64,000 nt of DNA from Oasisia sp. SBJ-2009. Taxonomy: Eukaryota; Annelida; Polychaeta; Sabellida; Siboglinidae. The notes beneath the pieces were generated by a model, which was given only the letters and a program-made list of their open reading frames with translations, had not been told where the DNA came from and made no database searches. Each line of letters starts with the position of its first letter. Within the stretch, counting starts at the first letter, position 1. The stretch lies in NCBI GenBank assembly GCA_964017155.1, contig OZ024864.1, forward strand, positions 36,621,980 to 36,685,979, read 5' to 3'. The translations under genes were made by a program, and so were the position numbers. Positions 1-64,000 of the stretch are shown in pieces.

Positions 1-1724
1 TAGCCTAGCCATTGTAACGTTTCCTTCATTTCCTACTAATCTCGCGGTGCTCTGTTATTGACAATTTCACAGCATATTTACCCTCCATAGATACAAGTTA
101 TGTCCAAAATTCGTGAACTTTTAATACTTCAGGCTCCCACAAACTTCATTCAAACCTTACACCCCTCCATTTCTGCTTGAATCACCCATGGATTGCCCCT
201 GATTACATCACCAAGCAAAATGACAACTATATTAATACACAGAAATGCACTGACTGACAGCTGTCATAATTGGACAGCTCTGATGCCACGCTGCACTAAA
301 ACATCATTTATAATCACTCCACACTACATATGTGCTCACAGAAATTCAGACAACCTGCATAATGCTGCTTTTATAGGGTACTCTTTGGTTGGGAAATGGT
401 AGATGAACACCTTATTGTGATCTTACATCATCACTCTCACCCATAGCTAAATGCAGAGACTCGTCCACCTGTCATTTGGACTGATAAAAACCATTGTGGA
501 CGGGGAGTAATATGGGTGGACAGGTAATAAAATGAAGGAGAAAAGTCTTCAGAAACAATAGATATTGTCAGTTATGCCTCAAAAGCGAGTATAAATGGTC
601 TCACATGTGTTTGTAGTTCACTTTTAGGTCATCAGACATTTAAAGTTTGTAAACTGGCTTAACAGTTAACATCCATGTGCCTACCAAAACATGTGTGACT
701 GGCAATAATTTGGTCCTGCATAAAGCCCTGCTCTCACCTACTTACTCAGTTCATATACTTCAGCAACTATAACGTTACATTCCATAATTTCCATTCTGAG
801 GCTACCACAAACAAAATCAATGAACTGAATGTTAATGCATCATGATCTGGTCATTTCTCATAAGTTCCATATTGTTAAGTTGCTGAATTTCAACTAATGG
901 AATTCCATGCTAGCTATTCAAAGATGTCCATGTCTGTATGAACACTACATTTTAGAAACATTTAATTCACATGCTGACAAGCATTCACATGCTGACAATA
1001 TATGTTAAAAATTAGCTGAGTCCCCAAGGGCCGAGATCATCTCACCTTTTTCTCTCAGTTAATTTACTGCCTTAAGCCACTGGCTTAATCAACACAATGG
1101 CAACATTTTTGTATCCACAATTGTCATTTGTAGACTGATTTTGCTGCTCAAACAATATACTTTCTATCTAAAGGAGTGGCCTACTTGAGAGATGCAAACA
1201 GGGAATGATTCAGCAAACCTCTCTCTACTTGACACAGCTGTGGTGCGACATTCCTTTTTTCAGAAAATAGTAGCTTTTAAATAGCACATTTTCATTGGTA
1301 ACAGCAGAATAAACTTGGTCTGCAGAAACAAATGTCACAAAATATATGATAAAACACTGTATGTAGTCTGTAGGTTTATCTAGAGACCCATCCCCGAATC
1401 ATTTGGAGTGGAGATTTTGGACAGATAAATGGACCAGTAACAATCTTAGGATAAAATAACTTATTTCCATATATATTTTATGTTGTCAATTATGCTATAA
1501 AAAGGCGGTCACACTTGTGATTACTGGACAGTGGACACACATGGCTGTATATGTATATATGTATATATAATATAAATATATCTGGACTGGCTTTTATGAA
1601 TGAGTTCACACATATGTTTAATAATACTGCTTATCAGGATACTTTTTAACTGGCAACAAAGTTAACTTTATCTCATGTAAAAATGCCTGTACAAATCAGT
1701 ATCACATCGTGCAAGAAATGTCAC
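1..1724. other. Non-coding stretch, left edge (probable intron of the ankyrin gene)
   Basis: No convincing exon was found on either strand. The stretch lies 3' of the second ankyrin exon on the minus strand, so it is most likely an intron of that gene. It holds one near-complete MITE copy (444-728) and a decayed relative at about 1376-1545. An AT-rich TATATGTA-type stretch lies near 1545-1580. Confidence 0.5.
444..728 (-). mobile_element. ~0.29 kb MITE (family M), degenerate copy
   Basis: The ends read TAGCTAAATGCAG on the left and CTGCATAAAGCCC on the right, an imperfect terminal inverted repeat. The body matches three other near-complete copies in the window (21012-21316, 21800-22119, 36133-36418), including the GGACGGG/CCGTCC motifs. 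No coding capacity, so it is non-autonomous. Superfamily not determined, because no clear target-site duplication is visible. Confidence 0.7.
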
Positions 1725-3439
1725 CTGTGTACAAGCCTGGTCTTGAGTACTTGGTTGCCACATTACAACTGGCTCCTGCATCCAGCAACAAGTGCAGACT
1801 GTCAACATGGCCGTTCTCAGCTGCCAGGTGTACCGCCGTCATGTCAAACATGTCTCGCGCATCCAGGTCCGCTGTAAGGATGCGACACACACAAAGATTA
1901 CACCAAAACACAAATACTGGTATTTGGCAGTATAGTTCCATGGCTTCACGTGGATAAAGTCAGTTTCGACACAAAACTGCACCTATACAAATGGATATCG
2001 GACAGAATCAAATCTTTGAAACAGCTAATTATGTAGTAGAACACACACATTTGAAAACAGTCAGTACAAGTGAGTTTTAACATGTTATGGTGACCAAAAT
2101 TACCCAAAAATGATGATATCAACTTGTGTCTGGTGTTGCTAAAATAGATACGTAACATACACATTTTGGATAGGTTTTTTTTAATAAATGATTATTTACC
2201 TATTTTGGCAATGCTAGACACATGCCAGAGTTTACGGCCATGTTGGTCACCATAAAACCTACCATTTTGTATGTGTGATCCATAATATAAGTAGCTTCAT
2301 GCATGCTGTGTTTAATTATCTGTATTTAATTTGACACCTTGTCCAGTTGGCTCAAAGGAGTAGTTTTCCAAGCTAGCTGTGATATTTTCCTTACACTATG
2401 TACAGATCTCGAGCTCTACGACAACAAGTCCCAGCGAACAAGGAACCATTTCTGAACCAGTTGGCAGGTGTCATATTGGTTCATAATTGGTACCGCTCCA
2501 CCAGTGTGTGTTTTCACGTGTATTCACGTGAATACACGTGTTCTGCCTGTTGTCACGAGTTTTGAACGAGTTTGACACGAGTCATACTGGGTCAGAACTG
2601 GTACGGATTTACTGGTACGTGTCATCATGTTAAAAAACTTGTGTGATTTCATGGGAAACACCAAATTTGTTAACAGAATCTGGTGAAATCACGTGAATTG
2701 AACCAGTTGAACTCGTGAATTCACTTACGGAACAGGTGAAATCACGGGTCCTTGTTTGCTGGGGTATGATATAGCCTATACTATAGTATATAGGCTATAG
2801 GTGTATATTATAGAATAAACGATAAAATGTCAACTCCTGTACATATAACTTATCTGTTGGCAGCTGTTACATATGTCCATGCTAGATTAGAGACCTGTCA
2901 AACTCTAAACAAACAGTGGCAAACTCTAAACTGCAGAGTGTGACTGAGTGTGCCAGTGACACTGACAGACTGAGACTGTCACTGACACTGTCGACTCCTT
3001 CGGTTTCGTTCGGCGTTTCAGTCATACAGACTGACAGTGACACGCCCACACAGCACACGATCTGCCTGCACTGTCAGACTTACACTATTTTATACGAAAC
3101 CTATTTCATCAGTCGTACTAATCGTGAACAGACTGAGTGTTGTTACAGAATAAGGGCAGTGCCGACGTCTCCGAGGCCACCAGACGTACCTCCCGACGCA
3201 ATCAGTTCCTGCACGCATTCGTCGTGGCCGCGACTGGCAGCGCATAAAAGTGGTGTCATGTAGTTTTTGGATTTATAAAACAACGCGCGATTATACTCAT
3301 CCGCATCCACCGACACTCCACTCTTAAGGATAATCCGAACATCCTCGACTAAACCTTCTTTTGCTTTCTCCACTAATCGTCTACAATTTTCTATTTCCCT
3401 CTGCAAGAGTTCGGTGTTTTTCCGCCGCCTCGAAGCCAT
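1725..3439 (-). CDS. Ankyrin-repeat protein, 5' two exons (partial gene)
   Basis: Exon 1 (3439 down to 3190) starts at ATG with MASRRRKNTELLQRE, a basic and charged, helix-like N terminus, followed by the first repeat-like segments (TPLLCAASRGHDECVQELI). It ends in phase 1 at a GGAG|GTACGT donor. Exon 2 (1871 down to 1725) follows a TTACAG acceptor. It restores the frame exactly, so the join reads ELIASGADLDARD, and continues with the typical TAVHLAAENGHVDSLHLLL ankyrin helices, ending in phase 1 at CAG|GTGACA. The exon 2 donor is the least certain border; CAA|GTACTC at 1751 is an alternative. Ankyrin repeats are protein-interaction scaffolds. The specific family was not recognised, and the rest of the gene must lie left of the window. 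It is head-to-head with COX15. Confidence 0.8.
2430..2763. mobile_element. Small inverted-repeat element in the ankyrin intron
   Basis: The left end reads CCCAGCGAACAAGGAACC and the right end is its near inverse, GGGTCCTTGTTTGCTGGG, giving an 18 bp terminal inverted repeat over 334 bp. The interior is full of CACGTG and TTCACG palindromes and of ACCAGT/ACTGGT pairs, and has no ORF. This is the structure of a non-autonomous DNA element. No obvious target-site duplication. Confidence 0.6.
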
Positions 3440-4363
3440 GTTTGATCGCGGAGATGCGCAGTGCTGCCATCTAGCGAATGACGTGCACCTCTAGAAGCAA
3501 TGTCCTGCGCTGCCTAGCCCTAGAGCCCAACTCAAGCCAAGGTCAATGCAATTTGGAAATATGAAAGAAAAATTATATGCACGTCTTACAGTTAATGTAA
3601 TACACATAACAGCATATGAGTAAAATGACATAAGTTTATACGAAAATAACATTTTACGTCATAACTTTTTACTTATTCACTTCTATCAAACTATATATGC
3701 AAATGGGTGATTTGGGGATTAGAAGTAGCTGCTTAGTATGATTCCACTGAACAGATATTACACGATGCGCAAATAATAGTGTGTGCGGACATGCCTCAGA
3801 GTGCGGACATGCCCCTACTTCCCCTACGTTTTTTACTTGTACGTAGCCTTTACAATCGGTGACGCTGCGTGGGCAAACAATAAAACGTCTCCCTTGGTGG
3901 AAGTTTTAACATAAATGCAATATTTACCTTTCTAAGCCCATCGTTTATTTAGAAATTCGTTAATTACAGTACGCCTACTAAGTCTAAGTCTAAGACTAAG
4001 TCTAAGGCGGGGTAGTCTATATAAGGCTAAGCCTAAGCCTAAGCCTAGGATGCCGGTGGCGCTGGTCATACAACACTCACAGTAGTCCTTTTGGAAACCG
4101 CATTGTCATTTTTCTTCTTACTGTTTAAACGTGATTTTGTTGCCGCATCTGGTCCCTAGACACATACCCCCATCAGAAATCAAATAGGCCGTATAAAGTG
4201 ATTTTGTATGCATTGTGAGATCATAACAACAGAGCGTCCTAAAGACGCGCGATAAAATTACATAATCCGCTAGATGGCGCAACTGTTTCCCTCGGACGAC
4301 ACCTAGTGGCGACCCAGATGTCAGCTAAGTGGCCAAGCGTGTATCAAACGTGACAAAAGCAAC
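3440..4363. promoter_or_regulatory. Head-to-head intergenic region between the ankyrin gene and COX15
   Basis: The start codons of the two divergent genes are about 0.92 kb apart, so one region must contain both 5' ends and probably a shared promoter. A TCTATATAAGG stretch lies near 4017-4025, next to short direct repeats (AAGTCT repeated at about 3979-4003, then GCCTAA repeated at about 4027-4045). Nothing here shows the true transcription starts; that is inference from gene order. Confidence 0.45.
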
Positions 4364-7300
4364 ATGTTCTCTAGATGCATTTTTGCGGCATCACAAAATG
4401 TATTACTCCATCAACGATGCAGTTTATTTAATGTCAGTAGAAATGCCATAAAACAGGTAAGCAATATGGCGTGACAAAACGTACTGATGCAATTTGCTTC
4501 CGTCGCACCTCGTTCGGGGTGATCTTGAAGTCGACGGCTCGTGGTGTCACTGACACACGGTGATTTGTGTTGTAACCCTGCTATACAGAGAGCGTGAAGC
4601 CGTAACCTTTGGTCGGGTTCAGCAACAACTGCGTTATTTAACATACGGGTAAGCCAGACTAAATACCCAATCGACGTACAATAAATAGAAGCATTTAAAA
4701 AATTCGTACGTGACCATCAGGTTTTTAATCAGCTGACAATTAAAATTGTATAATTTATTAATTAGGTATATTTTTTTACTGCTTTACTGCCTTACTAAAA
4801 AATCTAAGAACTTGCTTGGAAGTTGGTAGACTAGTTTAGAATTATAATCTGGTAGACAGTGTTTACTTTAGCCATTTAGGCAGCCGCAAAATTTCTAAGA
4901 CATTTTTTATCTCAGAAGTTCAAGTCACACGATGTCGATGACGAACGATGTCATCTGATTTACTGAAAAAGTTTATTTACACATTTAAAGTCATATAATA
5001 AAGAGTCCAATTGTATAGGTTATCCATTTAAATTCCCTTATAATTAAAGTTTGTTGAGGGTTGCAAATACTATTTCAACAATTTCAAGTGAAGTTGTGGT
5101 CTCTATGACACTGTTGACGTTGTGTATGACCATTTACCCTGTGCGTGAAAGGTAAAAGAATGTAAAAAAAACAGTGCACCCTGGATTGGGATCATATACG
5201 TATGCCTTTGAATACAGAATTTTTTGGTATTTGAATTGAAAATCACAAAAGGGCATGCATTTGATGTTTAGTCTGCATGTATTTGAAAAGTATTACAAAT
5301 ACATGTAAAAATTACCAACAAAAGGTAAAGCATTGCCTGACATAAATTTGCTCAGGAGTCAAGATAGAAAGAATGGTTTTCACACGTGTGGGCAAGCAGC
5401 ACTGAGAAAATGGGCCTACAGTGAAACTGCATTAGCATCAATGAATGATTGGGAAGCCAGTGAAGGCAGGTATTTACAGGGAATGTGCTTCAAAGAATCC
5501 AACTGTCACATACTGTGTAAACATCCTGGGCTAAAACAAAGGAACCCAGGTTCCCCCCCAGTCATGGGCCCAGTGCCAGGGAAGAGCTACCCACTAGTAA
5601 ACCTAGTCTAGTAAACCTGCCTGCCAATTAGTCTACAGGAGTCAATCAAGCCAAGAAGACTAACTTCCACCCATTATGATACACTTGAACTATCATGGAA
5701 ACACGGGCCATTTGAATCAAATTTCCAAAAATTGAATGGTATTTGAATAAAAAACGGCAGTGTATTTGTATTTGAATTGGAAATTTGTATTTGAATTGAA
5801 ATCTGGAAAAGCAGTATATTTGATTTGGATGATTTGTATTTGATCCCAGAATGTGTATTTGGCCCCAACCCTGAATTTGCCCCTGTGTCAGATGCTGATG
5901 AAACAACCAATTTCACAATACTCTAGCCATGTTATTGCTATCGACCACAATGTCAGACACTTCACAGTTAAGACAGTTTTTATTAGAGACAAAGCAGATA
6001 TTTAACATTCAGAAATATCCTGATAACAACACATACATGAACACCTCTAAATGAAAGCATGACAGTCACTGATAAATTAATGTTATATATTTTTCCACAA
6101 ACACCACCTACATTAATCACAATGTCAGAGATCCCACTGGAAATGGAAAAAGAAATGCATGTGCACACCAAAGGTAGTGCCTTTTTGAAATTTAATGTGT
6201 CCTCAAATCCATTAAATGTGTTTATTATTTAGCATATTTTTCTATATATGAACGTTTAAATAACCTGATAAATGTTAGCATGGGACATTATTTACATGAT
6301 TTACATCAGACATATCATAGTATTGCTATTAATTAGTTTTAATTGCATTCAGTGCAGTCTGCACAATATCTCCAATGGACGTAAGTACTATAATATAAGT
6401 TTCAATTTGATATCAACAACATGCTCAGAAATGTCCACTGATACATTTATCCTGACTCTAACAAACACACTGTATACTACACAGACCACCTACTGCACAG
6501 TCCAGCTGCAACATTATAAAATCACTGCAATACAATAAACTGCTATTCTCTGCACATGTTTGTGGTCAAGTAAGATAGTATGATTTACCCCAAATAAACA
6601 TGCTATTTTTGTATACATCACCTGTATCTCATTCGGGCACATGCAGCAGGAAAGACTGCCACTTCAGTGTGTGGAGTGCCATTTGTGCAGAGGCACACAC
6701 TGAGGGAATCCCTGCATTGTGGACCCTATGTATTGCATAGTTTTACTATTCAAAAAAGAAATATGACTGTTTTATAACTGGTTGTTTTCCAGACAAATCC
6801 TTCAAGGAGCTTTGGTAGTCTGACATCAAAATGGAGACTGACCACATCGCTGGTGACCAAGAGGCTGGTGTTGAAACAGGTTGGTAGGCACCAGTGACTC
6901 CCTTCTGTCGACTTACCATTCACTGTATATACAGTGCGATGACAAAACCCCAGTGGACATAACCTCAATGGACAAAACCTCAACCGCTTATTGCAAATGT
7001 GGACAAGTCCGCAATGGACAAAACCCCAACTGCTGATTTTATATTTGGATGTCAGACCCTCTTGATGTATACAGGCATGCATGGTGGTATACGTACGTGC
7101 ATGTGTGCGTGCATGCATGCATGAATGTAATGTTCACAATTTGAAAGATTAATTCTGCCTGCAAAATATTCAAATGGTAAACAAGACGTCCAGTTTTCAA
7201 ACAAAATTGATTGCCAATAACAACAAAGTGAGCAGAGTTATTCGCAATACCCTTTGATGTTTTACTTTCCCACAGACTTCCCATTACAAATTATTGCTCA

Positions 7301-10300
7301 GCCAATTCTGTGTAGAGGAGTTGGCACTCTCCTGTTAAATTTAGTCTCCCTTGTGTCACCCCCATTGCCTAAAATTCAAGATGTGAGTGTACGTTCTTCT
7401 GCTTGTCAATGGGTCCTTAACAAGCAGACTCGTCTACCAGTCAATGATTTACATCTCTTTTCATTATAGATGTCATGAGCCATGTTCCATATTGAAATGA
7501 TCATATTCGTGTTCTTTCTGTCAGTACCACACGCGGGTAACAGAGCATCTTTCAGTTTTGCCAAATGTCAAAGATTTTGTTCAGATGCAGTTTCCGTTCT
7601 GATGTGTAGTGTTTCCTCACAGATTGTGCGCAGTCCTACAACTCTGGCGGCACCGAGTGTCTCCCCACAGGGGCAGAAGGCCGTAGGGCTCTGGCTGCTC
7701 GGGTGCGCTGGCATGACCTTTGGGGCTATTGTCATAGGCGCCATCACTCGGTGAGTTTACCCGGCCAAGGTATGTTCTCTGGTTCTCTGTGTTCAACATC
7801 TCCAGTTCTCTGTATTCAACACCTCCAGTTCTCTGTGTTCAACACCTCAAGTTCTCTGTATTCAACACCTCAAGTTCTCTGTATTCAACACCTCCAGTTC
7901 TCTGTATTCAACACCGCCAGTTCTCTGTATTCAACACCTCAAGTTCTTTATGTTCAACACCTCCAGTTCTCTGTATTCAACACCTCCAGTTCTCTGTGTT
8001 CAACACCTCCAGTTCTTTATGTTCAACACCCCAGTTCTTTGTATTCAACACCTCAAGTTCTATGTTTTCAACTTCAATACCCAGGTCATTATGTTTAGTG
8101 GCACCTAATCAAAGGGATGTTGTTGTATGTTTTTTTACACTAGCAGAGTCTGGTCTGTCTATAATCCAGTGGCATGTCATCAATGGGATGTTGTTGTATG
8201 TTGTTGTAGACTGACAGAGTCTGGTCTCTCTATGACACAGTGGCATGTCATCAAGGGGATGTTGTTGTATGTTGTTGTATGTTGTTGTAGACTGACAGAG
8301 TCTGGTCTCTCTATGACACAGTGGCATGTCATCAAGGGGATGTTGTTCTATGTTGTTGTATGTTGTTGTACACTGACAGAGTCTGGCCTCTCTATGACAC
8401 AGTGGCATGTCATCAAGGGGATGTTGTTGTATGTTGTTGTATGTTGTTGTAGACTGACAGAGTCTGGTCTCTCTATGACACAGTGGCATGTCATCAAGGG
8501 GATGCGGCCGCCACGCACACAGGAGGAATGGGAGGCTGAGTTTGAACGCTACAAGCAGTTCCCCGAGTACAAATAGTATGTCAATTTGTCATCAACAAAA
8601 CTGGTAAATTATATACACACATACATACACGTACATAGTAGAACTGATTACATCACAGTGACCGTCCTGTGTTGACCGTCTGTGTTGACAGTCTGGGATG
8701 GTCACTGTGAGATTGGTCAGTGTCACTGTGTTGACAGTCTGGGACGGTCACTGTGAGATTGGTCAGTGTCACTGTGTTGACCGTCAGTGTTGACAGTCTG
8801 GGACGGTCACTGTGAGATTGGTCAGTGTCACTGTGTTGACCGTCAGTGTTGACAGTCTGGGACGGTCACTGTGAGATTGGTCAGTGTCACTGTGTTGACC
8901 GTCTATGTTGACAGTCTGGGATGGTCACTGTGAGATTGGTCAGTGTCACTGTGTTGACCGTCAGTGTTGACAGTTTGGGACGGTCACTGTGAGATTGGTC
9001 AGTGTCACCGTGTTGACCATCTGTGTTGACAGTGTGTCACCGTGTTGACCATTTGTGTTGACAGTGTGTCACCGTGTTGACCGTCTGTGTTGACAGTGTG
9101 TCACCGTGTTGACCGTCTGTGTTGACCAGACATGGGGTCAAATACATTTGTATTTGATTTTGAAAGTATTTAAATACTTTTTTTAAAGTATTTGTATTTG
9201 ACATTTAGGAATTGAAAGTATTTGTATTTGTATTTAAATACTTTCCTAAAGTATTTGATATTTCAAATACTTTTTCAAATGTGTATACTACAGTCAGGGA
9301 CTAAGAACTTAATTACACAGCTTAGCACATATGGGCACCAGTAAACCCTGGGCACCAGCTAGCTAGCCAATTCCCTTTGTGTGATTGAGGAAGAAGCCTG
9401 GCACTGGTTTATCAAGCCCTTTGTTCAAGCCAGGTATCCCCAATTAAATAAGCCACAGTGGACTTTGTTCAAACATCACTGAGCCCAGTGTGCAGGGCAG
9501 CCTAATTGATACAGATGATAAATGGAGTACCCAATTCAAGTCAGATCTTGTTAAGTGATCCTCAATGAATGAATGGAAAGCTTGGCTGTGGGTTCTGTCC
9601 ACATTGCCATGATTGTGTGAAAAGGGTGTGGAGGAATGATTAAAAGGAACATTGCATTCAATTAGTTTGCAGCAGGACTTTGCACTATCCCATATAAGTA
9701 CTAACTTCCACCATCCTGGGTGATATAACTGACAATTTTAGAAGTATAAAGGTGGAATATTATTTCACATTATTTAAATATTGAATAACAAACATTAAAA
9801 TTTATATATAATAACTAAATAATTGTAAAGTTAACCAATAACTGTTTTATAGATAAATTATTACTTATTGATAGTACATGTGTTAATCTAATTTTATGCA
9901 GAACTGTTAATTACTCAGTTTTATATATATTTTATTGAAACAATTATTTTCATTTCTAGAGAAAGCATCACGCAGCATATGCTGAAACTCAGGCTTCATC
10001 GTTTTGTTTCTTTTACCTATATAGTAATATATCCTGAAAATGAAAAGTATTTGAAAAAGTATTTGAAATACTTTTCAAAAGTATTTGTATTTGTATTTAA
10101 ATACATTTGCATTTAAAAGTATTTGTATTTGAATCTCTCAAAAGTATTTGTATTTGTATTTAAATACATTTCAATGTATTTGACCCCATGTCTGGTGTTG
10201 ACAGTCTGTGTTGACCGTCTGTGTTGACACTTGACAGTCTGTGTTGACAGTCTGTGTTGCCCGTCTGTGTTGACAGTCTGTGTTGACTGTCTGTGTTGAC

Positions 10301-11253
10301 CGTCTGTGTTGACACTTGACAGTCTGTGTTGCCCGTCTGTGTTGACCGTCTGTGTTGACCGTCTGTGTTGACAGTTTGGGCCGGGAGCTGGACCTGAATG
10401 GATTCAAGAACATCTTCTTCTGGGAGTACACACACCGCATGTGGGGGCGCTCCATCGCCCTTGTCTTTGCCCTGCCCGCCCTCTTCTTCCTCAAGAAGGG
10501 GTGGATCTCCAAACCCATGAAGCCCCGTCTTGCAATCTACTTCTCTCTGCTGGGCTTCCAGGTAATTAACCCTTTACACTGCATTTACTTCTGCCTTGAC
10601 ACCTGAGCCAGTTTATGGTTTACCTTTTTTGTAACTGTTATGTGTATTTGATTGTATTTGCAAATATGTTTTAAATACAGACCAAATATCAAATTCAAAT
10701 ATGATTTTTCTATACAAATACACCAAATGTCTTTATACAACTACATATTTGTCCGCAACGCTGCTGGAACATAAACGGTCAAATTGAGAATAAACGCATT
10801 TGAAATTAGCATATATGTAAGCACATGAGTTTGCACCAAACTCGTCCATTTTCCTTCTATGTCACTGTTTGATGCATTCGAAATACATTCCCAGGTCACT
10901 GTTTATAGCCATATAGTCAGCATCGGGAAAGGTTTTTTTTTTAAAGATAGGCCCCTGTGTTAGGCACTGCCGTTGACTAAAATTATGTCATTGGGGAATT
11001 CCAGTGCCAAATTCAGATAGTAGACAAAAACTAGACATGCTGGGCTTTCCCATAATACCACACTTGTCCGCCATATAGCACGGGATATCCCGAAACATGT
11101 GATTAAACAAGTGCAGTTGATCAGTCTTTTATGGAATTCTAGTCTTTCTAAAAAAAGATACTAAATAGTGAAATCGTCAAATATTAACTTGTCTGTGTTT
11201 AGAAGATGTTTTCTCAAAATCAAATTTATGTATGTGCAACCCATTTTGTTATA

Positions 11254-11326
<73 letters not shown>

Positions 11327-14300
11327 GGACAGTCTAGTGAGACAGTGTTTCTCTCAGGGTCTGCTGGGCTGGTACATGGTCAAGAGTGGTCTAGAGGGTC
11401 AGGACGAAAAGTCGGTCATTCCTCGGGTCAGCCAGTACCGTCTGTCAGCTCACCTCGGGTCAGCTATGGTCCTGTACGTCCTCTTCCTGTGGAGTGGACT
11501 CAACCACCTGCTCAAGGCTCATCAGGTATGTCTCTTGGGGGGTCAGCTCATAAGTGGAACTTTTCTTAAGGATCATGTCAAAAAGTGTTACTTCTCTTAG
11601 GGGTACTCTCACAAGTTTAAATTATCTTAGAGCATCTCAAAAGTTTTACTTCTCTTAGGGATTCTCTCATAATTTCAACTTCTCTTAGGGATCATGTCAA
11701 AAAGTGTTACTTCTCTTAGGGGTACTCTCACAAGTTTAACTTCTCTTAGAGCATCTCAAAAGTTTTACTTCTTTTAGGGATGCTCTCATAAATTCAACTA
11801 CTCTTAGGGATGCTCTCATAAATTCAACTTCTCTTAACGATCATGTCAAAAAGTGTTACTTCTCTTGGGGATTCTCTTTAAGTTGTACATGGTCTTAGAG
11901 ATAGTCTCATAAGTTCTTGGGATTTGTCTCATAAGTCTTATGTCTAAGGGATTGCTGCATAAGTTCAAAGTTGGCATTATTGTATAGATGTATAAATTAT
12001 TGTACAAAATATTATTTTATATGACAGACCAATGTGCAGGCCTGATTATGGATGATTTTGGTGATGACATTACTACATCTTACAAAAATACAATATTAAT
12101 TTTGTTAACAACTGAAAATATCAGAGTGATATGTGGATACCAATGAGTAATTTACTATGTAGCTTGTATTTTAGAATTTTTGTTGGTTTAGCTCTTGGGT
12201 AATTCTATTCACAGCAGAAAATGTGTCAGTTTGTAAGACTTGTTATGATATGTGCTCGTGCAAATTAACCAGGTGTATAAACAGTTTACATCTTGAATCA
12301 TGTAATAGACACGTCATTTTGGGGGAGCAAACTAACAGTGTAGTTGCTGTTGTTAACATGAACATGTTTCAGCTGCCCAACACAGCCCAGATCGCGAGAC
12401 TTCGAATGGGCTCACACGTGGGCATGTCTTTGATCTTCCTCACAGCAATATCAGGTGAGACAGCTGCCTTTCACACCTGTATTTACCTGTAAAACACGAA
12501 TGAATGAAGGAAAGAACAAAAGTTTATTCAACACTGGCAATGTAATATATACAGAACACAAGCACAGAGTGGCGAGCTTCTATTGAAAGGACATGGCTGA
12601 AGTCATACACTTATATGTGTCATTCCCTCCTGAAACTGGAAAAACATAATATAACATGAATTAAAAATAAATTACAAAATAATATACACAGTTCATGTGT
12701 AAACTTGTAGCTGTAGTGTTTTTGCTGCAAATACATTGATTTGGCTAAACATTACTTTCAGTTAACAATTCACAAGTACGTAGAAAGGAAGAACAGCATA
12801 AAAACCTTTTCTAATTATGTTGACTTGGAAGTTGAGTCAGTATATTCGCTAACTTGTTCCATGTGTGTATACATAAAATGTATTTGTGGGCCGGAATCAA
12901 CCTGGCTTGTAATTATTAATTGGGAGTTCACTGAAGTAGGTTCAAACAACAAAGAGTTTTGTTGTTAAATCTTTATACTCGATATATTGTCAGTGTGTTG
13001 GTTATAATCTGTGTGTTTTGTTTATGGGCAAAACGTACAAATTGCAGACAGTGTTTCAACTAAAATTAAATAATTGTTTACTTTTTATTTCTAAGTTTGG
13101 ATTCATATAAATTTCTTATAATTGGTTTCTAACAGTAAATAACTAACAATATCTATGGTGTTGGAAGACCTTTTTTGATCCTTCATTTTTTTACCCGTCC
13201 ACCCATATTTCTATCCATCAATATTCGTTTTTACCCATCCAAATGACGGGTGGACGGGTCTCCGCATAAAGCTATGTGAATTTGTAGATAAAATAAATTG
13301 GTTCTGATGTAATTTGCATGTCACATGATATGGGATGGCCATATTTATCCGACAAATATACAAATGTACTAATCAACATAATGCATATTCAATGGATGAA
13401 TTCCCTCTCAGGGGCATTTGTGGCTGGACTGGACGCTGGTCTGAGCTACAACACGTGGCCCAAGATGGCTGACCGGTGGGTGCCCAGCGACATGTTCCGA
13501 CTGACCCCGAAGTGGAAGAACATTCTCGAGAACTCGGCCATGGTTCAGTTCAACCATCGCCACCTGGTGGGTGCCACTGTCACTACTGCTGTGTATCTCG
13601 TGTAGTCTCGCTTAACCGACTGTCGGTCGGCTGCGGAACTACGCCGAGAAGACAGTCTGGTGACATTTGCCGGCTTTTGTTTGGTATCCGCGTGATCTAT
13701 AAAATGCTGCCACCTCACGGACACTGCCGTAATATTTTTTTTTATAAACAACTGCAAATTTGTATTTCTATTTATTTTGGGTTAATATAAGTTTAATTTT
13801 TAATAGTTTTTATAATACAGCATTATTTGATCAAAAGGTTTCCTTATTTAATTTGTATGCTATCCGTGTCGGGCTAGACAATGCTGCTACCTCACGGATA
13901 CTGGTTAATCCTGCCGTAATTCTTATTTTATAAACAACGGTAAATTTGAATTTTTACTTACTGTTGTGTTAATATAAGTTCAATGGTGAATACTTTTCAA
14001 ATGATATTATTATCTTGTAAAACTATATCGTTATTTAAATTTTTATTTCATAGTTGGCCTGAGAGCCAATCAGCGTCTCTACCCTATTCTGGGGTAAGGC
14101 TGCCCGGATGTAGAAACTTAAGCATATATACTGTCCCAGGCGTAGTTGAGGGGGCTTAAAAGTGCTGCCACCTCACGGAGTCTGGGTAACCGAGGCTATA
14201 TCTCGTGCAGTTTCTTCAGTGTGGAGAAGACTTCACTCCACTCATTTCAGTACCATTGTGTTGTAGGTTACAATGTACAGTGTACAGCTCCTCAAGTGTT

Positions 14301-16034
14301 CAAGTGACACTTGTTGCAAAGATTTGATATCCCTGTTTTTGTGCAAGCCTAATGAAACAGGCATGATGCTGTGTTAGAAATTAAACTGACATGGTGCCAT
14401 ATCAGAAATTAAACTGACATGGTGCCATGTTAGAAGTTAAACTGACATGGTGCCATGTCAGAAATGAGGGAGCTTATTTACAGTGTAATGAAATGCAAAA
14501 GTCACAAACTGTAAACTACTTAGAACATGTTGAACACACACAGCCCCATGTCACTTCACCTTACACCTCACCTTACACCTCACCTTACACCTCACCTTAC
14601 ACCTCACCTTCCACCTCACCTTACACCTCACCTTACACCTCACCTTACACCTCACCTTACACCTCACCTTACACCTCACCTTACACCTCACCTCACCTTA
14701 CACACCAGCACTGTCTGCTTCAAATGTGTGCCATTACCAGACATATGACATGAGTGTTGGTGGTTGCAGGGAGAGTTCACAGGCACAGCCATGCTGGGTC
14801 TGTGGTGGTTATGTCGCAAGGCGCCCCTCCCCCCAAGGGCAATGATGGCAGCCAACGCCCTCGCAGTCATGGCAGTGGTCCAGGTGGGTACAGTGTGCAT
14901 CTCCTCCCCAGCTCCCATCTCAAATCCCTGGCCTCCAGGTCCACTCCCTGACTCCCAGGTCCACTCCCTGGCTCCCAGGTCCACTCCCTGGCTCCCAGGT
15001 CCACTCCCTGACTCCCAGGTCCACTCCCTGACTCCCAGGTCCACTTCCCTGACTCCCAGGTCCACTTCCCTGGCTCCCAGGTCCACTTCCCTGACTCCCA
15101 GGTCCACTTCCCTGGCTCCCAGGTCCACTCACTGGCTCCCAGGTCAATTTCCCTGACTCCCAGGTCCACTTCCCAGCTCCCAGGTCCACTTCCCAGCTCC
15201 CAGGTCCACTTCCCTGACTCCCAGGTCCACTTCCCAGCTCACAGGTCCACTTCCCAGCTCCCAGGTCCACTTCCCTGACTCCCAGGTCCACTTCCCTGAC
15301 TCCCAGGTCCACTTCCCTGACTCCCAGGTCCACTTCCCTGGCTCCCAGGTCCACTTCCCTGGCTCCCAGGTCCACTTCCCTGGCTCCCAGGTCCACTTCC
15401 CTGACTCCCAGGTCCACTTCCCTGACTCCCAGGTGCACTTCCCAAGTCGTCTCCTCTCTAAGAGTTATATATATATATATATATATACATAATTGTACTT
15501 ACATATACAGGGTCTATATATATCCAATACAACATGACAGAGTGTAACGTCCAGTGAAAGTCTCTATAAGTAAAAGAAACATGAATGAAGAAAAGACATG
15601 AAAACTGTTGATCCACGTTTGCTAGTGTTTACTCAAAATGGAAGGCATTTTGTTTTTACCCGTGGAAACGAGGGGTCTGGCTGAAAAAGTTCTTTTTTAA
15701 TAAACCCATTTTATACATTGAAAAGAAAAAATTAACTGATTGCAGAAATAAAACAAGTCACCCTTCCGTGTCCGGCCTGAATATCCCAGTTCAAGAAAAA
15801 CGTAACTACTGTGTATTTAATGTAATGATTACCAAAGTCTGTCACATTATCAGTACTTTGGGTGAGCAAGGTATGTTACACATGATGTTCCGTCTGTTTC
15901 AGGTTGGTCTTGGTATTGCCACACTGTTAGCATTCGTCCCTGTCCATCTTGCCGCCACACACCAGAGTGGAGCTATCATGCTGCTCAGCTGTGCCCTGTG
16001 GCTCGGAAACGAACTCAAGAAAATGCCAAAGTGA
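4364..16034 (+). CDS. COX15: COX15, mitochondrial haem A synthase (complete, 9 exons)
   Basis: Exons: 4364-4456, 7623-7750, 8453-8575, 10375-10561, 11358-11525, 12373-12454, 13412-13566, 14770-14883, 15903-16034. All junctions are GT-AG and phase-consistent; the sum is 1182 nt, 393 residues plus stop, close to human COX15 (about 410). COX15 acts in the inner mitochondrial membrane, oxidising the C8 methyl of haem O to the formyl of haem A for cytochrome c oxidase. Exon 1 gives a Ser/Arg-rich, acid-free N terminus typical of a mitochondrial presequence. The four conserved haem-ligand histidine contexts are present: QWHVIKGM (His86), EYTHRMWGR (His135), QFNHR (His309) and ATHQSG (His370). Several hydrophobic segments fit an eight-helix membrane protein. 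Exon 1 is assigned from its presequence character and phase, not similarity, and is the least certain exon. Exons 3 and 4 have tandem copies of their own acceptors upstream. Confidence 0.96.
5172..5884. repeat. Decayed TATTTGAATTG-rich element (candidate)
   Basis: The two ends share a loose inverted similarity (CCTGGATTGGGATCATATAC on the left; on the right the inverse of a CAGGGTTGGGGCCAAATAC-type sequence). Both flanks are rich in TATTTGAATTG, as in the hAT-like element at 9127-10194. A similar patch lies near 10635-10735. The borders are approximate and no target duplication was found. It sits inside COX15 intron 1. Confidence 0.3.
7782..8090 (+). repeat. Minisatellite, ~23 bp unit, COX15 intron 2
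   Basis: About 13 imperfect copies of CTCTGTATTCAACACCTCCAG plus two bases, starting about 30 bp after the donor of COX15 exon 2. Many units contain a CCTCCAG that resembles a 3' splice site. The long reading frames across it are repeat artefacts. Confidence 0.9.
8106..8511 (+). repeat. 81 bp array duplicating the acceptor and start of COX15 exon 3
   Basis: Four upstream copies (the first decayed) plus the true exon start. Each unit carries a TTGTTGTATG-rich stretch, then GTTGTTGTAG, then the exon start encoding [17 protein letters not shown]. The true acceptor is at 8451-8452. Earlier copies lie at about 8143, 8212, 8292 and 8373; the one near 8373 has TAC instead of TAG, so it lacks the AG. 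The full unit is 81 bp (27 codons) and reads openly in the exon's own frame. Confidence 0.93.
8650..9126 (+). repeat. GTGTTGACAG minisatellite, left half (COX15 intron 3)
   Basis: About five 62 bp units built from GTGTTGACCGTC, GTGTTGACAGTCTGGGA and CGGTCACTGTGAGATTGG pass into shorter GTGTTGAC units. The same repeat resumes at 10195 after an inserted element. The unit contains GTGTTGACAG followed by TCTGGGACGG, closely matching the real exon 4 acceptor and exon start (GTGTTGACAG, then TTTGGGCCGG). Confidence 0.9.
9127..10194. mobile_element. Non-autonomous hAT-like element, 1.07 kb
   Basis: It begins CAGACATGGGGTCAAATAC and ends with the inverse (...GACCCCATGTCTG). It is flanked on both sides by GTGTTGAC (9119-9126 and 10195-10202), an 8 bp duplication as hAT elements make. 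The flanking array itself consists of GTGTTGAC units, so the duplication is not independent proof. Subterminal regions are dense in GTATTTG and its inverse; no transposase is visible. Confidence 0.8.
10195..10374 (+). repeat. GTGTTGACAG minisatellite, right half, ending at the exon 4 acceptor
   Basis: Units of 14-16 bp (GTCTGTGTTGACAG, GTCTGTGTTGACC, GTCTGTGTTGCCC) run straight into the acceptor of COX15 exon 4. The acceptor AG (10373-10374) is the end of the last GTGTTGACAG unit, so the functional splice site is itself a repeat unit. Confidence 0.9.
11253..11323 (+). repeat. (ACGC)n/(CA)n microsatellite
   Basis: A run of ACGC passes into a pure CA run, ending about 34 bp before the acceptor of COX15 exon 5. 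The overlapping reading frames are artefacts. Confidence 0.95.
11530..11960 (+). repeat. Decayed ~30/60 bp minisatellite, COX15 intron 5
   Basis: Imperfect copies of CTCATAAGTTCAACTTCTCTT alternate with AAAAGTGTTACTTCTCTTAGG, starting right after the exon 5 donor. No coding capacity. Confidence 0.85.
12455..13411. other. COX15 intron 6 with a partial MITE-M copy
   Basis: AT-rich intron. It contains a truncated MITE of the GGACGGGT family at about 13130-13273, ending in GCATAAAGCTA. Nothing else was recognised. Confidence 0.6.
13603..14198 (+). mobile_element. Inverted-repeat DNA element (TAGTCTCGCTTAA family), copy 1
   Basis: The left end is TAGTCTCGCTTAACCGAC and the right end is a decayed inverse, GTAACCGAGGCTA. 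TATCTCGTG directly flanks both sides (13594-13602 and 14199-14207), a 9 bp target-site duplication that fixes the borders. A related copy in inverse orientation occurs near 60845-61026. A 9 bp duplication would fit MULE-type or Merlin-type elements, but no transposase remains, so the superfamily is open. It lies 36 bp after the chosen donor of COX15 exon 7. Confidence 0.82.
14370..14475 (+). repeat. ~30 bp minisatellite (AAACTGACATGGTGCCAT)
   Basis: About four units, each with TTAGAAATTAAACTGACATG followed by GTGCCAT, in COX15 intron 7. Intronic, no other role seen. Confidence 0.85.
14550..14697 (+). repeat. 12 bp minisatellite (CTTACACCTCAC)
   Basis: About 12 nearly perfect 12 bp units end about 70 bp before the acceptor of COX15 exon 8. 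Pyrimidine-rich on the sense strand. Both long reading frames across it are repeat artefacts. Confidence 0.95.
14926..15443 (+). repeat. 21 bp minisatellite (CCAGGTCCACTTCCCTGACTC)
   Basis: About 24 units start roughly 40 bp after the donor of COX15 exon 8. Each unit contains CCCAGGTCC, so a CAG|GT pair recurs every ~21 bp. The long minus-strand frames (GlySerGlyPro-like) are artefacts of a unit length divisible by three. Confidence 0.95.
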
Positions 16035-16368
16035 TTTGTCGCATTTTTCAATCATTGCTACCAGAGTAAACTTCATTATAAATAATTTTGCATTTGTGAA
16101 AGAAACCACCCCAAGACAGTACTTTGTCACAAGATGTACTTGCCGGCTGTCGCGATATGTGTGTTCGATGTGATATGATGTGTGATATCTGGACTATTTA
16201 TAGAACTTGTGAATGACACAAGAGATGTAATGTTATTTGTGTCAATGCACTGCCTGCTTAAAAAATTGGACTGCAAAATGTGCTGCAAAACATGTGTCAA
16301 AATGTTTATATGCACTTTGTATGCCAATATTGTAAGAAAACATGTTTTCAGTTGCAGGCATAAACACT

Positions 16369-16374
16369 AATAAA
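16369..16374 (+). promoter_or_regulatory. Polyadenylation signal of COX15
   Basis: AATAAA lies 335 bp after the COX15 stop codon and is the first canonical hexamer in the 3' flank. Confidence 0.65.
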
Positions 16375-16989
16375 ACAACATAATTATTATTGTAATGTTG
16401 TGCTTTAGCCACTAGCTGTCGACAGCAAGTTGCCAGGACTGAATCTTGTGGCTGGCATGAGATGGTGTAGATCATAAGATAAGCATCCAATGACATACAC
16501 TATATGATAAGCAACAAAATTGCTATACACCATACAATAACAAACACATTATGTACACCATAAGAAAAGTACCACATGATGTACATCGTAAGATAAGCAA
16601 CAAGTTATCTACACCATGTAGATAAAACTGTAAGAGAGGTATTTTAAATACTCAAGTTTATGTACTTTAAATTTTTATCTTTAAAAAATCCAAGATTGGA
16701 ACCTCAAACTAAATATACACCTGTCAGTCCTGTACACCTGTCAACCCTGTACACCTGTCAGGAAGGTACACCTGTCAGTCATGTACACCTGTTTTGCAAA
16801 TTAACTTGAGAGACTTGACAGCAGGTACATATTGGGACTGCTCAATGAATTCTGTCTTGGATGACAATTGAGAAATTTCATGTTTATGCATGCGTATGTG
16901 ACACACACAAACTTAGAGAGAGCTGGACACGCTAGCATGCAAACCACTAGAGGATATCCTGCATAGCTCCCGACTACATATTCCATGGA

Positions 16990-17955
16990 GGTACATGTAC
17001 TGCACCACTCATTCTGTCTGTCATGTGTGCACTCATTCTATCCATGTATGCACTCATTGTGTCCATGTGTGCACTCATTCTATTTGTCATGTGTGCACTC
17101 ATTGTGTCCATGTGTGCACTCATTCTGTTTGTCATGTGTGCACTCATTGTGTCCATGTGTGCACTCATTCTATTTGTCATGTGTGCACTCATTGTGTCCA
17201 TGTGTGCACTCATTCTATTTGTCATGTGTGCACTCATTGTGTCCATGTGTGCACTCATTCTATTTGTCATGTGTGCACTCATTCTGTCCATGTGTGCACT
17301 CATTCTATTTGTCATGTGTGCACTCATTCTATTTGTCATGTGTGCACTCATTCTGTCCATCATGTGTGCTCTCATTCTGTCCGTCATGTGTGCACTCATT
17401 CTGTCCATCATGTGTACACTCATTCTGTCCATCATGTGTGCACTCATTCTGTCCATCGTGTACACTCATTCTGTCCATCATGTGTGCACTCATTCTGCCC
17501 ATCATGTGTGCACTCATTCTGTCCATCGGTCATGTGTGCACTCATTCTGTCCATCATTCATGTGTGCACTCATTCTGTCCATCATTCATGTGTGCACTCA
17601 TTCTGTCCATCATGTGTACACTCATTCTGTCCATCATGTGTGCACTCATTCTGTCCATCGTGTACACTCATTCTGTCCATCATGTGTGCACTCATTCTGT
17701 CCATCATGTGTGCACTCATTCTGTCCATCATGTGTACACTCATTCTGTCCATCATGTGTGCACTCATTCTGTCCATCGGTCATGTGTGCACTCATTCTGT
17801 CCATCGATCATGTGTGCACTCATTCTGTCCATCATTCATGTGTGCACTCATTCTGTCCATCATGTGTGCACTCATTCTCTCCTTCATGCACGTGTGCACT
17901 CATTCTGTCTAACGATCATATGTGCACCAGCTCATTCTGTCTGTTATGTGTGCAC
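16990..17955 (+). repeat. ~21-24 bp minisatellite (GTGTGCACTCATTCTGTCCA)
   Basis: About 42 units. The left part alternates two unit types (ending TATTTGTCAT and GTGTCCAT), giving a ~45 bp higher-order period; the right part uses TCTGTCCATCAT units. Three plus frames and one minus frame stay open because unit lengths are mostly multiples of three; none shows signs of a gene. Intergenic, 0.95 kb after COX15. Confidence 0.95.
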
Positions 17956-20900
17956 CAATAACAGAATATAAATAAGTCATGGTCTACACATGATTCCAAT
18001 AAAAAAGGTTACAACATTGCAGCTATTTCAAAACTTCATTCCACACAACATCGATTTCAGACAATAGTTATACATGCAGTCACATTCGTGCATGTGACAA
18101 TTAAGAGTTAAATTCTCTTTAAAGCAGCTTAATAATATGGAACATGCATAAAAGGATGGCAAATTGTGTTGCAACACAATATTTTAAATTGTGTCTACAG
18201 AAACATGCATGCAGATACATGCACCACCACACACATTTTGTTTGGCTTGATCGAGATGCTAATCAGAAACAGTTTAGAAAGCTGATATGCGTGTGTGTTC
18301 TGGAGAGTGAAAGGGAGGTGCATATTGGAGAGCTGTTATGACAAATGAGAGAGACAGGCAGACAGAGACAGAAAACAGACAGAAACGGAGGGAGGGAGCT
18401 ATATAGGGAGAGTTGACGAGTGGAGAGAGAACTTTGCTGGATATCGAGAGTAGCAAGATTACGTACGGGGGAAGAAAAAGAGAAGTCGATGCCAGAGTTC
18501 CACAAAATAGAAGAGGAGCACAACAAGCATTTATTCATGAATCTTGAGTTGAGATTTTCAAATGTGTTGCTAATGAAACTATATAAAGACTAAAAACAAC
18601 ATAAAATATAGAACCTGCTATACTAGTACATGCAGCAAGATAAGCTAGATCAAAGAATGCAGAGCAATTCCTAAACTAATACGGTTTCTTGGCAAAGTTT
18701 TTCTCGATAAATTGCAAAAACAAGAGTTTCAGCAAAAAGTGAAGACAGCTAAATGTATATTAGTCAGTGACCGTGTTGACTGACAGCCGTGACAGGCAGA
18801 CGTACGGTAACGGACACTAATTAGGTTCACTCAAGTGTCCGTTAGACGGAGATATCTGTAGTTACCAAAGTATCCTGCAGAGGGCGTGTGCATCAAGAGG
18901 TCGTCCATGTTGTGATTTGAAAAGCGAGTGCTGCGCTGGTTGCGTCCGAACAAAGTGTGCCAAAACCATCCAATGCAAGGAACTGTGCGTAGAGTTATAA
19001 GAAGTCATGCAGCGATGTGCCGGCGTCTGTTATGAAGTTGAGCAAGTGGGTGATCTACGCGGTAGCATCGTGTACTTTTGAACAGTGATCAAACGGTTGA
19101 CCCGGACTCGGGACTGACACTTGCTCATTCATCCGTGTCGGCGGGCGTTGTCTTTTACTTTTTGAATGTTAGCGAGTGTTTTCTGGAGTCATTAATGAAT
19201 TCGTTGGCTAAAAACTTTTGTATTGGTCTGCTTGCCCCAACTGGAACTGAGCCTGATTTTCGTAGTGACGGAAAAATGAAGCTTCACGTTAGTGTCACGA
19301 TCGTGATTGACGTACGACTACAACACAAGTCAATTGGGTACTCACATTGCCTTTGGCAAACGATATGATACACCGCCGCTATCACGGTTGACATCAGTTA
19401 TCTAGGCGATATGAATTAGTACATTCATCAAGTGGACAATAACGTGCTGCTCTTACACTTCAGTGGCAACTTAATTACTTAATTATTTAATAAAACTTCA
19501 ATACACACTGGCATGGCAATGCCAACGGACCTAGAGTTAGACCTAGTCACTAGTGGCATTATAAAATGTTGACACTTGACAGGTATCTGATAAGGGTGGT
19601 CAATACACATACACTGGTCAGTACATAACTGAGAAATTGTTGGAATGTTCACATGCCAAGTGCTTCAGGCTTGCAGCGTTTCCTACTTTTTGTAGCGGTT
19701 ATATCGTAAAATCTGGCAACGAATAATGCCAAGCAGAATTTGTGGCACTTTCCTTTCTACTAAATTCTCCATTTTTTTATATAACTATGTTTTTGCTTAC
19801 ATTTGATGTATACCTCAGTGCAAAATGAGTGCATTAGTTCCATCATTCCATATACTCCCAGGCATATTTATATTTTATAAAACACATCAACATATATGCT
19901 GCTTTATCCCTCACTTCCACAGTGGTGCAGTTTGGCTCAAAATATAGATCTGGTTTCAAAGTAAATTCAGCAGCTACCTCATAATTAAGTGACCCTAGGA
20001 TAAGGATGGCACAACTCTGAATTTTACTCGAATCGAATATCCTACACAATTTGAGTGGCTTTGAATTTGATTAGAATATTGAAAGCTGTTGAAATATCTT
20101 TCCAGGATTTACATGGCGGCATCATCCCATAGCCATGAGTCATCCATCCAGCCTATCCATGAAAACGACTTCTCACATATTTTATGTACAACTACATATA
20201 CACACACTAGGTTACAAAATGAAATCATTTAAATTCCTGTAAAGAGTAAAATTAACAAAACAAACTCGCGCAAAACTAGACATGATTTTCTGCAACTGTG
20301 TGTAATTTTAAAGTGACCAGTAATTTATTGTGGCGTTGCTTCATAAATGACCTTCACAAATTCTGGTTTTATCCTAACCCTAAAGTAACCCTACACATAA
20401 TCTAGCTTTTAACTAATTCTAAGCTTACTATGAACTCTAACCTTAACCGGAAGTTTAATTTTGAATGCATTAAAAAAAGCACAACAGCCAATTTTGGAAC
20501 CACAACATATTCGATCATGTGCTTAAGTGACCGTAAACTTAAAGTGTGAAAAACTTTCTACCCCAGGCATGTTCAGTGTCCACAAATTTTGGCTGTGTAT
20601 AACATAGGTCCGTGATTTTTACACCGTTGGAAAGCTTAATATTATCTTCTTTACAAAGATGTCACTAATTCAGGTTGTTTTACATACAACTCATTTCATT
20701 AGAACACATCACATATAAGATATGTGAGGAGTGGTGTGATTGCCTGGGACCGATTTCGTGGCAGTGGGCGTGAAGTAAAATATTCCAGCGATATTCGTTT
20801 ATCTAGCTGCAAATTTGGAATCGAATAGCAAAATAGGATCAAATTTTCCAAATTTCAAATACGAATCAAATTTTGTCCCGTGGATCCTTACCCTAGGATT

Positions 20901-21011
20901 GTCCCAATTTGTTTCTGTTTATGTAAATAGTGGACAATTAATCTCGCTGATCTCAAGAAGGTCAACTCATCATGTCGTGTCAGTGGTGTCACTGTTGGCC
21001 AGTCCAGTCGG
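17956..21011. other. Intergenic stretch between COX15 and the RGS12-like gene
   Basis: No coding exon recognised. At about 18780-19200 the base composition becomes richer in CG dinucleotides. This is the best place for an upstream promoter or untranslated exon of the RGS12-like gene, whose first coding exon begins with an acceptor; no specific exon border can be shown. At 19990-20900 two CCTAGG-containing ends in inverse orientation hint at an old ~0.9 kb element. Confidence 0.4.
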
Positions 21012-21316
21012 GGCTTTATCCAGGAACAAATTATTGTCAGTCACACATGTTTTGGTGGTCACATGGATGTTAACTGTTAAGCCAGTTTACGAACTTTAAA
21101 ATATGTCTGATGACCTGAACTGGAATACAAACACACATGTGACACCATTTACACTCACTTCTAAGGCATAACTGATAATAGCTATGGTTTTGGAAGACCT
21201 TTTTTGTTCCTTCATTTTTGTGTACCCATCCACCACCCGTCCACCCATATTTCTACCCGTCCAGAACAGTTTTTACACATCCAAATGACGGGTGGACGGG
21301 TGTCTGCATAAAGCTA
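21012..21316 (+). mobile_element. MITE family M, copy upstream of RGS12
   Basis: It runs from GGGCTTTATCCAGGA to GTCTGCATAAAGCTAT. Its body is closely similar to the copy at 21800-22119, in the same orientation, including the pair of GACGGGTGGACGGGT motifs near the right end. No ORF; non-autonomous. Confidence 0.85.
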
Positions 21317-21329
21317 TATCCCCAGTCAG

Positions 21330-21799
21330 CCAACCCAAGTCATTCCCAGTCAGTCAGCCCCAGTCAGGCAGCCTCAGGCAGCCCGACAACCCCTGTTAGC
21401 CCGAGTCAGGCAGTCTCACTCATCCCCAGTCAGCCAGCCCCAGTCATCCCCAGGCAGTCAGCCCCAATCATCCCCAATCATCCCCAGTCAGCCAGCCCCA
21501 GTCGTCCCCAGTCAGCCAGACCCAATCATCCCCAGTCAGCTAGCCCCAATCATCCCCAGGCAGTCAGCCCCAGTCATCCCCAGTCAGCCAGCCCCAGTCA
21601 TCCCCAGTCAGCCAGCCCCAATCATCCCCAGTCAGCTAGCCCCAGTCATCCCCAGTCAGCCAGCCCCAATCATCCCTAGTCAGCTAGCCCCAGTCATCCC
21701 CAGTCAGCCAGCTCCAATCATCCCTAGTCAGCCAGCCCCAGTCAGCTAGCCCAGTCATCCCCAGTCAGTCAGCCCCAGCCAACCAGTCAGCCCCAGCAT
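21330..21799 (+). repeat. CCCAGTCAGCCAG/CCCCAGTCATC minisatellite
   Basis: A variable-period array of CCAGTCAGC and CCCAATCATC units lies exactly between two direct MITE-M copies. The plus-strand frame of Ser/Pro/His/Asn repeats over it is an artefact. Confidence 0.92.
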
Positions 21800-22119
21800 G
21801 GCTTTATGCAGGACCAAATTTTTGCCAGTCTGGTATGTTTTGGTGGTCACATGGATGTTAAGTGTTAAGCCAGTTTACAAACTTTAAAATGTGTTTGATG
21901 ACCTGAACTGGAATACAAACACACATGTGACACCATTTACACTCACTTCTAAGGCATAACTGACAATATCTATGGTTTTGGAAAACCTTTTTTGTTCCTT
22001 CATTTTTTGTGTACCCATCCACCACCGTCCACCTATATTTCTACCCATGAGGGCCATGACCGTCCAGAATGGTTTTTAACCGTCCAAATGACGGGTGGAC
22101 GGGTCTCTGCATAAAGCTA
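21800..22119 (+). mobile_element. MITE family M, best-preserved copy
   Basis: The left end is GGCTTTATGCAGGACC and the right end GGTCTCTGCATAAAGCT, giving an inverted repeat of about 15 bp. It lies 120 bp upstream of the acceptor of the first coding exon of the RGS12-like gene, in the 5' intron. Confidence 0.87.
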
Positions 22120-22246
22120 TGCAAGTCCTGGTCCATTGTACAATATAAACTCAGTAATAAAGACATAATCAACATGTTCTTTCAGGTTATAACAGGTAAC
22201 TGATAAATCGGTACTTACTGAGATTTGTTGTTTTTCAGAGTAGACA

Positions 22247-24415
22247 ATGCAGCACCACCACCGGCGTAGGAAGAAGCAGCCACACGCCATGAGGTTGATT
22301 GAGTTACTGAGGAGTCGTGCGGGGTACGGCTTCACCATCTCTGGGCAGCAGCCATGTGTCCTCAGCTGCATTGTCACTGGCAGCCCTGCCGACTGTGCTG
22401 GTCTCAAGACGGGCGACTACTTGATGGTTGTCAACGGTCTGAATGTGTCCAACGCGTCACATGACGATGTGGTGCGTCTGATTGGTTCGTCTTTGGAGAG
22501 CCTCACATTGGAGATTGCCGAAAACTACAACAGTTCAGATTCTTCGGAGGAGGACTTCCAGATCCGACCAAAGTCGAAGTATCCTAACCGTCGGGGAAGA
22601 CGTGTACAGGGTAGGAAGGATCACAGGTATGGGGATGGCGGTGATCCAGAGCTCCTTGGGGGAGTCCTGTCAGACCGGTACAATAGACTCGGGGGTCTAC
22701 ACCCTGAGATGGACGATATCAGCGAAGCACAGGACTTGCGGCCTCACTGGCAGAGAGTGGAGGAGACTCAACATCGGCTGGCACCTCCAGCAGCGTCGTT
22801 GAAATACAGAGGGCAGCAACAGCAGCAACAACAACAGCAGTCACGGCCCAAACACACTATCATTACCCGTGAAACACGCCTTGGCATTCCCAAGGGCTGC
22901 AGGCAGATGGAGGGTGGACCTCGCGTTGCGACAGCATCAATAACGAGTTTGCGATCGTCACAGGATGCATTTGTTCCCGTCCACAAATCTGGTGAAATAC
23001 AGAGACCTCCCCTGGATCGTCGGTATCAGGCGAGTGATTTGCCATTGGAGACTCTCTGCGCCATGGTTGGTTATGTTGGGTCTATTGAGATGCCTGCAGT
23101 CTCTAGACCTCCCAGCTGGCGCACTCAATCCTTGAAAGGAGCTGTGCGTCGGTTACGCATCGAACAGAAAATGCACACGTCTGTGTTGATGCATGTTGAC
23201 AGTGACGGTGTTCATCTTCTGAATGCACTCGGCAAAACAATCGCCCATTACCCCGCTGACAACATCGTGTCGTGTGGCATGTGTCCGGACGATAAACGCT
23301 TCTTCGGCGTGATGACGCTGCACAGAGGTGATGCTAATGGAGACGGCACACAGGGTAGTACGTGTCACGTGTTCTCAATAGACCCGCAGTTAAACCGACA
23401 TTCGACGCACGTTCAGAAGGCGGCCAGTTTTAAGATACAGTGCACAATGAATCCCACGACACATTGCTGTGCCGAGTTTCCACCGTCAACGACAATGATA
23501 CTGCGGATGGTGTCGAGACTTTGTTGTAACGTTGACGACGCAGTGGACGATGCAGACCTGGCCCAGATGGAACTGTCGGAAGACCGCGCCGCCAACAGGT
23601 ACCTAAGCAATAGCAGCACTAGTGACAGTGGTGTGGGGTGTGTGAGTAAGGAGGCCACAGTGGCCAGTAACAAAGTATGTGTCATTGAAATGCCAGTTGA
23701 GACAGACCTGGTGAGATCTGAAGCCGTTCACAGTCACAGTAAGTCAGCATGTCAGTCGACGACAAAGTTTTCCTGTTCTAGTGCAAGGGATGCAGTACGT
23801 GTTAGTCTTGCAACGAGTTCATGCGATACGACCGTCGAGAACTCACCAGTTTTCTACACTTGCAGTGATGCGTATCACAGCGGTGGAAGCCACGCCCAGC
23901 GAGGTCGACCAGACCCTCACCTTCAGTCGCACTCGAAGCGACCACGACCGACGGAGACCCAGCGGTCTCACGTCCAAGTAGCAGTGCAGAAAGCATTGCC
24001 TGTGACCAGACACCCGTTTGACACAGACGCGACACACTTCAGACCGCCTGCCACCGTCCACCACAACACACTGATGCAGCCACCGCCAGTCCCTGCCAAG
24101 CTCCCGAGAGGGGTGCTGAAGAAGACGCCCCGTGAAGGCGTCCCTCCCCCCACAAGACCGCCCCCTGGCATGGTGATGGTCAGCACGCCTCAGCCACGGG
24201 TCAGCAATCGCATCACAAAGTTCAACCGGCCAAAGTCAACACCGCCATTCATGACCGCTGACCACTGGGAAGTGGCCGAAGCTGTGGACTACGAGTCTGA
24301 CCCGGGCGACAGCTTCACCACCGGCAGGAGTGACGCGTCGATCGCGTCAACGACACTCCCACGGTCTCGGCGGTCTCGGCAGTTTGCGAATGAGACCAGT
24401 CTAGTCAGCGAACAG
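22247..24415 (+). CDS. RGS12: RGS12 exon 1: PDZ and PTB domains
   Basis: One 2.17 kb exon encodes the N-terminal 723 residues. The PDZ domain has the carboxylate-binding loop GYGF (residues 27-30) and a GDYLMVVNGLNV segment. A poly-Gln run sits near residue 192-200 (CAG/CAA repeats at about 22815-22841). The PTB domain starts at LETLCAMVGYVGSIEMP and ends near MILRMVSRL. A Pro-rich stretch (PPPVPAKLPRG) near residue 606 could bind SH3 or similar domains. The donor is GAACAG|GTTTGT. Reading through it adds only six residues before a stop, so unspliced or early-polyadenylated transcripts would give a PDZ-PTB-only protein. ATG 22247 is the first ATG after the acceptor and lies in frame with the PDZ. 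Confidence 0.94.
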
Positions 24416-27400
24416 GTTTGTGAGGACGGTGTCTAATAGTAATAGTTTATTTCGCTCTGGGCAATCATACAGATTGAAATACGTACATAAAACATGCAAA
24501 ATATATTTGTTAAAATAGATTGAAATTTAATATAATAATTTAAAACATTAACATAAATATAAAATTAATTAAAATACAGATAATAATTTATATGAAATGT
24601 AACTATAAAGGTAATTTAAGACATTAAAACATATTTTCTGTGATTATTTGACTAAACTTATTTAAAAAAAAATACTTTAAAACATTAAAATAAATAGATC
24701 TAAAGAATAAATTAAGGCTTTACAATATTTTACACATTTCCATCAGCATGCACGAAAGTTTGCTAAGTGTCACTGTGACTTCTTTTGGTTGAAAAGTTAC
24801 CAGTTAATGAAGCAGTTCTTGGTCCTGTTGGTTTTTACTCTTGGTAAAGAATATCGAGTACGGCATCGTGTATTGTATGTTGTAGTCCTTGGTTTTGGTA
24901 GAAGTTTATAATGCAGTTTGTGCTGCAGCTCTTCAATTTGTGTGAAAATGTCTGATCGAAAATAATCAACAACAGTATGCTAAGTTGTCTGGTTGGTGTT
25001 TAAGTTCACTGGCTGTGTGTCATAGTCCACCGTAGGGTGATAGGCATTTATTTTTATCATAATGTATTCTGTGGAGCAACATACATCATAACTAATCAGT
25101 AATAAGTATGTATGAATGCATTACAAGGTTAAAATACACAGTTTAATAATTAGTTTTCTATTCAGATTATTTTGCTCCAATTTTTTTATAATTAATAATT
25201 GCGTCAGCTTAATAGATCAGTTAAATAATCTGTCAGCAAAATTTTTCAAAAAACTGGTAGAACTATGTAAATTATTATTGTTATTGACAAGTCACATATT
25301 ATGAAATATTGATTGTCATACTGAACTGAACCAACCGTTAAGAATTTTTTTTAGTAAAACTTCTAGTGTTTGTGTGGTTAGGTAACATAATTGATGATCA
25401 ATGATTTTACTGTTGTGTTTCTGCAGTCATCATCCAAGAGTTCGAAGCAGCCAGGCACGACTGTTAGATCTGAAATCTCCGAAGTGGGAGGGGCAGAGCA
25501 GTGTGATGGCCCACCAGCAGGGTGCGCCGCTAGCTGGGCCGTCAACTTTGACAACTTGCTTTCATCCAAGAGTGGATTGGCAGCGTTCACTGTGAGTATT
25601 ACATTCACAAACCTCATTTTCACAATGGATTCCCACTGCAAACATTTGAGGGTCCACCGATTTGAAATCCGGACTATCAGTAAGTGTAAAAATGCTAAAA
25701 TGTATTTTGAAGCGTTTGGCCCATAACTATATCTGAAGATGGCCATCCACACATAGAACATATCTATCCAAATGTGATTGAATAAAACATTGACTGCACA
25801 CATTAAAAAAGTATCTTATTGTTTGGTCTGATACAGAGTGAGGTAAGTTCTTGTATATAACGCAGTGTACAATCCGCAGGATTACTCAAAGCACTTTACA
25901 CGTTACTCCTTGGCAGACTTGTCCAATCAAACACCGTCTCGACTTCTCTGTGAACTATCCATACTGTCTATAGCCAGGTACTCATTCATATAGCTGGGTT
26001 AACTGGAGCAATGTAGAGTGAACGAACTAGCCCTAAGGTTTGACACTACAGCACATGATTTGAACATGGCTCTCTTAGTTGAGAGTGCGAAGCTTTATCC
26101 ACTGTGCCACTGCTGTCTCACAGTGACCTACAACGGAAACTTGACCCGCATATGTCACTGTTTCCAGAGAATGTATTTACAGCAGTAAATGTTTTTGTTT
26201 TAGCGACAGGTTATACACGTAGTCACCGAGTTAATCCATTATTATTGCAGGACTTTCTAAAGAAAGAATTCAGTGAAGAGAATATAAACTTCTGGAATCG
26301 ATGTGAACATTACAAGCTGATACAAGACAGTGAACAGGTGGGTTAGGTTGTAGGTTAGCACAACGTAAATAGTTGACTGTAAGAAACGTGTCAATTGCTT
26401 CATTTTCCTGTATATCCGATGTAATGCTGGGTGGCATCTCCCTTGCCTGTTAACTCTTAATAAATAATTTGTTATCAGGCACAAGTGATGCTAGTTAAAA
26501 TAGGTATTGTTTGCACTGCGTAACACAGTTTGACAATAATTCGGGCAGTATGCATTGTCCAGTTTACATCATGATGCGATTAACACATGAAAATGTCTAC
26601 TGTCGTGACAATGAAACTATTGTTTATATCATCGCGTACACATGGCAGAAGTGGGACAATTGAGTGTGTCAACACAGAATGTTGGCCTCAACTTTCATTT
26701 GGCTAAAATTATTAGGAGTTTGACATAAACATCAAATGTTGTCTTTGCAAACTGCATGTTCAAGTAATTGTATGAGAGAGTGGTATAGTAGCACAACTGA
26801 TGGTGGTGTGTGTGTCTCAGAGGTGCAAGGAGGCGCAGGAGATATTCGGCTGTCACTTGGCGGCGAATGCCTCAGACCCAGTGAATGTCGACAGTTTCGC
26901 TCATCAGGAGACACAGCGCGGCCTACAGGGGGCAGCACCACAGCTGTTTGATGCCGCACAGAGACAGGTACACCCACAAGCTGTCTACATAGACCTTCAT
27001 TTAAACCATTAACCATTTCAGTCCTACAGCTCTGATCTGCTGTGACCACTGAGTCCGGCAAAGTAGATAATCTCATTCCAAGTCAAGATTTGAGGACCAA
27101 ATATGCATTTTATGAATAGGGATGTTATATATTGATATATATTGAGTATTGATAACAAATAATCCCACGGTAATGGTCACTTTTGTTGCTAAGTTTGCCA
27201 ACATCGTCGTAGGTTTGAACGTAATCGTCATACGATATGGTTTCTTCACCAAAACTATCAAATAAACCATCCACATTGGAAATTGACAATACTGTGGACT
27301 TATAAATCTACCTGCAGATGAAACATGTTGAGTATACTGTGAATTTGTAGATATTTTAAGTGTCTCGTGAACTTGCAGATCTGCCAGTTGGTGAAATGAC

Positions 27401-30400
27401 GTGTTGATTATACTGTGAATTTGTAGATATTTTAAGTGTGTTGTGAACTTGTAGATCTGCCAGTTGGTGAAACTGTAGATATTTTAAGTGTGTTGTGAAC
27501 TTGTAGATCTACCAGTTGGTGAAACAACGTGTTGATTATACTGTGAATTTGTAGATATTTTAAGTGTGTCGTGAACTTGTACATCTAGCAGTTGATGAAA
27601 CAACATGTTGATTATTCTGTGAAATTGTAGATATTTTAAGTGTGTTGTGAACTTGTAGATCTGCCAGTTGGTGAAACAATGTGTTGATTATACTTTGAAT
27701 TTGTAGATATTTTAAGTGTGTTGTGAACTTGTAGATCTGCCAATTGGTGAAATTGTAGATATTTTAAGTGCGTTGTGAACATGTAGATCTACCAGTTGAT
27801 GAAACAATGTGTTGATTATACTTTGAATTTGTAGATATTTTAAGTGTGTTGTGAACTTGTAGATCTGCCAGTTGGTGAAACAATGTGTTGATTATACTTT
27901 GAATTTGTAGATATTTTAAGTGTGTTTTGAACTTGTAGATCTACCAGTTGATGAAACATGACAGTTACGTTCGCTTCCTCAAGTCGGAACAGTACAAGTC
28001 ATGCATCATGGCGGCGATGGAAGGCAAGCAGCTTCCGTATCCAGGAAACTCGGTTGATGGAAGCACTGTCCCAGACAAGGTAGATGACAGAAAGGTACAC
28101 TATTTGTTTTCAAGTAGATCCTCGCACATTTACCCTTTTGGAATAATATTTATTGCAGGGATAAATGCCATTTTCAAGGCAGACAGGACAAATTGTTGCT
28201 GTTTTGTTTTTCTGGGGTTATGTTAAAGTGGGCAGGCAACGCAGTCATTTCTTGCTGATCTCTTCTTGTTTGTTACTCCCAGTCTATTCACACCAAAGGG
28301 TGAAACACATTTCTTGTATTGTAAAAATTAACTACTTTAACAAGTGGAGATTTTATATAGAGATCTGTGAGTGTATAGACTGGTACATTGCTGGAGGTCA
28401 GCAGATCCAAAATACAAATGTATCACTGAAATGGAAAGGTCATATATATGAAATGAAGCATGAGCCAATTGTTGAAAGGAATTACATTAAAGAACTTCAG
28501 TATTTGCTGCAGCTTACTGGTTGGAACAATAGAACACCAGACACATGCAAGACCGTCGTTCAATAGAACATTAGAACACCAGACTTGCATGAAAAGATCA
28601 TGCTTCAATAGAATATTAGCACATCAGACTCACATGAAAGGATCTTTGTTCAGTAGAGTATTAGAACATCAAACGCATGTGAAAGGACCATGGCTCAATA
28701 GAGGATTAGACCATGAATCTCATGCAAAACGACCATGATTCAATATACTGTCACACTCAAGTAAAAGGATCAATAAAACAGTAGAAAACCTGACTCACAT
28801 GGAAAGGTTCATGGTTTATCCCTTTTTATACCAAATACGCACCGATGCGTAGTTGCCGCATCTTACCAAATACGCATCGGTGCGTATTTACCAACGTGTC
28901 CGCCCATGCGGCCATGTTGTGGCCATATTGAATAAATTAAAATCCCCCACTTCCGTCATATGAAGAGAACGAGGCTACACCACACTTCCTGCAAGGCAGA
29001 CGCCATTTTATTGCGGCAATTTCAGTCGTTTTAAACGTGTTTTTAGACAGTTTTGTTTTGTGTTGTTCGTCGCGGCATTTAAAAATGGCGGACGATGGTG
29101 CTTCAGACAGCGAAGGCAGTGATATTTCGGGAGTTGACAAGTTTATAAACGAGGATTTTGAAGGAGAATTAGCGGGAGAGAATGTCGACCCACTGCCCTG
29201 GATCGAGTGCAGGATGGCGGCGACGAAACCAGACCGCAGTGGATTGACAATTTGTTTCACGAATCCAACGAGTCTGGGAATGATTTATAGGGTTTCCACC
29301 CCGACTGGGTGACTGATCCTCGCCGTTTTCGCCCTGTCAGTGCGCCAGATTGCTCCCTGGATGGCACAGGCCACGAACTATGTCTATGGTTGTAGTGAGT
29401 GCTCTGTGCCTCTGCACCAGAAATGCCTGAGGCTGAGGGCACACATCAACCAGTCGAACATTGGCAGACAGGGTTGTCATGTAAATCGATGGATCGTTCT
29501 GTAGTTCTAGTTGTCGTTTTGTAATAAATTTATTGTTTACACATAGCATACATATTTCTGGAACTCATTTTGTCAGTAGGAGAGATAGTATAGTATTGAC
29601 TGCTGGAAGGAAATAATATGACAATATCCATTGTTGTTACTTGTCATCTTACAAAACTAATATTTTCCGACTGACATACCTGATGAATATTGCTCATAAC
29701 ATTCCTTCTACCCGTCACACAGGTATATTAGCAAAATGTAGCTATTGAATTTTTCTACAACTCTTGTAATTGAAGTTGCTTTCTATTCATGCAAAAAACA
29801 GTAGCAGAGTTATTATTGACTGCTGGAAGGAAATAATATGATAATATCCATACTTGTTACTTGTCATCTTACAAAACTAATATTTTCAGACTGACATACC
29901 TGATGAATATTGCTCATAACATTCCTTCTACCCGTCACACAGGAATAATTCTTATAGCAAAATGTAGCTATTGAATTTTTCTATAACTCTTGCTTTCTAT
30001 TCATGCAAGAAACAGTCGAAAAGTTGTGCTGAAGTTCAGTCATGCATTTTGTAAAAAAAATCAAAAAACTTTCCTCTGATTTCAACTTATAATATCATAG
30101 TTGAATAAACAGTTCTATTTATATGATGCACATCAATAGAAAGCTGCATTTCTTAGCTTTCATTTGATATACAACACTTGTATATATGTTATGTAGTTGC
30201 TGAGAAAATCAAATTTGACACACACCATGTACATTTTTTTCCCATATCCGTTTTTTCTCCCAAATGTGCTGGTAACATGGGTATAATTTCTGGGCGGACG
30301 TCTGGTATAAAAAGGGTTATTAGAACATCAAACTCATGTGGCAGGATGATGTCAGTGTAATTCTTGCTCTCAGTTGACATGTTTCTGTGATGACAATTGC

Positions 30401-33400
30401 ATTTCAGAAAATCAAGAAGAGTAAATCAACAAGCACGGCAGAGGAGGGTGGAGATGAGAGGCGGAGGAGATCCTTGTTGCCATGGGTACGAAGTGAGTCA
30501 TCGGTTCCCATACTTGTTCCACTTGCATGGCAGATGAAAGATTTGACAACACCTTTTGAAGATTATCTTGCATACATTTAGTCTGATTGACTTGTTGATA
30601 TTTTGGCCAGCAATACATAGTTGTTTTTATAGATCTGTGTTACACTCGCTTACACATACACGTGGTGCCACCTAGGGAGTGACTTATCACTCAGTTCGGT
30701 GTCCGAAAAAATGAAATCTAATTTATTTATGTTACTTTTTCCTATACTGTTCAGGATGTCTAACCTGTGTGTTTGTGGTTGTACAGACAGGAGTGAGAAG
30801 ACACTGTCCAGGATGTCTAACCTGTGTGTTTGTGGTTGTACAGACAGGAGTGAGAAGACACTGTCCAGGATGTCTAACCTGTGTGTTTGTGGTTGTACAG
30901 ACAGGAGTGAGAAGAGACTGTCTAAGATGTCTAACCTGTGTGTTTGTGGTTGTACAGACAGGAGTGAGAAGACACTGTCCAGGATGTCTAACCTGTGTGT
31001 TTGTGGTTGTACAGACAGGAGTGAGAAGACACTGTCCAGGATGTCTAACCTGTGTGTTTGTGGTTGTACAGACAGGAGTGAGAAGAGACTGTCTAAGATG
31101 TCTAACCTGTGTGTTTGTGGTTGTACAGACAGGAGTGAGAAGAGACTGTCTAGGATGTCTAACCTGTGTGTTTGTGGTTGTACAGACAGGAGTGAGAAGA
31201 GACTGTCGAGGATGTCTAACCTGTGTGTTTGTGGTTGTACAGACAGGAGTGAGAAGAGACTGTCCAAGATGTCTAACCTGTGGGTTTGTGGTTGTACAGA
31301 CAGGAGTGAGAAGAGACTGTCCATGATGTCTAACCTGTGTGTTTGTGGTTGTACAGACAGGAGTGAGAAGACACTGTCCAGGATGTCTAACCTGTGTGTT
31401 TGTGGTTGTACAGACAGGAGTGAGAAGACACTGTCCAGGATGTCTAACCTGTGTGTTTGTGGTTGTACAGACAGGAGTGAGAAGAGACTGTCTAAGATGT
31501 CTAACCTGTGTGTTTGTGGTTGTACAGACAGGAGTGAGAAGAGACTGTCTAGGATGTCTAACCTGTGTGTTTGTGGTTGTACAGACAGGAGTGAGAAGAG
31601 ACTGTCGAGGATGTCTAACCTGTGTGTTTGTGGTTGTACAGACAGGAGTGAGAAGAGACTGTCCAAGATGTCTAACCTGTGGGTTTGTGGTTGTACAGAC
31701 AGGAGTGAGAAGAGACTGTCCATGATGTCTAACCTGTGTGTTTGTGGTTGTACAGACAGGAGTGAGAAGACACTGTCCATGATGTCTAACCTGTGTGTTT
31801 GTGGTTGTACAGACAGGAGTGAGAAGAGACTGTCCATGATGTCTAACCTGTGTGTTTGTGGTTGTACAGACAGGAGTGAGAAGAGACTGTCGAGGATGTC
31901 TAACCTGTGTGTTTGTGGTTGTACAGACAGGAGTGAGAAGAGACTGTCCATGATGTCTAACCTGTGTGTTTGTGGTTGTACAGACAGGAGTGAGAAGAGA
32001 CTGTCGAGGATGTCTAACCTGTGTGTTTGTGGTTGTACAGACAGGAGTGAGAAGAGACTGTCCATGATGTCTAACCTGTGTGTTTGTGGTTGTACAGACA
32101 GGAGTGAGAAGAGACTGTCGAGGATGTCTAACCTGTGTGTTTGTGGTTGTACAGACAGGAGTGAGAAGAGACTGTCCATGATGTCTAACCTGTGTGTTTG
32201 TGGTTGTACAGACAGGAGTGAGAAGAGACTGTCCAGGATGTCTAACCTGTGTGTTTGTGGTTGTACAGACAGGAGTGAGAAGAGACTGTCCAGGATGTCT
32301 AACCTGTGTGTTTGTGGTTGTACAGACAGGAGTGAGAAGAGACTGTCCAGGATGTCTAACCTGTGTGTTTGTGGTTGTACAGACAGGAGTGAGAAGAGAC
32401 TGTCCAAGATGTCTAACCTGTGTGTTTGTGGTTGTACAGACAGGAGTGAGAAGAGACTGTCCAAGATGTCTAACCTGTGTGTTTGTGGTTGTACAGACAG
32501 GAGTGAGAAGAGACTGTCCAAGATGTCTAACCTGTGTGTTTGTGGTTGTACAGACAGGAGTGAGAAGAGACTGTCGAGGATTGCGACTGACTCAGACCTT
32601 CAGAGGTTTGTGGAGGGCCCCAGACAGGACAGTGTTGATGGCTCCAAGGGTCAGGCAGATCTTGTTGACTTCAGCCAGATGTGTCAGCAGTTGAAGGCTG
32701 CCACACACGTGAGTGATCCTTAAGTCATTACATTTAATCCAGTTGATTGTAGGTTTTCCCTTTAGACCTTAGCCATTTTTTGTGTAAAGCCCCTGGTTCC
32801 TCAGAAAAGTAGGTCAAATTCAAAAAAATTACAGGGGTGTCCATTATTTTAAAGGGCATATACTTATCTTCACATTGGATGTAGATATGCTTTATCATTA
32901 ATTAAAAAGTCAGCAAGTAAACAACAGAACTGTCCCGCAAGTTACACCACTTACAAATACCACAATAATTATACTACAATTATGCCAACCATTGTATTAT
33001 GTCCTAGTTGAGCATACTGTCTTTGTGCAAGAATAGGGGACACCGAGTATGGGACTCGTCTCATTGACGTATTGTGTTTACAAATTGAGCTTGACCGACC
33101 AACTTCCCCGACAACAACGATCTTCGAAATAAAACATCGACTAAAGTCATATATTCGATGCGTGAAATGGCTTGAATAGCAAACACTTTGGCAGACTTCT
33201 TCTGCAGTCAAATGATTCGGACCAGCCGACGCCATTTGCTAACACAAAAAGGGGCAGTTTGAAAAATTGCATCAAACTCTGTAAACTTGAATAACACCGA
33301 TGGCCATAAATACCCACAATGCATTGCTGATATGTTAAACCTTCGGCCGACTTCGATTGAGCTACGCTAGTAACTCGCGTAACCCGAGGGCTACCCGAGT

Positions 33401-36400
33401 CCCAATCGAACAGCCGAGATCACTCGAGCACGTGACCATTTTTGACCTAGATTAGCTACTCGAGGCAATCGCGAGTTTTACAGGATTCACTCGAGTAACT
33501 TACGTAGGCCCCCTACTGCATAAGAAATTTATTAAACATTACGTGACACAATTATTTAAGGACTTAACCCTTTTTATACCAAATACGCACCGATGCGTAG
33601 TTGCCGCATCTTACCAAATATGCATCGGTGCGTATTTACCAACGTGCCATGTTGTGGCCATATTGAATAAATTAAAATCCCCCACTTCCGTCATACGAAG
33701 AGAACGAGGCTACACCACACTTCCTGCAAGGCAGACGCCATTTTATTGTGGCAATTTCAGTGGTTTTAAACGTGTTTTTGGAAAGTTTTGTTTTGTGTTG
33801 TTCGTCGCGGCATTTAAAAATGGCTGACGATGGTGCTTCAGACAGCGAAGGCAGTGATATTTCGGGAGTTGACAAGTTTATAAACGACGATTTTGAAGGA
33901 GAATTAGCGGGAGAGAATGTCGACCCACTGCCCTGGATCGAGTGCAGGATGGCGGCGACGAAACCAGACCGCAGTGGATTGACAATTTGTTTCACGAATC
34001 CAACGAGTCTGGGGATGATTTATAGGCTTTCCACCCCGACTGGGTGACTGATCCTCGCCGCTTTCGCCCTGTCAGTGCGCCAGATTGCTCCCTGGATGGC
34101 ACAGGCCACGAACTATGGTTGTAGTGAGTGCTCTGTGCCTCTGCACCAGAAATGCCTGAGGGCACACATCAACCAGTCGAACATTGGCAGACAGGGTTGT
34201 CATGTAAATCGATGTATCGTTCTGTAGTTCTAGTTGTCGTTTTGTAATAAATTTATTGTTTACACATAGCATACATATTTCTGGAACTCATTTTGTCAGT
34301 AGGAGAGATAGTATTGACTGCTGGAAGGAAATAATATGACAATATCCATTGTTGTTACTTGTCATCTTACAAAACTAATATTTTCCGACTGACATACCTG
34401 ATGAATATTGCTCATAACATTCCTTCTACCCGTCACACAGGTATATTAGCAAAATGTAGCTATTGAATTTTTCTACAACTCTTGTAATTGAAGTTGCTTT
34501 CTATTCATGCAAAAAACAGTAGCAGAGTTATTATTGACTGCTGGAAGGAAATAATATGATAATATCCATACTTGTTACTTGCCATCTTACAATACTAATA
34601 TTTTCGGACTGACATACCTGATGAATATTGCTCATAACATTCCTTCTACCCGTCACACAGGAATAATTCTTATAGCAAAATGTAGCTATTGAATTTTTCT
34701 ATAACTCTTGTAATTGAAGTTGCTTTCTATTCGTGCAAGAAACAGTCGAAAAGTTGTGCTGAAGTTCAGTCATGCATTTTGTAAAAAAAATCAAAAAACT
34801 TTCCTCTGATTTCAACTTATAATATCATAGTTGAATAAACAGTTCTATTTATATGATGCACATCAATGGAAAGCTGCATTTCTTAGCTTTCATTTGATAT
34901 ACAACACTTGTATATATGTTATGTAGTTGCTGAGAAAAGCAAATTTGACACACACCATGTAATTTTTTTTTCCATATCCGTTTTTTCTCCCAATTGTTCT
35001 GGTAACATGGGTATAATTTCTGGGCGGACGTCTGGTATAAAAAGGGTTAAATATGGATTAAAGTCAACACATGCTATGAATTATAATAAAAGTCCAAGAA
35101 GATGAACGTCACAATTTACACACTAAACAACTACCTACTTTACTTTATTTATTTACATAAGGGGTTTATGTCCGTGATAACGATCATCGGTGTTCAGTTG
35201 GATTACGCGCATAGTACTGCGCGCGCAGTTAAATTATCATAAACCGGATACCACGTTGGAGTTAACGCGAGTAACTCGAGTAGCTCAATCGAAGTCGGCC
35301 TTCAAGTTAAATGTGTTTAAAAATTATCCTCCAGAGAGCACCTCTGGAATAGATCAAACCAGGATGCTAATGTATACTTGTTACATCCTAACAGTGGTAT
35401 GGTATTGTCATGGTGTCACCATCTGACTGCAGTATGTTGTCAGGTAACTGTGGAATGGTGTCATTGTTTGCAGGTATGTTGTTAATGCTAACTATAGAAT
35501 GATGGCGTCACATTAGTGTCACTCTCTACCTGTGGTATGTTGTCATAGTGATGCCACTCTCTGTCTGTAATGTTGTCACTGTCAGTTGTGTGTTATTGTC
35601 AGTGTCTGTGGTATCCTGTCACATTACTGTCACCACCATTGGTATCTTGTTGTCACTGTCAGTAGCATGTTGTTGTCACATTGTTGTCATTCTGTGTGGT
35701 ATCTTGTTACATTTTTGTCATTGTCTGTGGCATCTTGTTGTCACCACCATTGATATGTTGTTGTTACTATCAGTAGCATGTTGTCACACTGTTGTCATTC
35801 TGTGTGGTGTCTTGTCACATAGTTGTCACTGTCATTGGTATCTTGTCACATTGTTGTCACCATCATTGGTATGTTTTCAGGTTCTTGTCACTGTTGGTAG
35901 TATGTTGTTGTCATGTTGTTGTTGTTGTGTCATCAGGAGGCGGCGGGTGACGGGGTGACAAAGGAGGTGTTCTGTCGTGTCTGTCTGCCGGGTGACACAA
36001 CCACGGTCATCTCCCCCGTGGCCGGTCAGAGCCTACTCACTGCCCTGGTCAAGGTGTGTGAGCGACGCAAACTCTGTCTCGCCCAGTACGATGTCCAGTA
36101 CCTCGACTCAGACAAGGTGAGTGAGGGACACATAGCTTTATCTAGAGACCTGTCATTTGGACGGGTAAAAACGAACATGGACGGGTAGAAATATGGGTGG
36201 ACGGGTAACAAAATAAAGGAGCAAAAAAAGATCTTCCAAAACCATAGATATTGTTAGTTATGCCTTGAAAGTGAGTGTCAAGGGTGTCATATGTGTGTTA
36301 GTAGCCCATTTTAGGTCATCAGACACATTTTAAAGTTTGTGAACTGGCTTAACAGTTAACATCCATGTGTCCACCAAAACATGTGTGACTGGCAATAATT

Positions 36401-39400
36401 GTATCCTGCATAAAGCCCTGGAAGGGCCGGGGTGTATGGGTAACAACCCGCCTGGAGGGTGCTGTGTCATTGCAGTGATGTACATGTGATGTACATGTGA
36501 TGTACATGTGATGTACATGTGATGTACATGTGATGTACATGTGATGTACACGTGATGTACACGTGATGTACATGTGATGTACATGTGATGTACACGTGAT
36601 GTACATGTGATGTACACGTGATGTACATGTGATGTACATGTGATGTACACGTGATGTACATGTGATGTACATGTGATGTACATGTGATGTACACGTGATG
36701 TACATGTGATGTACATGTGATGTACATGTGATGTACACGTGATGTACATGTGATGTACATGTGATGTACATGTGATGTACACACAGCTGACGGTCAACTT
36801 TAGCCATGTACAACTGAACAACTGTATTCAGTGTTCTGAATGTTTAGTATGACAAAAATAGTAATTTCTTATAAAGCACATCAAGTTTATATGTTATCAT
36901 TATAACATGCAAAATGTTGGTTATTTGTGTAGTATGTTAAGTTATTCAATATCAAAATCAGTAAGCGTGGTTAATGATAACTATGAGGTTGTGTTATATT
37001 TCATGATCAGCTAACAGTAAATGTTACTTCCAACCAGTAGAAAATGTTGGTCAATATATTGTTTTCAACACCAGAACTAAAAAATCTATAAAACACAAAG
37101 TTATACTTAATGTTACTCCATCTAAAGGCAGATTGATGCAGCAGTTACACAAATACAGCTTCTTGACCAGAAATAAATAACATGAAGGGGTGAAGGAATG
37201 GGACCCAGCAGACTCGCCCAAGCTGTTGTGAGTGTGTGGGGAGTCTGGTGTTGCCATCTATAAACCCAGGCAGCCCCAAATCAAGGAAGACCTGCCAGTT
37301 TCAAGCAGCTCTGATTCAAGAAAATCAAGACATAGCCCTCCGTTGGTCTCAGGTGGTTTCCTCCAAACAGCCCAAACTTGGCCTAATGCAGGAGTTGTCT
37401 ATAGCCTGAACTTTTGAAATGGTCATTAGTATTTTATAACGAGGCTATGGTCACGATGTTTGTTGTGTTGAACAAAGTTGTTGAGTTACATTATGACCTA
37501 ATGTGCATTCTTGCTTGGCCCCTACTTTTTGTGTCGGCCCCCTAGATTTTGAAAATGTTAAGCGATATTGTAACCCTGCCAAGATTCTGTACGGAAGAGT
37601 GGACAACATACTGATTGGGTATAGTCTCAGCTTTGTTCTAGGATGTATCATTGTAAGATGCTCTTGTTTATTAGCTTCCAATCCATTGAAATCTAGCACA
37701 TAAAAGGTCTTTCACTGACAGGTTTGTATTCCTGTATATTTCAATGCCACCTCCAAGTTGTTGACCGTCATTTCTCACAGAAAATTGTGTCTCCTGTCTG
37801 TGTTTTGTAGTTACCTGTGCCACTCTGTCTGTCTACATTCACTGATTCCAAAAATGCATATTACATTACCTCTTATTTAATTTCTGTCGTGCACAGTCTT
37901 GCCTGTGTCTTACATTACACAGACATTCCTGAATCCTCTCTTTGTCTTGATCTACAGTTGATGGTCTCACAGTTACAGCTTACTGGAGGCTTTCACTGTC
38001 ACTGGTCACACTTGCAGGAATCTGAGAAGTAGAGTTTCCGTTTGTTGTTGGCCTCATGCTCACACACCACCCTGGAGGGGTGGGAGACAACTTTTATCTG
38101 GACTTTACACATTCATCTGCCCGGCATAGTCAGTCAGCGGCCAAGATTCTCACCGGCATAGCTCTTGAGTCACTGAGGCACACCAGCCACCCACTACAAC
38201 AAGCCATCAGTCTCCATGGGGTGGTTAAGTTGTATGGTATGTGTGTGGTTTGTGTATGTTCCTGCAGTATTCATTCACACCGCTGACCTTTATGTCACTA
38301 GCTCGTCGACCTGACCAAGGATGTTTCGACCCTCGGCTGTGTGGAAGTGCGGCTGGTGCGAAGGGTCGTGTTTCGAGTTGACCTTCCCGCCAAATCGCTC
38401 GCAGTCAAGGCTGCTCCAGAGAAGGTTATCAAAGACGTGTTGAAGCCTGTGCTACTACGATATGGCATCAAGCCAAGCAACATGTTTGTTTACCTGGTAT
38501 GTACAGTATATTGTAAGCATTGTGAAGTCGCAAGAACCAATTTAGTAGCAAGACTGTGTATGATTATATCTTTATTAAGAGGAATTATTAGTTAACTATC
38601 TCAATGCTACAGCCCTCAGATGCTGTGATCATTGAATACTGCATTTCACTTGACATACAAATTAACTTCATCATTTCAACTCAAGATTTTGGCAACAATA
38701 TCAATAAGACCATCATATATATTTTGAAAGTCGAATACTTAACATTTAATGTAGTTATGATACATTTTAGTTTCATATTAATAAACCTGACAAATATGTC
38801 ATTGCCAATTAACATAATGATTGAATATACTTATATAGGTTAGTTGCAGGTTTGCCTAGGTCAGTAGTGTTTACAAAGTCTATTTTTGCCAGCGTTATTT
38901 ACTTACAGTGATTGTCACTGGCTATTTCCGACAAATTACGTCAATAATATTATAAAACAATCTGTCTAAGTAAATTGTTACTTGGTAAATCACCATTAAT
39001 GATAAATAATGTTGTTCGCCATTACTGTGCTAGAATATTTTTGCAATCAGCTACACAAAAATGAACAAATCTCGAAAAAATCAGCAGGGCGATAGTCCCT
39101 GATTAGCGCTATTGCAATGCTGAGACATCAGCCTAATCGACTATTAGAACATGTGACCCCACATAACAGACAAGTGTGTGTTAAAACAAATTTGAATAGC
39201 AGACATTGTCAGTGCCGTCAAAGAGGCTTATTGTATTCAAGTTTCACACTGTAGCTGCTGAATGGGATTATTGTACTGAAAGGGTTAACGTTTGTGTCTA
39301 GTTGAATAATTCAACAAACTAAGAATGACCCAAAAAGTTATTCACTATTGGAAGCAAATACACGAACCTCATAATGGCGCTATGCATTCACATTTAGAGG

Positions 39401-42400
39401 TCCTTTTGACGTGATGTCACATGACTTACTGTCTAGATGATGATGTCACATTGTAGTGGAGCAGTGGTGCAATGGTCAACCAAGAGGTCAGCGTCCAGAC
39501 AGTGGACAACCAGCGTCTGCTGGTCAAGTCTCCACAAGATTCCTCAAGTAGGTCACATGTAATTGAGAGATCTAGTATTTCATTACTTACTCAGTCAGTA
39601 CACACTTGACTGCTACATACTCGACCAGCACATATTCCACAAATACATATTCCACAGGTACATACTCTAGCACATATTCCACAAATACATATTCCACAGG
39701 TACATACTCTAGCACATATTCCACAAATACATATTCCACTGGTACATACTCTAGCACATATTCCACAAATACATATTCCACAGGTACATACTCTAGCACA
39801 TATTCCACAAATACATATTCCACTGGTACATACTCTAGCACATATTCCACAAATACATATTCCACTGGTACATACTCTAGCACATATTCCACAAATACAT
39901 ATTCCACTGGTACATACTCTAGCACATATTCCACAAATACATATTCCACAGGTACATACTCTAGCACATATTCCACAAATACATATTCCACTGGTACATA
40001 CTCTAGCACATATTCCACAAATACATATTCCACTGGTACATACTCTAGCACATATTCCACAAATACATATTCCACAGGTACATACTCTAGCACATATTCC
40101 ACAAATACATATTCCACTGGTACATACTCTAGCACATATTCCACAAATACATATTCCACAGGTACATACTCTAGCACATATTCCACAAATACATATTCCA
40201 CTGGTACATACTCTAGCACATATTCCACAAATACATATTCCACTGGTACATACTCTAGCACATATTCCACAAATACATATTCCACAGGTACATACTCTAC
40301 CAGCACATATTCCACAAATACATATTCCACTGGTACATACTCTAGCACATATATGCCACAAATTCATATTCCACTGGTACATGCTCTACCAGCACATACT
40401 CGATCGATACCCAATCAGTACATACTCAACCAGTAGAGTTGGTTGTCACATGGGTTGGTTGTTACACAGCCTCTGGTGTTTCTCCAAGATGTCAGTCACT
40501 GTAGTGACCGTTATTTTAAATTGCTCAACTGAATATTAATGTATTGGCGATGTATTTTCTTTTTATGTCATCAGTCAAATCTTTTACTTTACAAGTTACT
40601 ATTTATTTATAGCATTGCGTAGTGTTTAGTTGTGCTTGATGAAATTGTCATGTCAAGTGATCTTTCACGTGTATAATATCAAACGTATTTGCACAACAAG
40701 TGTGACTTAAGAGAATGGTATTTTGTGCCAAATTTTGATGCAGGGACAGATTGTCACAAAGCTGTTGAGGCTGGTTTTTACATGACTTATTGTAACAAGT
40801 AGTAGTGATCATATTTATGTGAATTCTCAACAAAAAACTTTTAGTTAATTTCATTCTTTGAATATATATTATATACGTACCTCTTTGTATTGCATTTGTT
40901 TTGAGTCATTTGCAATATTTTTACATATTCAGTGATGCACCCTCAAGTATATTTCAGTACATAACTTTTTATTGTGTATTTGTTTCATAAATTTTACTTT
41001 ATTTCCCATAATAACAATTAAGGACAACCAGCCCCATAATTTGTCAAAACAAACCCGGCTAAGGGGCGGTTGCCACAAGAGACCCTATTTTGAATGCCAA
41101 AACTCATATTTTGAATAAGGCTACATCAACAATATTAACACCCAAACATTCATTGTAGATTAAAAGGTAACCTTAATAACAGCAGAGACAGAGAAATGTT
41201 GCTACAACAAAGAAAATAAGAAACATCCCCACAATATAACAACCATCCCCAATCTCCCCTATATACTCAAATAGTTCATACTCGAATGGTAATATTTGAC
41301 CTGTACGTACTCGATTAATACCCTGTGTGGAGGTACAGTTTATTATGAGCATACTGTTCCTTTACATGATGACAGGAACATCACATGTAACTTTGACGAA
41401 CCTGTATTCATTGTCATGTACTCAAGTGCAGATGAACATTTCCATGTTTTACAACTGACTGACTGTGACTACAGAGATTATGGTTGACAAGTTTGAATTA
41501 ATTGGGTGAAACAGGTGTATGGAAACGTTGCGCCCTGCAAGCTGCTGTCATCTGTTGACATAGACAAAATAACTAGAAATGGATTTATAATAATCACTTC
41601 TTTTGCGCCAATATCCTCGAAGATCAAGCTCAGTGGCGCGGCAAAACCAAGGGATTAAGCAAACTCGTAATCGAAAACAATGCGTGAGTCGTCAATGGAT
41701 GGATGAAGAAGCTAGGAGGCTAAGGAGGATAGGCAGCATTAAAGAGATAGGTTTTTAGGCGTCGGCGGAATGAAACTATATTACTTTCTGATTTAACACT
41801 GACAGGAAGCGAATTCCACACCGTTGGTGCGGCAACTGAGAAAGCTCGGGTTCCGGCTTTTGTTTTCACCCGAGGGATGTAAAGAGGGTTACTAGTGGTT
41901 GAGCGTAGCTGCCTGGAATTTCTTGCTGGAGTTAGCATTGAATTTAGATATGCTGGTTGTGTAGATGACAGTGCTTGATAGACTATTGTACACATTTTGA
42001 AAATGATGCGATAGTGCACAGGGACCCAGTGCAATGATTTTATCTCATCCAGATGTCTCAGACACTGTAGCGCATGTCAGTAACCAGGCTATCATGTTTT
42101 CCAGAGTCGACAGGTGGCAGCACCAACAATGCGATGAAGCCACCGATTGGCCGCAGTAGAGTGGACAGTGGCAGTGGCCGGAGTGGGGATGGTGTCCAGT
42201 GGCTGGCTACTCACACCCAGCTGTTCAAGGACATCAGACCTGGCAGTCCAATGCTGCACTTTGACGAAACAGGAGTGTGGGACCCCAACAGGAAGGTGGG
42301 CCCGTCACTCCTTGCGTTGACATTGCTGACCAGAGCTATTAGACATCACTGGCAAACAGCCCGTCACCAAGTTGGTGCTGTGCATACACACACACACTCA

Positions 42401-42468
42401 CTAACTCACACACACACACACGTGCACACACACTCACTAATTCACTCGCACGCACGCACGCACTCACT

Positions 42469-42516
<48 letters not shown>

Positions 42517-42562
42517 TTCACTCGCACACACTCACTCATACACATACACTCACACACAAACA

Positions 42563-42629
<67 letters not shown>

Positions 42630-45600
42630 TTCCCACAGTATTTGTAAATGTTGTGATGAGATTATAAAAACGATTTTCACCTGGTTAACCATTTCAGTAC
42701 TATAGCCCTCAGATGCTGTGATCACTGAAAACTACATTTCCATTCACTTGACACGAATATTGACTACACTACATTACTTCAACTCTAGAGTTTGGCTGCA
42801 ATAAAGCAGTTTATCAACAGGATCATTATATATATATATGTGTGTGTGTGTTCTGAAAGTTCAGTACTCAACAAGTAATGTAACTAGGATATATTTTAAT
42901 TTCATAATTGTAAACCTGACATATGTGACCCGCCACACCAAAATTAGATGCTTCTCGCTGGAGCTTATAACGATATACGAGCCAAAACATTATGGCACTG
43001 TTTTTTTTCTTCAAAAATGACTTTCCAGCAGCAATCGTTCCCAAATAGTATAATGTGAAATATGTAAGTTGTCTAAATGTCATGACTAATGTTTAAATGT
43101 GTTTTTCTGGGTGTGTTTTGACACCTATCAAACGTTTAAAGAGTGTGATTGTGTTAGACACAACAAATTACCCACTTTCTCTTCAGGAATAATCCAAGTA
43201 AACTGTCTCCGATGGTGCTATGTTTGGTACCACCGGAAAGCTGAATTTCTATTCTAAACACTGACAGCATTTTTGAAGACTACATAAATTTGCATGTTAA
43301 TGGGACATTCGTGAAGGCGTCACCTCGTGACAGAAATTAGCTCTCTGATTGGCTAGCTGTCAACTTCCGGTCTTTTATTTACGCTAGTTTTCCTTGACAA
43401 TTCACTGTTATGACGAACTATTTCAGTATTATTATATGAATTTGAGCAAGGACAACATTGTCTCTTATCTTCTAAATGAAACTGCTCGCTGTGGCCTCAG
43501 CGATTTGAGTCTTAGAGACGTGGCAGTCGATTATTTCATGCATGACAGGGACGGGGTATTTTTGGCACTTTAGTTTTACCGCCTAGCACTACGCTAAAAT
43601 CCGGCGGTGGTAACTCTTTTCCCTCACCACTAACGATGCAGTACGTAAAGCAATCTAATATAATTATTAACTTAATAATATATTGAGTATGTAATGTATT
43701 GACTGGTTTGATTGCTTTATGAAAACGCACTGCGTAAAACTGTCAAATACACCAACTGCTGTCACTTCTTATGTTTGCATCTGACCTGTCACTCTCGTCT
43801 CAGACTAGATTTGATGATCATGCCTGCCTCTAAAGTGTTGTATTGGTGCTGTCCATACTAAATTTTAAATATGGGTTGTAAGCTTCAAGCATAGATATAC
43901 ACTATCATAATTATTATGTATTTAAACTGGTCCATCTGGAGCAAAAGATGTCTGCTAGAAGTGAAATCTTCACAAGTAAAGGAGTGAAAACTTTAAAGCC
44001 GTTTTTTGCAAATTAGTACATTTTGCATTTTCGACATTCAAAAAAAGTGTATCTCTGGAAATAATGTGACTATAAGTAACATTTAGGTATCGTTATTTCA
44101 ATCTGAATCTGCTCTATCCAAATATGCAATAAAACACACTACCATTATTTTCGAGAAGCGTCTCATTTTGGCATGGTGGGTCACATATATGTCATTCACA
44201 ATTAGCATAACGACCGGATGTATTGCGATGGCTAGGTCAAAGATTTCTTCATCCAGTTACTATACAAGCATGACAAAATCTAAAAAAAATCAACTTGACA
44301 ATAATCTATGATTAGAGCTATTGCAGTGCTAAGGCATCAGCCTTAGAGGCGATGTAGAACATGTGCAAACTGTTTAACTAGCAGACATTGTCCTGCCATA
44401 ATAGGAACTTGTATTCAAGTGTCACACACAGTGCAGCCACAAAAGAGGTCCATCATACTGAAATGGTTAACACATGTTACAAGATGACTGGTGCCACGGT
44501 GACACATGCAAGTCGGCTGTAAGTCAGTCATATGTACCTTATGTTGTGGAACATTGCATCCTGTCATGTGTCAGCACAAATGTAAGCAGCACATTTCTAT
44601 TTCTATCTATCACAGCCTGACAAGAAGCCCGAAGCCGCACCCAAGAATCACGGATTATTTGGACTCATTCGCAAAAATTCGATGGGGGAGAAAGACGGGA
44701 AGGCAACGAAGGGCAAAATGAAACCGCCACCTAGTGGCAATCACATTCGTCCACCAATCAGAGGCTCCCGGCTGGATGCAGAAGGTGTGTGTGTGTCCGA
44801 CATATTAACTCTTGATAATTATAAGAAAACAGTGCAATATTAATTTAATACTGGATGAGTTACCCAGCCGTGCCCATGGAAAAGTCATTTTTCAGATGAC
44901 ACAGCATCTGTGCAGATTACTGTAAAACGGAAGTGTTCACATTCCAGTATTCTCTCATTTTAGAGGGTTTATTTTTATTTGAATATCTTTGCAGTTAAAC
45001 AGTTCTTGACTTTGTGATTTTAAAAATATTGATAGTGTAGATTACACAATTAATGTTTCCTGACAAACAATGTCTCAATATGTCAATAGTTTGTATTATT
45101 TCCCCCGTCTTGGTTAGTCTGCATGTCTTCAGGTCAGGCAGCTAGGTGTTTGGCTGAGGCCCTGCATGGCAGTCTCCTTAAGCAACAGTTTTACCTGACT
45201 TGAGTCCCCTCAGCAGTTCAGCCACCTTGCAACTTAGGCGCTTCAGGAAAGTTTCATGTGTCTGTATCAGTAAACTGTAAGAAATTAGTCCGACTGATGA
45301 AGTCAACCTTGGGCCAGTCCTGTGGGTGTATTTGAACTATTTCTAATATTGACTTTCTACATGAAAACAGTTTATGTTAGAGTGCAATAAATACGTGTGT
45401 GAGTGAAGTGTCACCTGCTTCTGTTTGTGTGTTCAGATGAGAGGTTTCTGGAGCTTCTATCGAGGGTTCAGGGCCGCCAACTGGACGACCAGCGGGGCCT
45501 GAAACCCCATGACCTGCAGCTGCCCGATTTTCTAAAGCCCAATCGCCCGGAGGAAGCCCGACCGGCCTCTCCCACAAGGGAGTCAACCGTGTCTGCCTAC

Positions 45601-46458
45601 TGCCTTGGAGCCTTCCACCCTCCACCAGGCGGCAGCACTGTCAATGGGGGGAGACATTCCTGTCTCGGGTTGACGGCTGTCAGCACTGCTGACACGAGTG
45701 TCATGTCAGCATCGTCCGGTGGTCAGATACAGTTCATGGACGAGAGCTTCAGCCAGGATGGCATTCTGCCTGGCCACGACGAGGCTGAGGCGTATTTCAC
45801 ACGACCCGCAGAACCTCTACACCAGGGGGCTCTGACTGACCTCACACATCCACCTGGTGGCGATGGGGAACACCAAGCGAACGGAGGATCGTTGCAGATC
45901 TACATCAGGTCGCAAATCGCCAGTAGGTCGCTCCAGGGGATTCTGGGTAATCAGCCTCACTCGCAGCAATCGGACGATGGCATGTCACATAGACCCTTGC
46001 AGAGTTTCGGTCTACGAGGTGACATAAAAACCGAGAAGACATCTTCAGAGTTCTGTGTCAACAACACGGACGACTACAAGTACCAGGCACTGCAGCACAG
46101 AGTGCCGTCGACAGTAGACGCCATGGAGGTCGACGCCGACGCCACTCCCGACACTGCGTCGTCTTGTGACGGTGTTGACAACCACTTCATGCCGCTTTTC
46201 AGCGACGGTAATGCGGTGGATACAGAACCCTCGACACCCAGTCCGACGACCCACGACCTTATCCTGATGTCCGAAAGTAGTCCCGAGGCGACGTCGACGC
46301 ACTCGGAGACGAGTGACGTGGCGCCAACAACTGTGTCGATACTGAAGAAGTGGGTCGCCGACAAAGTGACAGAGGGCGAGGGTGAGAACAAGACGAAGAA
46401 GAACCTCATGTTTGCCGAGTGTGAGGCCAACGGGGACATCCAAGTGAGCTTTGTGTGA
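22247..46458 (+). CDS. RGS12: RGS12/loco-type G-protein regulator (13 coding exons)
   Basis: Exons: 22247-24415, 25427-25591, 26251-26337, 26821-26967, 27939-28094, 30408-30492, 32554-32708, 35937-36116, 38302-38496, 39457-39547, 42105-42295, 44616-44784, 45437-46458. Phases agree at every junction; the total is 4812 nt, 1603 residues plus stop (human RGS12 about 1447). Domain order: PDZ (about 15-93), PTB (about 265-426), RGS (about 760-880), two Ras-binding domains (about 1000-1140) and GoLoco (about 1264-1297). This order is specific to RGS12 and its insect homologue loco; RGS14 lacks PDZ and PTB. The family speeds GTP hydrolysis on Gi/o alpha subunits, holds Gi-GDP through GoLoco and links to Ras/Raf signalling. 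An acceptor (TTTTTCAG) 8 bp before the ATG implies at least one upstream untranslated exon. Introns are crowded with transposons and arrays. The exon 6/7 joint is the least certain, because the exon 7 acceptor is repeated 32 times. Confidence 0.95.
25427..28094 (+). CDS. RGS12: RGS12 exons 2-5: RGS domain
   Basis: Exons 25427-25591, 26251-26337, 26821-26967 and 27939-28094 are all phase 0 to phase 0. They read SWAVNFDNLLSSKSGLAAF, then DFLKKEFSEENINFW, then RCKEAQEIF with VNVDS and APQLFDAAQ, then IYQLMKHDSYVRFLKSE. These are the canonical RGS helices. The EEN and nearby Asn/Asp positions known to contact the Galpha switch regions are kept, so GTPase-accelerating activity is expected. Exon 5's acceptor (27937-27938) is the last of a series of near-identical copies in the preceding array. 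Confidence 0.95.
27006..27290 (+). mobile_element. Partial TTAA-type element (CCATTTCAGT family)
   Basis: It starts at TTAACCATTTCAGTCCTACAG, followed by CTCTGATCTGCTGTGA, matching the left ends of the elements at 38596 and 42689. The right end is not preserved. Confidence 0.5.
27355..27950 (+). repeat. ~76 bp array duplicating the acceptor of RGS12 exon 5
   Basis: Units read GTGTTGATTATACTGTGAAT, then TTGTAGATATTTTAAGTGTG, TTGTGAACTTGTAG, and ATCTGCCAGTTGGTGAAACA. The last ACTTGTAG|ATCTACCAGTTGATGAAA is the real acceptor plus the first codons IYQLMK. Eight upstream copies were counted; most keep the TAG acceptor and about 24 nt of exon-like sequence. The copy near 27785 matches the real site almost base for base. 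Some units are shortened. Confidence 0.9.
28530..28815 (+). repeat. Decayed ~47 bp repeat interrupted by piggyBac-like copy 1
   Basis: Loose copies of ATTAGAACATCAGACTCACATG plus GAAAGGATC and CAATAG run up to 28815 and resume at 30317 (ATTAGAACATCAAACTCATG) after the inserted element, so the array predates the insertion. Confidence 0.7.
28820..30316 (+). mobile_element. piggyBac-like element, internally deleted, copy 1 (1497 bp)
   Basis: Ends are CCCTTTTTATACCA and TGGTATAAAAAGGG, flanked on both sides by TTAT (28816-28819 and 30317-30320) instead of the usual TTAA. Subterminal GCACCGATGCG/CGCATCGGTGCG repeats lie near the left end. An ORF at 29084-29311 starts MADDGASDSEGSDISGVDKF, the acidic N terminus typical of piggyBac-type transposases. 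A second remnant near 29340-29505 has the spaced Cys/His pattern (YGCSECSVPLHQKC) of the C-terminal cysteine-rich domain. The catalytic middle is missing, so the copy is non-autonomous. Confidence 0.9.
30408..30492 (+). CDS. RGS12: RGS12 exon 6 (basic linker after the RGS domain)
   Basis: Acceptor GCATTTCAG, phase 0; it reads KIKKSKSTSTAEEG, then DERRRRSLLPWVR. I chose the GAA|GTGAGT donor at 30493 (phase 1) over TGG|GTACGA at 30486 (phase 0), because the next acceptor needs phase 1 and GTGAGT is the stronger site. The linker is strongly basic and probably lies near the membrane or an acidic partner. Confidence 0.75.
30753..32576 (+). repeat. 57 bp array, exactly 32 units, each with the acceptor of RGS12 exon 7
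   Basis: The unit is ATGTCTAACCTGTGTGTTTG, then TGGTTGTACAG, then ACAGGAGTGAGAAGAGACTG, then TCCAGG. The region is 1824 bp, exactly 32 x 57. Each unit holds a pyrimidine/T-rich tract and TGTACAG|AC, followed by the first ~28 nt of exon 7. The 57 bp period (19 codons) keeps the exon's frame open through every unit (repeat RMSNLCVCGCTDRSEKRLS, with variants K/M for the first R, T for the second R, and W for C). Units 5-11 and 12-18 are a 7-unit (399 bp) higher-order duplication. The 623-residue minus frame over it is an artefact. Confidence 0.97.
32554..32708 (+). CDS. RGS12: RGS12 exon 7 (minimal form, last acceptor of the array)
   Basis: With the last acceptor (32552-32553) the exon reads RSEKRLSRIATDSDLQRF, then VEGPRQDSVDG and ends QLKAATH at CAC|GTGAGT, phase 1 to phase 0. 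It is a Ser- and charge-rich linker between the RGS domain and the first Ras-binding domain. Using any of the 31 earlier acceptors would add a multiple of 19 residues without a frame change. Confidence 0.75.
33345..35300. mobile_element. Inverted-repeat element hosting piggyBac-like copy 2
   Basis: The left end is GGCCGACTTCGATTGAGCTA (33345 on) and the right end its inverse, TAGCTCAATCGAAGTCGGCC (ending 35300). Inverted similarity continues for about 38 bp (AGTAACTCGCGTTAAC). Without the nested piggyBac the element would be about 0.47 kb. The interior has further ACTCGAG/CTCGAGT palindromes and no ORF. Confidence 0.85.
33568..35046 (+). mobile_element. piggyBac-like element, internally deleted, copy 2 (1479 bp)
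   Basis: CCCTTTTTATACCA ... TGGTATAAAAAGGG, flanked by TTAA (33564-33567 and 35047-35050), the classic piggyBac target. It aligns nearly end to end with copy 1 with few substitutions and small indels; it carries the same N-terminal ORF (33820-34046) and the same cysteine-rich remnant. Both copies share the same internal deletion, so they stem from one deleted master rather than from independent decay. Confidence 0.93.
35300..35936 (+). repeat. Degenerate TGTTGTCAC-rich intron stretch before RGS12 exon 8
   Basis: A loose, variable-period repeat of GTTGTCACTGTCTGTGGTAT-like text runs up to the acceptor TGTCATCAG. There is no exact unit; it may be an old minisatellite. Confidence 0.6.
35937..39547 (+). 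CDS. RGS12: RGS12 exons 8-10: tandem Ras-binding domains
   Basis: Exon 35937-36116 reads EVFCRVCLPGDTTTVIS through VQYLDSDK (first RBD). Exon 38302-38496 starts LVDLTKDVSTLGCVEV and enters the second RBD at VVFRVDLPAKSLAVKA, then VLKPVLLRYGI. Exon 39457-39547 closes it with QTVDNQRLLVKS. RGS12 and RGS14 carry two such Raf-like domains, which bind activated Ras and Raf. Phases are 0-0, 0-0 and 0-1. Confidence 0.92.
36133..36418 (-). mobile_element. MITE family M, inverse copy in RGS12 intron 8
   Basis: It runs from AGCTTTATCTAGAGACC to CCTGCATAAAGCCC. Internal text (ATGGACGGGTAGAAATATGG, GTCATCAGACACATTTTAAA) matches the upstream copies in inverse orientation. It begins about 17 bp after the exon 8 donor. 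Confidence 0.85.
36475..36783 (+). repeat. 11 bp minisatellite (GTGATGTACAT/GTGATGTACAC)
   Basis: About 28 exact-length units differ only by T/C in the last position. TGTACA inside each unit is a palindrome and ACATGT forms at many unit joins. An 11 bp period is close to one helical turn. Reading frames on the minus strand are artefacts. Confidence 0.96.
36790..38301. other. Rest of RGS12 intron 8
   Basis: Ordinary AT-rich intron. A 76-codon open frame at 38056-38286 has non-repetitive composition, but it does not fit the RBD joint in phase or similarity, so it is not called an exon. Confidence 0.5.
38596..39284 (+). mobile_element. TTAA-target element (family T), intact copy
   Basis: Flanked by TTAA (38592-38595, 39285-39288). 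The left end CTATCTCAATGCTACAGCCC and the right end TGTACTGAAAGGG are imperfect inverses. It matches the copy at 42689-44466, which contains a further insertion. A TTAA target suggests piggyBac or Kolobok superfamilies. Non-coding. Confidence 0.75.
39612..40435 (+). repeat. 42 bp minisatellite, ~18 units, RGS12 intron 10
   Basis: The unit is ACATATTCCACAAATACATA, then TTCCACTGGTACATACTCTAGC, with an A/T variant at CCACAGG/CCACTGG. It starts 65 bp after the exon 10 donor. Unit length is 14 codons, so both strands show long frames (Ser/Thr/Tyr-rich on plus); the exon's own frame meets a stop before the array, so no coding role is supported. Confidence 0.95.
41720..42067 (-). pseudogene. Non-LTR retrotransposon fragment (reverse transcriptase C-terminal end)
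   Basis: The minus-strand frame reads HLDEIKSLHWVPVHYRI, later AGTRAFSVAAPTVWNSLPVS and RLKTYLF. This is the conserved tail after the reverse transcriptase of CR1/L2-type LINEs. The fragment is 5'-truncated, as usual for such elements, and ends in a stop. It lies in RGS12 intron 10, about 38 bp upstream of exon 11, opposite to the gene. CR1 versus L2 cannot be settled from this piece. Confidence 0.85.
42105..42295 (+). CDS. RGS12: RGS12 exon 11 (linker)
   Basis: Acceptor GTTTTCCAG, phase 1; it reads STGGSTNNAMKPPIG and later LFKDIRPGSPMLHFDETG, then ends NRK|GTGGGC in phase 0. It connects the second RBD to the GoLoco part; no known domain seen. Confidence 0.88.
42386..42625 (+). repeat. (CA)n microsatellite with CTCACTAA interruptions
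   Basis: Long CA runs broken by ACTCACTAATTCACTCGCAC blocks, starting about 90 bp after RGS12 exon 11. Confidence 0.96.
42689..44466 (+). mobile_element. TTAA-target element (family T), copy with nested insertion
   Basis: TTAA at 42685-42688 and 44467-44470; the ends CCATTTCAGTACTATAGCCC and TACTGAAATGG are inverse over 11 bp. Outside the nested 42927-44182 element the sequence follows the copy at 38596-39284. Confidence 0.82.
42927..44182. mobile_element. 1.26 kb inverted-repeat element nested in the TTAA element
   Basis: The left end GACCCGCCACACCAAAATTA and the right end CATTTTGGCATGGTGGGTC are inverse with few mismatches; GATGCTTCTCG and CGAGAAGCGTC continue the inversion. The flanks ACATATGT (42919-42926) and ACATATAT (44183-44190) are an 8 bp duplication with one difference. 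This fits a hAT-type insertion, though the superfamily is inferred from target size only. No transposase visible. Confidence 0.82.
44616..44784 (+). CDS. RGS12: RGS12 exon 12 (basic linker)
   Basis: Acceptor CTATCACAG, phase 0; it reads PDKKPEAAPKNHGLFGLIRK and later KMKPPPSGNHIRPPIRG, ending GAAG|GTGTGT in phase 1. Basic and Pro-rich, no known domain. Confidence 0.88.
45437..46458 (+). CDS. RGS12: RGS12 exon 13: GoLoco motif and C-terminal tail
   Basis: Acceptor GTGTTCAG, phase 1; it opens directly with the GoLoco motif DERFLELLSRVQGRQLDDQR, followed by GLKPHDLQLPDFL. The DDQR tetrapeptide contains the Arg that reaches into the nucleotide pocket of Galphai-GDP in known GoLoco structures, so guanine-nucleotide-dissociation-inhibitor activity is expected. 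The rest is a Ser/Thr/Asp-rich, apparently disordered tail ending GDIQVSFV; a C-terminal Phe-Val could be a PDZ ligand, which is inference. Stop TGA at 46456-46458. Confidence 0.95.
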
Positions 46459-46959
46459 CGTCATGGGTGTAGTTGGTTCTCGGCTCTGGTTCCCGTGTAC
46501 TCGGGTTGTGACAGACACTGGTGTGAGTGCTTGATACAGTCCAGTGGAGCAAACATTTCGTACATGTAATATGTATTACGTGACGCTGACACCTAAAAGT
46601 AAACAATTTGCATATTTCTTAGCTGCTTAACACTGGCATTCTTTTACTTGATTTTGTACACCAGATTTTCTGTTTGTATTTTAAGAGTTAACTTAATCAG
46701 TCATCAGCTTTAGTCGTCTAATCTAATCGTTCATGTAATGGATCGTATTTATTATGTGGGACTGGAGTTTTGTTCTGCAGGTGTAGCACCAGAGTAATTT
46801 ATAATACTGCAGCACAGAACCAAAACTAAGTCGACAGAAACTTATACACACCAAACTCTGGGCGTTCAACTTGAGCTCGGGCAGCTACGTACCAAATAAC
46901 CGGCTTTGCTAACACATACACACAGTCGTCTTACTTTCTGAGGTTATCCTCAGTTTTGA

Positions 46960-47770
46960 TGTTTGAGTGTTGACAATCAGCATGTCCATGTAGTCTCAGC
47001 AGTGAGTGTTCACAGTCAGAGTGTCCATGTAGTCTCAGCAGTGAGTGTTCACAGTTAGAGTGTCCATGTAGTCTCAGCAGTGAGTGTTCACAGTCAGTGT
47101 CCATGCAGTCTCAGCAGTGAGTGTTCACAGTCAGTGTCCATGTAGTCTCAGCAGTGAGTGTTCACAGTCAGTGTCCATGCAGTCTCAGCAGTGAGTGTTG
47201 ACAATCAGCATGTCCATGCAGTCTCAGCAGTGAGTGTTCACAGTCAGTGTCCATGCAGTCTCAGCAGTGAGTGTTCACAGTCAGAGTGTCCATGTAGTCT
47301 CAGCAGTGAGTGTTCACAGTCAGTGTCCATGCAGTCTCAGCAGTGAGTGTCCACGTAGTCTGTGTACATGTAGTCTCAGTAGTGAGTGTCCACATTCAGA
47401 GTGTCCATGCAGTCTCAGCAGTGAGTGTCCACGTAGTCTGTGTACATGTAGTCTCAGTAGTGAGTGTTCACAGTCAGTGTCCATGCAGTCTCAGCAGTGA
47501 GTGTCCATGTAGTCTGTGTACATGTAGTCTCAGTAGTGAGTGTTCACAGTCAGTGTCCATGCAGTCTCAGCAGTGAGTGTCCACGTATCTGTGTACATGT
47601 AGTCTCAGTAGTGAGTGTTCACAGTCAGTGTCCATGCAGTCTCAGCAGTGAGTGTCCACGTATCTGTGTACATGTAGTCTCAGCAGTGAGTGTTCACAGT
47701 CAGTGTCCATGCAGTCTCAGCAGTGAGTGTCCACGTAGTCTGTGTACCTGTAGTCTCAGTTGTCTCTGCT
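46960..47770 (+). repeat. ~37 bp minisatellite in the 3' flank of RGS12
   Basis: Units like GTGAGTGTTCACAGTCAGTG, then TCCATGCAGTCTCAGCA, with several variants (GTCCACGTAGTCTGTGTACA) interleaved; about 22 units. Each unit begins GTGAGT and ends CAG, so a perfect donor follows an acceptor-like CAGCA at every join. It probably lies within or just after the 3' UTR. Confidence 0.92.
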
Positions 47771-48955
47771 GTAAACATGTGTTGTGAGATGCAGTAGGTG
47801 GTTTGTGTTAAAAACTGGACAATAGGTTTGTATTGATGCCAAAGTATTTTTATGGCAAAACTCAACAACTGACACTCTCACAGTCACCTCGCACTCGCAG
47901 CCTTGCTGTATATGCATTTAAATTGTTTTGATAAATAATATATTTGCAAAGTCCTCAATGATGTTGCTATTAGTTGCTCTACGTAAATACTCACATAAAC
48001 AGGGTTTGGTGATTTTAGCCTGAATTAACATAAGTAATTGTCCACAGCTTTTGCAAACCATAGATCATTGATTGAATCCATGTAAATAACAGGTGAAGAA
48101 CTGTGTATGAGAGGTTGCAAAAATTTAGAGATTTGGGAGACATTTCATCTTGTGAGCTAATGTAAAATAAAAATCTGATGATTAAGGTTGGCAAGAGAAG
48201 AAAACACTCATAGAATGCATGCCAAACTGGTCACCTTTCTTGTTCAGTGTAGGTAATGACCATTATTATGTTTAGATCGCTGATTAAAAAACAGTAGAAG
48301 TTGTCTGTACTGTATTGTAAATTATAATGAAATGATGCAAGTAAAATGTGATGTTTGAGCACATTGTAACGAGGTGGTGATGTAAATAAGTCCATGTATG
48401 TACTATGTATATATTTTATATATCTTTAATAAGATCACCCAAACATAAGTATATACTTATATATATATATATATATAAATATTTATACACCAGTATACTG
48501 TAAGGTAAATTATGTAATAAAAAAGTTACGCATGTAAAATGTGTTGATACCTGGTATAATGTTTAATATGTTGTATCCTGTTGTAACTTGTTTAAATGCT
48601 GCATACACCAAGTGTTGTAAATAACTATAAAGATATATACACTCCTAAAAGCAGCTTAAGTAGACCAGTTACGAATATATCCCCATGGTAAGCAGACCAA
48701 GGCAGTCTGCATTAAAAGCTTGCATACGTGAATAGTTTATTTTAAAATTTGAACTGTTATTGTGTTATTACTGTATAACCATAACTATGAAGATGTGCAT
48801 AATTATTTGTACCAAAATTATGTTTGTGATTTTGAGAGCAGTGGTTTTGGAGATCATGTCCTATCTCATATTGGAACAACCTGCTTAAGCCTGCACTTAG
48901 GAGTATATAATTATATATCTTTAAAATAACAACTTTCTTAAAATATAACTTTAAT
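47771..48955. other. AT-rich 3' flank between RGS12 and the FBXW4-like 3' end
   Basis: No exon recognised. It contains several possible polyadenylation hexamers for the plus-strand gene (for example near 48171 and 48518) and, for the minus strand, AATAAA as its inverse TTTATT at 48737-48742. None can be assigned with confidence. Confidence 0.45.
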
Positions 48956-50273
48956 AAATACACTGCAGTATACACATGAACTATGAAGTGTTGCTATCTT
49001 TGTACAGAGGGTGGTACCCCAATGTCTAGTAGCTCTACGCCCCTGTCCAGTGTAGTATACACGTGAACTATGAAGTGTTGCTATCTTTGTACAGAGGGTG
49101 GTACCCCAAAATCTAGTGACTCTACGCCCCTGTCCAGTGTAGTATACACGTGAACTATGAAGTGTTGCTACCTTTGTACAGAGAGGGTGGTACCCCAAAG
49201 TCTAGTAGCTCTATGCCCCTGTCCAGTGTAGTATACACATGAACTATGAAGTGTTGCTATCTTTGTACAGAGGGTGGTACCCCAAAGTCTAGTAGCTCTA
49301 CGCCCCTGTCCAGTGTAGTATACACGTGAACCATGAAGTGTTGCTATCTTTGTACAGAGGGTGGTACCCCAAAGTCTAGTAGCTCTACGCCCCTGTCCAG
49401 TGTAGTATACACGTGAACTATGAAGTGTTGCTGTCTTTGTACAGAGGGTGGTACCCCAAAGTCTAGTAGCTCTACGCCCCTGTCCAGTGTAGTATACACG
49501 TGAACTATGAAGTGTTGCTATCTTTGTACAGAGGGTGGTACCCCAAAGTCTAGTAGCTCTACGCCCCTGTCCAGTGTAGTATACACATGAACTATGAAGT
49601 GTTGCTGTCTTTGTACAGAGGGTGGTACCCCAAAGTCTAGTAGCTCTACGCCCCTGTCCAGTGTAGTATACACGTGAACTATGAAGTGTTGCTATCTTTG
49701 TACAGAGGGTGGTACCCCAAAGTCTAGTAGCTCTACGCCCCTGTCCAGTGTAGTATACACATGAACTATGAAGTGTTGCTGTCTTTGTACAGAGGGTGGT
49801 ACCCCAAAGTCTAGTAGCTCTACGCCCCTGTCCAGTGTAGTATACACGTGAACTATGAAGTGTTGCTATCTTTGTACAGAGGGTGGTACCCCAAAGTCTA
49901 GTAGCTCTACGCCCTTGTCCAGTGTAGTATACACATGAACTATGAAGTGTTGCTGTCTTTGTACAGAGGGTGGTACCCCAAAGTCTAGTAGCTCTACGCC
50001 CCTGTCCAGTGTAGTATACACATGAACTATGAAGTGTTGCTGTCTTTGTACAGAGGGTGGTACCCCAAAGTCTAGTAGCTCTACGCCCCTGTCCAGTGTA
50101 GTATACACGTGAACTATGAAGTGTTGCTATCTTTGTACAGAGGGTGGTACCCCAAAGTCTAGTAGCTCTACGCCCCTGTCCAGTGTAGTATACACGTGAA
50201 CTATGAAGTGTTGCTATCTTTGTACAGAGGGTGGTACCCCAAAGTCTAGTAGCTCTACGCCCCTGTCCAGGGC
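48956..50273 (-). repeat. 87 bp array, 15 units, derived from the end of the FBXW4-like exon
   Basis: On the minus strand each unit contains the codons for DRGVELLDFGVPPSVQR, then TAG or CAG, then CAACACTTCATAGTTCA and GTGTATACTACACTG. The unit at the right end belongs to the real exon. Units with GCTATC on the plus strand keep the stop; units with GCTGTC have lost it. The 435-residue frame in another phase is an artefact of 87 = 3 x 29. Confidence 0.93.
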
Positions 50274-50342
50274 GCTGTAGAGGAGTGAGGTGTCGTAGGC
50301 CAGAGAGTAGACAGGACTGCTCCAGCGACCGACGTAGTACAT
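50214..50342 (-). CDS. FBXW4: Terminal exon of an FBXW4-like F-box/WD40 protein
   Basis: After a GGTTGTTTCAG acceptor (minus strand) the exon encodes MYYVGRWSSPVYSLAY, then DTSLLYSAL and DRGVELLDFGVPPSVQR, and stops at TAG (50214-50216). SSPVY, LY.AL and LDF match, as I recall the family, the closing WD40 strand at the C terminus of FBXW4, an F-box substrate adaptor of SCF ubiquitin ligases. Only this exon was found. The other exons should lie at higher coordinates on the minus strand, but none was recognised before the glass gene, so this may be a duplicated fragment. The 3' part of this exon is the first unit of the 87 bp array. Confidence 0.55.
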   Translation of the reverse strand: MYYVGRWSSPVYSLAYDTSLLYSALDRGVELLDFGVPPSVQR

Positions 50343-50404
50343 CTGAAACAACCAGTGCCAGAGTAAGAGACGACTCAACCACAAGGCTCAGTTCTAACAG
50401 AAGT

Positions 50405-50455
50405 ATCCTGTCCTGTCCTGTCCTGTCCTGTCCTGTCCTGTCCTGTCCTGTCCTG
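50405..50455 (+). repeat. (TCCTG)n pentanucleotide repeat
   Basis: Ten perfect TCCTG units, between the FBXW4-like exon and a reverse-transcriptase fragment. Confidence 0.97.
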
Positions 50456-50474
50456 ACCTCCATTTGCGTGTGCA

Positions 50475-50605
50475 AGACTCGCTCTGTGGAACAAACTTCC
50501 CACGAAAAAGCCCAACATCGGCAATCTCACACAATTTAAGAAACAACTGAAGACATTGTTTCACACAGTGGATATCTTATTTGTTATTAATATTATTGTA
50601 GTGTA
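50475..50605 (+). pseudogene. Non-LTR retrotransposon 3' coding fragment
   Basis: The plus frame reads RLALWNKLPTKKPNIG, then NLTQFKKQLKTLF and a stop. LWN.LP followed by FK..LK..LF is the usual C-terminal end of CR1/L2/jockey-type LINE ORF2. Only about 40 residues remain. It differs in sequence from the fragment at 41720, so it belongs to another family. Confidence 0.75.
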
Positions 50606-51179
50606 GCTGGTATTTTTATTATTTCAATATCTAATATTTTCTTAAAGAATATAAGTTTAATGAGTAAACATAAATTATACTCTAAACAATTTATATTATA
50701 GCATATTGATAAGTTGTTATCATGTTTTACAATGTGTCATTATTATGTACATGTTTACTGTTTAATCAGTATACCCTCACTTATTATCATCAGGTTTATT
50801 ATTTAGAATTACCATGCATATACACACCCGTGAACAAGACAGTCATCCTGGATTTGACGATGTCAGGTTTAAATATCATCTCGAGATGCTGCAATTAATA
50901 AAACTCAATTACATGTAAATTACATGTTCCCTTCAGAGGCAAGCACTACCTTACACCATAAGCCTGACTGCAGGGAGGAAGCCAAGTTCCCTGTCTGGAG
51001 TCTCGACCATCCTAATTTACAAATGGTTTAATTGACTCAGCTCAACAACAACTCCTGATATGACACACTCAACTGATTATTTTCAGCATAGTTTTACCAA
51101 AATGTCTAGTTACCAAATGTCCTGTTCCCGAAATGTCCCTTACCAAAGTGTCCTTTACCAACATGTCAAGGATCCGTCA

Positions 51180-52040
51180 TAACCAGTGTGAAGCAAGTAC
51201 TGACCACTGACTGTATATTTACTGTGTATGACTGACCACTGTGAAACAAGTACTGACCACTGACTGTATAATGACCGTGTATGACTGACCACTGTGAAAC
51301 AAGTACTGACCACTGACTGTATAATGACCGTGTATTAATGACCACTGTGAAACAAGTACTGAGCACTGACTGTATATTGACCATGTATGACTGACCACTG
51401 TGAAACAAGTACTGACCACTGACTGTATAATGACCGTGTATGACTGACCACTGTGAAACAAGTACTGACCACTGACTGTATAATGACCGTGTATGGCTGA
51501 CCACTGTGAAACAAGTACTGACCACTGACTGTATAATGACCGTGTAAGACTGACCACTGTGAAACAAGTACTGACCACTGACTGTATAATGACCGTGTAA
51601 GACTGACCACTGTGAAGCAAGTACTGACCACTGACTGTATAATGACCATGTAAGACTGACCACTGTGAAGCAAGTACTGACCACTGACTATAATCACCGT
51701 GTATGACTGACCACTGTGAAACAAGTACTGACCACTGACTGTATAATCACCGTGTATGACTGACCACTGTGAAACAAGTACTGACCACTGACTGTATAAT
51801 CACCGTGTATGACTGACCACTGTGAAACAAGTACTGACCACTGACTGTATAATGACCGAGTATGGCTGACCACTATGAAACAAGTACTGACCACAGACTG
51901 TATAATGACCGTGTATGACTGACCACTGTAAAACAAGTACTGACCACTGACTGTATAATGACCGTGTATGACTGACCACTGTGAAACAAGTACTGACCAC
52001 TGACTGTATAATGACCGTGTATGACTGACCACTGTGAAAT
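51180..52040 (+). repeat. 53 bp minisatellite, ~16 units
   Basis: The unit is TGACCACTGTGAAACAAGTA, CTGACCACTGACTGTATAAT, GACCGTGTATGAC. TGACCACTG occurs twice per unit, so the unit itself is an old two-part duplication. The period is not a multiple of three; the open minus frames arise because stops are avoided by chance in the unit. Confidence 0.95.
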
Positions 52041-52184
52041 GTTTTGTTTGGTTAGATACTGTGTTTAAAAGCTGAAGTCCAATACGGAATATACTATATA
52101 TGCAATGATACATCGTTATTATTAAGTCTCAAATAATGTATATAGCTTACAGAAAGCAGTAGCATCAATTGTGTAATTTTATGT

Positions 52185-52460
52185 TGTGTTACAACTTACC
52201 CCAAAGGTAAAACATACGTGTTACAACTTACCCCGTACTCTGTTACAACTTGCCTCGTATCGGGGTAAGTTGTAACACTTTAGGACACCTCATATAATAC
52301 ATCATACCATAAATGTGAAATATCCCAGACAATTAATTATCCCCAATTAACTGCGGGAGATATGTGAGGATCTTTTGGCATAAAAATAGTTTCGATCGGT
52401 TACGAAACCCTCCCGCAATCCTGAAATATGTTGTTTTTGTTACAACTAGCCCCGGTCTCT
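52185..52460. repeat. GTTACAACTTACCCC inverted motif cluster
   Basis: GTTACAACTTACCCC occurs twice (about 52190 and 52221), with a variant at 52239 (TTACAACTTGCCTCG), an inverse (CGGGGTAAGTTGTAAC) at about 52260 and a decayed direct copy (GTTACAACTAGCCCC) near 52439. This looks like the remains of a small inverted-repeat element. Confidence 0.5.
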
Positions 52461-53288
52461 CCTAATCCTATTTGAAATATGAATTTGTTGTCAAAAGATA
52501 GGACTGGGGGAAAATCATCCTGAAATCCAATGTACTTTGTGACTACGAATCAGGCAGCCAGTTCTCCGTTCTCCACCATGCTAAATGTTTTATGCGATTG
52601 GGGGGCATAGCCCCCTGCCCCCCTCTGGCTACGTTGTAGCGCTTACATTTTCCCGGCGTTATAAACGTTCCGATTGATGTTTCTGCGCATGCGCGATATA
52701 TGTAAAATCATCAATGTGCAGAGAAAAGATAAAGCAATTATATGATTATAATATGGTATAAATACTACGGGTTGTTTGTTAGGATGTATATAACCTCTCA
52801 GCAAAGTTATTTGTCGCAAATTAACATGTGGCAAACAAGTTCTGAGGCACATTTTGATAGCAAACGTAAAATTTGATTGCATTGAAAAACATTTTAAGAA
52901 ACTCTTCATAGTAGTTATCACAGGAGAGTTAACGAACAGCTCGCGGCATTTATACCGAAAATGCTATGTTGTTTCGCTGTCACCTATTATACAAACAATC
53001 AACCTGCACCACCATAAACATGATATTTGTTTTTGTTTTTTTGGCAGGTCCCTACTTATCCCTTATAGTAAAGTTGCCAAAATGATGACCCTGCAATGTT
53101 AATAACTGTAAACTTTTTTTACGGAAATGTATTTTATATAGTTAGGAGAGCAAAATTAGCTTGGTTGCACCTTGTGCAACCTTGAGCATTTCTCAGAATT
53201 CAAGATGGCGGTCTCGGCCATCTTGAATTTCAACAAATATTCAACCTTTGATCTCGATGACATAGATGGTCGTGTAATACCTCTTTTT

Positions 53289-53966
53289 AAGGGATTTCCA
53301 GGACGGGGAGTCCATTCCTGGAGTTATTTTTTGGATACGGTGTCAAGTCAAGGGAAAATCAAAGGTCAAGTTTACTTGTGCAACCTTTAGCATTTCTCAG
53401 TATTCGAGATGCATGTATATATTAAGGAAATAAAACATATGTGAATTTAAATTTATTTATCAGCCTTTTCGATATGCATGTATATTTATAACAAAGAAAT
53501 AAAGAGTATATTTATTCGTCATCGACACTTGGCCCCCCTTCATCGTCTTCGATATCCATCTACTTGCTGATGAAAGGACTACAGCTGATGTCTCCTCCCT
53601 CGCATTTGCAGTAGTCCGTGCATAAAAGGCCTGCGCTGTTGCAGCTGCAGCGTGTGCTACTGCATGCCTTGTACTCTGCAGTGCAGCTACAGCTAACGAC
53701 ATCCAGTAGTGCTTGGGGAGCAACTGGCGCTGTTGAGATGGCCGGAGTGATGGCGGAGCCTTCGATGTTCCAACCAAAGTTGGCAATATTTCGAGCTTCT
53801 TCAGGTGGATCACGTTGGTCCGCGGCCTTCCACAGTAGCATCTGAAGATGAGCTCGGAGCACATGCAGCTGCAGGTTGGCATCAGTTGGTGGAAGTTTCT
53901 TCAGTGGCGGAGGTTTCTTATATCCACGGTAGAAGTGAGCACGTGCGTCATTCATTGTTGTACATC
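53289..53966 (+). repeat. Left inverted arm
   Basis: Inverse match of 55772-56466. A short extra piece just outside (about 53164-53200, GTGCAACCTTGAGCATTTCT) repeats text from within the arm, and a small hairpin (TTCAAGATGGC/GCCATCTTGAA) lies at about 53196-53228. Confidence 0.85.
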
Positions 53967-55654
53967 CCTTCTGTCCGTGGAGGGGTAAGAAGAATGTGTG
54001 TGCTGTCTCCTGGAGCTGAGCGTGGGTCGCGCCAGGCTGACCGAGCACTTGATCGAGACCTGGTATAACTATCTCTAGGAGCTTGAGCGCTGACTTTTTT
54101 CATTTTCCAAAGGGGCATGACACTGTATCGCAGCCTGACAGTGCGTGGATACCGAGAAGTTGACTGCACTTTCTGGGGCCTAACCGCTGAACAGTTTCGT
54201 TGATGTCCAAGACATCGCCATTCCACTTTTCCATTTGAATCTTGGCGACAACTCGCATCCTTGATGTCCAGTACACCAAGAGAACGAAGACGTCGGTATC
54301 ATCACTGAGGATTCGGATGGTCTGGGCGCCTTCTGCCACTGCTTTCAGCATGTAGCTGCAGAGGGCGACGTCTGCCTCATCATGGGTAACGACACAGTCC
54401 AGCATGTTGACGAGTTGAATGTTGTGTGGAAGGGGATAGCTGCATAGAATGTTGTTAAGCAGATTCTTGTTCTTGGAATTATGAAGAATAACTTCTCGGC
54501 ATGGAAGGAGGGTGTTTGGGGTTAGACGTACTTCCTTGGCTCTTCCTCGTCTCGTCCGCTCACGGTCCTTTGCGCTGGGAGCATCTTGGTCATATCTATC
54601 GAACAGAATGATTTTTTTGCAGACAGGAGGATAGTGGGCCAGTCGAGTGCCGAAGCTTGCAGCCAGGTCTCCTCTAGTCCCAGAGACTAGCCAGACGGCG
54701 TGGTACAGAAGCTGGCCGGCATCAACCAGCACCACGTTTGGAGCACATGGAGTCATGACAGAGACACTGAGAGACTTGACGAGCACGGTCTTGTACATAT
54801 GTTCCATGGCGATGTCAAGGTGGGCGCACACACTGAAACTATTCACCCACACAGCCACTTGCTCGGGGCTCGTTGAAATGCACTTCATACCTCCAGAACC
54901 CTTCCATCGCTTGATATATGTCTCCTCTCCGAACTGATCTGCTGGCACTGCGGCCCCCCCCCCCATCCGAGTGCCGACAGACGTGTGCACCTGCCAGTAG
55001 GTCCTCCATGGCACGATGGGGAAGGTGCTCCATCTGTCGCACATACCAGCTCAGGTAGCGGGCATAATTGTGGTGACCTGCTGCGAAGAAGTATGGCAGC
55101 ATTGCCTTGAGACAGTGCTGCTGGAGGAGGAAGTCACCGTTCCCCTCTCCGGGCAGGAACATGAGCGACAACAGTGTAGGCTTGACAGAACAGTCCACCC
55201 ATAGCCTCCAGGTCGGGTGCCCTCTGGCTGTCTCCAGATAGACATTCAGCTCCTCATATGTCTTGGTGCCATTCGAATAGAAATTATGCAGCAACACAGC
55301 AATGATGAGACGGTATGCCTGTAGTGCATTGGTGCAGGCCTTACCGTTGACTATGCTGGTGATGCCAGCAAACGTTGCGCTGATGAGAATGTCCACTCCT
55401 GATGCCTTCATCAGTGTTCCTACACAGCCCAGAAAACTCATGAGAGTGTGCATCATAACCGGGTGAAGCATGACGTTGGTCCAGCGCAGAGGATTGTTCC
55501 ATTGGACTAGGCATGCAATCTGATACAGTTGGAGGTCGACTGTGATGTGGGTGTACTGCATCCCAAAACTATTGAGAGCCCTCTCAGGCGGTGAGTCGAT
55601 CATCGATCCGAACACAACCAGTGTCTTGGGCTTCTGGACAGAGCCGGGCACCAA
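53560..55654 (-). pseudogene. Broken PIN/XPG-like + CXC-domain gene of the 3.2 kb element
   Basis: Three pieces in order on the minus strand. Piece 1 (55654 to about 54965) starts MVPGSVQKPKTLVVFG and continues through VDLQLYQIACLVQW. At a run of eleven C (54954-54964) the frame shifts. Piece 2 carries THDEADVALCSYML and ILSDDTDVFVLLVYW, acidic clusters that resemble the metal-binding Asp/Glu of PIN/XPG-type nucleases, then ALSGCDTVSCPFGK, where a TGA (54100-54102) breaks the frame. Piece 3 continues in the same frame to 53560 and ends with CSCTAEYKACSSTRCSCNS and LCTDYCKCEG, a tesmin/TSO1-like CXC cysteine cluster, probably DNA-binding. This gene type recurs as repetitive uncharacterised genes in marine animal genomes; I know no established function. 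One frameshift plus one stop suggests recent inactivation, or sequencing error in the C run. Confidence 0.72.
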
Positions 55655-55771
55655 GCGGTCTTGCTGAGCATTGGAGCCCGCCCAAATTACTGTAGAGTAG
55701 ATGGTCTGTAGAGGTGATTTGTTCCTGGTTTTAGGTCAACTTTGACCTTTGACCTCTTATTTGACCTTGAC

Positions 55772-56466
55772 TTTGATGTACAACAATGAATGACGTACGT
55801 GCTCACTTCTACCGTGGACATAAGAAACCTCCGCCACTGAAGAAACTTCCACCGACTGATGCCAACCTGCAGCTGCATGTGCTCCGAGCTCATCTTCAGA
55901 TGCTACTGTGGAAGGCCGCGGACCAACGTGATTCACCTGAAGAAGCTCGAAATATTGCCAACTTTGGTTGGAACATCGAAGGCTCCGCCATCACACCGGC
56001 CGTCTCAACAGCGCCAGCTGCTACCCATGTACTACTGGATGTCGTTAGCTGTAGCTGCACTGCAGAGTACAAGGCATGCAGTAGCACACGCTGCAGCTGC
56101 AACAGCGCAGGCCTTTCATGCACGGACTACTGCAAATGCGAGGGAGGAGACATGTGCTGTAGTCCTTTCATCAGCAAGCAGATGGATATCGAAGACGATG
56201 AAGGGGAGCCAAGTGTCGATGACGAATAAATAAAAAATTAATTATACTCTTTATTTCCTTGTTATAAATATACATGCATATCGAAAAGGCTGGTAAATAA
56301 ATTTAAATTCACATGTGTTTTATTTCCTTAATATATACATGCATCTCGAATACTGAGAAATGCTAAAGGTTGTACAAGTACATTTGACCTTTGACCTCTG
56401 ATTTGACTTTGACACCGTATCCAAAAAATAACTGAAGAAATGGACTCCCCGTCCTGGAAATCCCTT
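55772..56466 (-). repeat. Right inverted arm
   Basis: Inverse copy of 53289-53966. It carries an open plus-strand frame (55786-56229) starting MNDVRAHFYRGHKKPPP and ending in the same CXC cysteine cluster, with a slightly longer acidic tail (DIEDDEGEPSVDDE) because the left arm has a stop where this one continues. Confidence 0.85.
55786..56229 (+). CDS. Second CXC-domain ORF in the right arm (147 codons)
   Basis: Intact frame from ATG to TAA, near-identical to the 3' end of the minus-strand gene. It has a Lys/Pro-rich start, a helical middle (NLQLHVLRAHLQMLLWKAAD) and the CXC cluster CSCTAEYKACSSTRCSCNS, then SCTDYCKCEGGDMCC. AATAAATAAA overlaps the stop. It could make a CXC-only protein that would compete with the full protein, but expression is unknown; it may simply be the mirror of the left arm. 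Confidence 0.5.
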   Translation: MNDVRAHFYRGHKKPPPLKKLPPTDANLQLHVLRAHLQMLLWKAADQRDSPEEARNIANFGWNIEGSAITPAVSTAPAATHVLLDVVSCSCTAEYKACSSTRCSCNSAGLSCTDYCKCEGGDMCCSPFISKQMDIEDDEGEPSVDDE

Positions 56467-56730
56467 TTGGACAGTTTGGCTTACGTATTTGACGATTGTG
56501 CGGGCACAGCTGCTTCCCGTGCAACCACATGTAACTCTCTACCCCAACCACTGTCTCAAGCAAAACATTAACTCATAAAAAAATGTTAATTTAGCAATGA
56601 AGTCAGACGACCCATATTGCGAACTGGCGTGATGTGTCTTGAGGACGTGTTGTCAGTTAACAAAGTTACAAGACTGAGTCCTTGTGAATGATAACATCCC
56701 TTCATGACAACACCTATTTCAGAAACCGTG

Positions 56731-57643
56731 CAGAGCTGCCAAGTCTCCCGATTTATCGGGAGATCTCCCGGAAGTATAGCAAAATAAACCCAATCTCCCG
56801 ATCTCCCGCTTTTGATTTGCAATCTCCCGCAAAAGAATTGTTTTGTTGTCTTTTTTAGGCGTATTTTTCGATTTTTATTTGCCGGCGCACGGTTTTGCCA
56901 GCTGTGAATCATCTACGGCACAGGGAAAGTGCCTAGAGCAGCCGAGCGGAGACTAAACAAGACGCATATAATATAACTTTTCTGATTGGTCAGCTAACAG
57001 GAAGTTACTATATTTAATGACCAATGGAAACGTTTGTTACGTATTGGGTAGGAATAAGTTTAGCGGCATTTTTCAGACGAGGAAAGTGCAATGAGTGAAA
57101 AGCCTGAATAGTGTTTGAAAAAGAGGAAATATGATTCCAGGCACAAGAGTTTGCTGAAGTTATAAAAGGGTCTGAGGAGACGAGAAGAAGAAGAAGAAGA
57201 GTGCAGATAGAAATGGACAGAAATGCAGTTCTGCTTGAACAATTTATTTTGTGACTGCTGTTTATAGCTAAAATAAAATGTTACAATAGCACCACCATGT
57301 CCATTTTTATAATAGTGAAAGAATCTTGAAAGTCTCTGTAAACCCCAATAAAAATATAAATTAATTATACCCACACATGAAACTTTAAAATGTAAAATAT
57401 TGTTATTTAAAATATAGTTCACTTTTGAAGAGGTGTTAAATGTAAGCGAAAAAGGCAGGAAATCACATATTTGGCATTATCAATTATAAAAAAAATTCGG
57501 GGGGGGCATGCCTCCGGAACCCCCTAGCATTCTCAGCAACCTCGGGCAAGGGGCTTCGCGTCTTGCATATATTTCTCCCTCTTTTGACATACTGTAGGAG
57601 GGAGATCTCCCTCATCACATTCAATTCAACTTGGCAGCTCTTG
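56731..57643. mobile_element. hAT-like element (CAGAGCTGCCAAGT ends)
   Basis: The left end CAGAGCTGCCAAGTCTCCCG and the right end ACTTGGCAGCTCTTG are inverse over 13 bp; CTCCCGATTTATCGGGAG next to the left end is a short hairpin. CAGAGCTGCCAA-type ends are typical of one hAT group (Zaphod-like, from memory). The flanking 8-mers (AAACCGTG, AAACGTAC) are only partly alike. An N-terminal-like MSEKPE...KKRKYDSRHKS stretch with stops lies at 57090-57170. Confidence 0.65.
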
Positions 57644-59026
57644 AAACGTACATATGTCTTTCCAATGTAGTTAAAGGTAAATTAAAGCATAGAACTCTTG
57701 TGTGTCCAGACCAGACAATTTAAAATTCGACATCTGTTTGGTAGCCGTTTCATAGTCTGCAACCCCTTCACATAGGAGTGCTCACTCGTCACTTAAACAG
57801 GGTAATTCGTCAAAGCTGAAAGGGTTCAAACAATCATTCACTTCTTCTCGCTGAGATAATTTTATATAAAATCATGGATACCCTTCCTTGATATCAGTGA
57901 CGCAAATGTATCGCATAGCTTTTAGCTAACGTGTTAATTTGTTTAATTGAAAGCAGTAGCCTTTACCTCTATAGAAAAAAATCTGGTAGGCTTTTCATTG
58001 GTTTCTAAGTAATTAATCTTTGCACTAATATTGGAGCCTTCCGTTACTTTTTCGAATAATTTATCCATCTCGTTCTGGGCTATTATTATTCTTCCACCCC
58101 CTGTCGGAGATTACCCCTTTACCCTGTAACAAATTATCGAGCATCGAACGCGCTTCCTCTGTTTTTCTTTCCGAATACACGACGGTAAGAATGAGCTTGG
58201 ATAATGGATATGTTTCTTAAAGGTTGACAATCATTTCGTTTTGCCCATCGCCAATCCTTTTCTTTTATGTCCTGATGTGTAATGTTTCAATAGTTTAACT
58301 AGTATGCGCAATCAGTTTAATTTTAAAATGCGTACTTATCTTTTTTTATTCGGCAAAAAAGAATCGTCGTTACACCGGGTATAACTGACGAAACCATTAG
58401 CCGGTGTAGACGTCCTGCCCTTTTTGGGTCACGTGTTTTATACGAGATCGGCATCCTACGGCACAATAACAAACCGCATGTGCTTTTGCGTGTCGTGACG
58501 AACGTTCCGAAGTGTTTCTTCTGTGAAGGTATGTATTAAGTGTTTTATTGCAGTTAGCAACCAGGGCGAGTAGTCGTGGGCTAATTCAACAAGAACTGCA
58601 ACTTGTGAACTTCATTATAGGCCTACTCGACGTGGATTCTCTAACTTGTTAGATTATTTTTAAAGTTTGACAGTCGGCATCGGCATCGCTTAGACTCCTT
58701 AGGCTTAGTCTCAGCCAGATACACTCATACAGCCTTTATTTATAAGTTTATATGTATTGTATTTGATAACGCAGGATCTTGTTCATAAGCTGTGTAATTG
58801 CAAAAGTACATATCTAGAGAGTGTAGATGACGTTAGGGACGAAATGATATCTCATTGGCTTCGGAACATTGGCAGTAGCTAGGCTCCGGGTGATGGTCAC
58901 CGTGGGGAGCATCCGTTAACTCGTGCAACAGAACGTCAAACGAAGAATTATGTTGGTTATCACAATTATTTAAACAGTGTTTTGTGACTCACATTTTACT
59001 ATGATTGCTGGATGTTGCTGATTTGC

Positions 59027-59088
59027 ATTATATTTTATATAATAATAATATTATAATTATATAATATTATTATTATATAAAATATAAT
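59027..59088. repeat. Perfect 27 bp AT palindrome with 8 bp spacer
   Basis: ATTATATTTTATATAATAAT and the next seven bases (AATATTA) are followed by TAATTATA and then the exact inverse of the first 27 bases. Pure A/T, able to form a hairpin or cruciform. Confidence 0.95.
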
Positions 59089-59253
59089 ACTTTACTCCCT
59101 TCCACCATTATATACCGTTTACTGCGAAGTGTGTCCCTTGGAAAGATGTAAATAATTTGTTTATTTCTAACCACAACAATAAAAAATTACACATTATGAT
59201 GTTGGTGGAAATGGGGTGAACATAAGTGCAATATTTATATATGGTGAGACATA

Positions 59254-59425
59254 TACACACACTATATATGTCTCACCATACACACACTATATATGTCTCA
59301 CCATACACACACTATATATGTCTCACCGTACACACACTATATATGTCTCACCATACACACACTATATATGTCTCACCATACACACACTATATATGTCTCA
59401 CCATACACACTATATATGTCTCACC
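59254..59425 (+). repeat. 25 bp minisatellite (TATATATGTCTCACCATACACAC)
   Basis: Seven units of ACTATATATGTCTCACCATA plus CACAC lead into the following CA microsatellite, which seems to have grown from the CACAC part of the unit. Confidence 0.93.
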
Positions 59426-59444
59426 ATATACATAAACGCACACA

Positions 59445-59757
<313 letters not shown>

Positions 59758-60455
59758 TGTATGACGTATTTTCATTGATTGCTTACTCCTGTCAGAAAAC
59801 GTATCCAGCATCGATCACCTGGTTCTAGTTTACTTTTATGCCCTAATAGTAAACACCCATATTGGGAATAGGTGTTTTTCGTACCTGTACGCCTATTACT
59901 TCTTGGCATATAGCTTCCTTCAATCTAGTGTTAGATCAATTGCAGGCTAAGCAGCCTGAGCTATTACTATAATGTTATTCTTAACTATTGTAATTGTCTT
60001 GCCTGCAACGTTTTTTAAATTAGTAATGAATTATTACAATAAAGATCAAGACAAATTATTTAACTGAACCGCTACATTGCGTTTTGCGTACGTGACAATG
60101 AATTTATGCACGTGACCTTCATCGAGTACAACCTTTACAACAACATGTACGGGCGGCATAACATCTACTTTGTCAAACCTTCCCTATCCTTGACCCACAT
60201 AGGGTGGCAGCCGACAGGTCACGTGACAGGATCATTTTAGTGTTCGCTGCACATGCGTTTTGTAATTGTTGGAAGTTATCTTTAAACATGATTTTTTTTG
60301 TTTTTTTTGTTATAACACTACGAAAATAATAGACAGAGAGGAAGACCGGCGAGACGGCGGAGAGACGAACTAGAAAACTACGGGAGCGCTAGGTAGGCAG
60401 ATGTGGAAGCAGAATGTTGATGCCTTCCCCCAACCACGGAACACCATGGCGGCAC

Positions 60456-60524
60456 AATGATGATGATGCTGATGATGATGATGATGACGACGACGACGAC
60501 GATGATGATGATGATGATATTTTA
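60456..60524 (+). repeat. (GAT)n/(GAC)n trinucleotide repeat
   Basis: Runs of ATG/GAT with a (GAC)5 core; not inside a recognised exon. Confidence 0.96.
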
Positions 60525-60579
60525 TAAACTCTTCTTGTGAAGGAGGGAAGGAGGATTTATATTAAAATAAAAAAGAACA

Positions 60580-60678
60580 CACACACGCTCTCTTTCTCTC
60601 TATCCATCCCTCTTTCCCTCCCCCTGCCTCCTCCCTCCCTCCCTACCTCCCTGCCTCTCTGCATCCCTCCCTTCATCC

Positions 60679-60725
<47 letters not shown>

Positions 60726-60790
60726 TCTGTCTCTCTCTCTGTCTCTCTCTGTCTCTGTCTGTTTCCCCCCCCCTCTCTCTCTCTCTCAAA
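60580..60790 (+). repeat. (CT)n polypyrimidine tract
   Basis: CTCTCT and CCCTCC runs on the plus strand; one-sided pyrimidine content could form triplex DNA. The overlapping reading frame is an artefact. Confidence 0.95.
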
Positions 60791-60844
60791 ACAAATCTCT
60801 GTATTTTGTGTCTGACGTGTTTGAATACAAATGTGTAATAGTTA

Positions 60845-61026
60845 TTCCAAAAAAATAAACAAAAATACAAATTTGTAGCTGTTTATGTGCAAGAATTACA
60901 CAGAATCCGTGAGGTGGCAGCACTTTTGAGCCCCTCACACTGATAACAATGAAAAGCCGGCTAGGTGATCAGGCTGTCTTCTCGACGACGTTACGCAACC
61001 AAGCCAGAGTCGTTTAAGCGAGACTA
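60845..61026 (-). mobile_element. TAGTCTCGCTTAA element, copy 2 (one end preserved)
   Basis: Read on the minus strand it starts TAGTCTCGCTTAAACGACT and continues with CGAGAAGACAGCCTGATCAC and GTGCTGCCACCTCACGGA, matching the element in COX15 intron 7 at 13603 onward. The other end was not found. Confidence 0.8.
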
Positions 61027-61144
61027 CTAGGTCATGTGGTTGCCGATGAAAGTAGGATATGCATATTCACCTATCCTTCTCATGAGCTATGACTTAACAA
61101 TAACGTCTGCCAAGCCATTGAACATGGACGCCGAATACGTGGAG

Positions 61145-61350
61145 CTTTCGAAATTTCGTCGAATGTTTTGTGACACTCTGGATACAAATGTATTTCGTCT
61201 TATGTTTTGTGACATTCTGGATACAACTGTTATATCGTCGAATGTTTTGTGACATTCTGGATATAAATCTTATTTCGTAGAATGTTTTGTGACATTCTGG
61301 ATACAAAGTTATTTCGTCGAATGTTTTGTGACATTCTGGATAGAAATGTA
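61145..61350 (+). repeat. ~39 bp repeat (TTTCGTCGAATGTTTTGTGA)
   Basis: Five imperfect units containing GAATGTTTTGTGACATTCTG followed by GATACAAAT. GAATGT and ACATTC form a short inverted pair in each unit (AATGTTTTGTGACATT). Confidence 0.9.
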
Positions 61351-61918
61351 ATTTCCGCAAGAAAAACATATAACGCATTTAAGTTGGATAAGCATCTGGT
61401 ACCAACTGTTCCACACACTGGAATAGACCAACCAACTCGCTCCATGTGTTTGCAATCCATTTTAAGAATCTGTACAATACACGGAATCATAGTTTGACTT
61501 GTTGGTCGGGTGACGCAATCGGCATTTTAAACAAAAATAATAATAAACTGCAGTTGGACCACAATGTCACAAATGTTCTTTGTTCCTTGTAAAAACAATT
61601 CAGTAGACATTCAATAAATGCCTACACATATTAATTAAAGTACGGAATTTCCATATACTCAGTATAAAAGGCGACAATTCCATTAACTAAAGCAAGCTAT
61701 ACATTGATTTTAGATGGCATAACCGTTTAACTATATAACAGTGATTGTTTACATATACTGTATCGTAATCGGTGGAGATACAACTGAAATGTCACGGGAG
61801 CATTCCTAGACTTATTTGAAGGTGAATGATGATGCCAGTGCAGGTATTTGTCAAGGTGAGTTGTTTAGTGTGAGCAATAGGTAACCCCATTGTACACTGC
61901 ATGCTGATCTGGTGAATA

Positions 61919-61924
61919 TTTATT
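61919..61924 (-). promoter_or_regulatory. Possible polyadenylation signal of the glass homologue
   Basis: AATAAA on the minus strand (TTTATT on plus), about 365 bp after the glass stop codon. Hexamer match only. Confidence 0.35.
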
Positions 61925-62287
61925 CAAAACATCTTCTTCCTGGTAGTTAACATCTTCTTCCTGGTAGTTCCGTTCAAGATCGACGCCTAACAAATAAATA
62001 AAGCTGCGTTAGTTAACCAGTGAGTACACACATAACTTATAACAATTGGGTTATACTAACTAGCTGTCACAATAATGGATGTAAACGGTGATATCTACTG
62101 TATAGTGAATTGTTCTTACACGAACATTAATATTAACGGACACAATTCGCGATTTTAATTCAAAGCAATGATGAAATACACACTGCCGGTTAACATATCA
62201 TGCTGAAAATCGTTACATGAATACAATATGTAACCACGTGTTGTTTAAAACACGCAAATGTTGTATTATAGCTGCCACGCATGCGCG

Positions 62288-63362
62288 TTATTCGTTGCCG
62301 GAACTTCCATTGTGAACGCGCATGTGCCGGTTGAGGTTTCCGGACTGGGAGAAGCGCAGTAGGCACAGCTTACACTGGTACGGCTTCTCTCCGGAGTGAA
62401 TCCGCAAGTGCTTCGTCAGGGTCGAGCTGTCGGAGAACGCCTTCTTACACATCCGGCACTGGTATGGCCGCTCGCCCGAGTGAGTGCGCATGTGCGTCGT
62501 CACCGAGGAACTCTGGGAGAAGCTGCGCGCGCACACGGGACACCGGAAGGGCTTCTCGCCGCTGTGCGTGCGCAGGTGCGCGGTTAGATTGGCGGCCTGC
62601 GAGAAGGACTTCGTGCACATCTGACAGCGGTACGGCTTTTCGCCGGAGTGCGTGCGCAGGTGGGTCTTGAGCGTGCTCGGACGGGCGTATGTCTTCCCGC
62701 AGATGCGACACAGGTTCACCTTGGCGCCACACCCCAAGATGCTCGCCTTGCCGCCCCGTGTCCTCACGGCGCTGAATGACGCCAACAGCCCGGAGAGCTT
62801 GGCGCCTCCGTCTGTCCCCGCTGGCGCCGGCGGCTCGTAACCGTACATCGGGCCGACGTTACGCGGGTCGGCGTACGCGCATGCGTACCCGCGACTTCCG
62901 GCGGGCGAGAAGTGATTGGGCGGCGCGTGGTGCGCGCCCTGCGCCGGCGAGTACGGCGCACTACATTGCGCGGCGGGCGGATACGCGCAATTCCAGTCGT
63001 TGTACATGCCGACGTTCATGCTCATTGATACGTTGACGCTCATCGCCGGAAAGAAGGCGGCGCCCTGGGCCGAGTGCCCGGATGGAGAGTGGTCCGCCAC
63101 ACAAGGTCCGGTGCCGGCGGGCGCCGGAGGGTATTGGCACGACGCCGGACACGGGTAGTTCGCACTGGCCATCTGGGGCTGGTGGTTGACGGTGTACGAG
63201 AAGGGGGGCGTGGCATATGGGGGTAGACCGGGGCCCATGGCGGACATGAGGGCCGGCATCTGTGTGGGCGCGTGGGATGGAGGGGCCTGGACGGTGTGCT
63301 TCAGACTGAGCAGGGCGTCGGCGATGTGATGTGGCTTCTTCTGCGAGAAGATCGAGAAATCC
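62288..63362 (-). CDS. gl: Glass-type transcription factor, last exon with five C2H2 zinc fingers
   Basis: After a TTTTCTCTTACAG acceptor the exon runs 358 codons to TAA (62288-62290). The first half is Pro/Ala/Tyr-rich (probably disordered activation region), opening with [20 protein letters not shown]. The second half has five fingers in tandem (about 62307-62711), each C-X2-C-X12-H-X3-H, joined by [12 protein letters not shown] linkers. Finger text such as [60 protein letters not shown] and [14 protein letters not shown] is, from memory, almost identical to Drosophila Glass, a nuclear factor required for photoreceptor fate. The 5' exon(s) lie right of the window or in 63363-64000, where none was recognised. 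The exon is far richer in CG than its surroundings. Confidence 0.92.
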
Positions 63363-64000
63363 CTGTAAGAGAAAACAAATAAGTACAAGATATTTGCATT
63401 TACATTATTTTACCGGCTGTATCCAACGACACAAGTTTTAGATTGTATTTTGTTACAGAAGTCTGCGGTATAAGGAGCGAGTTAACTAACGTGGAATGAT
63501 ATGAGTGGATGTGGGAGCCGTATTTAAAAGCTCCAGAGTTGCATTGTTAATATATACACTGTAAGATGTTAATATATACACTGTAAAATATTAATATATA
63601 CACTGTAAGATGTTAATATATACACTGTAAGATGTTAATATATACACTGCCGGTTGTCATGCTCTTTCGGTGACAAATACTGGAACCATGACGAAGACCT
63701 GCCGCAAATAAGTCACATTTCAGTTCATTTTATTGGCATAAGAAGGACAATAGTACAACTCACGATCATATTACAAATATGTAAAAGATTGTTAGAAAAC
63801 ATGAAATGAAGTAAAAACTGTAACAGCATCAAAAACCAACCCGTACAAAAACGAATAGAGACACATATTTAAGCTTGAAAACAAACGTCAAGAAAGTTAT
63901 TGTGGTGCCTTATCCAGTCTTTAGGACTCCTCAGAAGGGTTTACCGTTTGCCCCCTGGCGGACTTGTTTAATCGAACAACATCTCGACTTACATGAGAAG
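63363..64000. other. Intron of the glass homologue, right edge
   Basis: No exon seen. It contains a 22 bp minisatellite at 63545-63651 (five units of GTTAATATATACACTGTAAG plus two bases). Confidence 0.6.
63545..63651 (+). repeat. 22 bp minisatellite (GTTAATATATACACTGTAAG)
   Basis: Five units with single-base variants, AT-rich. Confidence 0.93.

Follow-up and report, generated by a model that had tools for sequence, protein, structure and literature searches.

The window analysed here, that is, the whole 64-kb stretch of DNA, contains COX15 (modelled exons 7623–16033) and then, on the plus strand from 22247, RGS12, in which a 57-bp minisatellite of 32 copies (30746–32581, plus strand) lies across the boundary between intron 6 and exon 7. 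We interpret this array as a splice-boundary minisatellite (a "mirage") in an annelid, the mRNA of which would mostly join exon 6 to the last copy (exon start 32554), and we assign this reading a probability of about three in four.

The identification of the gene as RGS12 made in a preliminary description was upheld by homologues, exon-wise matches, and RGS and RBD domains, which lie on separate exons and score above the Pfam cut-offs; below cut-off, Pfam also matched another RBD and a GoLoco motif. The first modelled exon is 95% identical to an ENA protein, and the closest relative with a name, at 78% identity across 61% of the query, is the RGS12 protein of Lamellibrachia satsuma, a siboglinid tubeworm; that protein stops before the exon 6–7 junction and is therefore silent on the repeat. 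The DNA thus looks like that of a deep-sea tubeworm, and an origin in amphioxus, to which the literature on mirages had pointed, was rejected because of this siboglinid match. Exon 6 (30408–30492, plus strand) encodes ...RRRRSLLPWVR and ends in phase 1 at the donor GAA/GTGAGT (CGA A/GTGAGT), as previously described, and the phases fit. Exon 7 (32554–32708, plus strand), whose start was placed by homology and splice consensus, runs from the last acceptor TTGTACAG/ACAGG to the donor CAC/GTGAGT, its first 28 nt falling within the array. Exon 5 was placed by a tblastn match, Pfam giving no family for its frame, and the region matches the RGS domain of homologues. Exons 10–12 are supported by open frames and splice consensus, and exon 13 (50228) is putative; the joined model has stops from exon 10 onward, probably because an exon lying between 38496 and 42105 is missing and the phases after it are wrong. 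For COX15, the junctions were placed using human COX15, splice consensus, and Pfam matches, and the start of exon 6 (about 14800) is approximate.

Several other features occur in the window. Two segments that are nearly identical and contain an open frame of 123 aa (28937–29312 and 33672–34047), which look like a dispersed element, stand on either side of the exon 6–7 region. Farther downstream, two similar open frames in opposite orientation (53460–54099 and 55777–56233) bound a stretch with long open frames, and this pair is like a transposon or an inverted duplication. The minus strand at 62288–63409 encodes five C2H2 zinc fingers (Pfam), in a protein presumably resembling the glass family. 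A 42-bp array of 18 copies (39627–40388) is open in several frames and lies away from modelled junctions, and in COX15 a 23-bp array (7782–8072) lies about 30 nt past the exon 1 donor, while a 30-bp array (11547–11877) begins about 20 nt past the exon 4 donor.

The 57-bp array was reported by TRF with a period of 57, 32.2 copies, 97% match, and 0% indels. It had been placed at 30753–32708 in the preliminary description; the 32-unit array indeed exists, but its limits are 30746 and 32581, and the remainder is single-copy exon. Each unit, of minisatellite size, spans the intron/exon boundary (given the exon 7 start set by homology and splice consensus) and consists of 29 nt of intron end plus 28 nt of exon start, confirming the approximate division described earlier, so that 32 acceptors follow one another at a spacing of exactly 57 bp (exon starts 30787, 30844 ... 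32554). The intron part carries CTAAC (A at −24), a candidate branch point by the yTnAy consensus, a tract rich in TG (T+G making up 94% of 17 nt), and TACAG. Variation is confined to 4 of the 57 columns, of which one belongs to the intron part and the other three to the exon part, and there are 9 distinct units; since the sole change in the intron part is a T to G at −17 in two of the 32 units, the last copy is marked only by its position and by exon-part variants, a circumstance that speaks against the last-copy reading.

A block of seven units (exon starts 30958–31300) recurs unchanged immediately downstream (31357–31699), and two units alternate from 31813 to 32155, which points to growth by multi-unit duplication. 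Such ordered variation with multi-unit blocks, together with the arrays of other units at other junctions, argues against the view that the copy number or the entire array is an artefact of assembly, which we regard as very unlikely even though long near-identical arrays are frequently misassembled; the exact number of 32 may nevertheless be wrong. At the left end of the array, ACTGTTCAGGAT (30746–30757, plus strand) matches the exon sequence ACTGTCGAGGAT (32570–32581) at 10 of 12 positions, and this likeness of the two ends may possibly reflect the seed of the first duplication. A dispersed element as the source of the unit was set aside, because no ungapped match on the plus strand in the rest of the window exceeded 31 of 57 positions. 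The 30-base array pattern, searched in bacterial, archaeal, and viral contigs, gave no match.

Acceptor strength was evaluated with a small matrix built from the 16 other modelled acceptors. Thirty units scored 8.6 and two scored 9.5; leave-one-out scoring placed three of the 16 modelled acceptors above 8.6. Among the 2275 AGs in the region, 63 (2.8%) reached the unit score, 32 of which belong to the array itself; among the 2064 AGs lying outside it, 31 matched or beat that score. Every copy looks like an acceptor because each holds a branch-point-like motif, a tract, and an AG, and the earlier claim to this effect is borne out by the retention of CTAAC and TACAG in 32/32 units and by their similar scores; all 31 acceptors upstream of the last are intact. 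An alternative acceptor at the left edge (ACTGTTCAG/GAT, 30755–30757, plus strand) was rejected, as it scores lower (4.3), is out of frame from exon 6, and leads to 8 stops before the end of exon 7. Directly downstream of the acceptor, every unit also has GTGAGA (GGA/GTGAGA), which might in principle serve as a per-unit donor, so that the array would be spliced in steps or as micro-exons. This is hardly credible, since the donor score is 0.1, a background value equalled or exceeded by 50% of all GTs in the region, whereas 15 of the 16 modelled donors score at least 4.0; the donor within the unit was accordingly set aside.

We then consider the coding potential of the units. Splicing exon 6 to any of the 32 acceptors would keep the frame and introduce no stop, in agreement with the previous statement that 57 bp corresponds to 19 codons open in the exon frame. 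Joining to the first acceptor, just 294 nt from the exon 6 donor, adds 31 units or 589 residues, as calculated earlier, giving 669 instead of 80 aa for exons 6 and 7 together. The 19-residue unit RMSNLCVCGCTDRSEKRLS contains three Cys, a number that falls to two in the pair of units carrying TGG, so that the four Cys per unit described before is incorrect. In-frame extension by upstream units is possible on the sequence, and if upstream acceptors were used at useful levels, RGS12 isoforms would carry 1–31 extra 19-residue, mostly three-Cys repeats in the linker between RGS and RBD, with a length set by copy number. The intact, in-phase, stop-free, and nearly equal acceptors, as well as the proximity of the first one to exon 6, speak for such functional use. 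However, an array with a period divisible by three and an open exon frame is expected with a chance of about 0.10, and of the six arrays that the window has on an acceptor or close to one (COX15 exons 2 and 3; RGS12 exons 5, 7, 8, and putative 13), two have both properties (p about 0.12); openness is hence weak evidence of coding use. Nor did the unit variants reveal the synonymous bias looked for as a sign of coding constraint: the minimum state changes among units are 2 synonymous and 4 non-synonymous, a count of few events, with 37 of the 171 possible single changes in the unit being synonymous.

Comparison with homologues favoured the last acceptor. With exon 6 joined at 32554, the linker reads RRRSLLPWVRNRSEKRLS and can be aligned with 14 of the 17 RGS12/loco and related proteins chosen from 144 fetched ones; the RRRSLLPW motif encoded by exon 6 is common to 14 of the 17, the proteins without it being P0067, P0132, and P0136, and the linker motif is present in 24 of the 144. 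In contrast, the repeat is absent from all 17 aligned homologues, and the unit words CVCGC, NLCVC, and CTDRSE are absent from all 144 fetched proteins. A protein search with the open reading frame of the array found no similar protein among the 7999 candidates scored.

RGS12 itself provides a second case at exon 5, where an array with steps of 52 and 76 bp (27322–27958, plus strand) spans the acceptor (27939) and likewise consists of intron end and exon start. Six of its seven upstream copies keep the AG, and all seven would bring 5 to 20 stops, so that, if the gene works, upstream acceptors are already passed over there; RGS12 thus probably skips the upstream copies at exon 5. The acceptor of exon 5 is nevertheless weaker than the exon 7 unit (3.2 vs 8.6), and skipping there may not apply to exon 7. 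Opposing evidence comes from COX15 exon 2, where an 81-bp array (8097–8504, plus strand) spans the acceptor (8453). Its three regular upstream units are in frame and stop-free, and two of the four upstream copies, both in frame and open, keep the AG, which is lost in one regular upstream unit and in the older first copy; the in-frame, open state of this array counts against the last-copy reading. Collectively, the linker alignment, the exon 5 array, and the RT-PCR of amphioxus mirages mentioned below favour the use of the last acceptor. The proposal that the units form a length-variable coding segment is left unsupported by the homologues, the unit variants, and the probable skipping at exon 5. 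We regard it as unlikely, and the same holds for the wider idea that, in a lineage with minisatellites recurring at acceptors, splicing varies between the copies at RGS12 exon 7 and possibly COX15 exon 2, both with open arrays of a period divisible by three, linker length following repeat number.

A softer form of upstream use, overlapping with the preferred last-copy reading, is occasional joining to upstream acceptors as a splicing error that adds a few units without function. Some leakage to upstream acceptors is plausible, and predicted from their equal strength, and human boundary tandem repeats can cause alternative splicing (PMC2812944); amphioxus mirages are in turn reported not to disturb regular splicing (PMC3087553), and we hold error use to be possible but doubtful.

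The recurrence of arrays at acceptors was evaluated by permutation over 14 hand-merged TRF arrays (period at least 10, best score at least 100) within the spans of COX15 and RGS12, the set omitting weaker rows, microsatellites, the arrays at 46964 and 48967, and putative exon 13. In these two genes, acceptors are crossed by 4 of the 14 arrays, where random placement would yield 0.72 (p = 0.0046); the four are those at COX15 exons 2 and 3 and at RGS12 exons 5 and 7. The crossing at COX15 exon 3 is by a 13-bp array (10190–10375, plus strand) that extends a single base into the exon (10375) and drops out under a minimum of 10 exon bases, giving 3 of 14 against 0.61 expected (p = 0.021). Five of the 14 arrays come within 6 nt of an acceptor (p = 0.0005), a value relying on a score-50 row at 35872–35933, without which the count is four (p = 0.0055). 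This row belongs to a 31/108-bp array (35628–35933, plus strand) near RGS12 exon 8 (35937); the final 41 nt of the array, a weak 11-bp TRF row of score 50, were merged in. Donors of the same two genes are crossed by none of the 14 arrays, 0.71 being expected. An 87-bp array of 15 acceptor-like units (CTTTGTACAG/AGGGTGG, 48967–50270, plus strand) is a candidate member of RGS12, and its unit, as read from the sequence, has stops in all three frames. Several of the array-bearing intron ends are TG-rich, which suggests the hypothesis that a slippage-prone TG-rich tract seeds the arrays. This recurrence at acceptors is more interesting than the RGS12 exon 7 array itself; should the bias extend across whole tubeworm genomes, minisatellites would repeatedly originate at acceptors in a lineage remote from chordates.

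Presumably, the array began as a minisatellite that formed over the junction of intron 6 and exon 7 of RGS12, in a siboglinid tubeworm or a closely related animal. Slippage or unequal exchange would have produced it, and it would have expanded to 32 copies through duplication of single and multiple units. Exon 6 would then be joined mostly to the last copy, chosen, perhaps, through exon definition set up by the donor at 32708, so that the conserved linker is preserved and the other 31 units are removed as intron. With 32 near-equal acceptors in series, the array is a natural experiment on the choice of the spliceosome among identical sites, and it also serves as a warning for annotation, because exons bearing such arrays can be wrongly extended.

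Among the titles and abstracts searched (annelid, siboglinid, and invertebrate; most subscription journals lay outside), there was no report of splice-boundary minisatellites in annelids. The available text of the Ridgeia genome paper (PMC9921365) makes no mention of splice-site repeats, and that of the earthworm metallothionein paper describes tandem repeats within intron 1 and exon 4 duplications missing from the transcript, with no mention of junction-spanning repeats (PMC12783039). Internal tandem repeats at exon boundaries in human segmental duplications, with a mean of four 30-bp units and RNA support, share with the RGS12 array the minisatellite at an exon–intron boundary, and can alter splicing (PMC2812944). 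The tandem duplication of splice-signal DNA also recalls intron gain by tandem AG/GT duplication (discussed in PMC3087553); unlike there, no new intron position appears in RGS12, where the beginning of exon 7 agrees with the conserved linker and the possible donor in the unit has background strength.

The closest likeness is to the mirages of amphioxus. These occur in Adh3, TnC, and the globin genes BflGb6 and BflGb9, with the PGBD5 repeats likened to them, have units of 10–160 bp in several genes per genome, and number 6 and 3 copies in two haplotypes of BflGb6 (PMC3087553, PMC3902484), while regular splicing was undisturbed by RT-PCR (PMC3087553). Length variation and RT-PCR results thus exist for the amphioxus mirages, whereas the RGS12 array is known from one sequence. 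It further differs in having 32 copies and a unit that is in frame and stop-free, in crossings at acceptors only rather than at both boundaries, and in its host, an annelid whose nearest named relative is L. satsuma, and not a cephalochordate, where the name was given. As in amphioxus, however, the unit spans the intron/exon boundary, its copies carry a splice signal, its length is that of a minisatellite, and several genes are concerned. Judged by its structure, the RGS12 array is a mirage, carried here by an annelid.
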